Below, piece by piece: positions 1 to 56,623 of a DNA stretch of 56,623 bases. This stretch comes from a virus. Below the pieces are notes generated by a model. The model was not told the DNA's origin. It ran no database searches and saw nothing but the letters and a program-made list of their open reading frames with translations. The translations under genes were made by a program, and so were the position numbers. The stretch lies in IMG/VR virus record IMGVR_UViG_3300036851_000701, positions 1 to 56,623 of that record. One strand, 5' to 3'. The first letter of the stretch is position 1. Each line of letters starts with the position of its first letter.

Positions 1-127
1 AGGTTCCCGAGGACCTGTCGACACTCTCCGACGACGCGCTGGCGGCGCTCGACGAGCAGCTCGCCGCCCGGTTCGCGGAGCTGTACGGCGACGGCCAGAA
101 CGTGCCGACCGAGGTGCTGGCCCAGCT
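1..127. repeat. Terminal redundancy, left copy (circular contig overlap)
   Basis: These 127 bases are identical to the last 127 bases of the window (56497-56623) and lie inside the major capsid gene. An exact overlap of this length at both ends is the usual sign of a circular assembly graph closed with a k-mer of 127. It therefore marks a circular or circularly permuted genome of 56,496 bp, not a biological terminal repeat. Confidence 0.93.
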
Positions 128-1733
128 GGCGCAGCTGAAGGCCGACTCGGATCGGGTGCGGGGCGAGTACGCCGAGCGGGTCGCGACGGCGGAGCAGAAC
201 GCCGCCGAGGCCGCCGAGCTGGCGCGCGCCGTGCTCGGCGACGGCGACGAGACGGCCGACGATACGGTCGCCGAGCAGCAGGCCGACCAGCCTGACGACG
301 AGGCCGAGGACGCCTCAGAGGGCGACGAGGCCGAGGAGGAGCCGGAGCCGGAGGAGGACCGGGTGCTGGCGACCGTCGCCGCCGACCGGCCGCGCATCCC
401 GGCGCAGCCGCGGGCGTACCCGCGGATCAACCTGTCGCTCGCCGAGCGCCGCGCCCGCGCCCCGCGGCCCCGGCCGACCGAGCAGCACGACCGGGCCGTC
501 GTCACCGCCGCCGCCGACGTGCCGGGCTTCAACCACGAGTCGCGGCTGCCGACGGTGCTCGACGTGGCGACGGCGATGCACGCCCGTGCCCGGAACCTGC
601 CGGTGACCGCGGTCGGCCCGGAGTACGCCAACTACCTGGACGTCGCCGTGCTGCAGAACGAGTTCCCGGTCGTGATCGACGGGGACCGCACCCCCGAGGC
701 CGACGTGTGGGAGATGCTGCAGGCGAACGGCCGGCAGGAGGCCCTGACCGCGGCCGGCGGCTGGTGCGCCCCGTCGGAGGTGCGCTACGACTTCTTCGAC
801 GTCGCCTGCCAGGACGGCGGGATCGACCTGCCGACGTTCGGGGTGCGTCGCGGCGGCATCCGCTTCCCGGTGTCGCCGACGCTCGCCGACGTGTTCACCG
901 GGGCGTTCAACGTGACGACGAACCCGTGGCTGTGGACGGAGACCGACGACATCGCGACGGTGACCGGCGGGCCGAACAAGCCGTGCGTGCGGGTGCCGTG
1001 CCCGAGCTTCACCGACGTGCGGCTGGAGTGCTACGGCATCTGCCTCACCGCGGGCAACCTCACCGACGACGCGTTCCCGGAGGCGACCGCCCACCAGCTC
1101 GGCCTGCTGGAGGCGGCGATGTTCCACGCGTCGAACGCCCGCTACATCGGCCAGATCATCACCGGGTCGACCGTCGTGTCGGGCGGGGCGCTCGACGACG
1201 GAGGCAACGGCACCGCGGCACCGCTGCTCGGCGCCGTCGAGCTGGCGGCGATCGATTTCCGTACCCGGTTCGGGATGTGCGACGACGACATCCTCGAAGT
1301 GGTGCTGCCGTTCTGGGCGCGGGGCGTGCTGCGCTCCGACCTGGCGAAGCGCTCCGGCGTCGACCTGCTCGCCGTGTCGGACGCCCGGCTGAACGACCAC
1401 TTCGACGTGCGCAAGGTGCGCGTCCAGTACGTGGCCGACTGGCAGGTGCGCACCGCCGGCCTGCCGGGCGGCGCCACGGCGCTGACCGCGTGGCCGACGA
1501 CGATCGAGTTCCTCATCTACCCGGCCGGGGCGATCCAGCGCGGCAACGGCATGACGCTGCGGCTCGGCGTGGTCCGCGACTCGGTGCTCAACGCCGAGAA
1601 CGACCACACCGCGGCGTGGATGGAGGAGTGCCACCTGATCGCCACGTTCGGGCCGGCACCCCGCCGCTACCAGGTCGTCATCTGCACCGACGGCACGACC
1701 GGCGCCTCCGACCTGACGGCGTGCGGCGTCTGA
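3..1733 (+). CDS. Major capsid protein (3' part; gene starts at 56466)
   Basis: This is the HK97-fold capsid subunit. Joined across the circle with the 5' end at 56466 it gives a 587-residue protein. The first ~100 residues are helical, then strongly acidic (runs of E and D around window bases 230-360), like the scaffolding or delta region that many actinophage capsid proteins carry and that is cut off during maturation. The C-terminal ~420 residues are the shell domain, with the conserved stretches GAFNVTTNPWLWTETDD and GRYIGQ-like helix sequence (ARYIGQIITGS). It follows the portal and protease genes in standard head-gene order. Fold assignment rests on recognised family sequence and gene order. 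The open frame also runs upstream of the window edge, so no internal start should be used. Confidence 0.9.
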   Translation, partial: VPEDLSTLSDDALAALDEQLAARFAELYGDGQNVPTEVLAQLAQLKADSDRVRGEYAERVATAEQNAAEAAELARAVLGDGDETADDTVAEQQADQPDDEAEDASEGDEAEEEPEPEEDRVLATVAADRPRIPAQPRAYPRINLSLAERRARAPRPRPTEQHDRAVVTAAADVPGFNHESRLPTVLDVATAMHARARNLPVTAVGPEYANYLDVAVLQNEFPVVIDGDRTPEADVWEMLQANGRQEALTAAGGWCAPSEVRYDFFDVACQDGGIDLPTFGVRRGGIRFPVSPTLADVFTGAFNVTTNPWLWTETDDIATVTGGPNKPCVRVPCPSFTDVRLECYGICLTAGNLTDDAFPEATAHQLGLLEAAMFHASNARYIGQIITGSTVVSGGALDDGGNGTAAPLLGAVELAAIDFRTRFGMCDDDILEVVLPFWARGVLRSDLAKRSGVDLLAVSDARLNDHFDVRKVRVQYVADWQVRTAGLPGGATALTAWPTTIEFLIYPAGAIQRGNGMTLRLGVVRDSVLNAENDHTAAWMEECHLIATFGPAPRRYQVVICTDGTTGASDLTACGV

Positions 1734-1779
1734 CCGGAACGCCCGCCGTGACCGATCCGACCGAACGGGGTGAGCGCCG

Positions 1780-2697
1780 GTGAGCCCGGTCGCCCTCGCC
1801 CAGTCGTACGTGGCGGCGCCGGCGTTCGCGCCGCTGCCGTACGGGCTGCTGTCGGTCGCCCAGCCGGTCGACGACCCGGACGCTCACTGGCGGGCCGGCA
1901 TCCAGTACCAGCCGGACCCGTGCGACCCGGCGACCGCCCTGCTGGCCGGCTGCCCGACGACGTCGGACACCGCCACGAAGACGGCGACGTCGACCGGGCT
2001 GGGCACCCGCGGCGCCGAGGCCGTCACCGTCATGGCGTGGGTCGACTGCGGGCCGGTCGGCCTGTGGGACGAGGCCGGCGCCCGCGCCCGACAGGCACTG
2101 CTCAACGGCGAGGGCCGGGCGCTGGAACGGGCGTTCTGGACCGGCGACGTCGAGGGGGCGGCCGCCGCGCTGAACCCGCACCTGGCCGAGGACGCCGCCG
2201 TCGTCGACGGGTCGGTGACGATCCAGACGGCGGCGACGAACGTCGCCACCGGGGCGCCCGCGAACGGCGTGCCGCACGCGGAGGCGATCGGCCTGCTCGA
2301 AGGGGCGCTCGCCGCCTGCTACGGCGGCGTCGGCGTGATCCACATGCCGCGCTGGACGCTGGCGACGTTCGCCGGACCGAACCGGCAGGTCGAGCGCGAC
2401 GGGTCGCGGCTGCGCACCCACGGCGGCACGTGGGTGGCCGCCGGAGCCGGCTACGTCGGCATCGGACCCGACGGGAGCACCCCGCCGGCCGGCTCGGCGT
2501 GGCTGTACGCCACCGGAGCGGTGTTCGTGCGCCGCGGCGACGTCGTCGTGCCGGACGGCCCGCAGTCATTGGACCGGGCCGAGAACCGGCTGGTGATGGT
2601 CGCCGAGCGCACGTACGTCGTCGGATGGGACTGCTGTCACTTCGCGGTGCTCGCCGACGTCGGCGGGTTCACGCCGCCGCTGGTGGCCGCCCCGTGA
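1780..2697 (+). CDS. Conserved virion protein following the capsid gene
   Basis: A 305-residue protein of a type often found just after the major capsid gene in actinophages; its exact role is not known to me. The N-terminus carries the 'YGLLSVAQPV' opening. The middle has an IQT...NGVPHAEAIGLLEGAL segment, and the C-terminus has 'YATGAVFVRRGDVVV' followed by 'AERTYVVGWDC'. No signal peptide or membrane segment is visible. The GTG start is preceded by a GGGGTGAG-type ribosome site, and the end overlaps the next gene by 4 bp. A head protein or head-closure component is the likeliest role; this is inferred from position. Confidence 0.7.
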   Translation: MSPVALAQSYVAAPAFAPLPYGLLSVAQPVDDPDAHWRAGIQYQPDPCDPATALLAGCPTTSDTATKTATSTGLGTRGAEAVTVMAWVDCGPVGLWDEAGARARQALLNGEGRALERAFWTGDVEGAAAALNPHLAEDAAVVDGSVTIQTAATNVATGAPANGVPHAEAIGLLEGALAACYGGVGVIHMPRWTLATFAGPNRQVERDGSRLRTHGGTWVAAGAGYVGIGPDGSTPPAGSAWLYATGAVFVRRGDVVVPDGPQSLDRAENRLVMVAERTYVVGWDCCHFAVLADVGGFTPPLVAAP

Positions 2698-2918
2698 TCG
2701 TGCAGGCGGCCGACGAGGACCGCTTCCTGTACGCCCTGGGGCTCGTCGAGGGCCACCCGGCCGTGCCGCTCGGCGGGAACGCCTTCCACGTCGCAGACGG
2801 CGCCCTGGCGGCGCTGAGGCCGGCGGTAGACGCCGGCTACGTCACCGTCGACGTCCCGATCACAGACCAGCCCGCACCGACGCGGGCGCGAGGCCGCCGC
2901 AAGGCGCAGGAGGAGTAG
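2694..2918 (+). CDS. Small conserved head-region protein
   Basis: A 74-residue protein starting at a GTG that overlaps the previous stop codon (GTGA). It reads 'VIVQAADEDRFLYALGLVEG' and ends in a basic, lysine/arginine-rich tail. The compact N-terminal part looks like the small proteins that sit between capsid-associated and tail-tube genes in actinophages. I do not recognise a defined domain. Translational coupling to the upstream gene suggests a virion or head-assembly role, which is inference. Confidence 0.65.
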   Translation: MIVQAADEDRFLYALGLVEGHPAVPLGGNAFHVADGALAALRPAVDAGYVTVDVPITDQPAPTRARGRRKAQEE

Positions 2919-2922
2919 ACCA

Positions 2923-3600
2923 GTGCCGGCACTATGCATCCCCGCCAAGACCCCGCAGGTGATGCGGGTCGTACTGGAAAACAGCTGCGGCGTCCCGGTG
3001 ACGGGGGCGTCGTCGTCGCAGATCGTCACCGACGCGTACGTGTCGATCGCCGTCACGGCCGACTACGAGGCGGGCACCGAGTACAAGCTGAAGAAGGCGA
3101 ACGGCGAGTTCTGCGTCAACGAGCGCGGCAAGAAGCAGCTCAACCGGTTCTCGGCGGCGATCGAGATCTGCGTGATCGACCCGGACCTGATCGCCATGTT
3201 CCTCGGCGGCACCGTCATCACGACGGGGGCGCCGGCGACCGGCACCGGCCTGTGGATCGGCGAGGGGCTGATCGTCAACCGGTTCTCGCTGGAGGTCTGG
3301 CAGGAGGCGGCCGGCGCGGGGGCGTGCGCCCCCGGCGGGCAGACCCGCTACCTGTACTGGGCGTTCCCGAACATGGGGGACGCCGAGATGGGCGACTTCA
3401 CGGTGCAGGACGGCACGTTCACGCTCACGTTCACCGCGGAGACGGCCGCGGCCGCCGACGAGTGGGGCAACGGACCGGGCACCGGCACGTCGTGGATCGG
3501 GCCGGTAACGGCCGGGTCGCCGACCGCGAAGCACATCGGGTTCAACATCTCGACGATCCCGCCGCCGGCCGAGACCGGCTGCGGCGCCGTGGCGCTCTAA
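2923..3600 (+). CDS. Major tail protein (tail tube subunit)
   Basis: A 225-residue protein of the actinophage tail-tube type. It has the N-terminal signature 'SCGVPVTGA', a central 'CVIDPDLIAMFLGG', 'FSLEVWQEAAG' and a C-terminal 'DGTFTLTFTAET...WGNGPG' strand pair. A GCAGGAGGAG ribosome site lies 8 bases before the GTG start, fitting high expression. Its domain is repeated at the N-terminus of the protein at 19341. It stands before, not after, the neck genes, which is unusual. The family call comes from sequence pattern and context; a decoration protein is the main alternative. Confidence 0.75.
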   Translation: MPALCIPAKTPQVMRVVLENSCGVPVTGASSSQIVTDAYVSIAVTADYEAGTEYKLKKANGEFCVNERGKKQLNRFSAAIEICVIDPDLIAMFLGGTVITTGAPATGTGLWIGEGLIVNRFSLEVWQEAAGAGACAPGGQTRYLYWAFPNMGDAEMGDFTVQDGTFTLTFTAETAAAADEWGNGPGTGTSWIGPVTAGSPTAKHIGFNISTIPPPAETGCGAVAL

Positions 3601-3603
3601 GCT
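3598..3603 (+). promoter_or_regulatory. Candidate leaderless -10 box (TAAGCT)
   Basis: TAAGCT overlaps the stop codon of the tail-tube gene and lies 8 nt before the ATG at 3612, which has no Shine-Dalgarno site. This is the actinobacterial TANNNT spacing for leaderless transcripts. Confidence 0.4.
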
Positions 3604-3611
3604 CTCCCCTG

Positions 3612-3998
3612 ATGGGCGCCGTCCTGGTCGGACCGGGCGGTCGGGTCGAGGTCGACAACGAGCTGGGCGCCCCGCTGCGGCAGATGCTGCCGCCGGAGCT
3701 GCCGGTGTCGGTCACCGTCGTCGGGCCGCAGGCCGGGCTCGTGCTCGTCGCCGTCGGGCCGGCCGAGCGGCTCCGCCTGCTGCGCAACGCGGGCCACTGC
3801 GACCCGGCGCTCGTCGCCGGGACGTACCCGGTCGCGACGCTGAAGCTCGGGACGCTGACGCTGTGGTCCGACAAGCTCGAACCGGGCCTGCCGTGGTCGG
3901 AGACGGTGAACTTCGAGGGGGCGCTCGGCGACGACCTGACGTTCGACCTGACGACGACGGCCAGCGTGTTCCTCAACCTGCGCTACGAGCTGTTCTGA
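3612..3998 (+). CDS. Tail-associated protein with LRLLRNAGHCDP domain
   Basis: A 128-residue protein made almost entirely of one domain, with 'ERLRLLRNAGHCDP', 'GLPWSETVNFEG' and a final 'VFLNLRYELF'. The same domain forms the C-terminus of the repeat protein at 5940, where nearly every landmark is conserved. This suggests an exchangeable beta-rich tip or anchoring module of tail fibres. The frame is open upstream, but ATG at 3612 is the first sensible start and is preceded by a TAAGCT box at leaderless spacing. It overlaps the next gene by one base. Function is inferred from context only. Confidence 0.65.
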   Translation: MGAVLVGPGGRVEVDNELGAPLRQMLPPELPVSVTVVGPQAGLVLVAVGPAERLRLLRNAGHCDPALVAGTYPVATLKLGTLTLWSDKLEPGLPWSETVNFEGALGDDLTFDLTTTASVFLNLRYELF

Positions 3999-5884
3999 TG
4001 CTCCTCGACCTGTGGCCGCTGCTCGACGAGACGGCACCCACGTTCGACTTCGGCCCGTACCTGCAGGAGCCGGGCGGCCAGACCATCGTCCTGGCCGACG
4101 GCGACTACGAGGTCGCAGACTTCGTCCAGCCGGCGTCGCAGCGCACCGACTGGCTCGTGCTGCGAGCCAGCACCCCACACGGCGTGAGGGTCGTCCCGAG
4201 AGGCGGCGGCGACCTGGTCGTCGAGCACGTCGGCGAGTGGACGTACTTGAACAAGATCGCGTTCGTCGGCATCGACTTCGTGGACCTGCGGCTCAACCTG
4301 CACGGCTGCGACGAGGTCGTCTGGTGGTACCCGGCGTGGGCGTACCCGAACTCGGCGTACCCTGGCGCCGGCCCCGGCACTCACCCGGCCGACCAGGCGC
4401 CGACGACGGTGCTGTTCACGGCGGGCGGCAGCCCGTTCCGGCGCAGCAACAGGTGCGCCATCTACGGCGGGAACCTGACCGCGTCGGTCGACTGCATCGA
4501 CTGGAAGAAGGCCGACGAGATCGCCGCGGTCGGCTGCATCCTCACGCCGTCGGGCTCGCCGTACGAGGAATGGCACGACGACGCCACCCAGCTGTCCGGC
4601 CAGAACCTGGGCGTCGACGTGTTCTGCAGCTGGGTCAAGGGCCGCAACTTCTGGAAGATCGAACCCGAGTTCAACACGCTCGACTGTGACATCGCGGTCC
4701 GTGAGTCGTGGGTGTCCGGCTCGTTCGGCGTCGGCTTCCACCTCGGCGTCAAGGAGGACGCCGCGAACCCGGCGCCGACGGCGAAGCTCGCCGTGACCCG
4801 CACCAACGTCAGATCGTGGGGGCACAACGGCGCCGACACGCTCGAAGGCGACAACAACACGCACCCCGAGCTGGTGCAGCTCAACGACTTCAACTACATC
4901 CCCGACGTCGCTCCTTCCGGCGACGACCCGGCGACGAAGTGGCGGGCAGCCCACCCGTACACGATCTGGTCCGACTACCTCGGCATCCCCATCTTCGTGT
5001 ACGGCGAGTCGAAAGCGACGCCCTGGAACGTCGGGCTGCTGCCGGCGCCGCTGGCGAACAGCACCGGCGGCACGATCACCTACTCCGGCTCGAACCTGCT
5101 GATCGAGAACCTCAAGTTCCTGCGGCGGGTGATCGTCACCGGCCAGGACATCACGTTCAAGAACTGCTGGTTCGCCGGCGAGGCCAACCCCGCCACCGGG
5201 AACGAGCTGACCCTCGTGTGGGTGCGCAACACGGCGGCGAACGTGCTGCTCGAACACTGCCTGTTCAAGCCGCAGACCCCCAACTCGGAGTGGGGCGATG
5301 GGCTGTTCGGCCACAACTTCACGGTGCGCCGCTCGCGGTTCATGCACACGATCGACGGCATCGGCGTCAACCACTTCACGAACGGCCAGACGGCGAGCGC
5401 CGTGATCGAGGGCAACCTGATCTCCGACCTGGCGTTCTGGTCGCCGTACCCGTCGCAGCCCGACAACCGGTCGCACAACGACTGCATCCAGCTGCACAAC
5501 GCGATCGACGGCGTCACGATACGAGGCAACACCCTGCGGGCGAGCCTGTCGCCGCACGTCGGCAACTGGGCGCCCGGCGAGTGGGGGACGGCGAGCATCC
5601 TGAACGGCAGCAACTCGGTCGGTGACGTGTGGCTCAACACGCTGATCGAGAAGAACTGGATCTCGGGTGGGATCACCGGCTGCAACTTCGGGGCGAAGGA
5701 CAGCGCCACCAACCTGGACATCGTCGGCAACCGCTGGGGGCGCGACTTCCGGAACGGCCCGGCCACCTACGTGCAGAAGCACAACAACTTCCACTTCACC
5801 GGCACCAACTCGATATCCGGCAACGTCTACGAGGACGACGGCACGCCGGCGAACCAGGGCGCCTGCTGCGGGAGCTGGCCGTGA
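3998..5884 (+). CDS. Beta-helix tail spike / putative polysaccharide depolymerase
   Basis: A 628-residue protein with the look of a right-handed parallel beta-helix (pectate-lyase-like). It has many short strands such as 'VLLEHCLFKPQ', 'FTVRRSRFMHTIDGIGV', 'VIEGNLISDL' and 'VTIRGNTLRASL', with Asn and Gly at the turns. Roughly residues 1-70 may be a virion-binding head, and the final ~60 residues end in CCGSWP. Such proteins bind and often cleave capsule or cell-wall polysaccharide at the tail tip. Acidic residues that could be catalytic are abundant but I cannot assign them. The ATG overlaps the previous stop (TGATG). It belongs to the adhesion gene block 3612-9387. Confidence 0.75.
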   Translation: MLLDLWPLLDETAPTFDFGPYLQEPGGQTIVLADGDYEVADFVQPASQRTDWLVLRASTPHGVRVVPRGGGDLVVEHVGEWTYLNKIAFVGIDFVDLRLNLHGCDEVVWWYPAWAYPNSAYPGAGPGTHPADQAPTTVLFTAGGSPFRRSNRCAIYGGNLTASVDCIDWKKADEIAAVGCILTPSGSPYEEWHDDATQLSGQNLGVDVFCSWVKGRNFWKIEPEFNTLDCDIAVRESWVSGSFGVGFHLGVKEDAANPAPTAKLAVTRTNVRSWGHNGADTLEGDNNTHPELVQLNDFNYIPDVAPSGDDPATKWRAAHPYTIWSDYLGIPIFVYGESKATPWNVGLLPAPLANSTGGTITYSGSNLLIENLKFLRRVIVTGQDITFKNCWFAGEANPATGNELTLVWVRNTAANVLLEHCLFKPQTPNSEWGDGLFGHNFTVRRSRFMHTIDGIGVNHFTNGQTASAVIEGNLISDLAFWSPYPSQPDNRSHNDCIQLHNAIDGVTIRGNTLRASLSPHVGNWAPGEWGTASILNGSNSVGDVWLNTLIEKNWISGGITGCNFGAKDSATNLDIVGNRWGRDFRNGPATYVQKHNNFHFTGTNSISGNVYEDDGTPANQGACCGSWP

Positions 5885-5939
5885 GCGATCATCCGCCGGC
5901 GGCGACGCCTGCGACTACAGTCGACGCGGGAGGTGCGAC

Positions 5940-6995
5940 GTGGCCGACGGCACCGTAGGGGTAAAGCAGAGCACCGCACCGGACCGGCTGATCGACAACG
6001 AGGCGCTGACGATCGGCGCCCAGACCGTGTACCGGCAGCGGGTGCGGGACCCCGACGCGATCGCCCAGCTCACGACGGCCGTCGCCCACCTGGCGAGCAT
6101 CCTCGCCGAGCTGCAGGCGACGCTCACCGTCGACGGCACGGTCGCCGTCTCGAACTTCCCGGCCACCCAGCCGGTGTCCGGCCCGCTGACGGACACGCAG
6201 CTTCGCGCGGCCTCCGTGCCGGTGTCGACCGGTCTGGTGCAGCCGCTCACAGATACCCAACTTCGAGCCGCGGCGGTGCCGGTGTCGGGGCCGGCAACCG
6301 ACTCGCAGCTGCGGGCGTCGCCGCTGCCGGTATCAGGACCGCTCACCGACAGCCAGCTCCGCGCCGCCGCGGTGCCAGTATCGACGGGGCTCGCCCAGCC
6401 GCTCACCGACTCGCAGCTCCGAGCGGCCGCCGTACCCGTCTCCGGCCCGCTCACCGACGCCCAGATGCGAGCGACGGCCGTAGCGGTGTCGGGTCCTCTG
6501 ACCGACGCGCAGCTGCGCGTCGCGGCGGTGCCGGTCGCTACCGGGCTGAACCCTCTCACCGACGCGCAGCTGCGCGCCGCCGCGGTCGCCGTGTCAGGTC
6601 CGCTCACCGACCTGCAGCTCCGGGCGTCGGCGCTCGCGGTCGTCGACGACCCGCTGACGCTCGCCGACTCGGTGCGGCAGACGAGCCGGGTGATGACCGC
6701 CCTGTCGGTCGACAAGACGGGTCCGCTCGCCGGGCACGTGCTCGTGCCGGTGGCGCCCGGCAATCGGCTGCGTTTGCTGCGCAACGCCGGGCACTGTGAT
6801 CCGGCGACGTCGAGCGGCGTGTTCCCGAACGTGACGCTCAGGATCGGCGGCACGACCGTCTACTCGGACCGGCTCGAAGCCGGCCTGCCGTGGTCCGAGA
6901 CCGTCTGCTTCGAGGGCGGCGACGGCGAGGACCTGACGATCGACCTGGACGTCGGCACCGTCTACCTGAACGTGCGCTACGAGGTATTCGCGTGA
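5940..6995 (+). CDS. Repeat-containing tail fibre-like protein
   Basis: A 351-residue protein with three parts. A ~70-residue N-terminal segment ends in a possible coiled coil ('LTTAVAHLASILAELQATL'). About 150 residues follow of nine repeats built on PLTDxQLRAxxVPVSG. The C-terminal domain shares 'NRLRLLRNAGHCDP', 'GLPWSETVCFEG' and 'VYLNVRYEVF' with the protein at 3612. The architecture suits an elongated fibre: anchor, shaft and tip. The GTG start has a GGGAGGTG ribosome site. TACAGT at 5916-5921 could be a -10 box with an 18-nt leader. The sequence pattern is clear; the receptor-binding role is inferred from neighbours. Confidence 0.7.
   Translation: MADGTVGVKQSTAPDRLIDNEALTIGAQTVYRQRVRDPDAIAQLTTAVAHLASILAELQATLTVDGTVAVSNFPATQPVSGPLTDTQLRAASVPVSTGLVQPLTDTQLRAAAVPVSGPATDSQLRASPLPVSGPLTDSQLRAAAVPVSTGLAQPLTDSQLRAAAVPVSGPLTDAQMRATAVAVSGPLTDAQLRVAAVPVATGLNPLTDAQLRAAAVAVSGPLTDLQLRASALAVVDDPLTLADSVRQTSRVMTALSVDKTGPLAGHVLVPVAPGNRLRLLRNAGHCDPATSSGVFPNVTLRIGGTTVYSDRLEAGLPWSETVCFEGGDGEDLTIDLDVGTVYLNVRYEVFA
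6183..6641 (+). repeat. Nine 16-residue PLTDxQLRA repeats with a three-repeat superperiod
   Basis: In-frame coding repeats, each starting P(L/A)TDxQ(L/M)R. Most are 16 residues, but the first, fourth and seventh have a 3-4 residue extension (STGLVQ, STGLAQ, ATGLN). Unit lengths are 20-16-16, 20-16-16, 19-16-16, so three blocks of about 52 residues. DNA copies have diverged, which argues against very recent slippage. Confidence 0.85.
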
Positions 6996-7267
6996 GCGTC
7001 GTGCACGCCGCCGGGGGCCGGCGCGGCTCGGTGTCGGTCGACACGATGGTGCACCGCTCGGCACGCACCGGACAGGCGACGGCGTACGTGACGGTCGGCT
7101 ACATCCCGCTGCGCAGCGTGCGACGCTGGCGGCGGACGCTCGCCCACGTCGGGCAGGTCGTGCGGCACGACGTGCCGGCCGAGGCGAAGGTGGTACTGGC
7201 GTTCACGAACCGCGACGGCCGACCGGGTCGGCAGCGCACGATCAGAAAGGGAAGGGCCGATGGCTAA
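6992..7267 (+). CDS. Small basic protein in tail fibre block
   Basis: A 91-residue, arginine-rich protein ('SVRRWRRTLAHVGQVVRHDV') whose GTG overlaps the previous stop codon (GTGA). It contains a short predicted beta-rich stretch 'ATAYVTVGYIPLRSV' and ends in a very basic tail. No membrane segment, signal peptide or known motif is visible. Coupled translation and position suggest a fibre accessory or chaperone, but no function can be assigned. Confidence 0.6.
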   Translation: MSVVHAAGGRRGSVSVDTMVHRSARTGQATAYVTVGYIPLRSVRRWRRTLAHVGQVVRHDVPAEAKVVLAFTNRDGRPGRQRTIRKGRADG

Positions 7268-7490
7268 ACGAACGGTGCGGGTGATCCGCACGTGGGACGT
7301 CGACGTCGACGCCGAGTACGGCGACAGCGACCGGCAGCTGCAGGGCAAGGTCAGCGAGGCGTACCTCGACGGCACGTCGCCGGACGCCGAGGACCGGCTG
7401 GTGATGCCGCACGCCGAGTCGCCGTACGCCAAGCACGGCGACATCCCCGCCACATCCGGCGACGAGCAGGAGGAAGTGGCATGGCGCTGA
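7260..7490 (+). CDS. Small protein in tail fibre block
   Basis: A 76-residue protein opening 'MAKRTVRVIRTWDVDVDAEY', followed by an acidic half. The ATG is preceded by a good GAAAGGGAAGGG ribosome site inside the previous gene, giving an 8-bp overlap. I do not recognise the family. The alternating hydrophobic and charged start suggests a beta-strand, and the rest looks disordered. Its place among fibre genes is the only hint about its job. Confidence 0.6.
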   Translation: MAKRTVRVIRTWDVDVDAEYGDSDRQLQGKVSEAYLDGTSPDAEDRLVMPHAESPYAKHGDIPATSGDEQEEVAWR

Positions 7491-8152
7491 TCCGACGATG
7501 CAGCCGCGCTCAGGAGTACACCGTCACCTACGTCCCCCGGACGGTAAAGCCGGAGACCGAGGTCTACGGGATCGACGTGCCGCCGCTGTGGCCCGGAGAC
7601 TCGATCGTACTGACCGCCGACCGATGGAGGCACGAGAGGTTCCGGCGACAGAACCCTGAGATGGTCGCGAAAGAAACCTCCAACAGCGACGGGTGCCCCG
7701 AGGAAGCCGGGAGCGCGCTGCTGCCGATGCTGCTGGCAGTCCTGTCGCTGCTGCTGTTCGCGCTCGCCGCCGTCGTCCCTGACGTCGGCGAGCAGTGGAA
7801 CGTCGACAAGGTCCAGGACGTCGCCCCGAACTCGAACGCCCGCATGAACGTCCTCGCCGTCGGCACCGGCGCGACCGCCGAGTCGGAGACCGTGACGATG
7901 GCGTCGCTCACCGAGGTATCCGAGGCGAGGGTCACCGGAACGCTCTCGCAGCCGGCGACGGACACCGACCGGCTCGACGCCACGATGACGTTCGCCGGCA
8001 CGAAGACCGTCACCCAGGCGGCCCGCACGAACACCACCACCAAAGGCGGCGCCGGCGAGGTGATGGGGTTCTACGCCCTGTACACCGGCATCCCGGTCGA
8101 GTCGGCCGACTCGATCCAGTACCTGCTGGACATCGTCACCGCCGGGGCATAG
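7481..8152 (+). CDS. Tail-region protein with one transmembrane segment
   Basis: A 223-residue protein. Residues ~1-75 are soluble, with 'YTVTYVPRTVKPETEVYGID'. A hydrophobic helix follows ('LLPMLLAVLSLLLFALAAVV'), then a C-terminal ~110-residue beta-rich domain rich in Thr and Ser. A membrane helix is odd for a fibre-block protein. It may anchor a soluble domain to the host membrane, or the two halves could have been joined from separate genes. The ATG overlaps the previous gene by 10 bp and has an AGGAGGAAG ribosome site. Confidence 0.6.
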   Translation: MALIRRCSRAQEYTVTYVPRTVKPETEVYGIDVPPLWPGDSIVLTADRWRHERFRRQNPEMVAKETSNSDGCPEEAGSALLPMLLAVLSLLLFALAAVVPDVGEQWNVDKVQDVAPNSNARMNVLAVGTGATAESETVTMASLTEVSEARVTGTLSQPATDTDRLDATMTFAGTKTVTQAARTNTTTKGGAGEVMGFYALYTGIPVESADSIQYLLDIVTAGA

Positions 8153-8157
8153 CCGGA

Positions 8158-9387
8158 GTGGCCGAACCGCCGCTCCGCGATCTGACGTTCTGGTGCCGCA
8201 ACGACGTCACCGTCGACTCGGGCGCCGGGATCGACGTCCGCCGCCTCGACGACGCTAACTCGGGGGCGGGTGACAGCTCGCAGACGGCGGTCGGCACGCA
8301 CACGTCCGACAATCAGGGCCGGACGTGGGACCCGGCGACGGCGGGGGTGTCGACACCCACCGACCCGCTCGCGCTGCAGCGGCTCGGCTGGGCGCTGCCG
8401 CTCGCCGACATCACGCCCGCCGATACCCGGTGCAAGGCCCGCCTCCCGGCCGGGAACGCCACGCTGGCGGCGCCGGTCACGATGACACGGGCGAACGCGG
8501 CGCCGCTGACCGCGTGCACCAACTTCACGCTCCAGGCGTCGCTGTGGCGCTACAAGCCGAGCACCGACGCCGGGGTGTTCATCGCGTCGGCGGTCAGCGC
8601 CGGGCAGACGTACGACCTGGTGCTGCAGCCGTCGGCGACGTTCAACCTGTCGCTCACCCTGACGTGGGCCGCCGACGTCGTGTTCGAGCGGGACGAGGTG
8701 CTGCTGCTGCAGATCGGCTGCGGCACCGGCAACCTCGGCAACCCGGCACTCGGCACCACCAACTACACGTTCACGCTGCAGATCGACGCCGCCGGCGCCG
8801 GCGAGCTGACGCTGAACACGGCGTCGCTCAACGCGAAGTGCGACCTCACGGCGGCCGGCGCCCTCGCTCTGAACGGGTCGCCGCCCGACGTGAAGACCAG
8901 CCGGCGGCGCACGCTCGCGGCGGCGCTGTCGCTCGCCGGCGCGGCCGACCAGCGGCTGACGCTGCACCGCACCCGGAGCGCGGTGCTGGCGCTGAACGCC
9001 GCGTTCGACAAGCAACTGGAGCTGCGACGCACGCACGCCGCCGCCGTCGCGCTGAACGCCCAGCGCCCGGTACGCCACGTGAAGCCGAAAGCGAAGCAGG
9101 CGACGCTGACGCTCGCCGCCGCCGAGGACTACCGGCTCGTGCTGCGCCGGCAGCGGGCCGCCACCCTGGCGCTGAGCGGCGACATCACGACGACGCTGCG
9201 GGTCCGCAAGATCGCGAACCTGGCGCTCAACGCGGTGCTCGACACCAGGCTGCAGCTGCAGCGCCGGTTCACGGCGAACGTGGCGCTCAATGGCCGGCTG
9301 TACGTGGTGCTCGCCCAGCACATCCTCGCCCGGCTCGCCGGCGGCGCCGTCACCGTCGTCCGCAGGATCTTCGCGATCAGCGACTAG
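8158..9387 (+). CDS. Tail structural protein with repeated LALNA strands
   Basis: A 409-residue protein. The first ~220 residues form a beta-sandwich-like region ('NFTLQASLWRYKPSTDAGVF', 'ERDEVLLLQIGCGTG'), typical of phage tail or appendage proteins. The last ~190 residues are about seven imperfect repeats of roughly 24 residues carrying L(A/S)LNA and LxLRR, giving an alternating hydrophobic/arginine pattern. The start is GTG with a weak CCGGAG site. It closes the adhesion block before the neck genes. An appendage or receptor-binding role is inferred. Confidence 0.6.
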   Translation: MAEPPLRDLTFWCRNDVTVDSGAGIDVRRLDDANSGAGDSSQTAVGTHTSDNQGRTWDPATAGVSTPTDPLALQRLGWALPLADITPADTRCKARLPAGNATLAAPVTMTRANAAPLTACTNFTLQASLWRYKPSTDAGVFIASAVSAGQTYDLVLQPSATFNLSLTLTWAADVVFERDEVLLLQIGCGTGNLGNPALGTTNYTFTLQIDAAGAGELTLNTASLNAKCDLTAAGALALNGSPPDVKTSRRRTLAAALSLAGAADQRLTLHRTRSAVLALNAAFDKQLELRRTHAAAVALNAQRPVRHVKPKAKQATLTLAAAEDYRLVLRRQRAATLALSGDITTTLRVRKIANLALNAVLDTRLQLQRRFTANVALNGRLYVVLAQHILARLAGGAVTVVRRIFAISD

Positions 9388-9415
9388 AAGGCGGCTACGT
9401 GAGAGACTCGACGGC

Positions 9416-10513
9416 ATGCCGACGGTAGCCCAGGGCCAGACGGTCACGCTCGACGCCACCTACCAGCTCGGCACCGGCCAGCTGGTGGACCCGACGAACC
9501 CGAAGGTGTCGATCGTCGACCCGTTCGGGGCGACCGTCGTCGCGAACGCGGACCCGACGCGGCACCCGTCGGTCGGCCGGTTCGAGTACGACTACCCGGT
9601 GGCGGCGGCGGCGCCGCTCGGTTCGTGGACGGCACGCTGGACCGGCACGATCAACGGGACGCCGGTGCAGGGCGACGAGGTGTTCCAGGTCGTCGCGGCC
9701 GGCACGGTCGGCTTCTCGGCGACCGGAAGCCCGGCGGCGCCGTGCGAGCCGTGGGAGCCGATCTGGTGCGGCGACCTGCCGGCCGGGTCGGAGGCGGTCA
9801 CCGGGACCGCCGTGCAGGGCGCCACCGAGGTGCTGTGGGGGCTGTCGGGCCGCCAGTTCGGGCTGTGCGAGGTGACGGTGCGGCCGTGCAAGGAGCAGTG
9901 CGGTGAGGGCTGGCCGGCCTGGTCGCCGTACGGCTGGTACGGCTACCCGACGCCGGTGCTGTCGGCCGGCAAGTGGTACAACGTGACGTGCGGCGGCTGC
10001 GGCGGGCCGTGCTCGTGCACCCAGGTCGAATCGGTGCTGCTGCCCGGTCCGGTGCACTCGATCCTGGCGGTCGTCATCGACGGCGAGTCGCTGCCGGCGA
10101 CCGGCTACCGCGTCGACGACTGGCGGCGGCTCGTACGCCAGGATGGGGGTCGCTTCCCGCTGTGCCAGGACCTGTCGCTGCCGGCCGGGCAGCCGGGCAC
10201 GTGGACGGTGACGCTGCGCGTCGGGCAGCAGCCGCCGGTGCTCGGGCAGATGGCGGTCGGCGAGCTGGCCGAGCAGTTCGTGCGAGCGTGCCTGCCGGGG
10301 GTCGGCTGCGTGTTCCCCCGCCAGGTGCAGGAGATGGTGCGGCTCGGCGTCACGTTGCGGCTCGGCGACATCGCGGCGTACGTCGAGCAGGGCCTCACCG
10401 GGCTCGAACGGGTCGACTACTTCCTGCGCACCTACAACCCGTACCGGCTCGCGGAGGCGGCGAGCGTCTGGTCGCCGGACTTCCCGCCGCCGACGGTCAC
10501 CACGTGGCCGTGA
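9416..10513 (+). CDS. Head-tail connector region protein with Ig-like N-terminal domain
   Basis: A 365-residue protein. The first ~100 residues look like an Ig-like or filamin-like beta sandwich ('VTLDATYQLGTGQLVDP' to 'GDEVFQVVAAG'). A cysteine-rich middle follows ('CEPWEPIWCG', 'CGGCGGPCSC'), and the C-terminus has the 'GLTGLERVDYFLRTYNPYRL...WSPDF' pattern that I associate with conserved actinophage virion proteins near the neck genes. It ends one base before the next start. The cysteines could form disulfides or a metal site. The connector assignment rests mainly on position before gp10-like and chaperone genes. Confidence 0.6.
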   Translation: MPTVAQGQTVTLDATYQLGTGQLVDPTNPKVSIVDPFGATVVANADPTRHPSVGRFEYDYPVAAAAPLGSWTARWTGTINGTPVQGDEVFQVVAAGTVGFSATGSPAAPCEPWEPIWCGDLPAGSEAVTGTAVQGATEVLWGLSGRQFGLCEVTVRPCKEQCGEGWPAWSPYGWYGYPTPVLSAGKWYNVTCGGCGGPCSCTQVESVLLPGPVHSILAVVIDGESLPATGYRVDDWRRLVRQDGGRFPLCQDLSLPAGQPGTWTVTLRVGQQPPVLGQMAVGELAEQFVRACLPGVGCVFPRQVQEMVRLGVTLRLGDIAAYVEQGLTGLERVDYFLRTYNPYRLAEAASVWSPDFPPPTVTTWP

Positions 10514-10514
10514 G

Positions 10515-11030
10515 ATGCCGGTAGACCCGCTTCTCCTGTACGCCTACGCGTCGGACGTGCTCGCGTGCGCCCGCGCCGAGGTGGCGGCCTCCGGCGGCGG
10601 TGTAGGCGACGGGATGCGGGTGTGCGTGACGCCGGCGCCGGTCGCCGAGGACGGCTGCTGCGACGGCCAGCTGTCGGCCGCCGTGGTGCGCGCCTACCGG
10701 TCGACGACCTTCCCGCTGCCGGAGGGCGGGGCGCAGCCGTGCGGGCACGCCGAGACGGTGATCGAGGTCCAGGTGGTGGTGCTGCGCTGCGCCCCGCTGG
10801 CGGCCGACGTGACGTCGCCGCCGCCGTGCGAGGGCGTCGGGTCGCTCGACGAGGCCGCCCGGCTCGTTCTGCGCGACGCGTACGCGGTGCGCCGGGCGAT
10901 CGAGTGCTGCCTGCCGATGCGGCACAGGGCGCTCGGCGAAACCCGCTTCATCCACGACGCCTGCGTCGGCTCCGACACCCGAGTGCTGATCGGCCTGGAG
11001 GACGGCTGCGCCTGCGGGGACGGCCCGTAG
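10515..11030 (+). CDS. Head-tail connector / neck protein
   Basis: A 171-residue protein, starting MPVDPLLLYAYASDVLACARA and with nine or so cysteines, including the 'CGHAETVIEVQVVVLRC' strand pair. It sits directly upstream of the gp10-like gene, the usual place of a neck or tail-completion protein in siphoviruses. The family is not certain from sequence alone. Starts and stops almost abut on both sides, showing co-translation with its neighbours. Confidence 0.6.
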   Translation: MPVDPLLLYAYASDVLACARAEVAASGGGVGDGMRVCVTPAPVAEDGCCDGQLSAAVVRAYRSTTFPLPEGGAQPCGHAETVIEVQVVVLRCAPLAADVTSPPPCEGVGSLDEAARLVLRDAYAVRRAIECCLPMRHRALGETRFIHDACVGSDTRVLIGLEDGCACGDGP

Positions 11031-11031
11031 C

Positions 11032-11406
11032 ATGACGGCCGTCATCGACCATGCCGCCGTCGCCGGGCTGTGGGACACGCCGGGCTCGCCGGTCGCCCGC
11101 GACCTGCTGCGCAAGGGCCTGCTCGTCGAATCACGCGGCAAGGAGCTGTGCCCCGTCGACCGCGGCCGGCTGCGGTCGTCGATCACGACCGAGCTGTCGT
11201 TCGACGGCGGGCTACCGGTCGTCACGATCAGAGCCCGCACGAACTACGCCATCTACGTGCACGAGGGGCGCGGCCCGATCGACGTGTCGCCGAGGGTCCT
11301 GCGCTTCCGACCGAAGGGGCAACTACAGTTCATCTACCGGCCCCGCGTCTCGGCGGCAGCCGGCCAGCCGTTCCTCCGCGACGCACTGCAAGCGGCGAGG
11401 GGGTGA
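11032..11406 (+). CDS. HK97 gp10-like neck / tail completion protein
   Basis: A 124-residue protein matching the HK97 gp10-like pattern. It has 'GKELCPVDRGRLRSSI', then beta strands and 'TNYAIYVHEGRGP', and ends in 'GQPFLRDALQAARG'. Family members join the tail tube terminator to the connector. Length is typical. It is followed after 21 bases by the tail chaperone gene, the expected order. Confidence 0.82.
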   Translation: MTAVIDHAAVAGLWDTPGSPVARDLLRKGLLVESRGKELCPVDRGRLRSSITTELSFDGGLPVVTIRARTNYAIYVHEGRGPIDVSPRVLRFRPKGQLQFIYRPRVSAAAGQPFLRDALQAARG

Positions 11407-11427
11407 ACCCGACGAGGAGGCCGCTAC

Positions 11428-11808
11428 ATGGCAGACAAGAAGCCGGCGAACGAGCCGGCCGACTTCGACTTCGGCAGCCGCGAGGTCGAGCAGCCGTTCA
11501 CGTTCAAGCTGAACGGCGAGACGTACCAGGCGGCGCGGACGCTGCCGGCCGGGATCACCGACGCCGTGCTGTCGATCCGGGGGCTGCCGCGCGGCGAGCA
11601 GGCCGACATGCTGCGCCGCATGCTCGACGCGTTCCTGCTGCCGGAGTCGGCGAAGCGGTTCATGGAGCGGTGCTGGGACCCGGAGAACCCGATCACCGAC
11701 GAGCAGCGACGGGCGGTGTTCGCCAAGCTGATGGAGCTGTACTCGAACCGCCCTACCGCACCTGCATCGCCCTCCTCGCCGAGGGTCGACGCAGGTTCCG
11801 CTACCTAG
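11428..11808 (+). CDS. Tail assembly chaperone, upstream product (gpG-like)
   Basis: A 126-residue protein opening MADKKPANEPADFDFG, with 'FTFKLNGETYQAARTLPAGI' and ending 'SNRPTAPASPSSPRVDAGSAT'. The Pro/Ser-rich end after RPT is typical for the zero-frame product of tail chaperone pairs, located directly before the tape measure gene. A GACGAGGAGG ribosome site precedes the ATG. It is the short, abundant form; the longer form is made by -1 frameshifting (next entry). Confidence 0.85.
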   Translation: MADKKPANEPADFDFGSREVEQPFTFKLNGETYQAARTLPAGITDAVLSIRGLPRGEQADMLRRMLDAFLLPESAKRFMERCWDPENPITDEQRRAVFAKLMELYSNRPTAPASPSSPRVDAGSAT

Positions 11809-12107
11809 ACGGCGTCGGCACGATCCACGGCGTCGACGTGCGCGACCTGCCGCTCGAACGCTGGCTGAACGTCGTGTACGCCGACGTGACCAAGCACATG
11901 TCGGGGGCGCAGCGCGCCGCGTTCGACGCCGCCCTGGAGGAAGAGCAGCCGACGGCGGCCAGCCGCGGCGACCTGCTGCGCGAGGCACGCCGCCGCCGCA
12001 CACTCTCGGCCGCACCGGTCGAGCCGGTCGACGTCGACGAGCAGGCGACCGTGATCGCCCTCGCCGCCGCCCGGGAGCTGGGCGTGGCCGTCGCGGAGCT
12101 GAACTGA
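11428..12107 (+). CDS. Tail assembly chaperone, -1 frameshift product (gpGT-like)
   Basis: The -1 frame stays open from well before the gpG-like stop to 12107, encoding 'YRTCIALLAEGRRRFRYLDG' and more, and has no ATG or GTG in the overlap that could start it independently. The best slip point is CCCTACC at 11751-11757. CCT can re-pair as CCC, so the sequence reads ...SNRP then YRTC, and the product is about 226 residues. The heptamer is not a canonical X XXY YYZ site, so the exact position is a proposal. The frameshifted pair before the tape measure gene is conserved in siphoviruses. Confidence 0.75.
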
Positions 12108-12108
12108 C

Positions 12109-15100
12109 GTGTCGTCGCAGGGCCAGGTCGGCGAGGCGTTCGTCCGCCTGGTGCTGGAGCCGGGCACCTTCGAGAGGGACCTCGACCGTGCCGTAGAGCA
12201 GGCGACCGCCGCGGTGCAGGCCGTCGTCGAGGTCCAGGCCGACGCCTCCGCGGTCGCCGAACAGGTCGAGGCCGCCGCCGCCGACGCCGCCCCGGTCGTC
12301 GAGGTAGACGCCGACGCGTCGGCGATACCGGCCGCCGTCGACGAGGCCGCCGCCCAGGCGCTGCCGATCGTCGACGTCGACGCGGACGTCGCTCCCGCGG
12401 AGGCGGCGCTCGCCCAACTGGAGGCGTCCGCTCCCGAGATCGAGGTCGAGGTCACGATCGACCCATCGACGGCGGCCGCGGACGTAGGGAATCTGTCGAC
12501 ACAGTTCGATCGGCTCGGCTCTGCCGCGGGCGCGGCCGGCGATGACCTCGACGTCGCCGGCAGGGCTACGTCCGGCCTGAACGTCGGTACCGGTCTCGCT
12601 CTCGGTTCTGTCGACGCCCTCGGCGACGTCGTAGGGAAGATGGGAGCGAAGGCGGCCGGCGCCGCCGGCGGGGTGATCGCCCTCGCCGGATTCACCCAGG
12701 AGTTGTTCACCAACGCGCTCGACGCCGAGGCGGCGACGTTCCGGTTCGAGCAGACACTCGGCGAAATGGCCGGCGCCGTCGAGCAGATCGACGTCGGCGG
12801 CCTGAACGAGTCGATCGGCGACCTGGCGCTGCGGCTCGGCTCCGGCGACGACGAGATCCGACAGGTCGTCGCCAGCTTCTTCGAGCTGGGCACCGCCTCC
12901 GGCCGCAGCGCCGGCCAGGTGGCCGAGTCGTCCGAGCAGCTCGTCGCCCTGGCGGCACGGGCGCGGGCGCTGAACCCGCAGCTCGGCTCGGTCGACCAGA
13001 TCGCCCAGTCGCTGCAGAGCAGCCTGGCCCGCGGCGGCCGCACCCTCGCCCAGTTCGGCATCTCACTCACGGCCGCCGAGATCGAGGCGAGGGCGCTCGC
13101 CGACACCGGCAAGGACACGAGCGACGAGCTGACCCAGTTCGACAAGGCGGCCGCCGGCGCCGCCATCGCCTCCGAGCGGCTGGGCGATAGCCTGGCGACC
13201 GACATCGCGAAGGGCGCCGAGAGCCCGGCGCTGGCGCTCGACAAGCTGACCACCCAGTTCTCAGAGTTCCTTGAAGGGATCGGCGCACCTCTAGTCGCCC
13301 CGATCCTCGACTTCCTCGAAGAACTGGAACCTATCGCCGAGGAGTTCGCCGGCACGCTCGGGGAGCTGCTCGAAGCGGTGGCGCCGCTCCTGCCGCCGCT
13401 CGGCACGTTCGCGCGGGTCTTCGTGCAGATCCACGCCGCCCCGATCAGGGCGGCCGCGGCGGCACTCGACTTCCTGGTCGGCGTCGTCACCGAGCTGGCC
13501 GACGCGTTCGGCTTCCTGCTCGACAAGACCGGCGTCATCGATCTCATCAGCAACGTCGCCGGCGCCGTCGGTGACGCCGCTGGCGCGGTCGGCGGGTTCT
13601 TCTCCGACATCGGCGGGGCGATCGGCGGCTTCTTCGACGACGGCGAAACCAAGATCGAACCGGTCCGGCAGATCTTCGACGACCTGGCCGGCACACTCAC
13701 GCTCACCACCGGCGAGGTGATCAAGTTCTCGGCAGCCGAGCAGGCCGCCGCCGAGGAGGCCGAGAGGCTGCACCGGCGGGTGCTCGACACCGACGTGGCG
13801 CTCGGCCGGCTGCGGCTCACGTCCCGCGACGTCGGCGACCTGCTCGGCGTCATCCGCGAGACCGGCGACGCCTCCACCGGGGCGCTCGAAGCGCTCGCGG
13901 TCGCCGCCGACGACGCCCAGCTAGCCCAGCAAGGCCTGCAGGACGTCGCCGACGTGCTCGGCGTCGACCTCGACGACCTCGAAGGGTTCATCTCCGACGT
14001 CACCGCCGCGATCGACGACCTGGCGTCACAGGCGACCGGCAGCCTGCCGTCGGCGTCGACCGCGATCGACGAGGTCGTCGAGGCGCTCGGCGGCATACCG
14101 GAGGCGCTCGACCCGCAGGCGGTGATCGACGCCCTGCAGCGGCAGATCGACGCCATCGCCGGGTTCCAGGCGAACCTGCAGCTGCTCGCCACGACCGTCG
14201 GCCCGAACCTGGCGGCGCTCGCCGCCGCTCAGGGGCCGCAGATCACCCAGGCGCTCGTCAACGGCATCACGCAGGGCGGCCCGGAGATCGCCGGCGCCCT
14301 GGAGGAGAGCCTCGGGGCGCTGCGGGCGCAGGGCGACGCGACGACCGACTTCATCAACGACGAGTTCTCGCCGCAGGTCGTCGAGGACCTCGGCGTCGTC
14401 GCCGACTCGATGTCGGAACGGTTCGAGGAGGGGTTCCAGATCGCGCCGACCGTCGAGCAGGAACTCGACGGGATCAGGACGTTCATCGAGCAGCACCCGC
14501 TGCCGTCGGCGTTCGAGGCGCTCGGCCTCGACATCACCGGCAGGTTCGGGGCCGCCACCGCGCCGATCGACCCGACGTTCCAGGCGCTGCTCGACGCGCT
14601 CGGCGTGCACGTCGAGAACGCCCCGCTGCCCGGCCAGGCCGACACCCTCGGCGGCGCCACCGCCGACGCGTTCGCCGGCGGGCTCGGCACCGTCGCCCCG
14701 GAGACCCAGGCGATCATCGACGGGCTCGGCCCGCTCGTCAACGGCGGGATCCCCGGCATGCAGGACGCCGGATTCAACCTCGGCGCCGGCATCGGCGACG
14801 GCATCGCCCAGTCGGCGTCGATCGTCGCCAGCCAGGTGCGCAGCGTCGTGCAGTCCGCGGAGTCGGCCGCCAAGGAGGCGGCCCACATCCGGTCGCCGTC
14901 GCAGCTGTTCGCCGACGAGATCGGCGTGCCGATCGCGCAGGGCATCGCCGAGGGCATCGACGCCGGCACGGCGACGATCGACCGCGCCCTGGCCGGCGCC
15001 CTCGCCGTCCCGAACGTGCCGGGCGCCGCCGGGACAGCCGGCGCCGGGATGGTCGTCAACCTGCAGGCGTCGGTGAACGTCAACGCCGCCGGGCTCGACG

Positions 15101-15207
15101 GCCGCGCCGCGTTCGACGCCGGCCGCGCCGTGCGCGACGGCCTGTTCGACGACCTGGAGGCGCAGCTCGACCGGCGGCTCGCCCGGTTCCTGGTGAGGGC
15201 GTCGTGA
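12109..15207 (+). CDS. Tail tape measure protein
   Basis: At 1032 residues this is the longest product, rich in Ala and in helical stretches, which fits the ruler that sets tail length. At about 1.5 angstrom per residue it predicts a tail of roughly 150 nm. The N-terminal ~120 residues hold four VxVDADAS-type repeats. The middle has hydrophobic helices ('ALDFLVGVVTELADAFGFLL'). The C-terminus carries the recurrent 'HIRSPSQLFADEIGVPIAQG' motif of tape measure proteins. It begins at GTG two bases after the chaperone stop and overlaps the next gene by 4 bp. Confidence 0.92.
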   Translation: MSSQGQVGEAFVRLVLEPGTFERDLDRAVEQATAAVQAVVEVQADASAVAEQVEAAAADAAPVVEVDADASAIPAAVDEAAAQALPIVDVDADVAPAEAALAQLEASAPEIEVEVTIDPSTAAADVGNLSTQFDRLGSAAGAAGDDLDVAGRATSGLNVGTGLALGSVDALGDVVGKMGAKAAGAAGGVIALAGFTQELFTNALDAEAATFRFEQTLGEMAGAVEQIDVGGLNESIGDLALRLGSGDDEIRQVVASFFELGTASGRSAGQVAESSEQLVALAARARALNPQLGSVDQIAQSLQSSLARGGRTLAQFGISLTAAEIEARALADTGKDTSDELTQFDKAAAGAAIASERLGDSLATDIAKGAESPALALDKLTTQFSEFLEGIGAPLVAPILDFLEELEPIAEEFAGTLGELLEAVAPLLPPLGTFARVFVQIHAAPIRAAAAALDFLVGVVTELADAFGFLLDKTGVIDLISNVAGAVGDAAGAVGGFFSDIGGAIGGFFDDGETKIEPVRQIFDDLAGTLTLTTGEVIKFSAAEQAAAEEAERLHRRVLDTDVALGRLRLTSRDVGDLLGVIRETGDASTGALEALAVAADDAQLAQQGLQDVADVLGVDLDDLEGFISDVTAAIDDLASQATGSLPSASTAIDEVVEALGGIPEALDPQAVIDALQRQIDAIAGFQANLQLLATTVGPNLAALAAAQGPQITQALVNGITQGGPEIAGALEESLGALRAQGDATTDFINDEFSPQVVEDLGVVADSMSERFEEGFQIAPTVEQELDGIRTFIEQHPLPSAFEALGLDITGRFGAATAPIDPTFQALLDALGVHVENAPLPGQADTLGGATADAFAGGLGTVAPETQAIIDGLGPLVNGGIPGMQDAGFNLGAGIGDGIAQSASIVASQVRSVVQSAESAAKEAAHIRSPSQLFADEIGVPIAQGIAEGIDAGTATIDRALAGALAVPNVPGAAGTAGAGMVVNLQASVNVNAAGLDGRAAFDAGRAVRDGLFDDLEAQLDRRLARFLVRAS

Positions 15208-17645
15208 CGGCTTGGGACACCCAGCTGCCGGTGTCGCAGGGCCTGGAGTGGCACGCCATGCGCTCCGGGTTCGAGGCGCTCGACGGCGTCGGCGACTGCA
15301 TCGCGCAGACGTTCCGGTCCACCATCGCGGAGACGATCGCCCAGCTGAAGGTGTACGGGTCGTCGTCCGGCTCGGCGAACGGCGTGATCCTGGAGGTGTT
15401 CACGGCCGGCAGCGAGGTGGCGACCGGGCTGGCGACGACGCTGTTCGACCCGAACGGCCAGGCGAACGTCGGCGCCGGCGTGTTCTCGGCGTGCTCGCCG
15501 CACTACACGTGCCTGAACGGCGCCGGGATCGTGCACCTGCCGACCGGCAACTCGATCGACCTGGAGTACGGCACCGCCGGGGTCGCCGGCCGGGTCATCA
15601 ACCTCTCGGTGCAGGTCAAGATCCTCGGCACCGGCACCCTGTCGGTGTCCATGGTGCGGGTCTCCGACGGCGCGGTTAGGTCGCTCGGCGACTACCCCGG
15701 CTCCGGGATCCTGTGGTCCGGTCTCTCCGGCATCGACCCGCCGACGATCGTGATCCCGCTCGGCGAGATCAACCCGTTCACCGACCAGCCGTGGACCACC
15801 GCCGAGGTGCAGGGGTTCGATAACGCCACGTACCGGCTGCGGTTCCTGGCGACGACATCGGACCCGGCGATCGGCCTGAACCTGGCCCGCCTCAAGGTCG
15901 ACACCTGCACCGAGAACCGGCTCGTCCGCCGGCTGTTCGCCCCGGCGGCGGCGCCGACGTGGCACATCTGGGACGCCTACAAACCGGACGGCACCGCGCT
16001 GTGGGCGAAGGCCGCCAACGTCGACTACACGGTGGCGCTGCGCCACCCGCTCGGCGGGGTGATCACCTCAGGGGCGGTGTCGCGGTTCGCGCCGTTCTGG
16101 GCCGACTCGGCGGTGACGCCACCGCACGGCAAGAGCAGCTGGAAGCCGACCATCTCCGGGCTGCTCGCCAACGCCGCGGTGATCGTGTCGATGGGCTCGC
16201 CGCTGACCCGCGGCTACGCGGTGGCGCCGATCATCGTGACCAGCGGGAACGTGTCGAGGGACGGGCTGCCGTTCGCGAAGCTGGCAACGGTCGCGGTCGA
16301 CATCAACCAGCGCGCCCGGCAGGAGGTCACCGTCACCGGCGGGCCGGTCACCGTCGGGGCCATGTCGGTGATCTGCCGGCCGGAGCTGCCGCTATCGACG
16401 CCGCCGGTCGACCCGCTGCGGCTGGCGCTGCGCTCGGCCGTCGGCACCGGGCTGGCGGTCGCCGAGATCGGCGCCGTCGACTGGGCGAACGCCCCCGAGG
16501 AGGAGGCCGTCGTCGACGCCAACCCGAACGGCCTGCCGTGGAAGCGGGTCGTCGTACCGCTGAACACGACGGTGGCGCTCACCGACGCCACCCAGTACCG
16601 GCTGGAGGCGTCGAACTTCGCGCCGGTCGACGCCCCGTCGTGGGAGACGGCGTTCTTCTCGATCGAGGGGCTAACCAACAGCGGCGGGGCCGCCACCTAC
16701 ACCGGGGCCGCCGGCGGCGACGGCGCCACCGACCAGGGCTGGCTGCTGCTCGGCGCCTCCGAGATCCGGTCGACGTCCGACTACCCGTTCGAGGTGATGA
16801 CGCTCGCCCCGACGGTGACCGGGTTCACCGTCACCGAGGCGACGGCGCCGACGGCGGTGACCGGCACCGGGTTCTCGATCTGCGGCGAGGCGCCCGGCAC
16901 GGCAGCGATCCCGTACGCGCTGCTCGACTGGTCGCGCACCGCGCTCGGCTCCGACCCGGTGACCGGGTTCGCCTACTACGAGGTGCAGCGCCGCACCGCC
17001 TCCGACGACTGGCGGGTCGTCGGCCGGCTGTGCTGCGACCCGAACGGCGTCATCGACGAGAGCCGCACCGAGTGGCCCGACTACGAGGCGCCCCTCAACC
17101 GGCCGGTCACGTACCGGGTGCGGGTCGTGCGCAACGACGGCGGCATCGGCGGCTGGTCGGCGGAGAGGACCGTCACGCTGCGGGTCGACACCGACGTCGG
17201 CGTCGGCTACCAGACGTTCACGTCGAACCGCGACCCGACCCTGAACATGGCGTACATCGACGTGTACGCCGGCGACGAGGCGAACCGCGACTGGGAGTTT
17301 CTCGACGCCGCCCAGCACGCCTACGACGGCCTGTTCGGCGTCGACTACTGGGTGGACCTGCACGAGACGGAGCGCCGCGGCGTGCGGTTCACCCGCCGGC
17401 TGCTGTTGAACGCGGTCGCCGCCCCCGACGGCGAGCTGCGCGGCCTCAACCGGTTCCGCACGGTGCGCCGCCTGCAGGAGACGACCGTCCCGTACGTGTG
17501 CGTCCGTTCGAACGACGGCGACGTCGTCTACGGGTCGGTGGTCGTGCCGAACGGCCGCGAGCGGCAGCCGTCGCACCTGTACACGGCGACGGTGACGGTG
17601 ACGGAGACGACGGCGACGCCGACCGTCGAGACGGTGGCGCGGTGA
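15204..17645 (+). CDS. Distal tail / minor tail protein with fibronectin-III-like domain
   Basis: An 813-residue protein following the tape measure gene, the place of distal tail proteins. Beta-rich throughout. Residues ~575-660 resemble a fibronectin type III fold ('FAYYEVQRRTASDDWRVVGR' to 'YRVRVVRNDGGIGGWSAERT'). The N-terminal ~220 residues have 'CIAQTFRSTIAETIAQLKVY' and could be a carbohydrate-binding-like sandwich. GTG overlaps the previous stop. It probably forms the tail-tip ring or adhesion platform. The family is inferred from position and fold pattern. Confidence 0.7.
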   Translation: MTAWDTQLPVSQGLEWHAMRSGFEALDGVGDCIAQTFRSTIAETIAQLKVYGSSSGSANGVILEVFTAGSEVATGLATTLFDPNGQANVGAGVFSACSPHYTCLNGAGIVHLPTGNSIDLEYGTAGVAGRVINLSVQVKILGTGTLSVSMVRVSDGAVRSLGDYPGSGILWSGLSGIDPPTIVIPLGEINPFTDQPWTTAEVQGFDNATYRLRFLATTSDPAIGLNLARLKVDTCTENRLVRRLFAPAAAPTWHIWDAYKPDGTALWAKAANVDYTVALRHPLGGVITSGAVSRFAPFWADSAVTPPHGKSSWKPTISGLLANAAVIVSMGSPLTRGYAVAPIIVTSGNVSRDGLPFAKLATVAVDINQRARQEVTVTGGPVTVGAMSVICRPELPLSTPPVDPLRLALRSAVGTGLAVAEIGAVDWANAPEEEAVVDANPNGLPWKRVVVPLNTTVALTDATQYRLEASNFAPVDAPSWETAFFSIEGLTNSGGAATYTGAAGGDGATDQGWLLLGASEIRSTSDYPFEVMTLAPTVTGFTVTEATAPTAVTGTGFSICGEAPGTAAIPYALLDWSRTALGSDPVTGFAYYEVQRRTASDDWRVVGRLCCDPNGVIDESRTEWPDYEAPLNRPVTYRVRVVRNDGGIGGWSAERTVTLRVDTDVGVGYQTFTSNRDPTLNMAYIDVYAGDEANRDWEFLDAAQHAYDGLFGVDYWVDLHETERRGVRFTRRLLLNAVAAPDGELRGLNRFRTVRRLQETTVPYVCVRSNDGDVVYGSVVVPNGRERQPSHLYTATVTVTETTATPTVETVAR

Positions 17646-18682
17646 CCGTCCTCGACCTGGAGGCGCCGCACCTGCCGCTCACCGTGCGGTTCCGGCTCGT
17701 CGACTCGCTCGGCAACCCGACGTCCGACGAGCTGCACCCGTCGGAGGAGCGGCCGCCGACGCTCACGAACGACACGGAGCGCACCCTGAAGCGCACCCTC
17801 ACCGGGCTGCTGCTGCCGCCCGCGGAGGCCGACGACCTCGACCCGCTCACGGCACGCGTGCAGCCGTACGTCTACGACGGTCAGGCGTCCTGGCCGCTCG
17901 GCGTGTTCCTGTTCGCCGACTACCCGCGGTCCCGCACCAGCGCCGGGCGGGCCGCGTCGGCGTCGCTCGTCGACCAGGGCCGCATCCTCGACCAGGACGT
18001 GACGACGGCGTTCAACGTCGCGCAGGGCGCCAACCTCGGCGGCGCCATCGCGGTGCTGCTCGACCGGTTCGGCATCTTCCGCCGGTCGATCGAGGGGACG
18101 AACACCGCCGCCGGGCAGGGCGGCCTGACGTGGCCGGCCGGCACGAAGGGCACCGTGATCGCCAACGAGCTGGCCCGCCAGTGCGGGTTCCTGCCGCTGT
18201 ACTGGGACAGCATCGGGATCGCCGTCGTGCGCACCGTGCCGGTGCCGGACGTGTCGACGCCGACGTTCGTGCTGCGCCGCAACGTCCGGGCGCGGACGGT
18301 GATCGAGGCGGACGTGCCGCTCGACGTGCCGAACACGTACGTGGTGATCGACAACGGCGTGACGGTCGCCCCGATCGTGGTCACCTACCGGGTGCCGGCG
18401 TCGGCGCCGCACAGCGTCAACAACCTCGGCTACGAGGTCACCCGCGTCATCCACGCCCAGGGGCTCGGCAGCACCGCCGCCGCGCTGCAGCTCGCCGCCG
18501 CCGCCGCCGACGAGGACATCCACGCCTACCAGCAGGTGAGCCTGCAGACGCCGCTCGACCCGCGGCACGACACGTTCGACGTCGTGCAGTGGGTCGGCAC
18601 CAACTACCTGGAGCGCCGCTGGACGGCGGTGCTGCACGCCCACGGCCCGATGCAGCACGACCTCGTGAGGATCTACCGGTGA
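17642..18682 (+). CDS. Minor tail protein, baseplate hub-like
   Basis: A 346-residue protein starting 'VTVLDLEAPHLPLTVRFRLV'. It contains 'YVYDGQASWPLGVFLFADYP', 'LANELARQCGFLPLYWD'-type (ANELARQCGFLPLYWD) and 'LRRNVRARTVIEADVP' stretches typical of the hub or gp27/Gp37-like tail proteins of actinophages. GTGA overlaps join it to both neighbours. It likely forms the trimeric hub between the tail tube and the spike encoded next. The assignment combines sequence pattern and order. Confidence 0.65.
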   Translation: MTVLDLEAPHLPLTVRFRLVDSLGNPTSDELHPSEERPPTLTNDTERTLKRTLTGLLLPPAEADDLDPLTARVQPYVYDGQASWPLGVFLFADYPRSRTSAGRAASASLVDQGRILDQDVTTAFNVAQGANLGGAIAVLLDRFGIFRRSIEGTNTAAGQGGLTWPAGTKGTVIANELARQCGFLPLYWDSIGIAVVRTVPVPDVSTPTFVLRRNVRARTVIEADVPLDVPNTYVVIDNGVTVAPIVVTYRVPASAPHSVNNLGYEVTRVIHAQGLGSTAAALQLAAAAADEDIHAYQQVSLQTPLDPRHDTFDVVQWVGTNYLERRWTAVLHAHGPMQHDLVRIYR

Positions 18683-19338
18683 GCGACCCGACCGCGCTCG
18701 CCGTCGCCGCCGCCGGCGGGGCCGTGCGCCGCGCCCGGTCGCTCGGCCAGCTCGCCGACCTGCCGCAGGGCACCGTCAAGTCGTACGACAACGCCACCGC
18801 GGTCGCGTTGGTCGTGATGGACGGCCCGGACATCGAGGCGATCCCGCTCGCCGTCGTGTGCGACACGCCGATCCCGGCCGGCGCCCGCGTGAAGTGCGCG
18901 CTCACCGAACCGCACGGCGGCGTCGTGCTCGGCGTCGTCGGCGGCTCCCCGCAGCACCTGCGCCACTCGACGGCCGGCGACGCGTCGCTCATCGGCACCG
19001 CTCTGACGGTGCGCGCCACCGTCGACGGCCCGACGTTCGACGGCGCGAAGGTCAGCGTCTCGTACTGGGGGGACGCGTCGGTGACCTGGACGAACGACGA
19101 CATCCTGTCGACGTTCTCGGAGGTGTCGCTCGACGACGGCGCCACCTGGCTCAACTCGCGGCAGCACATCAACCGCGGCACGACCGGCGTCGACAACTCC
19201 GACACCCACTCGTTCGGGTCGTTCGCCGAGGGGTCCGCCACCAAGGTCAAGGCCCGCCTGTCGACGACCACCACCGTGGGCGGCCGGGTGAGCCTGAGCA
19301 ACTTCATCCACCACCTGCTCGTCGTACCGGGGGTCTGA
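18679..19338 (+). CDS. Baseplate spike-like protein with OB-fold N-terminal region
   Basis: A 219-residue protein. Residues ~25-95 ('LADLPQGTVKSYDNATAVAL' to 'GVVLGVVGG') have the strand spacing of the OB-fold seen in gp5/gpV-type spike proteins. The C-terminal ~120 residues are polar beta sequence ('FDGAKVSVSYWGDASVTWTN'). Encoded right after the hub-like protein, it is a good candidate for the central tail spike. No lysozyme motif is visible. Confidence 0.55.
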   Translation: MSDPTALAVAAAGGAVRRARSLGQLADLPQGTVKSYDNATAVALVVMDGPDIEAIPLAVVCDTPIPAGARVKCALTEPHGGVVLGVVGGSPQHLRHSTAGDASLIGTALTVRATVDGPTFDGAKVSVSYWGDASVTWTNDDILSTFSEVSLDDGATWLNSRQHINRGTTGVDNSDTHSFGSFAEGSATKVKARLSTTTTVGGRVSLSNFIHHLLVVPGV

Positions 19339-19340
19339 CC

Positions 19341-21110
19341 ATGGCGTCCGTCTGCTTCTCGCCGATCTCGGCCGAGGTCGCCCGCTTCACCCGGCTCACC
19401 GACTGCGGCACCCCGGTGACGGGCGCCGGCGCGGCGGCCGTCGTCGACGGGTTCGTGGACGTGACCGTCGACGCCGACCGGCAGCCGGGCGGCACGTTCA
19501 ACCTGCGCGACGGCACCGGGCTCGTCGCGATATCGGGCGTCGACCCGGCCCAGACGACGACGTCGGACGTCACGATCACGGTGTGCACGCTCGACCCGGA
19601 GGCGCTCGCCCTGCTCGACGCCGCCGCCGTGGCGATCACGACGACCGGCGCCCCGAACGTCACCGGCTGCCCGATCCCGGTGACAGGCGCCCCCGCGGTC
19701 GGCGCCGCGTTCTCGACCCGCGGGCCGCTCGGCCCGGTCGCGGTCGAGCTGTGGCAGCCGCTCGCCGGCGAGAACGCCTGCGCCGGCGAGCCGTGCTGGT
19801 CGCGGTGGCTGCTGGCGCGCGTCGTCAACCTGCGGCGCACCGCCTTCGAGTTCGAGGACGACGCGTTCACGATCCGGCTGCGCGGCACGCTGCTCCACAA
19901 CCCCGGCTGGGGTCGAGGCGTCGGCGACTACCCGCGGGCGGTGCGCTCCGACGAGCCGGTGACGTTCGAGCGGATCTGCGCCGAACCGCCGCCGGCCGGC
20001 TGCGGGCTCGTCGCCGTCACCGGCTGCCCCGGCCACGACCCGTACGGCACCGTCCAGGTGCCCGGCACGTTCGCCACCCAGATCGCGAACCTCCAGGCGA
20101 AGGTCCGCGCCGGGCAGCTCGTCCAGGCGCTCGACCTGGGCGACTCGATCATGCAGGGCGCCTTCTCGTCGAACTGGCGGACCAAGAGCTTCATGGCGCT
20201 CGTCAACGACACGCTCGCCGGCACGCTCGGCGACGGCGGCGCCGGCATGCAGGGCGTCCAGAACGAGTGGCAGGCCGCCAGCTACCTGTCGTCGACCGGC
20301 GGCTGGCTCTTCGCCGGCGGCGGCGCTTCCGCGATGGTCGCCGCCAACCTGACCGCCGGGGCGACGATGACGTGGGCGAACCAGCGCGGCCGGTTCATCC
20401 GGGTCCACTACCAGTCGGCCACCAACACGGGGGTCATGACGGTGGCGATCGACGGCGGCGCCGCCGTGGCCGTCAACACGCAGGGCACGCCCCGCGACCG
20501 GGTCGTCCAGTTCGACGCCGGCTCGACCGGCGCCCACTCGGTGGTCGTGACCGCCCCGACCGCGACGCCGATCCTGCTCGCCGGCGTCGAGGGCAAGAAC
20601 GCGTCGGGCTGGCTGCACCACAACGACGCCGTCGCCGGCACCCGCTCGGACATGCCGCAGCTCGCCTCGCACGCCTCGGGCGGGTCGACGTACAAGGACC
20701 AGATCGTCGACGCCGCCCTGCGCATGATGGGCAGGATCGACGTGCTCTACTACACGTTCGGCAGCAACGACGCCGTGGTGGCGTTCACGCCGGCGACGTT
20801 CGAGCACAACGTGCTGACGACCCTCACCAGGGCACGCTCGTCGAACCCCGACATGGCGATCGTCGTCATCGTCGAGCACTCCGGGTCGATCCCGCAGGAC
20901 TTCCCGGTGTTCGCCGCGTTCCGCGAGATCCTCGAACGGCAGGCCCGCGCCCACGGCGCGGCGTTCGTCGACCTGTGGTCGGAGGGCGACCGCAGCCTGG
21001 CGTGGATGCAGGCCCGCGGCTACATGAACCCGGACAACGTGCACTGGACCGACGCCGGCCACGCGTGGGGGGCGGCGATCATCCTCCGGGCGTTCCAGGC
21101 CGTCGGCTAG
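19341..21110 (+). CDS. Fusion of tail-tube-like domain and SGNH/GDSL hydrolase
   Basis: A 589-residue protein. Residues 1-~215 repeat the landmarks of the major tail protein: 'RLTDCGTPVTGA', 'VCTLDPEALALLDAA', 'VAVELWQPLAG' and 'DAFTIRLRGTL'. From ~255 to the end it is an SGNH hydrolase: block I LGDS with Ser269, block III GSND with Asn476, and block V DNVH with Asp565 and His568. A ~140-residue insert separates blocks I and III. The enzyme probably removes acyl groups from host surface glycans while the N-domain docks on the tail end. ATG follows the previous stop by two bases. The docking role is inference. Confidence 0.82.
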   Translation: MASVCFSPISAEVARFTRLTDCGTPVTGAGAAAVVDGFVDVTVDADRQPGGTFNLRDGTGLVAISGVDPAQTTTSDVTITVCTLDPEALALLDAAAVAITTTGAPNVTGCPIPVTGAPAVGAAFSTRGPLGPVAVELWQPLAGENACAGEPCWSRWLLARVVNLRRTAFEFEDDAFTIRLRGTLLHNPGWGRGVGDYPRAVRSDEPVTFERICAEPPPAGCGLVAVTGCPGHDPYGTVQVPGTFATQIANLQAKVRAGQLVQALDLGDSIMQGAFSSNWRTKSFMALVNDTLAGTLGDGGAGMQGVQNEWQAASYLSSTGGWLFAGGGASAMVAANLTAGATMTWANQRGRFIRVHYQSATNTGVMTVAIDGGAAVAVNTQGTPRDRVVQFDAGSTGAHSVVVTAPTATPILLAGVEGKNASGWLHHNDAVAGTRSDMPQLASHASGGSTYKDQIVDAALRMMGRIDVLYYTFGSNDAVVAFTPATFEHNVLTTLTRARSSNPDMAIVVIVEHSGSIPQDFPVFAAFREILERQARAHGAAFVDLWSEGDRSLAWMQARGYMNPDNVHWTDAGHAWGAAIILRAFQAVG

Positions 21111-21113
21111 CCT
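21108..21113 (+). promoter_or_regulatory. Candidate leaderless -10 box (TAGCCT)
   Basis: TAGCCT begins with the stop codon of the SGNH fusion gene and ends 6 nt before the GTG of the dioxygenase gene, which lacks a ribosome site. Confidence 0.4.
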
Positions 21114-21119
21114 GCGGCC

Positions 21120-22001
21120 GTGGCGACGCGGACGGTGACGCTCGACGACCTGTCGGAACCGGCGCCGCCGCCGTCCGACGCCGACTGGAACGACGCCGGC
21201 GTGGTGGTGCTGGCCGGCCTGCTCGACGACGAGCTGGTCGCCGACTACCAGGACGAATGGAGGCAGGCGAACGGCTGGCACGGCTGCCGGCTGCGCTCGG
21301 ACCCCGGCGCCCTCTACCACCTGCCGGTCGGCGTCGCAGGCGAGCCGTGGGTGCTCGACGCGGACCGCCCCGGCGGCTGGCCCGACTGCACCCCCTATCG
21401 CCGTTACGACGCCCTCGCCCGGATCTGCTGTCACCCGCTCGTCGGCGCCGTGCTCCACGACCTGATCGGCGAGCCGGCCGCCGTGCACCTGAACCTCACC
21501 GGCTGGGAGTCCACCGGGCGCGACTGGCACCAGGACACCTACCTGAACGAGCCGGAGGTCGGCGACGCCTACGCCGCCGTCTGGTTCGCGCTCGGCGACG
21601 TGCACCCCGGCTCGGGGCCGTTCCAGTACGTGCCGGGCTCCCACCGCTGGCACGTCCTGCAGCGCGACCGGTTCGCCGGCCTGCTCGACCTGGACGACCC
21701 GGACTGGCCGGCCCGGTCGGAGGCGATCCTGGCGCCGCTCGTCGCCGCCGAGGTCGAGCGGCGCGGCGCCGCCGTCGTCGACTACCTGCCCCGCAAGGGC
21801 GACGTCCTGTTCTGGCACGGCCGGCTCTACCATCGTGGGTCGAAGCCGACGCTGCCGCACGCCTACCGGCCGTCGCTCATCGCCCACTACAGCGGCGTCC
21901 ACCACCGGTCGGCGATGCCGGCCGCGGTGAAGCACGACGCCGGCGGCTGGTACTTCCCGCTCGGCGGCGAGGCAGGCGTCGAGGGCAACACCGGCCGATA
22001 G
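21120..22001 (+). CDS. Phytanoyl-CoA dioxygenase (PhyH) family Fe(II)/2-oxoglutarate oxygenase
   Basis: A 293-residue enzyme with the double-stranded beta-helix metal triad: HQD (His137, Asp139) in 'DWHQDTYLN' and distal His238 in 'LYHRG'. A 2-oxoglutarate-binding arginine follows (Arg250, 'YRPSLIAHYSG'). 'PFQYVPGSHRW' is the typical PhyH stretch. It would hydroxylate a small molecule or a sugar or lipid group; the substrate is unknown. It opens a cassette of sugar-modifying genes, suggesting a glycan-linked substrate. A role in base hydroxylation is less likely from family but not excluded. Confidence 0.82.
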   Translation: MATRTVTLDDLSEPAPPPSDADWNDAGVVVLAGLLDDELVADYQDEWRQANGWHGCRLRSDPGALYHLPVGVAGEPWVLDADRPGGWPDCTPYRRYDALARICCHPLVGAVLHDLIGEPAAVHLNLTGWESTGRDWHQDTYLNEPEVGDAYAAVWFALGDVHPGSGPFQYVPGSHRWHVLQRDRFAGLLDLDDPDWPARSEAILAPLVAAEVERRGAAVVDYLPRKGDVLFWHGRLYHRGSKPTLPHAYRPSLIAHYSGVHHRSAMPAAVKHDAGGWYFPLGGEAGVEGNTGR

Positions 22002-22006
22002 CCGAC

Positions 22007-22714
22007 GTGGCGAACCCCGGCGAACCGCTCGTCGAGCTGCACCACTTCTACCACTGCTACGCGGCCGGCGACTGGGCGCAGGCCGTCACCGAGCACTGCG
22101 ACGCCCTGACCCGCTTCGGGCTCTACGACCGTCTCGCGTCGCTGCACGTCGGGTTCGTCGGCACCGACGAGCAGGTCGCAGCCGTGCGCTGCACGCTCGA
22201 CGTGCTCACCCCCGACTACCGGGTGTGCGCCCAGACCGAGGCGGGCTGGGAGCAGGTCACCCTCACGGCGCTGCACGAGTTCGTCCAGGACCACGACGGG
22301 CTCGTCTCGTACGCCCACACGAAGGGGGCGTCGCGGGTCGACCCGGTCGACGGGCCGTGGCGCCGGTCGATGGAGTACTACAACTTCGTCGACTGGCGAC
22401 GCCCGGCGGCCGCGCTGGCGTTCGATAACGCGCTGGTCGCCGGCTGCCACTGGACGCACGGGACGCTGATCGAGTGGTACGGCGACTCCGGCGACAGCCA
22501 GCTGGTCGCCGGGCAGGGCACATCTGGCTGGTTCGGCGGCAACTACTGGTGGGCGCGCTGCGAGGTCCTGCGCCGGAACGTGCCGCCGGAGCCGGACACC
22601 CGCCACCACGCCGAGCACTGGATCGGGCTGATCTCGGGGATGGTGCCGTTCGAGCACGGCTCCGTGTTCGATCTGAACCCCGGGCCGGTCGGGAACTTTA
22701 AGGTCGATTGGTGA
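22007..22714 (+). CDS. Glycosyltransferase-associated conserved protein
   Basis: A 235-residue protein with 'LVSYAHTKGASR', 'RRSMEYYNFVDWRR' and 'WFGGNYWWARCEVLRR'. This motif set occurs in proteins linked to polysaccharide or LPS glycosyltransferases, where the pattern is usually YxHTKG...W...GNFWWA. I cannot name a catalytic residue. GTG start; the end overlaps the next gene by 4 bp. Probably transfers or recognises a sugar in the same pathway as its neighbours; this is inference. Confidence 0.6.
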   Translation: MANPGEPLVELHHFYHCYAAGDWAQAVTEHCDALTRFGLYDRLASLHVGFVGTDEQVAAVRCTLDVLTPDYRVCAQTEAGWEQVTLTALHEFVQDHDGLVSYAHTKGASRVDPVDGPWRRSMEYYNFVDWRRPAAALAFDNALVAGCHWTHGTLIEWYGDSGDSQLVAGQGTSGWFGGNYWWARCEVLRRNVPPEPDTRHHAEHWIGLISGMVPFEHGSVFDLNPGPVGNFKVDW

Positions 22715-23457
22715 TCGTCGAGACGTGGGTGACGGTCCACGACCAGGACCTGGTGGCGGCGTGCGAGCGGGACGGCCGCTTCGCCGGCCTCCCGAACGTC
22801 GGCTATCTGTTCGTCGGCCCCCGACCCGTCGACCGGCTGCCGGCCGGCACGCGGCTGCTCGTCGCCCGCGACCACCCGCCGCACCACGAGGACCTGCCGC
22901 ACTTCTACGACCTGACGGGCTGGCACGTCCTCGCCCGCCGCGCCGCCGCCGACCATCTGGTGTGCGTCCAGTACGACATGCGCCCGTTCGCCGCGGGTCT
23001 GGCGGGCCGGGCGGTCGAGCTGCTCGCCGACGTCGACGTGGTGGCGTTCACCCCCGCCGGGTTCGGCCCGAACTGGATGCTGCTCATCGACGGGTTCGAG
23101 GACGCCTGGCGGCGGGGCATGGCCGCCGTCGGCGCCGATCCCGACCGGTGGCCGCCGTTCGACGTCTGGCCGACCACGGCCGGCACCGCCTGGCGGCGGG
23201 AGGCGTTCGTCGAGTTCCTGGCGTGGTTCGAGCCGCTGTTCGCCGTGTGGGCCGCCGACCGGTGGGCGGGGCACCTGGCCGAACGGTCGCTTCACGGCTG
23301 GCTGAGCGACACCGGTCGGACGGCCGGCTACCTGCCGGGGGTGGTCGAGCACGAGCGGGCCGACTGTCACGGCACGGGGGCGCTGATGCGCGGCGAGCGC
23401 GACGTCTACGAGGCGAGGGACCGCGAGTTCCGGTACCAGTCCTCGTACGGGCCGTAG
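22711..23457 (+). CDS. Hypothetical protein of glycan cassette (possible glycosyltransferase)
   Basis: A 248-residue protein with 'VCVQYDMRPFA', 'PTTAGTAWRREAFVEFLAWF', 'WAGHLAERSLHGWL' and 'DCHGTGALMRG'. The order (N-terminal nucleotide-sugar-like region, then conserved WAGHLAER and DCHGTG) suggests a GT-A-like enzyme, but no DxD motif is obvious. GTG at 22711 gives a 4-bp overlap with the gene before; a TTG one codon earlier is possible. Its 3' end overlaps the convergent FkbM gene by 52 bp. Confidence 0.55.
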   Translation: MIVETWVTVHDQDLVAACERDGRFAGLPNVGYLFVGPRPVDRLPAGTRLLVARDHPPHHEDLPHFYDLTGWHVLARRAAADHLVCVQYDMRPFAAGLAGRAVELLADVDVVAFTPAGFGPNWMLLIDGFEDAWRRGMAAVGADPDRWPPFDVWPTTAGTAWRREAFVEFLAWFEPLFAVWAADRWAGHLAERSLHGWLSDTGRTAGYLPGVVEHERADCHGTGALMRGERDVYEARDREFRYQSSYGP

Positions 23458-24005
23458 CCGGCGGCGACGACGTCCTCGACGACCCGCTCGAACCCGGCGG
23501 CCGACAGCCGGCGGTGGATGGCGTCCTTGCGGTCGGGGCCGTCGCGGTACAGGTTGTGCTCGACGGTGACGAGCCGGACGTGCCAGCGGTCGAAGTCGAT
23601 CCCGTCGAGCACGTGCAGCTCGTGGCCCTCGACGTCGACCGACAGGTAGTCGACCACGGCCGGCGCGGCGGCGTCCTCCAGGAAGCGAGAGAGCGTGTCG
23701 GCGGTCGTCAGCCGGGCGGCCGCGTCGACGCTCACCGCGATCCCGTCGAACGGGAGGGCGACGGCCCGGTCGGAGGCGAGGGCGCACACGCAGGTCGACC
23801 CCGACCGGCTGGCGGCGAGCCGCCGGTGGGCGTCCGGGTTGGGTTCGACGCACAGCCCGGACCAGCCGTAGTCCCGTTCCAGGGCGAGCGTGTTCGAGTG
23901 CTCGACGCCGTCGTAGGCGCCGACGTCGACGAACCAGCCGCCGCGCAGCCCGCCGAGCTGCTCGACCACCCAGGCGTCCTGCCCGGCCTGGGCGTGCCAG
24001 GTCAC
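23406..24005 (-). CDS. FkbM-family SAM-dependent methyltransferase
   Basis: A 199-residue enzyme. SAM-binding motif I is 'WFVDVGAYDGVEHSNTL' at residues ~26-42, and the FkbM signature 'YLSVDVEGHELHVLDG' lies near residue 130. Family members O-methylate sugars or related hydroxyls. It is slightly shorter than the usual 220-280 residues but complete. GTG overlaps the stop of the upstream minus-strand glycosyltransferase, so the three minus-strand genes form one operon. Its stop lies within the convergent plus-strand gene. Confidence 0.82.
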   Translation of the reverse strand: MTWHAQAGQDAWVVEQLGGLRGGWFVDVGAYDGVEHSNTLALERDYGWSGLCVEPNPDAHRRLAASRSGSTCVCALASDRAVALPFDGIAVSVDAAARLTTADTLSRFLEDAAAPAVVDYLSVDVEGHELHVLDGIDFDRWHVRLVTVEHNLYRDGPDRKDAIHRRLSAAGFERVVEDVVAAGYGPYEDWYRNSRSLAS

Positions 24006-24958
24006 AGGATCCGGCCGGCGAGCGCCTCGACGTCGGCGGCGAACCGGCCGGCCACTGACCGGTAGAGGGCCTCGGCGTGCGCCTGCCAGCGATCGTAGTT
24101 GTCGAGCACGTCGCGCAGCCGCACGTGGGGCCAGACGGCGACGTGCGAGTGACCGTGCCGGAACATCGACGCCTCCGATACGAGCGCCGGTCGGCGGGCG
24201 GCGATCAGGTAGTCGAACGCCGACGACAGGCCGGCGTCGGGCTGGCCGGGGTGGTAGAGCAGGCAGCACACGTCGCAGGCGGCGAGCATGCCGACGACCT
24301 CGACCTCGGGCTGATGGGCGAGGGTCTGGACGATCCGGATGCCGGGCTTGGCGGCGGCCGCCTGCCGGGCGGCGTCGAGGATCGCCGGGGCGTATAGCGG
24401 GCCGCCGGCGGCACCGTTGAAGTACGCCTCCGGGGTGTGCAGCCTGACGACGGCTGCGTCGACGGCGTCGGCTACCTCGGCGGCGACCTGGTCGAACCCC
24501 TTGTGCGGGAACGCGAACCCGAACGAGGCGATCTCCGGCGGGTCGTTTCGCCAGCGGGGTACCTGCGGCGGCGAGTCCGGCAGCGGCCGGCTGACGCCGT
24601 GCACCCGGTCGCCGTCGCCGACGCCCGGTTCGAGGACCAGGACGTGGTCGAACCCGCGGGCGAGGAGCCCGTCGGCGAGCGGGCGCAGCGTCGCCGGCTC
24701 GTAGTTGTGGAGCACCGCCAGCGTCGGGCAGCCCTCGCGCCCGGGCGTCAGCCATGGCATCAGGTCGGCCCGGTAGTTGACGACCACGACGTCCGGCTCG
24801 ACGACGGCCAGGCTCCTGCGGTAGTCGTCGCCGTCGCCGCAGTCGGCGTGCGCTACGCCGAGGAGTCCCTCGGAGAGGCGGGCGGCCATCCGCAGGCCGA
24901 GGTCGTGGATGCCGCACACCGGCGAGTGGGCGTGGTCGACGACCAGGACCCGGGTCAC
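24002..24958 (-). CDS. Glycosyltransferase (GT-B, family 1/4-like)
   Basis: A 318-residue protein with a GT-B layout. The N-terminal domain has 'RVLVVDHAHSPVCGIHDLGL' and 'VVVNYRADLMPWL', and a C-terminal Rossmann-like domain begins near 'IASFGFAFPHKGFDQV'. The donor-site region is around 'AGLSSAFDYLIAARRPALVS'. It would transfer a sugar from a nucleotide donor to a glycan or protein acceptor. GTG overlaps the upstream stop by 4 bp. Family identity is good; the acceptor is unknown. Confidence 0.75.
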   Translation of the reverse strand: MTRVLVVDHAHSPVCGIHDLGLRMAARLSEGLLGVAHADCGDGDDYRRSLAVVEPDVVVVNYRADLMPWLTPGREGCPTLAVLHNYEPATLRPLADGLLARGFDHVLVLEPGVGDGDRVHGVSRPLPDSPPQVPRWRNDPPEIASFGFAFPHKGFDQVAAEVADAVDAAVVRLHTPEAYFNGAAGGPLYAPAILDAARQAAAAKPGIRIVQTLAHQPEVEVVGMLAACDVCCLLYHPGQPDAGLSSAFDYLIAARRPALVSEASMFRHGHSHVAVWPHVRLRDVLDNYDRWQAHAEALYRSVAGRFAADVEALAGRIL

Positions 24959-26187
24959 GCCCCTATGACCTGGAACTGCGGGCACGGCACGAGGAGGCGG
25001 CCGCCGGCGGCCAGGTAGCCGGCCTCGCGGCGCCGGAACTCGGCGATGAAGTGCCAGGGCAGGACGAGCAGGTAGTCGGGGCGGGCGGCGCGCATGTCGG
25101 CCTCGGCGACGATCGGGATGTCGGTGCCGACGGTGCGGAGCCCCCACTTCTGTTCCTGCCGCTCGGCGATCGCGGTGACCAGCGTCGAGTCGAGCCCGAA
25201 GTACTGGAGCAGCGTGTTGCCCTTGGTGGAGGCGCCGTATCCCCAGACGGTCTCGCCGCGCCGGCGGGCGTCTCGGACGAACCCGACGACCTGATCGCGG
25301 AGCGCTTCGAGCCGCCGGGCGAACGCCTGCCAGATCTCGATGCCGTTGTAGCCGCCGCCCAGCTCGTGGGCGTACAGCGAGTCGAGCCGCATCCGGGCGA
25401 CGTCGCGCTGCGGCTGGGTGCCGTAGCCGGCGGGGTCGGCGTCGTCGCGCTGGCACAGCAGCCGGATCGAGCCGCCGTTGACGTCGTTGAGCTGGGCGTC
25501 GACGATCCGGAACCCGGCCTGCCCGAGGGTGCGGTGGAGGGTGTGGAGCGTGTAATAGCGGGCGTGCTCGTGGCAGACGTTGTCGAAGGCGAGCTGCTGG
25601 ATCATGAGCGGCGTGTACGAGAGCTGGACGACGAACAGCCCGTCGTCGGCGAGCAGCCCGCGGACGGCTTCGAGGAACTTGGCGGGGTCGGCGAGCTGGT
25701 AGAGCATGGCGATGCATGTGACGACCTTGGCGCGGCCGAAGCCGGCTCGGATCTGGTCGGCTATCGCCTCGGTGAACGGTTCCTGGACGACGAGGTCGGC
25801 GATCTGTTCGCACTCGTAGCGGAACGAATCGTCGGCCGGGTCGACGCCCACCAGGTAGGGACGATAGGCGGCCAGCGTCATGTCCTCGACGGCCCCCAGG
25901 AGCGTCCCGTCGTTCGACGCGACGTCGACCCACAGGTCGCCGACCTCGACCGATACGACGTCGAGGGTCGAGGCGACGACGTCGGCGAGCGCCCGCCGCA
26001 TGCTCTCGTTGGTACCGGACCGGTACCAGTAGCGGCCCCACATCAGCTCGGGCGGCGGCTGCTCCGACAGGTGCACGAGCCCGTCCGGGTCGCGCACGAG
26101 TTCGAGCGGGAACCGCCCAGCCCTCGGCTCCTCGCCGGGCGCCAGGAAGTCGGACACGTACAGGTCGCCGAGCGAGAGCAGCCGCAT
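24955..26187 (-). CDS. NDP-hexose C-methyltransferase-like protein (EvaC/TylC3 type)
   Basis: A 410-residue protein of the three-domain sugar C-methyltransferase family. SAM motif 'VDVASNDGTLL' lies near residue 88. The central signature 'NVCHEHARYYTLHTLHRTL' with 'NDVNGGSIRLL' follows. The C-terminal Rossmann domain has 'VWGYGASTKGNTLLQYFG' and 'YLLVLPWHFIAEF'. The N-terminal cysteine pairs that bind zinc in most relatives are absent: the protein begins directly at the LGDLYVSDF segment. ATG start with a TACCAT box 8 nt upstream. It likely makes a branched-chain deoxysugar precursor for the adjacent glycosyltransferases. Confidence 0.8.
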   Translation of the reverse strand: MRLLSLGDLYVSDFLAPGEEPRAGRFPLELVRDPDGLVHLSEQPPPELMWGRYWYRSGTNESMRRALADVVASTLDVVSVEVGDLWVDVASNDGTLLGAVEDMTLAAYRPYLVGVDPADDSFRYECEQIADLVVQEPFTEAIADQIRAGFGRAKVVTCIAMLYQLADPAKFLEAVRGLLADDGLFVVQLSYTPLMIQQLAFDNVCHEHARYYTLHTLHRTLGQAGFRIVDAQLNDVNGGSIRLLCQRDDADPAGYGTQPQRDVARMRLDSLYAHELGGGYNGIEIWQAFARRLEALRDQVVGFVRDARRRGETVWGYGASTKGNTLLQYFGLDSTLVTAIAERQEQKWGLRTVGTDIPIVAEADMRAARPDYLLVLPWHFIAEFRRREAGYLAAGGRLLVPCPQFQVIGA

Positions 26188-26195
26188 CGCCGTCG

Positions 26196-26201
26196 ATGGT
26201 A
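26196..26201 (-). promoter_or_regulatory. Candidate leaderless -10 box (TACCAT) for minus-strand operon
   Basis: On the minus strand TACCAT lies 8 nt before the ATG at 26187, with no Shine-Dalgarno site between. Confidence 0.45.
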
Positions 26202-26212
26202 GGCGGCGCGTC

Positions 26213-26218
26213 TACCGT
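26213..26218 (+). promoter_or_regulatory. Candidate -10 box (TACCGT) for plus-strand glycosyltransferase
   Basis: TACCGT lies 9 nt before the ATG at 26228. Together with the minus-strand box 12 bases away it makes a compact divergent promoter in a 40-bp gap. Confidence 0.4.
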
Positions 26219-26227
26219 GGGCGCGCG

Positions 26228-27277
26228 ATGGTCGTCTACTGCTACCCGGCCGACGCGTACGGGTGCGGCCACTACCGGGTGCGCTGGCCGGCGGCGGCGG
26301 CCGCCGCGCACGGCGTCGACGTGCACGTCAAGGAACCCCGCGAGTCGGGGATCGGCGGCCTCGCCGTCGGCGGGAAGCTATCGACGATCTACGCGCCCGC
26401 CGACGCCGACGTGATCGTGTTCCAGCGGCCGTCGAACGGCATCCTCGCCCAGGCGGTGCCGCTGCTCCGGGCGCAGGGCATCGCGGTCGTCGTCGACGTG
26501 GACGACGACCTGGCGAACATCCACCCGGCGAACCCGGCGTTCCGGCACCTGCACCCGAAATGGAACCCGGCCAACAACTGGCGGCACGTCGCCTCCGCCT
26601 GCCGGCACGCCACGCTCGTGACGGTGTCGACGGCGGCGCTCGTGCCGCGCTACGCGGCGCACGGCCGGGTGCGGGTGCTCGACAACTACGTGCCAGCCCG
26701 GTTCCTGGACGTCGAGCGCCCGGTCCACGACGAGCCGTGGGTCGGCTGGGCCGGGTCGATGCACTCGCACCCGGACGACCTGCGGCCGGCGGCCGGCACG
26801 CTCGGCCAGCTCGCCCGGCAGGGCCGGCGGGTGCACGTCGTCGGCGACGGCGTCGGCGTCGACCGCGAGATCGGCAGCGACGCCTACACCTCCACCGGCG
26901 TCGTCGACTTCCAGGACTGGATGCCGCGGGTCGCCGAGCTGGACGTGGCGGTGGCGCCGCTCGCGGACACGGCGTTCAACCAGGCGAAGTCGCGGCTGAA
27001 GCCGCTGGAGTACTCGGCGGTCGGGGTGCCGTGGGTAGCGTCGCCGACCCGCGAGTACGCCCGGCTGGCGGCGACCGGCGCCGGCGCCACCGCGGTGCGT
27101 CCCCGCGACTGGCTGAGGGAGCTGCGCCGGCTGCTCGACGACGACGGCTACCGCGCCGAACGCTCGGCCGTGGCCCGTGCAGTGGCGGCCGACAACACGA
27201 TCGAGGCGCACGGCTGGCGGTGGCAGGAGGCGTGGCAGGCCGCCTACGAGATGGAGCACCCGAGGGTCACCGCCTGA
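26228..27277 (+). CDS. Glycosyltransferase (GT-B, family 4-like)
   Basis: A 349-residue protein with 'ADAYGCGHYRVRWPA' at the N-terminus and a middle 'VVVDVDDDLANIHPANP'. 'WVGWAGSMHSHPDDL' starts the C-terminal domain, and a donor-site region follows around 'KSRLKPLEYSAVGVPWVAS'. These are typical for GT4-type enzymes that extend surface or virion glycans. No membrane segment, so it works in the cytoplasm. It is divergent from the minus-strand trio and followed by lysis genes. Confidence 0.8.
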   Translation: MVVYCYPADAYGCGHYRVRWPAAAAAAHGVDVHVKEPRESGIGGLAVGGKLSTIYAPADADVIVFQRPSNGILAQAVPLLRAQGIAVVVDVDDDLANIHPANPAFRHLHPKWNPANNWRHVASACRHATLVTVSTAALVPRYAAHGRVRVLDNYVPARFLDVERPVHDEPWVGWAGSMHSHPDDLRPAAGTLGQLARQGRRVHVVGDGVGVDREIGSDAYTSTGVVDFQDWMPRVAELDVAVAPLADTAFNQAKSRLKPLEYSAVGVPWVASPTREYARLAATGAGATAVRPRDWLRELRRLLDDDGYRAERSAVARAVAADNTIEAHGWRWQEAWQAAYEMEHPRVTA

Positions 27278-27293
27278 ACCGCCGCGAAACGCC

Positions 27294-27299
27294 TACAGT
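27294..27299 (+). promoter_or_regulatory. Candidate leaderless -10 box (TACAGT)
   Basis: TACAGT lies 7 nt before the ATG of the small acidic protein gene and may drive the lysis operon. Confidence 0.4.
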
Positions 27300-27306
27300 C
27301 GGTCGC

Positions 27307-27402
27307 ATGAGCGACACCCCCAGCGAACCCGACGAGCCGACGGCGACCGAGCCGGAGGACGACGCCCCCGGCGAACTGATCGCCGACGACGTGGACGGCT
27401 GA
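27307..27402 (+). CDS. Small acidic protein (31 residues)
   Basis: A 31-residue, strongly acidic peptide (MSDTPSEPDEPTATEPEDD and similar), proline- and glutamate-rich, with no fold signal. It sits between the last glycosyltransferase and the endolysin, and its stop is followed directly by the endolysin GTG. ATG start with a TACAGT box at leaderless spacing. It may be a real small protein or a leader that couples translation to the endolysin. Confidence is limited by size. Confidence 0.5.
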   Translation: MSDTPSEPDEPTATEPEDDAPGELIADDVDG

Positions 27403-27403
27403 C

Positions 27404-28141
27404 GTGGCCTGGCGGCTCGCCGAGAGCCTGCGGGCGCTGCGGGCCGAGTGCGACGCCGCCGCCCCGGACCGATCGAAGGCGAGCGACGGCACGATCGGCG
27501 ACGCGGCGCACGCCGCCTCCCGGTCGGACCACAACCCGAACGCCGACGGCGTGGTATGCGCCCTCGACATCACCCACGACCCCGACGGCGGCGCCGACTG
27601 CCACGCGTGGGCCGAGCGGGTGCGCACCGGCGGCAACCCCAACCTGAAGTACATCATCTTCGCCGGCCGCATCGCATCTATCACCCGCGGGCTGGAATGG
27701 CGTCCGTACGGCGGCCGAAACCCGCACCGCAATCACATGCACGTCTCGGTCGGCCGCGGCGAGGACGGCCGATCGACCGGCCCGTACGACGACGCCGGTT
27801 CGTGGGGCATCTCCTCGGCTGCTCCGGTGCCGGCCCCCCCTTCGCCGGAGCCGGAGCAGCCGGCGGACCAGGCGCCGCCGTTCCCGCTGCCGCAGGGCTG
27901 GTACTTCGGGCCGCGCTCCGGGCCGCAGCAGTCGGTGTCCGGGTTTCACGGCCACGGCGACGACCTCGCCGTCTGGCAGCAGCGCATGGCCGACCGCGGC
28001 TGGCCGATCGCCGTCGACGGCCGCTACGGCAACCAGACCAGGGGCGTGGCCGAGGCGTTCCAGCGGGAGAAGGGCCTCGACGTCGACGGCCTCATCGGAC
28101 CGATTACCTGGCGGGCGGCGTGGACCGAACCGATCACGTAG
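27404..28141 (+). CDS. Endolysin: M15-like peptidase plus peptidoglycan-binding domain
   Basis: A 245-residue lysis enzyme. Residues ~1-120 form a zinc peptidase of the M15 (D-Ala-D-Ala carboxypeptidase-like) type: His43 in 'SRSDHNPNADGV', Asp55 in 'CALDITHDP' and the 'HRNHMHVSVG' motif with His111/His113. A Pro/Glu-rich linker (~138-165) leads to a C-terminal PG_binding_1-like domain ('DLAVWQQRMADRGWPIAVDG', 'FQREKGLDVDGLIGPITW'). It cuts peptide cross-links in host peptidoglycan at the end of infection. No signal sequence, so it needs the adjacent holin candidate. Confidence 0.87.
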   Translation: MAWRLAESLRALRAECDAAAPDRSKASDGTIGDAAHAASRSDHNPNADGVVCALDITHDPDGGADCHAWAERVRTGGNPNLKYIIFAGRIASITRGLEWRPYGGRNPHRNHMHVSVGRGEDGRSTGPYDDAGSWGISSAAPVPAPPSPEPEQPADQAPPFPLPQGWYFGPRSGPQQSVSGFHGHGDDLAVWQQRMADRGWPIAVDGRYGNQTRGVAEAFQREKGLDVDGLIGPITWRAAWTEPIT

Positions 28142-28228
28142 GCAGCCTTGCGACGCACCAGGGGTGACACCGGGCGACAGGCACCGCGGAGGACAGGCGC
28201 GCCCGGCGCCGACGTGCGTGCGTGACCG

Positions 28229-28519
28229 GTGAGCGGCGAGCTGCTCCTCCCCGGCGCGCTCGTCGGCGGCCCGCTGATCTTCGCGGTGTTCTTCGTGCTT
28301 AGAGGCATCCTCCGGTTCCAGCGCGACTTCACCGACACGTACGCCCGCGAGCTGACCTCGCTGCGCTCGAAGATCGACGCCCACGAGGCCAGGATCGGCC
28401 TGCTGCGCGACGCCGTCGACGAGTGCGAGGCCGAACGGCGGTCGCTGCTCGCCGAGCGGCTGGTCTGGCAGCGCGAGCGCGACCAGCTGATCCAGTCGGT
28501 CGAACGAGGCGAACGGTGA
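28229..28519 (+). CDS. Lysis-module membrane protein with coiled coil
   Basis: A 96-residue protein. An N-terminal membrane helix ('LVGGPLIFAVFFVLRGIL') is followed by a charged coiled coil ('LRSKIDAHEARIGLLRDAVD' to the end). This layout resembles Rz/spanin-like or holin-accessory proteins, and the gene follows the endolysin. GTG start; the distance to the nearest GGAGG is long (about 30 nt), so the start is less certain. It overlaps the next gene by 4 bp. Confidence 0.65.
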   Translation: MSGELLLPGALVGGPLIFAVFFVLRGILRFQRDFTDTYARELTSLRSKIDAHEARIGLLRDAVDECEAERRSLLAERLVWQRERDQLIQSVERGER

Positions 28520-29196
28520 GCGACATCGACCGGCTGGGGCGCGGCCCGCTGCCGGCGGTGACGTCGATCCTCGGCGGGCTCGCCCTGCTGCTCGTCGTCG
28601 TCGGCGTGGCGTTCGCCCAGTGGCGGGCCGCCGAGGACCGGGCGTCGCGCATCGAGCTGCAGCTGCAGGACTCGAACCAGCGGATCGGGCAGCTCGTCGA
28701 CCAGGTCGAGGGCTTGGGCGCCGAGCCGGTGACAACCGCCCCGCCGAGCGACCCGGTGCTCCCGGTCGCGCTCGGCCCGACCGACGCCCAGGTGCGGCTG
28801 GCGGTCGTCGACTACCTGACGCGCAACCCGCCGACGCCGGGCCGGGCGCCGACCGACATCGAGATACAGGCCGCGGTGACCGCCTACTGCACGGCCCGCG
28901 GCGGCTGCATCGGCCCGGCCGGAGACGACGGCAGAGACGGCCAACCCGGCGTACCGGGAGCGACCGGCAGCACCGGCCCGGGACCGACCGACGAGCAGGT
29001 CGCCGGCGACGTCGCCGCCTACTGCGACACCCACGGCGGCTGCGTCGGCCCGCCGGGACCGGCCGGCGCGCCGGGACCAGCAGGTCCGAGCGTCGACGCC
29101 TGTGACCCGCCGGCCGGCTACAACCCGATCGTCGACCCCGATCAGCCCGGTTGGACGTGCTACACGACCACGACGACCCCGCCGACCCCGCCGTGA
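28516..29196 (+). CDS. Membrane-anchored protein with collagen-like segments
   Basis: A 226-residue protein: N-terminal membrane helix ('ILGGLALLLVVVGVAFAQW'), coiled coil ('IELQLQDSNQRIGQLVDQVE'), then two copies of a unit. Each unit has DxQVxxxVxxYC...GGCxGP followed by Gly-X-Y collagen-like repeats ('GPAGDDGRDGQPGVPGATG' and 'GPPGPAGAPGPAGP'). It ends in a Thr/Pro tail. The topology suggests an outward-facing trimeric stalk. It sits between two lysis membrane proteins, so a role in lysis timing, spanning the envelope or surface display is possible; none is proven. Confidence 0.7.
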   Translation: MSDIDRLGRGPLPAVTSILGGLALLLVVVGVAFAQWRAAEDRASRIELQLQDSNQRIGQLVDQVEGLGAEPVTTAPPSDPVLPVALGPTDAQVRLAVVDYLTRNPPTPGRAPTDIEIQAAVTAYCTARGGCIGPAGDDGRDGQPGVPGATGSTGPGPTDEQVAGDVAAYCDTHGGCVGPPGPAGAPGPAGPSVDACDPPAGYNPIVDPDQPGWTCYTTTTTPPTPP

Positions 29197-29492
29197 GCAA
29201 GCTGGCCGCCACCGTCGCACGGGAACCGGCGCTGCTCACCTCCGCCGTTCGGGCATCGCTGCTCGCCGCCGCCGGATTCGGACTCGACTGGTCCCCTGAG
29301 GCGATCGCCGGGCTCATGATCGCCCTGGAGGCGTGGCTGGCGCTCATCACCCGGTCCTTCTCGGTGCCGACCAGCGAGGTGAACACCAAGATCGACGAGG
29401 CCAAGGCCGTGCAGCGGGTCGAGATCCACGACTACCTCGCCGGAGGCCGACCGCTGCGAGCAGCACGACCCAACCCGACGGACGGCGGCTAG
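29193..29492 (+). CDS. Putative holin
   Basis: A 99-residue protein with a hydrophobic core ('AVRASLLAAAGFGLDWS' and 'IAGLMIALEAWLALITRSF') that could form two short membrane helices. The tail is hydrophilic and contains RSFSVPTSEV, a pattern common after the membrane part of actinophage holin-like proteins. It is the last gene of the lysis block, overlapping the previous gene by 4 bp. A pair of hairpins follows. Function is inferred from size, topology and place. Confidence 0.6.
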   Translation: MSKLAATVAREPALLTSAVRASLLAAAGFGLDWSPEAIAGLMIALEAWLALITRSFSVPTSEVNTKIDEAKAVQRVEIHDYLAGGRPLRAARPNPTDGG

Positions 29493-29510
29493 CACGCTAC
29501 GCTGACGAAA

Positions 29511-29528
29511 ACTCCTAGGGGTAGGAGT
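29511..29528. terminator. Hairpin ACTCCTA-GGGG-TAGGAGT between convergent operons
   Basis: A perfect 7-bp stem with a GGGG loop in the gap between the holin candidate (plus) and recT (minus). It may act with the next hairpin as a two-way terminator. Read on the minus strand it also spells CCTACCCC-TA-GGAGTT, close to the start element found before early genes. Confidence 0.5.
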
Positions 29529-29535
29529 ATCGGAT

Positions 29536-29570
29536 CGGCCGGTCACGCTCGCGTTCCAGCGGACCGGCCG
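29536..29570. terminator. GC-rich hairpin, candidate bidirectional terminator
   Basis: CGGCCGGTC and GACCGGCCG form a perfect 9-bp stem around a 17-nt loop, 8 bases before the recT stop. There is no T-run, as is common for actinobacterial terminators. The position between converging genes supports termination from both sides. Confidence 0.6.
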
Positions 29571-29577
29571 TTCCGCG

Positions 29578-30693
29578 TCAGGGAGAAGGTTCGGCCGCCT
29601 CGGCGACCGCCGCCTCCAGCAGGTGGGCGGTGAGCACCATCCGCCGCAGGTCGATCGGCCAGCGGTCGTGGTCGACGCCGAGGTCGTCGAGCGTCGAGTT
29701 CACTTTCTGATGGTGGAGGGTGCGCACGTACTCGACGACCGGGTCGACGACGCCGGCGAGGAGCTGGGCGATGAGCTTCTGGACGTGCAGCGCCGCCGCC
29801 GACAGCGCCTGGCGGGTCGCCTCGTCGTCGGTGTCCGGCTCGTCGCTCGTGGTTTGCGGCGAGAGGCCCTCTGTGGGCGTCTCCTGCGTCTCCGGCTGCG
29901 GTCCGGCGTCGTCGTGCGCCGACAGCGTTAGGAGCAGCTCAGCGGCTCGTGCGGCCTGCTCTTCGGTGAGGTAGGCGACCTTCCAGCCGTGCAGCAGCTC
30001 GTCGCCCTTCCAGGCGGCGCGCAGCTCGTCGCGCTCGTCGTCGCTCAGCGCTTCGATCCGCGCTTGCAGCTCGCGCAGGACCGGCTCGTCGGCGAGCTGG
30101 CGCTCCTCGACGACCTCGACCTCGATCGGGGCGCCGTCCTCGTCGACGGCGGCGCCCAGCTCCTCCGGCACGTAGGCGGCGCCGAGCAGCACGTCGGAGA
30201 ACAGCATCCGACAGAGCTGGCCGAGGGCGCGAGCCCACAGCATCGACTGCGTGTACGTCTCCCACGGCAGCCGCTTGCCGTCACGCGACCGGGAGAACGG
30301 CTTGCCCTCCCTCAGCTGGCACAGGCCGGCATGCACGGCGTCGTCGAGCGTGAACGTGAACGTCATCTCGTCGCCGGAGTCGCCGCGCCGGCCGGTCACC
30401 GTCGCCGCCGTCGACGACGTCGAACCGACGATCGAGTGCCCGGCCCGCCGCACGAGCGCCGCCATGCCCTCCGGCGACACCGACGGCTTGCCGTCGATCA
30501 CGTGCACGAACCGCATGGCGGTCGTGACCCCCCAGCCCAGCTCGCGGCCCATCAGCGCGGCGGTGACGACGTTCTCCGGGTGGCCGCGGTACTGGCCCGG
30601 CACGAGGCCGGAGGCGGCAAGCTGCTCGGCCTGAGCGAGCATCATCTCCCACTCGCCGGCCGACGGCGCCACATGCACGAGGTCGCGGGTCAC
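29578..30693 (-). CDS. recT: RecT-like single-strand annealing protein
   Basis: A 371-residue protein. Its first ~210 residues match the RecT/RedB-like annealing family of actinophages: 'QAEQLAASGLVPGQYRGHP', 'AALMGRELGWGVTTAMRFVH' and 'IDGKPSVSPEGMAALVRRAG'. The C-terminal ~120 residues are acidic, low-complexity and then helical, probably a regulatory or partner-binding tail. It anneals complementary DNA strands during phage recombination. Its GTG overlaps the stop of the Gam-like gene, forming a minus-strand recombination operon. No RecE-type exonuclease was seen nearby. Confidence 0.82.
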   Translation of the reverse strand: MTRDLVHVAPSAGEWEMMLAQAEQLAASGLVPGQYRGHPENVVTAALMGRELGWGVTTAMRFVHVIDGKPSVSPEGMAALVRRAGHSIVGSTSSTAATVTGRRGDSGDEMTFTFTLDDAVHAGLCQLREGKPFSRSRDGKRLPWETYTQSMLWARALGQLCRMLFSDVLLGAAYVPEELGAAVDEDGAPIEVEVVEERQLADEPVLRELQARIEALSDDERDELRAAWKGDELLHGWKVAYLTEEQAARAAELLLTLSAHDDAGPQPETQETPTEGLSPQTTSDEPDTDDEATRQALSAAALHVQKLIAQLLAGVVDPVVEYVRTLHHQKVNSTLDDLGVDHDRWPIDLRRMVLTAHLLEAAVAEAAEPSP

Positions 30694-31355
30694 AGCTCAC
30701 CGTCCAGGACGTCAAGCGTGCGGGGCACGCACTCGAACCGGTCGGGCTCGCGGGGCACCAGCACCCGTACCCAGCCGCCGTACACCTCGCCATAGGCGTC
30801 CACCGCCGGCACGGCCAGCCAGTCATCGCCGACGTCGACGGCGTCGAGCAGCACCCCGTCCTCGCTCTGCTTGGCCGTCAGAGCGGCGGCCATCGCCTGC
30901 TTGTCGGGCTCGACCTTCACCCGCACCCACTCGACCGCCACCCCGTCGTAGGTGCTCACCTGCGGAACGGTCACCCGCTCGGCGAACTCCTTGGCGTCGA
31001 CGTCGATCCTCGTTTTCGCGGGGCGCAGCCGCAGCTCCCCCCACGGCAGCTTCTCGGTGCGGGCGCCCGACACCAGGGCGTGGCCTCGCATCCAGTTTTC
31101 GAGCTGCCGCCGCAGGTAGTCCACCTTACGGTCGAGCTTCGCCAACTCGCCGTCCCGCCAGCGCTCGGCGACGGCGACGTCGGCGTCGGCGACCCGGTTC
31201 ACCTGCGCCCGCTCGCCGTCGAAGCGTGCCAGCAGCCGCAGCATCCGGTTGGCGGCCACCAGGTCGGCGGGGTCGACGTCCTCGCTGTCGGCCTCGAACA
31301 GGGCGTCGAGATCGTCGTGCGAGGCGTCGCGCGCCTCGTCGAACGTGCTCATCAT
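30690..31355 (-). CDS. Gam/Gp157-like host-nuclease inhibitor, internal start
   Basis: A 221-residue product from a double ATG with a strong GAGGAGGAACCC ribosome site. The helical region 'ERWRDGELAKLDRKVDYLRR' is followed by the '(E)KLPWGELRLRPAKTRIDVD' stretch. Together these match the Gam-like/Gp157 proteins that often accompany RecT and shield linear DNA ends. The frame continues upstream without a stop into an HNH domain (next entry). The CCTACCCC-type element and an operator-like palindrome just upstream argue that this start is used. Confidence 0.7.
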   Translation of the reverse strand: MMSTFDEARDASHDDLDALFEADSEDVDPADLVAANRMLRLLARFDGERAQVNRVADADVAVAERWRDGELAKLDRKVDYLRRQLENWMRGHALVSGARTEKLPWGELRLRPAKTRIDVDAKEFAERVTVPQVSTYDGVAVEWVRVKVEPDKQAMAAALTAKQSEDGVLLDAVDVGDDWLAVPAVDAYGEVYGGWVRVLVPREPDRFECVPRTLDVLDGEL

Positions 31356-31760
31356 GGGTTCCTCCTCAGGGGTAGTGTTCGCTACAGGGATAGCTTTAGC
31401 CTTGGCTCGGCGTCGGTACCTGCGCTCGCGGCAAGCGTCGGTGTTTGCTTGGCGGCACTCTGCGCAGCGGCAGCGGAGCCGTTTGTAACGCGAATCCGTG
31501 CCGTGCTCGGGAATGGGGTGATGATGAACGATGTGGCAGTCGCCGCAAAGCAGATCACATTTCAGCAGCTCGCCGGTGAGTCGGCCGAGGCTCCAGCGAG
31601 CGAACACGTGCGCCAGGTTCGTGACCTTGCTCGACGGATCGCGGTGGTGGAAGTGCAGATCGTCGTCCGAGCCACACAGCACGCATCGGCCGCCGAGCAG
31701 GTCTATAGCCCAGGCCTTTCGACGCTGATATCGGATCCGATAGTAGGCGGCGTCGCTCAT
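30690..31760 (-). CDS. HNH nuclease domain in frame with Gam-like protein
   Basis: The full frame encodes 356 residues. Residues 1-~80 are an HNH/zinc domain ('GGRCVLCGSDDDLHFHHRDP' with His and Cys ligands, then 'LLCGDCHIVHHH'). Residues ~85-115 add a second Cys cluster ('YKRLRCRCAECRQANTDACR'). A short linker ANTTPEEEP, translated from the regulatory element, joins it to the Gam-like part. Either a natural fusion, or an HNH gene whose stop has been lost and which reads through the next gene's leader. The ATG has a TAGAGT box 7 nt upstream (leaderless). Nicking or homing activity is inferred. Confidence 0.65.
   Translation of the reverse strand: MSDAAYYRIRYQRRKAWAIDLLGGRCVLCGSDDDLHFHHRDPSSKVTNLAHVFARWSLGRLTGELLKCDLLCGDCHIVHHHPIPEHGTDSRYKRLRCRCAECRQANTDACRERRYRRRAKAKAIPVANTTPEEEPMMSTFDEARDASHDDLDALFEADSEDVDPADLVAANRMLRLLARFDGERAQVNRVADADVAVAERWRDGELAKLDRKVDYLRRQLENWMRGHALVSGARTEKLPWGELRLRPAKTRIDVDAKEFAERVTVPQVSTYDGVAVEWVRVKVEPDKQAMAAALTAKQSEDGVLLDAVDVGDDWLAVPAVDAYGEVYGGWVRVLVPREPDRFECVPRTLDVLDGEL
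31381..31394 (-). promoter_or_regulatory. Operator-like GCTA-N6-TAGC palindrome before the Gam-like start
   Basis: On the minus strand this reads GCTATCCCTGTAGC, followed by ACTACCCCTGAGGAGG and the ATG pair. It matches the GCTA-N6-TAGC operators at three early plus-strand promoters, but no TANNNT box lies 9 nt downstream here. It lies within the coding sequence of the upstream HNH part. Confidence 0.5.
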
Positions 31761-31767
31761 ACACCAG

Positions 31768-31773
31768 ACTCTA
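31768..31773 (-). promoter_or_regulatory. Candidate leaderless -10 box (TAGAGT) for the HNH frame
   Basis: On the minus strand TAGAGT ends 7 nt before the ATG at 31760, and no ribosome site is present. Confidence 0.4.
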
Positions 31774-31952
31774 CGATTCTGCTGTGACAGCGAACGCCGA
31801 AATTGGCTCGCAAACGGGCGCTGTATGCCGCTCTAAGCGACCGCGGCGGCGGCGCATGCTCCGCAGGGTCGCAGGCGCTCTCCGGGCCGTACAGGCGGCA
31901 ATCCGGCGACGGTAGCGCCACACGCGGCGGCGCGGCGACGATCCGGGCGTGG

Positions 31953-32065
31953 TAGGTTGCCGATGCCCGCCGCCTATCGGCGGGACACCGGCGTGGGCGT
32001 CGATCGATGTGACCGACTCGACGCCGGCGAACAACCCCCATCGACGAGCCCAGGAGGTTGTCCTA
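31953..32065 (+). promoter_or_regulatory. Early/replication operon promoter and structured leader
   Basis: GTGG followed by TAGGTT (-10 at 31953-31958) resembles the GTGG-TANNNT boxes of the three other early promoters. The transcript would then form a perfect 7-bp hairpin (CCCGCCG/CGGCGGG, 31966-31984) and an 8-bp hairpin (GGCGTCGA/TCGACGCC, 31996-32025) before an AGGAGG site. The ~190 bases from 31761 to 31952 hold only the HNH promoter on the minus strand; I see nothing else there. Confidence 0.55.
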
Positions 32066-32119
32066 ATGGGACAGCATACTCAAGAACTGTCCACAAGTAA
32101 CCGGTTCGTCTGGGGACAA
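32058..32119. other. Cluster of four YTGTCCNN(A/T) repeats, candidate replication origin
   Basis: TTGTCCTAA (32058), CTGTCCCAT (minus, 32066-32074), CTGTCCACA (32087) and TTGTCCCCA (minus, 32111-32119) lie in 62 bases. They resemble the actinobacterial DnaA box TTGTCCACA with one or two changes and alternate in orientation. They sit just before the initiator-like gene in locally less GC-rich DNA. Confidence 0.4.
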
Positions 32120-32125
32120 CCGTGA
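32066..32125 (+). CDS. 19-residue leader peptide upstream of replication initiator
   Basis: A short frame MGQHTQELSTSNRFVWGQP with a strong CCCAGGAGG ribosome site 8 nt before its ATG. Its stop overlaps the next GTG by 4 bp (GTGA), so ribosomes finishing it can restart on the replication gene, which has no site of its own. This suggests a translational coupling leader. The repeats of the candidate origin overlap it. No rare-codon run is seen that would suggest attenuation. Confidence 0.5.
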   Translation: MGQHTQELSTSNRFVWGQP

Positions 32126-32895
32126 GCACGAGCGCCCAGACGTGGGTGTTCATGCACAGCGACGCCACCGGAAACGACCGGCTCGTGCTGCTGGCCCTCG
32201 CCGACGAGGCGAACGACGACGGCGAGTCGTGCTACCCCAGCCTCGACCGGCTGGCCGTCAAGACCAGGTGCAACAAGCGCACGGTGATGCGCTGCATCGA
32301 GCGGCTCGAAGCGGCCGGTGAGGTCGTCGTGCGCCGACCGGAAACCAACGGCCGCGGCCACCACAACGAGTACACGCTCACGCTCGGCAGAAAAGGTGAC
32401 AGTCTGACACCTTTTAGCGAGCCGGAAACGGCGCGGAAACGGCGCGAAAAGGCGCGCCCAGGGGTGCACCAGACCCATAAACCCACTAACCAAAACACAT
32501 CTGTTGATCACTCCAAGTTGGTTAAGGAAAAGCTCCCCGATCGCGTCGAAGCTGACGCTTCGCTGCCGCCGCTCACCGCGAAGCAGCAGCGGACCGCGCA
32601 GGCGCAGACGATCGTCCGCGAGTGGTGGGACGAACGCGCCGCGAACGGCAACCCGGTGGGTCAGTCGTGGATCGCGTGCCAGACGGTGGTCGAGCACATG
32701 CTCGCCAACGGGGTGAAGCCGAACCGGATCGCGTACGGGCTGCGGCACGCGCCGTGCTGCTCGACCGCCGCCGTCGAGCTGGCGATCCAGCGAGAGCTCG
32801 AACGGCGGGACGGATCCGCCCGGAACGACGGGGCCGACTACAACCCGTACGACTACATGGGGGCCAACGCCATCGTCGAGGAGGCCGGTCGGTGA
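32122..32895 (+). CDS. Replication initiator-like protein with winged helix
   Basis: A 257-residue protein. Residues ~1-85 form a helix-turn-helix_36-type winged helix ('ESCYPSLDRLAVKTRCNKRT' and 'VMRCIERLEAAGEVVVRRP') of phage replication proteins (O/DnaD-like). A polar linker follows, then a helical C-terminal domain ('TIVREWWDERAANG', 'IAYGLRHAP') that may contact the helicase. It is followed by a DnaB/RepA-like ATPase gene, the usual initiator/helicase pairing. It probably binds the repeats just upstream. Confidence 0.75.
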   Translation: MSTSAQTWVFMHSDATGNDRLVLLALADEANDDGESCYPSLDRLAVKTRCNKRTVMRCIERLEAAGEVVVRRPETNGRGHHNEYTLTLGRKGDSLTPFSEPETARKRREKARPGVHQTHKPTNQNTSVDHSKLVKEKLPDRVEADASLPPLTAKQQRTAQAQTIVREWWDERAANGNPVGQSWIACQTVVEHMLANGVKPNRIAYGLRHAPCCSTAAVELAIQRELERRDGSARNDGADYNPYDYMGANAIVEEAGR

Positions 32896-34151
32896 CGGCC
32901 ACGCTGCGGGCCGAGATCGACTCGGAGCAGGCGCTCGTCGGGTCGCTGATGTCCCTGCCGCACCGGGTCGAGGAGGTCGAGCAGATGGTCGAGCCGGCGT
33001 GGTTCCGCTCCGATTTCTGTCGAGCGGTGTTCCTGATCGCAAGTGACCTGTTCCACCGGGGTGAGCCGTTCTCACACGCCGCGTTCACCGCCGAGCTGGC
33101 GCGATTCGGGCAGTGGGCGGATCTCTCGATTCGGCTGGAAGATCTCTACAAGTGCGCCGATAGTCGGCTGCGCAGCAACGCGAAACGCATCGCTACCGCG
33201 GCCGAGGCGAACCGGCTGGCGCTGCTCATGGAGCAGCAGCAGCGGGCGCTGGCCGATGGTGCCGACCCGTACGAGGTGGGCGTGACGCTCGCCGGCGAGG
33301 TCGATCACACGATCATCGAGAGCTTCGACCGGATCGACGGGCTGTGGACGCTGCCGGACCTGTTGGTCGGCGACGACCGGATCGACCCGTGGCTGATCCC
33401 TGGCGTGCTGCGGGCTGGGCACCGGGTGGTGATCGTCGCCGGAGAGGGTGCCGGCAAGAGCGTGCTGTCCCGACAGATCGCATACACGGCGGCGGCCGGA
33501 TTCCACCCGTTCATCCCTGACCGGCGGGTCGCGCCGATCGTGTCGCTGCTCGTCGATCTGGAGAACCCGGAGGACGTCGTGCGCCGCGAGTCGAAGCAGA
33601 TGGTGCGCCGCCTGCCGGACCTAGGGCGGTCGCCGTCGGGGGCGTGGCTGTTCCACCGGCCCGCCGGTGTCAACCTACGCAGCCCCCGTGATCGCCGCCG
33701 TTTCGAGAAGGTGCTCGTCCAGGTGCGACCGCAGCTCGTATGTCTGGGGCCGATGTACAAGACGTTCGAGGTGACTGGCCGCGACCGCGACGACATGGTG
33801 GCTCGGGAGCTGCAGAGCTACCTGGACAAGCTGCGCTTCCGGTTCGGGTTCGCGCTGGTTATCGAGGATCATGCCCCGCACGGCGAGTCGGTGCGCGCCC
33901 GGCAGCTGCGGCCGATGGGTTCGTCGCTTTGGCGTCGCTGGCCGGAGCACGGCATCGGGCTGGCAGCGCCGGGGGATCGGGATCCGACAGATTGGCCGAA
34001 GTCGTCGCTGGTGGTGAGCCGCTGGCGCGGTGACCGGTCGGCGATCGAATGGCCGGACCGGCTCGATCGCGGCTCAAGTACGCTGATGTGGGTTGGCTGG
34101 TGGCGAGACGGCATGCCGGAGCCGCCGGCCGAACCGTTCGAGGAGTTCTGA
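32892..34151 (+). CDS. DnaB/RepA-like replicative ATPase
   Basis: A 419-residue protein. The N-terminal ~100 residues resemble DnaB-N ('SEQALVGSLMSLPHRVEEVE', 'FCRAVFLIASDLFHRGEPF'). The RecA-type core has Walker A 'AGEGAGKS' at residues 183-190 and a hydrophobic Walker B-like strand 'PQLVCLGPMYKTF'. His-rich 'VIEDHAPHGES' follows and could act in sensing. It is a hexameric helicase or helicase-loader-type ATPase for phage DNA replication. GTG overlaps the initiator stop. Confidence 0.82.
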   Translation: MTATLRAEIDSEQALVGSLMSLPHRVEEVEQMVEPAWFRSDFCRAVFLIASDLFHRGEPFSHAAFTAELARFGQWADLSIRLEDLYKCADSRLRSNAKRIATAAEANRLALLMEQQQRALADGADPYEVGVTLAGEVDHTIIESFDRIDGLWTLPDLLVGDDRIDPWLIPGVLRAGHRVVIVAGEGAGKSVLSRQIAYTAAAGFHPFIPDRRVAPIVSLLVDLENPEDVVRRESKQMVRRLPDLGRSPSGAWLFHRPAGVNLRSPRDRRRFEKVLVQVRPQLVCLGPMYKTFEVTGRDRDDMVARELQSYLDKLRFRFGFALVIEDHAPHGESVRARQLRPMGSSLWRRWPEHGIGLAAPGDRDPTDWPKSSLVVSRWRGDRSAIEWPDRLDRGSSTLMWVGWWRDGMPEPPAEPFEEF

Positions 34152-34153
34152 CG

Positions 34154-34393
34154 GTGAAGCTGCGGGGCGGCGCGCCGGTGCTGCACGTCGTCACCGCGGC
34201 CGGCGCCACCATCCGTCAGGAGCTGCCGGCCGACGCCGTCCGGGCGTGCCGCATGGTCGCCGACCTGGCGGCGGCGTACGCGCCGGAGGCCGCCGCCAGG
34301 TCGACGTGGCGGTGCGAGCCGCCGGAGGATGTCGCTAGCGGTGTAGCTTCGCGTGGTACGCTCGCGGCACCTACCCCCGAGGAGGGATCGTGA
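34154..34393 (+). CDS. Small protein reading through an internal promoter
   Basis: A 79-residue protein with 'RGGAPVLHVVTAAGATIRQE' and an Ala-rich helix. Its last ~20 codons are formed by the operator, -10 box and leader of the following gene and end in TPEEGS. The same translation (TTPEEEP) arises at the HNH-Gam junction, so the element is read in the same frame at both places. Function unknown. GTG start two bases after the helicase stop. Confidence 0.55.
   Translation: MKLRGGAPVLHVVTAAGATIRQELPADAVRACRMVADLAAAYAPEAAARSTWRCEPPEDVASGVASRGTLAAPTPEEGS
34334..34389 (+). promoter_or_regulatory. Early promoter A: GCTA-N6-TAGC operator, TACGCT -10, CCTACCCC leader
   Basis: GCTAGCGGTGTAGC (34334-34347), nine bases ending GTGG, then TACGCT (34357-34362), a short leader with CCTACCCC and GAGGAGG, then GTG at 34390. 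The layout is identical in spacing to promoters B (36921) and C (41935). It lies inside the end of the previous gene. Confidence 0.65.
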
Positions 34394-34692
34394 GCGACAA
34401 CTACCGAGCGAACCGGCCGCTAACGGCGCGGCTGGTCGCAGGTCCAGGCGTGTACTGGTCGGAACGGCGCGGCCGCAGCGTGCGCGTCGGCGAAGGCTCG
34501 ACGGCCGTCGTGTGCCAGGCGTGCGAGTACGAGCTGCACCGCCCGGACCGGCTGGGCGACGCTGAGCGGCTGCGGCGGGAGCACGTCAGGTCGGCGCACT
34601 GGCCGGAGCTGGTCGCCGGCAGCGTCGTGCTGTCGGAGGCGCCGGCCGACTGGGAGCAGCGGCTCGCCGACGTCCTGCGGGCGACGCTGTGA
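34390..34692 (+). CDS. Small protein with possible zinc knuckle
   Basis: A 100-residue protein. Cys and His are spaced as a possible zinc site: 'VVCQACEYELH' followed by 'RREHVRSAHWPE'. The N-terminus is basic and polar and the C-terminus helical. GTG has a strong CGAGGAGGG ribosome site and its own promoter, so it is the first gene of a promoter-A unit. It may be a regulator or small nucleic-acid-binding protein; this is inference. Confidence 0.6.
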   Translation: MSDNYRANRPLTARLVAGPGVYWSERRGRSVRVGEGSTAVVCQACEYELHRPDRLGDAERLRREHVRSAHWPELVAGSVVLSEAPADWEQRLADVLRATL

Positions 34693-34886
34693 CGGTTCGG
34701 GGCGAGGCGAACGGGCCGGGCGCTCAGATGCTGCGCTCCCACCGCATGGAGCTGGAGCTGGCCGACTGGCGGACGTGGGAACGGCGGGCGACGTGCACGT
34801 GCGGCTGGCGGGGGCCGTGGCGACGTGCCCCGCAGGCCGCGTCCGATGACTGGTTCGAGCACCTGCCTGGCGGACGGGTGTCGTGA
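34689..34886 (+). CDS. Small CxCGW protein
   Basis: A 65-residue protein with 'RATCTCGWRGPWRRA...WFEHL', a pattern seen in many small actinophage proteins of unknown role. The two cysteines and the histidine could bind a metal. GTG overlaps the previous stop and its own stop overlaps the next GTG. Confidence 0.6.
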   Translation: MTVRGEANGPGAQMLRSHRMELELADWRTWERRATCTCGWRGPWRRAPQAASDDWFEHLPGGRVS

Positions 34887-35278
34887 AACGGGGCGGACCC
34901 CTTCGGCGCACGGCGCGGCTGCGGACCCGCACGCAACCGCGCCGTGCGACCGGACTGGCGCCGATGTCGGCTCGCCGCAGCGACGAGTCGGAGGCTCGAC
35001 GGTCGGTGCGGGAGGCGGTGTTCGAGCGAGATGGCGGCTGCCTGCTCGCACGCCTCGACTGGCACAGGTGCGGCGGACCCCTCACGGTCCACCACCTGCA
35101 GAAGGCCAGCCAGGGCGGGGAGTATTCGATCGACAACCTGGTGGCGCTGTGCGCCGTCGGCAACGACTGGGTCGAGGACAACCCGGAGCAGGCGTGGATT
35201 CACGGGCTTGTCGTCCGTGCCGGCGACTGGGCGAACGAGGCGGCATCTCGTCGCTGGCTTCACGGGCTCGTGCCGTGA
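34883..35278 (+). CDS. HNH endonuclease
   Basis: A 131-residue protein with a basic N-terminus, then the HNH/beta-beta-alpha-metal fold. 'AVFERDGGCLLARLDWHRC' is followed by 'LTVHHLQKASQGGEYSIDNL' and a final 'ALCAVGNDWVEDNPEQA'. The usual terminal His or Asn of the motif is represented by NDW. It may act as a nicking enzyme in replication, recombination or packaging. It precedes a small RHH-like protein and RusA. Confidence 0.75.
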   Translation: MKRGGPLRRTARLRTRTQPRRATGLAPMSARRSDESEARRSVREAVFERDGGCLLARLDWHRCGGPLTVHHLQKASQGGEYSIDNLVALCAVGNDWVEDNPEQAWIHGLVVRAGDWANEAASRRWLHGLVP

Positions 35279-35460
35279 GGAAGCCGCGGCTCGTGGCGCG
35301 TCAGGTGTGGCTGCCCGAACATGTCGTCGACCGGCTGGAGGCTCGGGCGGCGGCGCGGGGTGAGTCGTTCTCTCAGCACGTCCGCGAGGTTTTGGGGGCG
35401 TCGGTGAAGCCGCGGCCGGAGCTGGCGATCGGCGACCTCGTGTACGGGGACGAGTCGTGA
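35275..35460 (+). CDS. Small ribbon-helix-helix-like protein
   Basis: A 61-residue protein with 'QVWLPEHVVDRLEARAAARG' and 'ESFSQHVREVLGASV', the strand-helix-helix pattern of Arc/CopG-type DNA-binding proteins. The last ~18 residues are acidic. GTG overlaps the HNH stop. It could regulate early genes or be an antitoxin-type protein, but no toxin gene is adjacent. Confidence 0.6.
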   Translation: MRKPRLVARQVWLPEHVVDRLEARAAARGESFSQHVREVLGASVKPRPELAIGDLVYGDES

Positions 35461-35888
35461 GCATCCCCGACCTGCAGTTCGAGGTTTTCGGCGACCCGCG
35501 GCCGCAGGGCTCCAAGCGAGGGTTCGTCGCCGGCGGCCGCGTGAACGTCGTGGATGACAACCGGCCGGCGCTGCGCAACTGGCGCACTGACGTGGTCGCC
35601 GTCTGCTCGGACGCTCTGACCGATGCGGGCTGGCCGGCCGAGCCGCCCCGCGAGCAGCCGTATGGGGTGCACCTGACGTTCCGGCTGCGCCGTCCGAAGT
35701 CGACGAGACGGGTCTGGCCGGCGGTGAAGCCGGACGTCGACAAGCTCGCCCGCGGCGTGCTCGACGCCCTACGGACGGCAGGCTGCTACCGCGACGACGC
35801 CCAGGTGGTGCGGCTCGTCGCCGACAAGGAGTACGCCGAGAGACCGGGCGTGCACGTGAGGGTCTACACCTACGAGAAGGGACACTGA
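35457..35888 (+). CDS. rusA: RusA-type Holliday junction resolvase
   Basis: A 143-residue protein with the RusA signatures: 'GDPRPQGSKRGFV' near the start and the catalytic 'VKPDVDKLARGVLDAL' with two Asp residues, then 'CYRDDAQVVRLVADKEYAE'. Dimeric RusA cuts four-way junctions to resolve recombination and branched replication forks before packaging. Length is typical (about 120-145). GTG overlaps the previous stop. Confidence 0.9.
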   Translation: MSIPDLQFEVFGDPRPQGSKRGFVAGGRVNVVDDNRPALRNWRTDVVAVCSDALTDAGWPAEPPREQPYGVHLTFRLRRPKSTRRVWPAVKPDVDKLARGVLDALRTAGCYRDDAQVVRLVADKEYAERPGVHVRVYTYEKGH

Positions 35889-35890
35889 AC

Positions 35891-36244
35891 ATGGGACTGA
35901 CACCGTTCGAGGGCAAGGACGTCGTCGCCGTCGGCCTGGAGATCCCCGGCGTCGCCGGCGGCCTGCAGAAGGCGCTGCGCACCGAGCCGCGAGAGTTCCA
36001 CCAGGGCGAGCACGCGTTCGCGGTGTTTGAGCTGGTGACGCAGAAGGTGCGGCACCAGCCGATCGACCGCGAGAACCCGGGCGGCCCGCAGGAGCGGGTG
36101 CACATCTTCGTGGCCGACGGGGCGACGTTCGTCGACGGGTCGATCGTCGCCGAGCACCTGGAGCAGCAGCGCGTCCGAAACGAGGAGGCGGCCGGCGTGC
36201 ACCGGCTGCAGCTCGACGGCGAGGACGACGACGGTGGCGAGTAG
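35891..36244 (+). CDS. Conserved hypothetical protein
   Basis: A 117-residue protein with 'DVVAVGLEIPGVAGGLQKAL', a beta-rich middle ('GEHAFAVFELVTQKVRHQPI', 'ERVHIFVADGATFVDG') and an acidic end. ATG with a GAGAAGGGA ribosome site. Similar genes accompany recombination genes in actinophages, but no function is known to me. It may be a single-domain protein of the replication operon. Confidence 0.6.
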   Translation: MGLTPFEGKDVVAVGLEIPGVAGGLQKALRTEPREFHQGEHAFAVFELVTQKVRHQPIDRENPGGPQERVHIFVADGATFVDGSIVAEHLEQQRVRNEEAAGVHRLQLDGEDDDGGE

Positions 36245-36437
36245 CCAGACGTTCGAGGCGCGGCACAAGGCCCTCGACGTGGCGATGGAGCTGGTGCACG
36301 AGCGCCGACAGGGGCCGCCGTACGGCTCGGCGTCGGCCGAGGAGCTGCTGGCCGACGCCGAACGGATCGAGGCGTACCTGCTGCGTGCCGATCTGCGTCC
36401 GGGACGAGTTGAGCCGGACGTCGTGGTCGTCAAGTGA
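36234..36437 (+). CDS. Small helical protein
   Basis: A 67-residue protein, mostly helical ('ARHKALDVAMELVHERRQG', 'ASAEELLADAERIEAYLL') with a short beta end. GTG inside the previous gene (11-bp overlap). No recognised domain. Confidence 0.5.
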   Translation: MASSQTFEARHKALDVAMELVHERRQGPPYGSASAEELLADAERIEAYLLRADLRPGRVEPDVVVVK

Positions 36438-36661
36438 GCGACGTCGACGAGCGGGTGCCGGACCGGGTGCTGCTCGACCGCTGCCGGGTGCTGTCGGCCG
36501 AGGTGGAGCGGGGCCGGGCGGCGCAGGAGGAGCGCAAGGACGTGGCGGCCGAACTGATGCGCCGGCGGGTGGGGGCGCAGGCGATCGCCGACGCCTGCGG
36601 GCTGACGGTGCACGCGGTGCGCCGCTGGCTGTTCCTGCGCTCGAAGGCCGAGACCGGATGA
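36434..36661 (+). CDS. Small helix-turn-helix protein
   Basis: A 75-residue protein with an N-terminal helix and a C-terminal helix-turn-helix ('VGAQAIADACGLTVHAVRRW') like sigma region 4 or helix_turn_helix-type small regulators. 4-bp overlaps on both sides. It may act as an early transcription regulator; the GCTA-N6-TAGC operators are possible targets, but this is only a guess. Confidence 0.6.
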   Translation: MSDVDERVPDRVLLDRCRVLSAEVERGRAAQEERKDVAAELMRRRVGAQAIADACGLTVHAVRRWLFLRSKAETG

Positions 36662-36933
36662 GCCGACGGCAGACGAAGGAGCCGCCGACGATCGACATCC
36701 TCTCCGCGGGCGTGTACCGGTCGGGGCTGCTGTTCCGCCCGCCGCTCGCCGGCGGCGGCCACTGCTGGACGCGCTGCTGCGACCCGACCGAACGGGCGCC
36801 GGGCCTGTGGCGCTGCCTCTCGTGCATGGCGCTGGCGACGGACTGGCAGCTCGCCGAGCGGTTCGTCGACCGACCGTGCCGCGGGCTGGCGGCGGCACTG
36901 CCCCCGGCACAACAAGAGTTGCTACGCGGGTAG
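36658..36933 (+). CDS. Small cysteine-rich protein
   Basis: A 91-residue protein with 'GGHCWTRCCDP' and 'LWRCLSCMALATDWQLAER', four or five cysteines and a histidine suitable for a zinc ribbon. Its final codons TTG CTA CGC GGG TAG form the left part of the promoter B operator, so the stop codon is part of the palindrome. ATG overlaps the previous stop. Confidence 0.55.
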   Translation: MSRRQTKEPPTIDILSAGVYRSGLLFRPPLAGGGHCWTRCCDPTERAPGLWRCLSCMALATDWQLAERFVDRPCRGLAAALPPAQQELLRG

Positions 36934-36994
36934 CAAAGTGTGGTATCGTTGGGCGCAGCCCGGACGGCCGGGTCACCTACCCCAAGGAGTTCAC
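36919..36994 (+). promoter_or_regulatory. Early promoter B: operator, TATCGT -10, hairpin, CCTACCCC leader
   Basis: GCTACGCGGGTAGC (36921-36934), nine bases ending GTGG, then TATCGT (36944-36949), a CCCGG-ACGG-CCGGG hairpin (36959-36972), CCTACCCC and AAGGAG before ATG 36995. Spacing from operator to -10 is the same as in A and C. Confidence 0.7.
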
Positions 36995-37186
36995 ATGTTC
37001 AAGCAAGCCAAGGACGACCCGGCGAAGCGGATCGAACGGCTCACCGTGGAGGCGACCGACCTGCTGATCAAGGCGGAGAAGGCCGACGAGATGGGCTGGC
37101 CGTCCACCGCTCGAACCGCTCGCCTGCGGGCCGCCGGCAAGAAGGCGGCCGCTACCCGTATCGCACGAGAGCAGGGCTGGTCATGA
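36995..37186 (+). CDS. Small basic helical protein, first gene of promoter B unit
   Basis: A 63-residue Lys/Arg/Ala-rich helical protein ('DDPAKRIERLTVEATDLLIK' and 'ARTARLRAAGKKAAATRIAR'). Charge and size fit a nucleic-acid-binding or partner-binding peptide. It is the first gene after promoter B and has a strong AAGGAG site. Function unknown. Confidence 0.6.
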   Translation: MFKQAKDDPAKRIERLTVEATDLLIKAEKADEMGWPSTARTARLRAAGKKAAATRIAREQGWS

Positions 37187-37440
37187 ACCAGCGGGCATAC
37201 TGCGGCCAGAACCACCCGGGCGGCGACGCTCAGGCCGAGCAGTGGTGCCGGATGTACCACCGGCCGGCGGTCCCGCAGCGGCCGATCGACTGGGCAGTGG
37301 TGGCCCGGCTCAAGGCCGAGGCCGAGCGTGTCGGCGACGGCGAGCTGCTGCAGATCATCGACCTGGCCGCCGACGACCTGATGGCCGAGGCGGCGCTGAG
37401 GCAGATCCTGGTCGACGCCGAAACGGATGGGCCGTTCTGA
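37183..37440 (+). CDS. Hypothetical protein with Cys/His N-terminus
   Basis: An 85-residue protein with 'YCGQNHPGGDAQAEQWCRMYH', which could bind zinc, then a helical C-terminal half ('LQIIDLAADDLMAEAALRQI'). ATG overlaps the previous stop. Not recognised. Confidence 0.55.
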   Translation: MNQRAYCGQNHPGGDAQAEQWCRMYHRPAVPQRPIDWAVVARLKAEAERVGDGELLQIIDLAADDLMAEAALRQILVDAETDGPF

Positions 37441-37715
37441 TGGCCGGCTACGTGAACGAGCACGAGGCGGCGTCGCGCACGATGAAGGTCCTCAAGCTGG
37501 TTGCGGCGATCGACGCCGAGATCGGCCGGCACGACCCTCGCGACGTGTCGACGGTGGTGTCGCGGCTGACCGAGCGGCAGTGGGTCGCTTTGGCGCGCGG
37601 GGCGGGGGTTCGTGCGCCGGGCCCGGAGACGCGCCGGCTGGTGGCGCTGCACTTCCTCAAGGCGGCCGAGGCCGTCGAGCATCCGAGCGACCCGTTCGAC
37701 GGGCTGCCGTCATGA
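37440..37715 (+). CDS. Hypothetical helical protein
   Basis: A 91-residue, mostly helical protein ('ASRTMKVLKLVAAIDAEIGR', 'LTERQWVALARGAGV', 'RRLVALHFLKAAEAVEH'). ATG overlaps the preceding stop by one base. No domain recognised. Confidence 0.55.
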   Translation: MAGYVNEHEAASRTMKVLKLVAAIDAEIGRHDPRDVSTVVSRLTERQWVALARGAGVRAPGPETRRLVALHFLKAAEAVEHPSDPFDGLPS

Positions 37716-37924
37716 GGGTGCTGTTCGGCGAGATCGACGTCGATGGCTGGCAGCCGGTGTACGCCGGCGGCGTGCTGCTCGGCTGGCTGCACTACTGCCG
37801 GGCGCTCTGCTGGTCGGGGGAGGCGTGGGTGGTGCGGCCGAGCGGCGGCGGGTCGTCGTCGCTGCACCGGTCGCGGACGGACGCCGTCGAGCACCTGCTG
37901 GACCTGACGGGGGCGCTGCAGTGA
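37712..37924 (+). CDS. Hypothetical small protein
   Basis: A 70-residue protein with 'GGVLLGWLHYCRALCWSGEA' and a helical end 'RTDAVEHLLDLTGALQ'. It resembles small phage proteins that pair a beta sheet with one helix. 4-bp overlaps on both sides. Function unknown. Confidence 0.55.
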   Translation: MRVLFGEIDVDGWQPVYAGGVLLGWLHYCRALCWSGEAWVVRPSGGGSSSLHRSRTDAVEHLLDLTGALQ

Positions 37925-38100
37925 GCGCCCCGTGTGTCGAGGTCGAGGACGACGGCGTCCGCGACGTGCAGCACTGCTGGGAGTCGACCGGGCTCGACGT
38001 CATCGTCGGCGTGCTGTGCACGACGCGCCGGTGCGTCTGGTGCGGGCTAGAGCAGCTGAGCCCGTACGGCGGCCGCGGCTCGTGGAGGGATCGACGGTGA
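37921..38100 (+). CDS. Small cysteine-containing protein
   Basis: A 59-residue protein with 'VQHCWESTG', 'VLCTTRRCVWCGLEQL', a likely Cys/His metal site. GTG and its stop overlap both neighbours. It immediately precedes the helicase gene. Confidence 0.55.
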   Translation: MSAPCVEVEDDGVRDVQHCWESTGLDVIVGVLCTTRRCVWCGLEQLSPYGGRGSWRDRR

Positions 38101-39578
38101 TCGACTTCACCCCCACCGAGGAGCAGCAGCACTGCGTCGATCTGTTCCGGAGCGGCGAGTCGGTGGCGGTGCAGGCCGGCGCCGGCGCCGCGAAGACGTC
38201 GACGCTGGAGCTGATGTCGCGGTCGACGCAGCGGCACGGCCGCTACCTGGTGTTCAACCGGGCGGCGGCGAACGACGCGGCCCGCCGGTTCCCGATGTCG
38301 GTCGAAAGCTCGACGGTGCACAGCCTGGCGTTCCGGCAGGTGGGCCGCCGCTACGCCCACCGGCTGAACGGCGGCCGCGTCCAGTCGTGGGAGCTGGCGA
38401 GGCTGATGGGCGTCGACCCGTTCCTGGTGACGGTGGGCGGCCGCAACAAGATGGTGCAGCCGGCGACGCTCGCGTCGTGGACGATCCGGGCGCTCAAGGT
38501 GTTCTGCCAGTCAGCGGACGACGAGCCGCACGCCGGACACTTCCCGTACCTGGAGGGGGTCGACGACCACCCGGAGCCGGGCGTGAAGGGCCGCCGCAAC
38601 AACCGGGGGCTGGCACGGGAGATGGAGCCGCACCTGCGGGCGGCGTGGGCCGACTGGTGCGACGTCGACGGCCGCCTGCCGTATGACCATGCCGCCTACC
38701 TGAAGCTCTACAGCCTGGGCGACTGCGTCGTGCCGTGCGACTTCCTGATGCTCGACGAGTTCCAGGACCAGAGCCCGGTGATGCTGCGGCTCGCCGAGCG
38801 CAACCAGACGGCCGGCCGGCAGCTCGTGGCGGTCGGCGACGAGAACCAGTCGGTCTACGGGTTCACCGGCGCGGTCAACGGGTTCGAGCGGCTGCCGTTC
38901 GCGTGCGAGGGCTGGCTGACCCAGAGCTTCCGGTTCGGGCCGGCGATCGCCGACGTGGCGAACCGGCTGCTCGCCGAGCTGGACACGAAGCTGAGGCTGC
39001 GCGGCATCGAGTCGATCCCGTCGCGGGTGGCCGACGCGACGGCACCGCGAGCCGTGCTGTGCCGCACGAACTCGGGGGCCGTCGAACGTGTGTTGCAGGA
39101 GCAGCAGGACGGCCGCCGCGCCCATCTGGTGGGCGGCGCGGCCGAGGTGGTGCGCTTCGCGAAGGCGGTCGCCGACCTGCAGGACGGCCGCCGCACCTAT
39201 CACCCGGAGCTGGCCTGCTTCGAGAGCTGGTCGCAAGTCATCGAATATGTCGAACAGGACCCGCAGGGCGACGAGCTGCGGCTGATGGTCAAGCTGGTGC
39301 AGGAGTACGGGGTGCAGATCATCGTCGACGCCCTTGACGGGCTGCCGGCGGAGGAGTCGGCCGACGTGATCGTGTCGACGGCGCACGTCAGCAAGGGGCG
39401 GGAGTGGGAGTCGGTGCGGCTGCATTCAGACTTCGCGGAGCCGGAGCCGGGCGGCGACGCCGCCGAGTGGCGGCTGGCGTACGTGGCGGCGACGAGGGCG
39501 AGGCTGCTGCTCGACGTCGGGGCGTGCGCCCCGCTGCGGCTCGTCGGCGTCGCCAACAGGGCGGCGGTGCCGTCGTGA
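38097..39578 (+). CDS. UvrD/Rep-like superfamily 1 DNA helicase
   Basis: A 493-residue helicase. Motif I is 'QAGAGAAKT' (Lys33), motif II is 'FLMLDEFQDQ' near residue 220, 'VAVGDENQSVYGFTGA' corresponds to motif III, and motif V/VI sequences are 'VIVSTAHVSKGREWESV' and 'LAYVAATRARLLL'. Motif I has Ala-Ala-Lys instead of the usual Gly-Lys context, but the P-loop is recognisable. Shorter than UvrD (~700). It unwinds DNA 3'-5' in replication or recombination. Confidence 0.9.
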   Translation: MIDFTPTEEQQHCVDLFRSGESVAVQAGAGAAKTSTLELMSRSTQRHGRYLVFNRAAANDAARRFPMSVESSTVHSLAFRQVGRRYAHRLNGGRVQSWELARLMGVDPFLVTVGGRNKMVQPATLASWTIRALKVFCQSADDEPHAGHFPYLEGVDDHPEPGVKGRRNNRGLAREMEPHLRAAWADWCDVDGRLPYDHAAYLKLYSLGDCVVPCDFLMLDEFQDQSPVMLRLAERNQTAGRQLVAVGDENQSVYGFTGAVNGFERLPFACEGWLTQSFRFGPAIADVANRLLAELDTKLRLRGIESIPSRVADATAPRAVLCRTNSGAVERVLQEQQDGRRAHLVGGAAEVVRFAKAVADLQDGRRTYHPELACFESWSQVIEYVEQDPQGDELRLMVKLVQEYGVQIIVDALDGLPAEESADVIVSTAHVSKGREWESVRLHSDFAEPEPGGDAAEWRLAYVAATRARLLLDVGACAPLRLVGVANRAAVPS

Positions 39579-39835
39579 GCCTGACCGAGCTGCAGGCCGT
39601 AGCGCTGGTGGCGGTGCTGGACCACTACCAGCGCTACGGCTGGCCATCGGACTACCGGGCGCTGCACGCCGCGACTGGGCGCAGCCAGTACGGGATGCAG
39701 CGCACTATGGCTTCGCTGGTGAAGCGGGATCTTGTTCGCAAGTTGACGTTCGGCGGCAGGGTGGAGTTCGCGCCGACGGAGCGGGCGCGGCGGCTGCTCG
39801 GCGAGCCGGTCGACGGCGGGCCGGTACCGTCGTGA
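39575..39835 (+). CDS. Small winged helix DNA-binding protein
   Basis: An 86-residue protein with 'LTELQAVALVAVLDHYQRYG', 'YRALHAATGRSQYGMQRTMA' and the wing 'LVRKLTFGGRVEFAPTERAR', a winged helix like the N-terminal domain of LexA-type or MarR-type regulators. GTG overlaps the helicase stop. It may regulate early genes; the target is unknown. Confidence 0.65.
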   Translation: MSLTELQAVALVAVLDHYQRYGWPSDYRALHAATGRSQYGMQRTMASLVKRDLVRKLTFGGRVEFAPTERARRLLGEPVDGGPVPS

Positions 39836-40554
39836 CGGTGGACGCCCCGCGGCAGCCTCGCTGGATCGAGTACTTGCCGCTCGACGAGCTGCGGCCGCAC
39901 CCAGACAACCCGAAGGAGCACAGCCTCGACGACCTGCGGGCGTCGTTCGACCGGTTCGACTTCACGGAGCCGCATCTCGTCGACGAGCGCACCGGGCTGC
40001 TCATCTCCGGGCACGGCCGCCGCGAGGTGCTGCTGCTGCTCCGCGACGAGGGTCAGCCGCCGCCGGACGGGGTGCTCGCGGTCGGAGACACGTGGGAGGT
40101 GCCGGTCGTGCGCGGCTGGTCGTCCCGTGACGATGACGAGGCCCGCGCCTACCTGGTGGCGGCCAACCAGCTGACGACGGCCGGCGGCTTCGACGACCCG
40201 CGCCTGTCGGCGCTGCTCAACGATCTGGCGGCCGGGCCGGGCCTGCTCGGCACGGGCTTCCACCGCGAGCAGGTCGAGGCGCTCGACCGGCTGGTGAGGG
40301 CGATCGACTGGGAGACCGGGCAGGGAACGAACCCGTACGACGAGTGGCGGGGCGTCCCGGAGTACGAGATGGTCGACACCCGCGCCTACCGGATCGTCAA
40401 GGTCCTGTTCGGCGACGCCGACGCGGTCGCCGCGTTCGAGGCCGCCACCGGCATGAAGCTGCCGGACCAGCGGGTGTCGCAGTCGTGGTTCCCGCCGCGC
40501 GCCCGCCGCGATCTGTCGAACGTGCAGTGGGAACCCACCGCGGACGGCGGCTGA
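39832..40554 (+). CDS. ParB/Srx-like nuclease domain protein
   Basis: A 240-residue protein. ParB N-terminal-like motifs are 'LDELRPHPDNPKEH' and 'LLISGHGRREVLLLL', with 'EARAYLVAANQLTTAGGFDD' after. The C-terminal region 'EYEMVDTRAYRIVKVLFGDA' to 'QSWFPP' is found in phage proteins of this family, not in chromosomal ParB. Such proteins may be CTP- or ATP-using enzymes or nucleases. It is co-translated with a base-glycosyltransferase-like gene, so a DNA-modification context is likely. Confidence 0.75.
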   Translation: MTVDAPRQPRWIEYLPLDELRPHPDNPKEHSLDDLRASFDRFDFTEPHLVDERTGLLISGHGRREVLLLLRDEGQPPPDGVLAVGDTWEVPVVRGWSSRDDDEARAYLVAANQLTTAGGFDDPRLSALLNDLAAGPGLLGTGFHREQVEALDRLVRAIDWETGQGTNPYDEWRGVPEYEMVDTRAYRIVKVLFGDADAVAAFEAATGMKLPDQRVSQSWFPPRARRDLSNVQWEPTADGG

Positions 40555-40556
40555 CG

Positions 40557-47669: not shown

Positions 47670-47718
47670 TCGAAGACGAACCCCGCCAGCACGCCGACCA
47701 ACCGACACATGAACAGCC

Positions 47719-48348
47719 ATGACCGAGCCGACACTTGACCCGTGGCAATCGATCGACGGCCGCTGCAACGCCCACAAAACCGACGGCACCGGCCTCTGCC
47801 GCAACAAGGCCGGCAAAGGCACCAACCACCGCGGTGCCGGCCAGTGCTTCAAGCACGGCGGCAGGACACCTAACGGCGTGAAGCACGGCGAACGGCTGCT
47901 CGCCGAACGCGCCGTCGAACGGCTCGACCTCACCGTCGTACGCCCCCGCGACGCCGCCGACGTCCTCCTCGAAGAGGTCGCACGCTCGGCGGCGATCGTC
48001 GACTTCATCACCGAACGCATCCGCGACCTCGACCCCCAAGCCCTCGTCCAGGGCGTCCGCGAGATCCGGGAGACGACCAGGCAGGGGCAGCCGCCGGAGC
48101 GGGTGACGGTGGTGGCGAACGTCCCCAACGTGTGGTTGAACTACTACCTGGCCGAACGCAAGCACCTGGTGTTCGTGTGCAAGGAGACTGTGTCGGCGGG
48201 GGTGCAGCTGCGCCAGGTGGAGCTGGCCGAGCAGCAGGGCCGCATCGTGGTCAGGCTGATCGACGCCGTGCTCGGCGAGCTGGGCGTCGACGTGTCGGAC
48301 GGGGCGGTGGCGGCGACGGTGGCCCGTCACCTGCGGCTCGTCGGCTAG
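47719..48348 (+). CDS. Terminase small subunit
   Basis: A 209-residue protein. The N-terminal 'RCNAHKTDGTGLCRNKAGKG' and 'GAGQCFKHGGRTPNG' are the Cys/His HGG motif that opens small terminase proteins of many actinophages. The rest is helical ('RDAADVLLEEVARSAAIVDF', 'LAEQQGRIVVRLIDAVLGEL'). It recognises phage DNA and hands it to the large subunit encoded ~650 bp downstream. ATG start; no clear ribosome site in the 49-bp gap before it, in which I see nothing else. Confidence 0.72.
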   Translation: MTEPTLDPWQSIDGRCNAHKTDGTGLCRNKAGKGTNHRGAGQCFKHGGRTPNGVKHGERLLAERAVERLDLTVVRPRDAADVLLEEVARSAAIVDFITERIRDLDPQALVQGVREIRETTRQGQPPERVTVVANVPNVWLNYYLAERKHLVFVCKETVSAGVQLRQVELAEQQGRIVVRLIDAVLGELGVDVSDGAVAATVARHLRLVG

Positions 48349-48379
48349 TCTGGCTGTCGGTTGCTATCTGGCGATCGCA

Positions 48380-48420
48380 CGCCGCCCCGGCCTTGGTCCC
48401 AGCCGAACGCCGGGGCGGCG
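48380..48420. terminator. 11-bp GC-rich hairpin after the small terminase gene
   Basis: CGCCGCCCCGG and CCGGGGCGGCG form a perfect 11-bp stem with a 19-nt loop, 31 bases after the terminase stop. It probably ends or attenuates the early/middle transcript and isolates the next promoter. No T-run. Confidence 0.65.
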
Positions 48421-48422
48421 AC

Positions 48423-48453
48423 GCGTAATACGACGGTCGACATGTATTACGCT
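48423..48453 (+). promoter_or_regulatory. Palindromic operator and leaderless promoter of the RHH gene
   Basis: GCGTAATAC (48423-48431) and GTATTACGC (48444-48452) are perfect 9-bp inverted arms spaced by 12. TACGCT (48448-48453) overlaps the right arm and lies 7 nt before the GTG at 48461, so a protein bound to the arms would cover -35 and -10. The gene product is a ribbon-helix-helix protein, fitting autoregulation. Confidence 0.7.
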
Positions 48454-48460
48454 GGGCCTG

Positions 48461-48766
48461 GTGACGAAGCGCGTGATCTCCCTGCGGGTCGACGATGAGC
48501 TGCTCGCCGCGTTCACGGCCTCGGCCGAGGCGCGGAGCATGACCCGCACGGCGGCGATCGAGAAGCTGATGCGCCGCCAGGTCGAGGTCGACGCCCGCAC
48601 GAGGGAGTACCCGATCGACTACGGCGCGGCGGTAGAGCGACCGGACCCGACGCGGGTGCTCGACGAGCGAGAGGCCGGGAAGACGCAGCCGCCGTGCCGC
48701 CATCCGGTGAACATGCGGATCGGTGACGGCTGCGGGCTGTGCGGCGCGACGATGAGCAAGCGGTGA
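48461..48766 (+). CDS. Ribbon-helix-helix regulator with zinc knuckle
   Basis: A 101-residue protein. The N-terminal RHH domain 'KRVISLRVDDELLAAFTASA' and 'EARSMTRTAAIEKLMRRQVE' matches the Arc/CopG/MetJ pattern. The C-terminal 'CRHPVNMRIGDGCGLCGATM' could hold one zinc. GTG starts 7 nt after a TACGCT box inside a palindrome. It probably represses its own promoter and perhaps the packaging/head operon that follows. 4-bp overlap with the next gene. Confidence 0.78.
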   Translation: MTKRVISLRVDDELLAAFTASAEARSMTRTAAIEKLMRRQVEVDARTREYPIDYGAAVERPDPTRVLDEREAGKTQPPCRHPVNMRIGDGCGLCGATMSKR

Positions 48767-49008
48767 GCACGAAAGCCCGTGACGTGATGTGGGGCCGGCA
48801 GGGCGGCCGGTGGGCTCCGCCGCCGTCGGGGCCTGCGCTGGAGGCGATACACCGGGTGCGGCTCGCCGCACTGGCCGCTGGTATGTGGCCGACCGAGTCG
48901 GTCGAACGCTGGCGGGCGATCGCACGCGACGCCGAAGGGGTCGCCGACGGGGATCTGACGGTGACGCAGCGTCGGGCGCGCGAGGTCGTCGAGATAGCCG
49001 GGCCGTGA
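48763..49008 (+). CDS. Small protein before large terminase
   Basis: An 81-residue basic protein with 'ARDVMWGRQGGRWAPPPSGP' and a helical second half ('LEAIHRVRLAALAAGMWPTE'). GTG at 48763 overlaps the previous stop; an upstream ATG-like start would extend into the RHH gene and is less likely. It may be a terminase partner, but no domain is recognised. Confidence 0.55.
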   Translation: MSTKARDVMWGRQGGRWAPPPSGPALEAIHRVRLAALAAGMWPTESVERWRAIARDAEGVADGDLTVTQRRAREVVEIAGP

Positions 49009-50513
49009 GGTCGCTGTGGGCGTCGGCGGCTGATCACTACGACCCGCCGGCGCACGACTACCGGTCGGACCCGACGGCGTGGGCGGTCGAGCGGCTGCAC
49101 GTCGAGCCGTGGTCGGGGCAGCGCCGGATCCTGGAGTCGGTGCGCGACCGGCGGTTCACGGCGGTGCACTCGTGCGTGAACATCGGCAAGGACTTCGCGG
49201 CCGCTTTGGCGATCGCCTGGTGGATCGACGTGCACCGGCCGGGCGACGCGCTGGCGGTGACGTCGGCGCCGACCGGGCATCAGGTGCGGGCGATCCTGTG
49301 GAAGTACCTGAACCGGTTCCACCGGCAGGGGCGGCTGGCGGGGCGGATGAACCAGACGGAGTGGCATCTGGGCGGCGAGATGGTGGCGTTCGGCCGCAAG
49401 CCGTCGGAGTACAACGTCGAGGCGCTGGAGGGGCACCACGCCCGGTTCGTGCTCGTCGTGCTGGACGAGGCGTCCGGGCTGCCGCCGTCGATCTGGTCGT
49501 CGGCCGAGTCGCTGACGTCGAACGTCGACTCGAAGGCGCTGGCGATCGGCAACCCGGTGCGCAGCGACGGCGAGTTCGTGCGGGTGTGCGCGCCGGGCTC
49601 GGGCTGGAACGTGATCCACATCGGCGCCGACGAGACGCCGAACTTCACGGGCGAGCCGGTGGCGGCGGAGCTGGCGGCGGAGCTGATCTCGCCGGGGTTC
49701 GTCGAGCGTGCCCGGCACCGGTGGGGGCCGGACTCGGCGCTGTACGCGGCGAAGGTGCTCGGCCGCTTCCCGGTTGACAGCGAAGACGGCGTCGTCCGGG
49801 CGTCGCGGCTCGCCGCCTGCATGGCGCCGTCGGAGGCGCCGCCGGCGGACGACCCGTCGGACGTGCAGCTCGGCGTCGACGTCGGGGCGTCGGCGGACGG
49901 CGACCAGACGGTGATCCGCGAGCGGCGCGGCAACCGGGCAGGTCGGGTGTGGCGGATGCGTACCGCCGACGCGATGGCGATCGTCGGCCGCATCGTGAAC
50001 TGCCTGCGGCTGTCCGGGGCGCAGCGCTGCTGCGTGGACGTGATCGGCGTCGGCTTCGGGATCGCCGGACGGCTGCGCGAGGTCGTCGCCGAGGCGAGGA
50101 GTACGACGCTGGAGGCGGACGAGCCGCTCGAACCGTGGCACGACTGCGACGTCGTCGGCGTCAACGTCGGCCAGGCCGCCCGCGACCCAAAGCGGTTCGT
50201 GCGGCTGCGCTCCGAGATCTGGTGGGAGATCGGCCACGACCTGACCGAGGAGGGCGGCTGGGACCTGTCGCCGTGGACGGTCGACGGCGTCGACGCCGGC
50301 GTCGACGACGACACGGCGGCCGACCTGCTGGCGCCCCGCTACACACACGACTCGTCGGGTCGGGTGATCGTCGAGTCCAAGGACGACGTCAAGGCGAGGC
50401 TGGGGCGCTCGCCGGACGACGCCGACGCCCTGCTGCTGGCGTTCTACCGCCCGGTGGCGGCCGCCGAGCCGATCGACACGTCGCTGTACACGGAGGGGCC
50501 TCGCATCGGCTGA
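49005..50513 (+). CDS. Terminase large subunit
   Basis: A 502-residue packaging motor. ATPase: a degenerate Walker A 'CVNIGKDF' (Lys62), Walker B 'FVLVVLDEASG' (Asp153, Glu154) and coupling motif 'AIGNPVRSDGEF'. Nuclease (RNase H-like): 'LGVDVGASADGDQT' (Asp292, Asp300), 'CCVDVIGVGFGI' (Asp345) and a C-terminal 'DDADALLLAFY'. The order and length are normal. It cuts concatemers and pumps DNA into the prohead through the portal encoded downstream. GTG overlaps the previous stop. Confidence 0.92.
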   Translation: MRSLWASAADHYDPPAHDYRSDPTAWAVERLHVEPWSGQRRILESVRDRRFTAVHSCVNIGKDFAAALAIAWWIDVHRPGDALAVTSAPTGHQVRAILWKYLNRFHRQGRLAGRMNQTEWHLGGEMVAFGRKPSEYNVEALEGHHARFVLVVLDEASGLPPSIWSSAESLTSNVDSKALAIGNPVRSDGEFVRVCAPGSGWNVIHIGADETPNFTGEPVAAELAAELISPGFVERARHRWGPDSALYAAKVLGRFPVDSEDGVVRASRLAACMAPSEAPPADDPSDVQLGVDVGASADGDQTVIRERRGNRAGRVWRMRTADAMAIVGRIVNCLRLSGAQRCCVDVIGVGFGIAGRLREVVAEARSTTLEADEPLEPWHDCDVVGVNVGQAARDPKRFVRLRSEIWWEIGHDLTEEGGWDLSPWTVDGVDAGVDDDTAADLLAPRYTHDSSGRVIVESKDDVKARLGRSPDDADALLLAFYRPVAAAEPIDTSLYTEGPRIG

Positions 50514-50566
50514 GGCGGCAGTGCGCCTGCCTCACGGGCATCCGCGGCCGACGCCGGAGCGGGGCG

Positions 50567-50572
50567 TACGCT
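50567..50572 (+). promoter_or_regulatory. Candidate leaderless -10 box (TACGCT)
   Basis: TACGCT lies 8 nt before the ATG at 50581, with no ribosome site. It is the same hexamer as before the RHH gene. Confidence 0.45.
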
Positions 50573-50580
50573 CGTCGGCG

Positions 50581-50691
50581 ATGGTGCTGTGGCTGCTGCT
50601 CGGCTGGCTGGCGACGTCGTGCGTCGTCGCCCCGCTCGTCGGGCTCATGTTCGCCGACCGCTGCGGCTCCGAACGCCGAGCCGAGCAGTAG
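50581..50691 (+). CDS. 36-residue membrane peptide
   Basis: A short frame with one hydrophobic helix ('VLWLLLGWLATSCVVAPLVG') and a charged tail. The ATG is placed by the TACGCT box 8 nt before it; an in-frame GTG at 50521 would give 56 residues. The next gene's ribosome site (AGAAGGGA) follows its stop. It may be part of virion entry or a membrane accessory in the packaging region; function unknown. Confidence 0.55.
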   Translation: MVLWLLLGWLATSCVVAPLVGLMFADRCGSERRAEQ

Positions 50692-50700
50692 AAGGGACCT

Positions 50701-51000
50701 GTGGAGACCGTTGAATACACCGGCAACACCGTCGCGCGGGAGGCACGCGACGAGGGACAGATCGGCCTGGCGCTGATGCGCGTCGAGGAGGCCGCCCACC
50801 AGGTCGACGAACTCGTGCACAAGCTGGCCGATCGGATCGAACGGGTACTTGTCCCCGAGGACAGTCTGATGAACGCGATACCGAGCGACGGGATGACGCG
50901 GCCGTCGAGCAGCATCGCGGTGGCGCTGGAGGCCGACGGCGACCACCTCATGCGGGTCGCCGCGTTCGTCGAGAGCCTCATCGCCCGCGTCGACCTGTAA
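50701..51000 (+). CDS. Small helical protein
   Basis: A 99-residue, mostly helical protein ('LALMRVEEAAHQVDELVHKL' and 'DHLMRVAAFVESLIARVDL') with a coiled-coil look. GTG after GAAGGGA. Located between terminase and portal, it might help packaging, but it is not recognised. Confidence 0.55.
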   Translation: METVEYTGNTVAREARDEGQIGLALMRVEEAAHQVDELVHKLADRIERVLVPEDSLMNAIPSDGMTRPSSSIAVALEADGDHLMRVAAFVESLIARVDL

Positions 51001-51036
51001 GAAGCTGTGGTCCACTGACGGCCGACCCGGCGGGTG

Positions 51037-51042
51037 TACCGT
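51037..51042 (+). promoter_or_regulatory. Candidate leaderless -10 box (TACCGT)
   Basis: TACCGT lies 6 nt before the GTG at 51049 and so favours this start over the in-frame GTG at 51034 which it overlaps. Confidence 0.4.
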
Positions 51043-51048
51043 TCCGGC

Positions 51049-51363
51049 GTGTGGCTCGTCGTCGTGCTCGTGTGGCTGGCCGTGTTCCGGGCGTCCCGGC
51101 TGCTGACGGTCGACAGGTTCCCGCCGCTGGTGGCCGCGAAGAAGTGGCTGCTGCGACGGCAGCCGTCGGAGTGGCTCGTGTACATGTTCGGCACCGGCGA
51201 GGAGGACGAGCCGGGCTGCCCGTGGTGCGTGTCGCTGTGGCTGGCGGCGCCGATCGTGTGGGCGGCCGACGCCTGGACGGCCGGCGGCCTGGCGGCACCG
51301 GTGCTGGTGTGGGCCTCCGCGTCGGCGGCTGCCGGCTACCTGTCGAACCTGGAGCCCGGTTGA
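51049..51363 (+). CDS. DUF1360-like membrane protein
   Basis: A 104-residue protein with an N-terminal helix ('VWLVVVLVWLAVFRASRLL'), then 'DRFPPLVAAKKWL', 'GCPWCVSLWLAAPIVWAAD' (CxxC at a membrane edge) and a third hydrophobic helix. This is the RLL...CxWCxSxW pattern of DUF1360 proteins from actinophages and sporulating bacteria. Function unknown. GTG 51049 is chosen because the -10 box overlaps the upstream alternative. Confidence 0.65.
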   Translation: MWLVVVLVWLAVFRASRLLTVDRFPPLVAAKKWLLRRQPSEWLVYMFGTGEEDEPGCPWCVSLWLAAPIVWAADAWTAGGLAAPVLVWASASAAAGYLSNLEPG

Positions 51364-51551
51364 CGGTCGTCGCCTGCCCGCTTTCGGTGCTCGTCGACGG
51401 CCGGGTGCGGCACGGCACGGTGACGGTCGAGTTCGAGCCGGACGAGTGGATGGGCGGCTGGTACGACCCGCCGGACGGCACGGTCGTGTGGGTGCAGCCC
51501 GTGCAGCTGGTGAACCTGGAGCTGGCAAGACGGGGGCACGGCGATGGCTGA
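51360..51551 (+). CDS. Small protein upstream of the portal gene
   Basis: A 63-residue protein, starting at a TTG that overlaps the previous stop (TTGA). Beta-rich ('RVRHGTVTVEFEPDEWMGGW', 'GTVVWVQPVQLVNLELARRG'). It overlaps the portal ATG by 8 bp. Not recognised. The rare TTG start lowers certainty. Confidence 0.5.
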   Translation: MTVVACPLSVLVDGRVRHGTVTVEFEPDEWMGGWYDPPDGTVVWVQPVQLVNLELARRGHGDG

Positions 51552-53289
51552 CCGCCGGCGGCCGCGCCTGCAGCTGGAGGCGTTTACCGCGGCCGACGAG
51601 CTGCTGAACGGCCGGGCGACGACGAAGGCGCCGCAGAAGCTGCCGTGGCAGACCGAGGCGTGGGAGCTGTACGACCTGGAAGGGGCGGCGTACGAGGCGG
51701 CGAAGTGGACGGCGAACGCCCTGTCGCGGGTCCGGCTGTTCGCCGCCGACCCGCCGGAGGGTCCAGGCGACGAGCCGCAGCCGCTGGACGCCGGCCAGGC
51801 CGTCGACGAGGTCGAACGGCTCGGCGGCGGCATCGAGGGCCGCTCGCAGATCCTCGCCGACGTCGGCACCATGCTCACGGTGCCCGGCATCGGCTACGTC
51901 GCCGGCTGGACCGACGAGGCGAGCGGCGAGGAGCGCTGGGAGGTATTCTCGCCGGACGACGTCGAGTCGTCGCAGTCCGGCCGGGTCTGGAAGGTCGCCG
52001 GCGACGACGAGGGCGAGTGGATAACGCTGCCGGACGAGCACGTGATCTTCGACGTGATCCGGCGGCACAAGCGGAAGCGGTCGCAGCCCGACTCGCCGGT
52101 GCGGCACGCGCTGCGCGACCTGTGGGAGGCGCAGCGGGCGACCGACCACATCGACGCGTCGCTGACGTCGCGGCTGTCGTCGGCCGGGCTGCTCATGTAC
52201 CCGCAGGAGGTGCGGTTCCCGCAGAAGCCGGGCGAGCCGCCGGCCCGCGACCAGTTCGCGGCCGACCTGATCCGCGTCGCCGAGGCCGCGATCCGTGACC
52301 GCCGCTCGCCGGCGGCTCGGGTGCCGCTCGTCGTGCCGTTCCCCGGCGACTGGATCGAGAAGGTGCGGCTGCTCATGTTCGACTCGCCGCTCGACGCCGC
52401 CGTGGTCGAGCTGCGCGACAAGGCGGTCCAGCGCGCCGCGGTGGCGATGGACATGCCGGCCGAGATCCTGTTGGGCATGGGCGACGTGAACCACTGGGGG
52501 CAGTGGTTCATCAAGGAGGAGGCGCTGCAGGGCTACGTGATCCCGCTCGTCGAGATGGTCGTCGGTCAGCTGACGGTCAAGTACCTGCGGCCCGCGCTGC
52601 CGGACGGCGACCGGTCGATCATCTGGTACGACGTGTCGGAGGTCGCCACCAAGCCGGACAAGTCGACCGACGCGATCGCGCTCGCCGATCGCCTGTACCT
52701 GACGAAGGAGGCCGCCGTCCGCGAGGCCGGCCTCGACGAGGGGGACATCCCGGAGGGCGCCGACCTGGTCGACCAGATCCTGCGCAAGGCCGCCCTGGAT
52801 CCGATGCTGGCGCCGCTGGCATGGCCGCTGCTGGGGGTAGGTCGCCAGTTGCCGCCGGTCGACGAGCAGCGACAGGGCGAGCCGCCGCAGCCGGCCGAAC
52901 CGGCGCCGCGGGACGAGCCGCCGGAGGAGGGCGGCGAGCCGGAGCCGGTGCCGGCCGCGCTCGTGGCGGGGGCGTACCCGATCGTGAACCGGGCGCTGGA
53001 GGTGGCCGGCAACCGGGTGCGGTCGGAGCTGCGGCGCCGCAACAAGGGCCAGCTGGCGGTGGACGTCGACTGCGACCCGAACCTGATGCACACGTGCGTG
53101 TCGGTGTACGACTGCGGCGTCCCGCTGCCGGAGCTGACCCGGGGGGCGTGGCGGTCGGTGCCGGAGGTCGCCCAACGGGTGGGGATGGACGCGGCGATGC
53201 TGACGGCCCGGCTCGACGAGCTGACCCAGGGGCTGCTCCGCGCCGGCGAGGCGCTGACGTGGGAGGCGCTGGAGGCGGCGCTCGCGTGA
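51544..53289 (+). CDS. Portal protein
   Basis: A 581-residue protein. The portal core includes 'LYDLEGAAYEAAKWTANALS', the clip and wing region with 'IGYVAGWTDEASGEERWEVF' and a middle '(R)QPDSPVRHALRDLWEAQRAT'. The conserved 'AVAMDMPAEILLGMGDVNHW' precedes the helical crown. The C-terminal ~130 residues are Pro/Glu-rich then helical, an extension seen in actinophages. It forms the dodecameric ring through which DNA enters the head. ATG overlaps the small gene before it. Confidence 0.9.
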   Translation: MADRRRPRLQLEAFTAADELLNGRATTKAPQKLPWQTEAWELYDLEGAAYEAAKWTANALSRVRLFAADPPEGPGDEPQPLDAGQAVDEVERLGGGIEGRSQILADVGTMLTVPGIGYVAGWTDEASGEERWEVFSPDDVESSQSGRVWKVAGDDEGEWITLPDEHVIFDVIRRHKRKRSQPDSPVRHALRDLWEAQRATDHIDASLTSRLSSAGLLMYPQEVRFPQKPGEPPARDQFAADLIRVAEAAIRDRRSPAARVPLVVPFPGDWIEKVRLLMFDSPLDAAVVELRDKAVQRAAVAMDMPAEILLGMGDVNHWGQWFIKEEALQGYVIPLVEMVVGQLTVKYLRPALPDGDRSIIWYDVSEVATKPDKSTDAIALADRLYLTKEAAVREAGLDEGDIPEGADLVDQILRKAALDPMLAPLAWPLLGVGRQLPPVDEQRQGEPPQPAEPAPRDEPPEEGGEPEPVPAALVAGAYPIVNRALEVAGNRVRSELRRRNKGQLAVDVDCDPNLMHTCVSVYDCGVPLPELTRGAWRSVPEVAQRVGMDAAMLTARLDELTQGLLRAGEALTWEALEAALA

Positions 53290-53513
53290 CGCCGCACCGC
53301 CGGTTCGTGCTCGTGCGCGACGAGGACGTGACCGGCGTGTCCGGAACCGGGGTGGTCGCGCAGGGCGTGTGGTTCACAGGCGACGTCGTCGTCCTGCGCT
53401 GGCTGTCGGCGTGGCCGACGAGCGTCGTGTTCCACGACCGCGGCATGGAGTCGATCGCCGCGGTGCACGGCCACAACGGCAAGACCCGCGTCGAATGGCT
53501 CGACGATGCCTGA
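53286..53513 (+). CDS. Small protein between portal and MuF/protease genes
   Basis: A 75-residue beta-rich protein with 'RRFVLVRDEDVTGVSGTGVV' and 'VVVLRWLSAWPTSVVFHDRG'. Similar small proteins lie at this place in many actinophages. The length and strands fit an SH3-like fold, but no function is known. GTG overlaps the portal stop. Confidence 0.6.
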   Translation: MTPHRRFVLVRDEDVTGVSGTGVVAQGVWFTGDVVVLRWLSAWPTSVVFHDRGMESIAAVHGHNGKTRVEWLDDA

Positions 53514-56100
53514 CCTCCCTGATGACGGCGACCTGTCCGGTGTGGTGGCCGCCGCGCTCGGCCGGCTGTCGCGCCGGCTGCGGCGCCGGCTGCGCGACGT
53601 CGGCTCGCTCGACGACCTCGGACCCGCGGAGATACGGGAGATGTGGCGGGTCGAGGTCGGCCCGATAGTCGACGCCGTAACGGAGGCGTTCGCGCTGTCG
53701 GCCGACGACGTCGCCGCGTCGTTCGGGATCTCCGGGTTCACCCCCAGATTCGCGGCCGAGCGCACGCTCGCCGAGGCGACCAACCGGCTGGTGAACGTGG
53801 CCGACGACGTCTGGGAGATCGCGCGGGCGCAGCTGGTCGAGGGCGTCGCCGCCGCCGAGTCGATCCCGCAGCTGTCGGCCCGCCTGTCGCGGCTGCCCCG
53901 GCTCGCCGGCCCCCGCGCCGAAACGGTCGCCCGCACCGAGGTGGTATCGGCGGCGAACCTGGCGTCGCTGGCGACCGCGCAGGCATCGGGGGTGGTCCAG
54001 ACCAAGACGTGGCTGGCGACGAACGACGACCGCACCCGAGAGGCGCACGCCGACGCTGACGGGCAGACGGTGCCGGTCGACCAGGCGTTCACGGTCGGCG
54101 GCGAGTCGCTGCAGTACCCTGGCGACCCGAGCGGCTCACCCGAGAACGTCATCAACTGCAGATGCACCCAGACGTACGGTGTCGCACCCGCCGGCGAGGC
54201 GATGGCGGCGGCCGACGAGGAGGACGCCATGCCGTGGCACATCGTGAAGGGCGGCGGCACGTGCGCCGACGCCGAGTGGGCCGTGATCAAGGACGACGAC
54301 GGCTCGACGGCCGGCTGCCACGAGACACAGGAGGACGCCCAGGCGCAGCTGGCGGCCCTCAACGCGGCCGAGAGCGAGGGCCTGCTGCCGCTCGTCGCCG
54401 GGCCTACCTGGTCGGGGGTGATCACCATCGAGGGGCGGCCGACGATGGAAGCGCCGGCCCGCGAGTTCGCCGCCGGGTCGCTGACGTGGGAGCGGCTGCC
54501 GGTCGTGCTGCAGTGGGAGAAGGAGGGCACCCACGGCGGCGAGCACTCCGTGACGGTGCCGGTCGGCACGGTCGACGAGATCGAACGGCGCGACGGCGGG
54601 ATCATCTGGGGGTCCGGCCGGCTGTCGACGGCATCGGAGGACGCCCTGACGGTCACCGAACTGATGCGGGAGGGCGTCGTGCGGTGGGTGTCGATCGTGC
54701 CCGACTCGATCACCGACGCCGACGTCGAGCTGGTCATGCCTGAGGACGCCGACGACGAGACAGTCGAGGAGGGCGACGACGGGGACTTCGTGATGCTGTT
54801 CGGTCCGGAGCCGGAGAAGGTCGTGTTCCACGCCGGCCGCATCCGGGCCGTCACCCTGGTGGATATCGCGGCGTTCATCGAGGCTGAGGTTGCGCTCGAC
54901 GAGCAGCCCGCGGCCGTCGAGCGCGACGACGCGGCGGGGAGCGCGCCCATGCCCCTCCCCGTCGCGTCGACCTCGAACGGCGCCGCCGCGGGGGCGATCG
55001 GCCCGCACGACTCCGGGACGTCGGAGGCGGCATGGGACAGCTCGGCGAACGAGGCGAGAGTGCGCAGCCCGGAGACGCTCGACTACTTCCGGGGGATCTA
55101 CGCGTGGGGGCCCGACCCGGACGTCGACGCCGAGGACGGCCGCTACCCGAAGTCCGCGTTCCGGTTCATCCACCACGAGGTCGGCGACGGCGGCCGTGCC
55201 GGCGCGGCGAACGTGACGGCGTGCTCGAACGCCATCGGCGTCCTGCACGGCGGCCGCGCCGGCACGACGATCCCGGTCGCCGACCGGCGCGGCGTCTACA
55301 ACCACCTGGCGAAGCACCTGCGCGACGCCGGCCGGGAGGTCCCGGAGTTCGACGTCGACGCCACCGTGGTCGCGGCCGGCACGCACACGCTCACGCTGCA
55401 CGACCGGCCGCCGGCCTGGTGGTTCGACGAGCCGACCGACGTCACCGCGCACGGGGCGCTGACGATCACCGACGAGGGACGGCTGTACGGATACCTGGCG
55501 CCGACGAACGTCGGGCACATCTCGCCGATCTTCAGGGGGCGCACCGTGCCGCTCGGCGCCGACTACCGCAGGTTCCTGCGGGGCGAGACGATCTGCGAGG
55601 GCGGCGACCGCGTCGTCACCGGCAACGTGACGATGGGCTGCAACCACGCCCCCCGCTCGTACGCCGGACCGGAAGTGGAGCAGTTCGAGAACTCGTGCTC
55701 GATCTTCGGCACCGCCCGTATCGGCGAGAACGGGCACGGCGTGTGGATCGCCGGCGCGGTGCTGCCGTCGGTGACGGCCGACATGGTCGACCGGGCGATG
55801 GCGTGCCAGTTGTCCGGGCACTGGCGACCGAAGGACGGCGTCGGCGGCGGCGTCGAATGCTTCTCGGCGCTGCTCGTGCCGGTACCGGGGTTCGCCGAGG
55901 GTCGCAGGCGGCCGTCGGTGCGCTACCGCGACGGCGCCCTGGTGGCGTCGGCGGTGCCGGTGCGGTTCGAGCGCACCCCCCACCGGACGACGGTCAACCT
56001 GGCCGGCCTGGCGGCGCACGCCGCCCGGCTGCAGGGCGAGCGCGACGAGAGGGCGGCCGAGCTGGCGGCCGCGATGGCCGGGAGGTGCGACTGTGGGTAA
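53506..56100 (+). CDS. MuF-like head protein fused to capsid maturation protease
   Basis: An 864-residue multi-domain protein. Residues ~1-225 are MuF-like ('ARTEVVSAANLASLATAQAS', 'ENVINCRCTQTYGV'). ~240-290 is a small 'MPWHIVKGGGTCADAEWAVI' module. ~300-480 is an HK97-type prohead protease ('LTWERLPVVLQWEKEGTHGG', 'VRWVSIVPDS'). ~520-615 is a 'YFRGIYAWGPDPDVD' to 'VYNHLAKHLRDAGREVPEF' domain, and from ~640 a scaffold-like C-terminus follows. In other phages MuF and protease are usually separate genes. It likely builds and matures the prohead around the portal. Confidence 0.85.
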   Translation: MPDLPDDGDLSGVVAAALGRLSRRLRRRLRDVGSLDDLGPAEIREMWRVEVGPIVDAVTEAFALSADDVAASFGISGFTPRFAAERTLAEATNRLVNVADDVWEIARAQLVEGVAAAESIPQLSARLSRLPRLAGPRAETVARTEVVSAANLASLATAQASGVVQTKTWLATNDDRTREAHADADGQTVPVDQAFTVGGESLQYPGDPSGSPENVINCRCTQTYGVAPAGEAMAAADEEDAMPWHIVKGGGTCADAEWAVIKDDDGSTAGCHETQEDAQAQLAALNAAESEGLLPLVAGPTWSGVITIEGRPTMEAPAREFAAGSLTWERLPVVLQWEKEGTHGGEHSVTVPVGTVDEIERRDGGIIWGSGRLSTASEDALTVTELMREGVVRWVSIVPDSITDADVELVMPEDADDETVEEGDDGDFVMLFGPEPEKVVFHAGRIRAVTLVDIAAFIEAEVALDEQPAAVERDDAAGSAPMPLPVASTSNGAAAGAIGPHDSGTSEAAWDSSANEARVRSPETLDYFRGIYAWGPDPDVDAEDGRYPKSAFRFIHHEVGDGGRAGAANVTACSNAIGVLHGGRAGTTIPVADRRGVYNHLAKHLRDAGREVPEFDVDATVVAAGTHTLTLHDRPPAWWFDEPTDVTAHGALTITDEGRLYGYLAPTNVGHISPIFRGRTVPLGADYRRFLRGETICEGGDRVVTGNVTMGCNHAPRSYAGPEVEQFENSCSIFGTARIGENGHGVWIAGAVLPSVTADMVDRAMACQLSGHWRPKDGVGGGVECFSALLVPVPGFAEGRRRPSVRYRDGALVASAVPVRFERTPHRTTVNLAGLAAHAARLQGERDERAAELAAAMAGRCDCG

Positions 56101-56308
56101 CTGCAGCTCGTGCGGCGGCAAGTCGGCGATCCAGACGATGACGTCGGCCCAGGCCCAGGCGATGGTCGCCGCCGCCCCGCAGGCCGACCGCTACTACTTC
56201 CTGGACGCGGCCGGCGTCGAGCACCGCTACCCGCTGTACTCGACGGCGGTGATCGCCCGCCGCTCGTTCCCGGGAGCGGGCCGGGTCCTTGACCTGCCGG
56301 CCGGCTGA
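56093..56308 (+). CDS. Small Cys-rich protein before the capsid gene
   Basis: A 71-residue protein with 'NCSSCGGKSAIQTMTSAQAQ' (CxxC) and 'YYFLDAAGVEHRYPLYSTAV'. This matches small proteins that sit just before the capsid gene in actinophages. GTG overlaps the protease gene by 8 bp and has an AGGTG site. A promoter for the capsid gene lies within its 3' end. Confidence 0.6.
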   Translation: MGNCSSCGGKSAIQTMTSAQAQAMVAAAPQADRYYFLDAAGVEHRYPLYSTAVIARRSFPGAGRVLDLPAG

Positions 56309-56317
56309 CGGCATGAT
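56289..56317 (+). promoter_or_regulatory. Sigma70-like promoter for the capsid gene
   Basis: TTGACC (56289-56294), a 17-base spacer and CATGAT (56312-56317), each one mismatch from the consensus TTGACA/TATAAT-type boxes as seen (CATGAT compares with TATGAT). It is the best -35/-10 pair in the window and would give a ~140-nt leader before the capsid ATG. Confidence 0.6.
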
Positions 56318-56351
56318 GTGACGTTCAAGGGCGTCCCGCTGCCGTGGGAAG

Positions 56352-56427
56352 CCCCACCGGTCGAAGGGTGACCGGGGCACGCGGACCTGGCTCTGCGTCC
56401 GAAGTCGAGCGCCGACGGCGCGTCGAC
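56352..56427 (+). promoter_or_regulatory. Structured leader of the capsid mRNA
   Basis: Two stems: CCGGTC-GAAGGGT-GACCGG (56357-56375, extended by a GCC/GGC pair) and GTCGA-GCGCC-GAC-GGCGC-(G)-TCGAC (56404-56427, one bulged G). They may protect the RNA or adjust translation of the most abundant protein. The rest of 56309-56465 holds only the GGAGGAG ribosome site. Confidence 0.45.
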
Positions 56428-56465
56428 CGCCCTCTCAGACGAACAGTCTTGGAGGAGAGACGCAG

Positions 56466-56623
56466 ATGGACGAAGAAACCCCCCTGGCCGTGATCGAGGT
56501 TCCCGAGGACCTGTCGACACTCTCCGACGACGCGCTGGCGGCGCTCGACGAGCAGCTCGCCGCCCGGTTCGCGGAGCTGTACGGCGACGGCCAGAACGTG
56601 CCGACCGAGGTGCTGGCCCAGCT
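56466..56623 (+). CDS. Major capsid protein, 5' end (continues at position 128 of the circle start)
   Basis: The true start of the capsid gene: ATG with a strong TTGGAGGAGAG ribosome site, reading MDEETPLAVIEVPEDLSTLS and continuing without a stop into the frame at window base 3 when the circle is closed. It adds the N-terminal residues that are missing from the fragment at the window start. See the first capsid entry for domains. Confidence 0.9.
   Translation, partial: MDEETPLAVIEVPEDLSTLSDDALAALDEQLAARFAELYGDGQNVPTEVLAQ
56497..56623. repeat. Terminal redundancy, right copy
   Basis: Identical to bases 1-127 of the window; removing one copy closes the circle and restores the capsid gene. 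Confidence 0.93.

Follow-up and report, generated by a model that had tools for sequence, protein, structure and literature searches.

The window analysed here, the whole 56,623-nt stretch of IMG/VR record IMGVR_UViG_3300036851_000701 from an uncultivated virus of bacteria, carries seven genes at 21120-27277 that we read, from the genes alone, as probably a modular virion-glycosylation set of an actinobacteriophage that acts in the cytoplasm. Three parts make up this mosaic cassette: a GT-B glycosyltransferase, an optional PhyH-type oxygenase, and a coupled block of five genes. Virion glycosylation of this kind is already known from the Corndog-like phages, and what makes this cassette interesting is the putatively mobile block, with the three orphan families that it contains. 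The cassette genes and relevant neighbours are as follows.

17642-18682: tail protein (phrog_1887), upstream of the cassette
19341-21110, + strand: flanking tail protein with an SGNH/GDSL hydrolase domain (phrog_792, phrog_15881, PF13472), context outside the cassette
21120-22001, + strand: PhyH-type Fe(II)/2-oxoglutarate oxygenase (PF05721, 6.6e-17)
22007-22714, + strand: p2, orphan family, proposed glycosyltransferase with the signature 'YxHxKG...GNxWW'; five-gene block member
22708-23457, + strand: p3, orphan family, proposed glycosyltransferase with a VQYD motif (six-member alignment); five-gene block member
23406-24005, - strand: FkbM-family methyltransferase, proposed sugar O-methyltransferase (PF05050, 1.9e-17; TIGR01444 above cut-off)
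24002-24958, - strand: GT5, conserved family, proposed GT-B glycosyltransferase of putative fold, with 4-nt overlaps with FkbM and C-MT
24955-26187, - strand: C-MT, sugar C-methyltransferase of the TylC3/TcaB9 kind (PF08484, 2.6e-41, 141.5 bits; PF13489, 48.7 bits)
26228-27277, + strand: GT-B glycosyltransferase (Glyco_trans_1_4; PF13692, 4.8e-8; phrog_7162, 1.1e-36), last gene before lysis
27404-28141, + strand: flanking endolysin with a PG-binding domain (phrog_1493, PF01471), downstream context outside the cassette
40527-41426, + strand: TAGT DNA-type glycosyltransferase (PF20691, 6.3e-42), a separate module

Open reading frame calls confirm the order, strands and coordinates of the seven genes between tail and lysis genes, as the preliminary description had placed them, with PhyH, p2 and p3 rightwards, FkbM, GT5 and C-MT leftwards, and GT-B rightwards again. 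Four of the seven proteins have firm family assignments that uphold the names first given to them: PhyH (PF05721), FkbM (PF05050), the TylC3-like C-MT (PF08484) and the last GT-B (PF13692/phrog_7162), whose PF13692 score of 33.8 bits exceeds the cut-off of 27. The glycosyltransferase nature that had also been ascribed to p2, p3 and GT5 was upheld by no tool. No phage nucleotide matches to 15000-29500 were found, and a single-sequence query returned no viral relatives of a tail protein.

C-MT has a SAM domain and a C-terminal Methyltransf_14 domain which, together with an HEH motif, it shares with TylC3 and TcaB9, and it matches PDB 4rv9 (D-mycarose 3-C-methyltransferase) at 6.4e-39 over residues 14-407. 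It differs from TylC3 and TcaB9 in missing the N-terminal zinc-binding cysteines; there is no PF08421 match, the cysteines are also missing in G051, the closest relative, and in a 735-kb phage, and an N-terminal CxxC occurs in none of 80 viral C-MT relatives (the best 80 of 355). A single-sequence C-MT query of genome_contigs gave no match.

The p2, p3 and GT5 proteins represent conserved families with no credible PDB match or known-fold match, for which we propose a glycosyltransferase role. There are no matches to p2 in Pfam, PHROG or NCBIfam, nor to p3 in Pfam or PDB. None of the 24 members of the GT5 family matches a relevant Pfam family, GT5 has no PDB match, and its hhalign comparison to GT-B is not significant; its 24-member alignment has invariant residues C15, G16, G21, R124, G147 and K153. 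AlphaFold models built from two-sequence alignments (pLDDT 40.7 for p3 and 39.2 for GT5) are too poor for use. A p2-like domain lies within a 1755-aa glycosyltransferase/methyltransferase fusion of a huge phage, and relatives of p2 are present in G051, L137, L180 and L191 (that of L137 was missed by the in-house gene-calling script and recovered by tblastn). The p2 query also reached five bacterial loci, two of which (L130 and L131) have no glycan genes visible around the p2 relative.

The five-gene block, C-MT–GT5–FkbM–p3–p2, is found again in phages whose GC content spans about 41–73%. G051 keeps p2, p3, FkbM, GT5, C-MT and GT-B in the order and orientation of the window, so the seven open reading frames are not a chance assembly, and in both genomes the block lies between tail and endolysin genes. 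In L180 (45% GC) it begins 108 nt past the gene for a T4-like major head protein (phrog_10, 3.5e-62), and in L191 (41% GC) it is preceded by a tail-fibre-like gene and a GT2-like gene. The 3' end of FkbM overlaps p3 by 52 nt, a convergent overlap also present in G051, L180 and L191; together with the gene order and the 4-nt coupling it is conserved across phages of very different GC. Between the window and G051 the pN/pS ratios of p2, p3, FkbM and GT5 are 0.35-0.50, indicating purifying selection on these four genes; with dS near saturation and GC3 extreme, the analysis relies solely on how pN compares with pS. GT-B is more diverged than the block between the two genomes (54% identity). With slightly less than even confidence, we suggest that the block is a mobile, self-contained biosynthetic module placed beside capsid or tail genes by unrelated phages, that its product is a C-methylated and O-methylated virion sugar, and that three unrecognised families of enzymes take part in making it, along with a C-methyltransferase from a zinc-free branch very common in viruses. 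These families and this branch are concrete enzymes for assay.

The preliminary description had taken the seven genes as one glycan-modification cassette. A sugar-building and methylating set is borne out; an indivisible seven-gene unit is ruled out, as PhyH is missing from G051 and the block is missing from L002 and L016, which retain PhyH and GT-B (the presence of cassette parts was compared in 45 records chosen by the analyst from more than 100). PhyH has the HxD...H and Arg residues of its family, with H137-Q-D139, H233/H238 and R250 invariant in an alignment across 14 relatives. At most viral PhyH loci the gene adjoins a GT-B and a small methyltransferase, with which it travels elsewhere as an optional part. 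For the PhyH oxygenases of phages, otherwise readily tagged as metabolic genes, the trio suggests a function open to experiment. A weak match to the orthosomycin-type sugar oxygenase EvdO2 (0.0063), seen with a single-sequence query only, disappears with a 14-sequence profile, the top matches of which are phytanoyl-CoA dioxygenase and SnoK.

GT-B is the most constant part of the cassette, and is a widespread phage gene found repeatedly beside virion genes. It has at least 342 viral relatives, beside tail, head or terminase genes, and among the loci surveyed (from the best 80 of the 342 confirmed) it is placed after tail genes in 28 of 81; it follows a capsid gene in L010, and in the Streptomyces isolates Zuko and KimJongPhill it directly precedes terminase and portal genes, with a methyltransferase directly upstream of it in KimJongPhill. 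In the 28 tail-linked loci, 67 of 390 genes no more than 8 genes from GT-B are Pfam-backed glycan genes, versus 2 of 143 farther away. At least three such genes are present in 15 of the 28, and the cassette is therefore not exceptional in size, contrary to an initial impression that it was large. Many of the loci surveyed for GT-B and C-MT are near-duplicates (L002/L116, L062/L063, L072/L073 and L139/L140 among them; L122, L123, L127 and L136 are all the single record G051), and the gene clustering of GT-B loci omitted L001, L004, L005, L006 and L007. Tail-linked cassettes of soil phages (L013, L015, L028, L034, L042, L048, L053 and others) resemble that of the window in that tail genes are followed by a run of glycosyltransferase, methyltransferase and C-MT genes which GT-B closes or nearly closes; their enzymes are of the GT2 type and their C-MT has the zinc domain, whereas the window has p2, p3, GT5 and FkbM together with a C-MT that lacks it. 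A dehydratase family (cluster 118; its L048 member is GDP_Man_Dehyd) is represented in L013, L048, L053 and L062.

The locations at which its parts recur are indirect evidence that the cassette acts on virion proteins, one of the targets first proposed: the same five genes adjoin virion genes in unrelated phages (L180, L191, the window and G051), GT-B relatives adjoin tail, capsid or terminase/portal genes, and glycan genes cluster within 8 genes of tail-linked GT-B. Purifying selection on the block is consistent with virion glycosylation, and the lack of any convincing transmembrane segment in the seven proteins points to the cytoplasm. There is also a precedent. In the Corndog cluster O mycobacteriophages the interval from portal to protease is described as holding three glycosyltransferase genes and one for an O-methyltransferase (PMC4351075); the capsid and the tail tube are their reported targets (PMC11600133, citing Freeman 2023). 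As in Corndog, a methyltransferase and several glycosyltransferases lie inside the virion structural gene region of an actinobacteriophage, although the window set sits between tail and lysis genes, and neither C-MT nor PhyH is among the four genes named for Corndog (gp35-gp38).

Late in infection, C-MT would use SAM to C-methylate a nucleotide sugar supplied by the host, probably an NDP-4-keto-6-deoxyhexose; the transfer and extension of sugars would fall to GT5, p2 and p3, FkbM would add an O-methyl cap to a hydroxyl, PhyH, where present, would oxidise the sugar or an acceptor residue, and GT-B would probably form the linkage that all such phages share. The whole sequence would run in the cytoplasm, acting on subunits of the capsid or tail either ahead of assembly or while it proceeds. 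We infer the substrates, the order of steps, the acceptor protein and the benefit, be it shielding or adsorption. Several observations count against this reading. The location of the genes may mirror late expression or a hotspot for insertions and not the target; the window and G051 have different distal tail proteins but both retain the block; a Pfam search found no 4,6-dehydratase among the seven genes; the enzymes have no detectable homology to those of Corndog, whose record is absent, at the sequence level, from the phage tblastn matches of all seven proteins; and many low-GC carriers hold C-MT, GT5 and FkbM within long runs of other unannotated genes. Phage particles are commonly viewed as bare protein. 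If virion glycosylation is correct, the sugar cassettes that recur in phages of soil and fresh water, next to capsid and tail genes, would make it common and modular rather than a mycobacteriophage curiosity, with an influence on adsorption, antibody recognition and particle stability.

It is unlikely that the cassette instead alters the host cell surface (wall teichoic acid, arabinogalactan or capsule) so as to block superinfection or aid progeny release. It does adjoin lysis genes, and bacterial surface glycans include C-methylated and O-methylated sugars. It is also well established that some phage glycosyltransferases modify the host surface (PMC10202952). However, the seven genes encode neither a flippase nor a polyprenyl-linked transferase nor a transmembrane enzyme (by a crude test, Kyte-Doolittle maxima are 0.89-1.61, unlike a Gtr-type membrane protein), the cassette has a late-gene neighbourhood, and the block follows a capsid gene in the T4-like phage L180.

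Decoration of phage DNA, extending a base-linked sugar set by TAGT, is improbable, and the early suggestion of a DNA target is correspondingly weak. The window and G051 both encode TAGT, as would suit TAGT/TET hypermodification, but the window TAGT is about 13 kb from the cassette among replication-type genes, and most cassette carriers do not have one: of 49 GT-B/PhyH records, selected by the analyst out of more than 100, 2 have it (the window itself and a match that falls short of the curated cut-off), as do 2 of 11 records with the block or C-MT (the window and G051), so that TAGT and cassette do not generally co-occur across phages. Neither TET (PF12851, searched without a positive control) nor a DNA C5-methylase (PF00145) was found in the window. 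Equally hard to credit is a mosaic of hitch-hiking sugar genes that share no product and sit together at an insertion-tolerant tail-lysis junction, a reading which would suit the free separation of the parts and the greater divergence of GT-B, but not the order, coupling and FkbM/p3 overlap kept across very different GC, the pN/pS values well below 1, or the GT5 and FkbM relatives that accompany C-MT at 25 and 50, respectively, of 80 loci (the best 80 of 355).

A collagen-like protein, earlier named among the possible virion-protein targets, has a strong N-terminal hydrophobic segment and sits with the lysis genes; on these grounds we reject it as a clear virion target, and it looks more like a membrane protein than an obvious fibre.

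The seven open reading frames at 21120-27277 are just as the preliminary description gave them, and the cassette that they form, with tail genes before it and an endolysin gene after it, is real. Genes for a PhyH-type oxygenase, p2 and p3 lie on the plus strand, those for an FkbM methyltransferase, GT5 and a sugar C-methyltransferase (C-MT) on the minus strand, and the last, GT-B, on the plus strand. The p2 and p3 genes overlap by 7 nt, p3 and FkbM by 52 nt at their 3' ends, and the three minus-strand genes by 4 nt each; C-MT and GT-B are divergent, with starts 40 nt apart. We interpret these as putative virion glycosylation genes that differ from known ones, the strongest new element being a mobile five-gene block (C-MT–GT5–FkbM–p3–p2) with three orphan families (p2, p3 and GT5) and a zinc-free C-methyltransferase.

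Four of the products have clear family matches: PhyH (PF05721), FkbM (PF05050, TIGR01444), C-MT (PF08484, PF13489) and GT-B (PF13692, phrog_7162). The iron and 2-oxoglutarate residues of PhyH are kept in 14 relatives. C-MT aligns over nearly its whole length with D-mycarose 3-C-methyltransferase (4rv9, 6.4e-39) and TcaB9; it lacks the zinc-binding cysteines, which are present in C-MTs from other phage cassettes. Among the 355 viral relatives in this zinc-free branch, none of the best 80 has a CxxC near the N terminus; judged from these sequences, the missing cysteines are no local accident. The branch is abundant in viral contigs, where 355 of 386 pattern matches were confirmed, and its loci (L136-L215) range from 25 to 69% GC and often sit inside long runs of glycan-like genes.

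Neither singly nor as families do p2, p3 and GT5 have a credible match in Pfam, NCBIfam or PDB, and the glycosyltransferase label that all three had been given was a guess. We make the same guess for p2 and GT5. A p2 domain is found within a 1755-aa huge-phage protein that also holds family-2 glycosyltransferase, methyltransferase and hexapeptide domains; this fusion (L128:18165-23432, in a 735-kb phage) has several of the family-2 domains and two p2-like ones. The GT5 alignment contains two stretches, 'SFGFxFPxKGF' (its lysine invariant) and 'SSxxDY', both presumably akin to GT4 motifs.

The closest relative of the window, G051, keeps the five-gene block and GT-B (82% identity in p2, 77% in GT5), PhyH is absent from it, and its distal tail genes differ from those of the window. 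The zinc-free C-MT scan located all five block genes in L137, where they are rearranged, and in L180 and L191; L138 has four of them. The 4-nt overlaps from C-MT through GT5 to FkbM are conserved in the window, L138, L180 and L191, and the convergent FkbM/p3 overlap in the window, G051, L180 and L191, with the block loci spanning 41–69% GC and the window's own region 72–74%. Of 80 C-MT loci, 25 contain a GT5 relative and 40 (by tblastn) or 50 (by profile) an FkbM relative, and in many low-GC carriers these three genes are embedded in long runs of other genes. The L180 block starts 108 nt past a gene matching the major head protein family phrog_10 (3.5e-62), which we take to be T4-type. In L191 the order is a gene whose N terminus is of tail-fibre type (phrog_697 among other matches), some small genes, a GT2-like gene (labelled by eye) and then the block; a tryptophan-halogenase-like gene (L191:1747-3222; phrog_2928, 7.6e-99) lies some genes upstream. 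Searches with two proteins upstream of the L137 block gave no match.

Between the window and G051 the five-gene block ranks among the better-conserved regions, with pN/pS values of 0.35 (p2), 0.40 (p3), 0.50 (FkbM), 0.49 (GT5) and 0.67 (C-MT), compared with 0.37–0.98 in ten other gene pairs (endolysin 0.46, capsid C-terminal part 0.58, tape measure 0.98). This selection indicates that the cassette is functional. GT-B (0.72) has diverged further, which would fit exchange or faster evolution.

The cassette is a mosaic. For GT-B, an alignment-based scan confirmed 342 viral relatives; the best 80 were retained, and 81 loci were counted (L002, L003, L008-L086). A homologue of the window tail gene 17642 is present in 28 of the 81; 22 of these 28 have at least one Pfam-backed glycan gene, 15 at least three and nine a C-MT, and such genes account for 67 of the 390 genes that lie no more than eight genes from GT-B, versus 2 of 143 farther away. 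Only five of the 53 loci without the tail-gene homologue have one. Representatives of these glycan genes encode an epimerase, a GDP-mannose 4,6-dehydratase-like protein, methyltransferases and two kinds of transferase (family-2 and TOD1/MUCI70-like). In L010 GT-B comes after the capsid region; in Zuko and KimJongPhill, both isolates, it precedes terminase and portal together with a UDP-glucose dehydrogenase, a methyltransferase also adjoining it in KimJongPhill.

PhyH is present in three of 45 GT-B-type records (the window, L002 and L016), and two PhyH queries recovered no relatives in 50,697 phage records. L002 and L016 (the latter judged by eye) share the window's arrangement of tail, PhyH, other genes, GT-B and lysis gene, with different middle genes. 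Of 35 viral loci with PhyH, 34 hold a small methyltransferase no more than two genes away and 25 have GT-B within eight genes; three of the ten lacking GT-B are cut by a contig end. This trio (L087-L121) belongs mostly to phages of 40–50% GC and is often directly before terminase, a terminase family being found in 20 of the 35 loci.

Two findings support the virion as the probable target: cassette genes recur beside those for capsid, tail or packaging functions in unrelated phages, and the seven proteins include no membrane enzyme. DNA is a less likely target. A DNA-type glycosyltransferase gene (TAGT, PF20691; 40527-41426), flanked by a ParB-like gene (39832-40554) and a UDG-fold protein (41432-41947), is real, common to the window and G051, and possibly part of a DNA base glycosylation module. 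However, TAGT occurs in only two of 49 GT-B/PhyH records (one below cut-off) and two of 11 block or C-MT records, although records may be fragments, and neither TET (PF12851, searched without a positive control) nor C5-methylase (PF00145) was detected in the window. Modification of the host surface is also less likely, and its route would be unusual because there is no flippase or membrane transferase; for freshwater actinophage glycosyltransferases, DNA protection or superinfection blocking was proposed in PMC10202952.

Virion modification has a parallel in the mycobacteriophage Corndog and other Cluster O phages, which are reported to encode an O-methyltransferase and three glycosyltransferases between the portal and protease genes (PMC4351075), with capsid and tail tube named as targets of Corndog-type genes in passages citing Freeman 2023 (PMC11600133, PMC12363180). 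The window cassette is similar in position and enzyme types, but its enzymes are not homologous at the level tested. No report of a phage PhyH-glycosyltransferase pair or C-methyltransferase cassette was found in searches of open-licence PMC papers.

An actinobacterial host is very likely, given a GC content of 64–74% (2-kb windows), no tRNA genes found in the window, and a major capsid protein with ~35% identity to those of Streptomyces and Gordonia phages. At 56,623 bases the window comprises an entire IMG/VR virus record. This record appears to be circularly permuted, with its break within the head genes, since a capsid gene (102-1733) is at its very start and terminase, portal and MuF-like genes (49005-56100) are at its end. 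A single gene in L010, and likewise in G051, is matched both by the N-terminal region of the SGNH-bearing tail protein (19341-21110) and by a 225-aa protein after the capsid genes (2923-3600), so the two look like paralogues; a second GDSL/SGNH-like protein (43701-44318; PF13472, E 0.00087, below cut-off) is away from the tail genes. The collagen-like protein (28516-29196), 59% conserved in G051, is strongly hydrophobic in a segment close to its N terminus and adjoins the lysis genes; it resembles a membrane or lysis protein more than a fibre, and the neighboring product (28229-28519) is likewise hydrophobic. A single minus-strand open reading frame (30690-31760) adjoining a RecT-like gene combines an HNH endonuclease (residues 4-120) with a Mu Gam-like end-protection domain (155-298).
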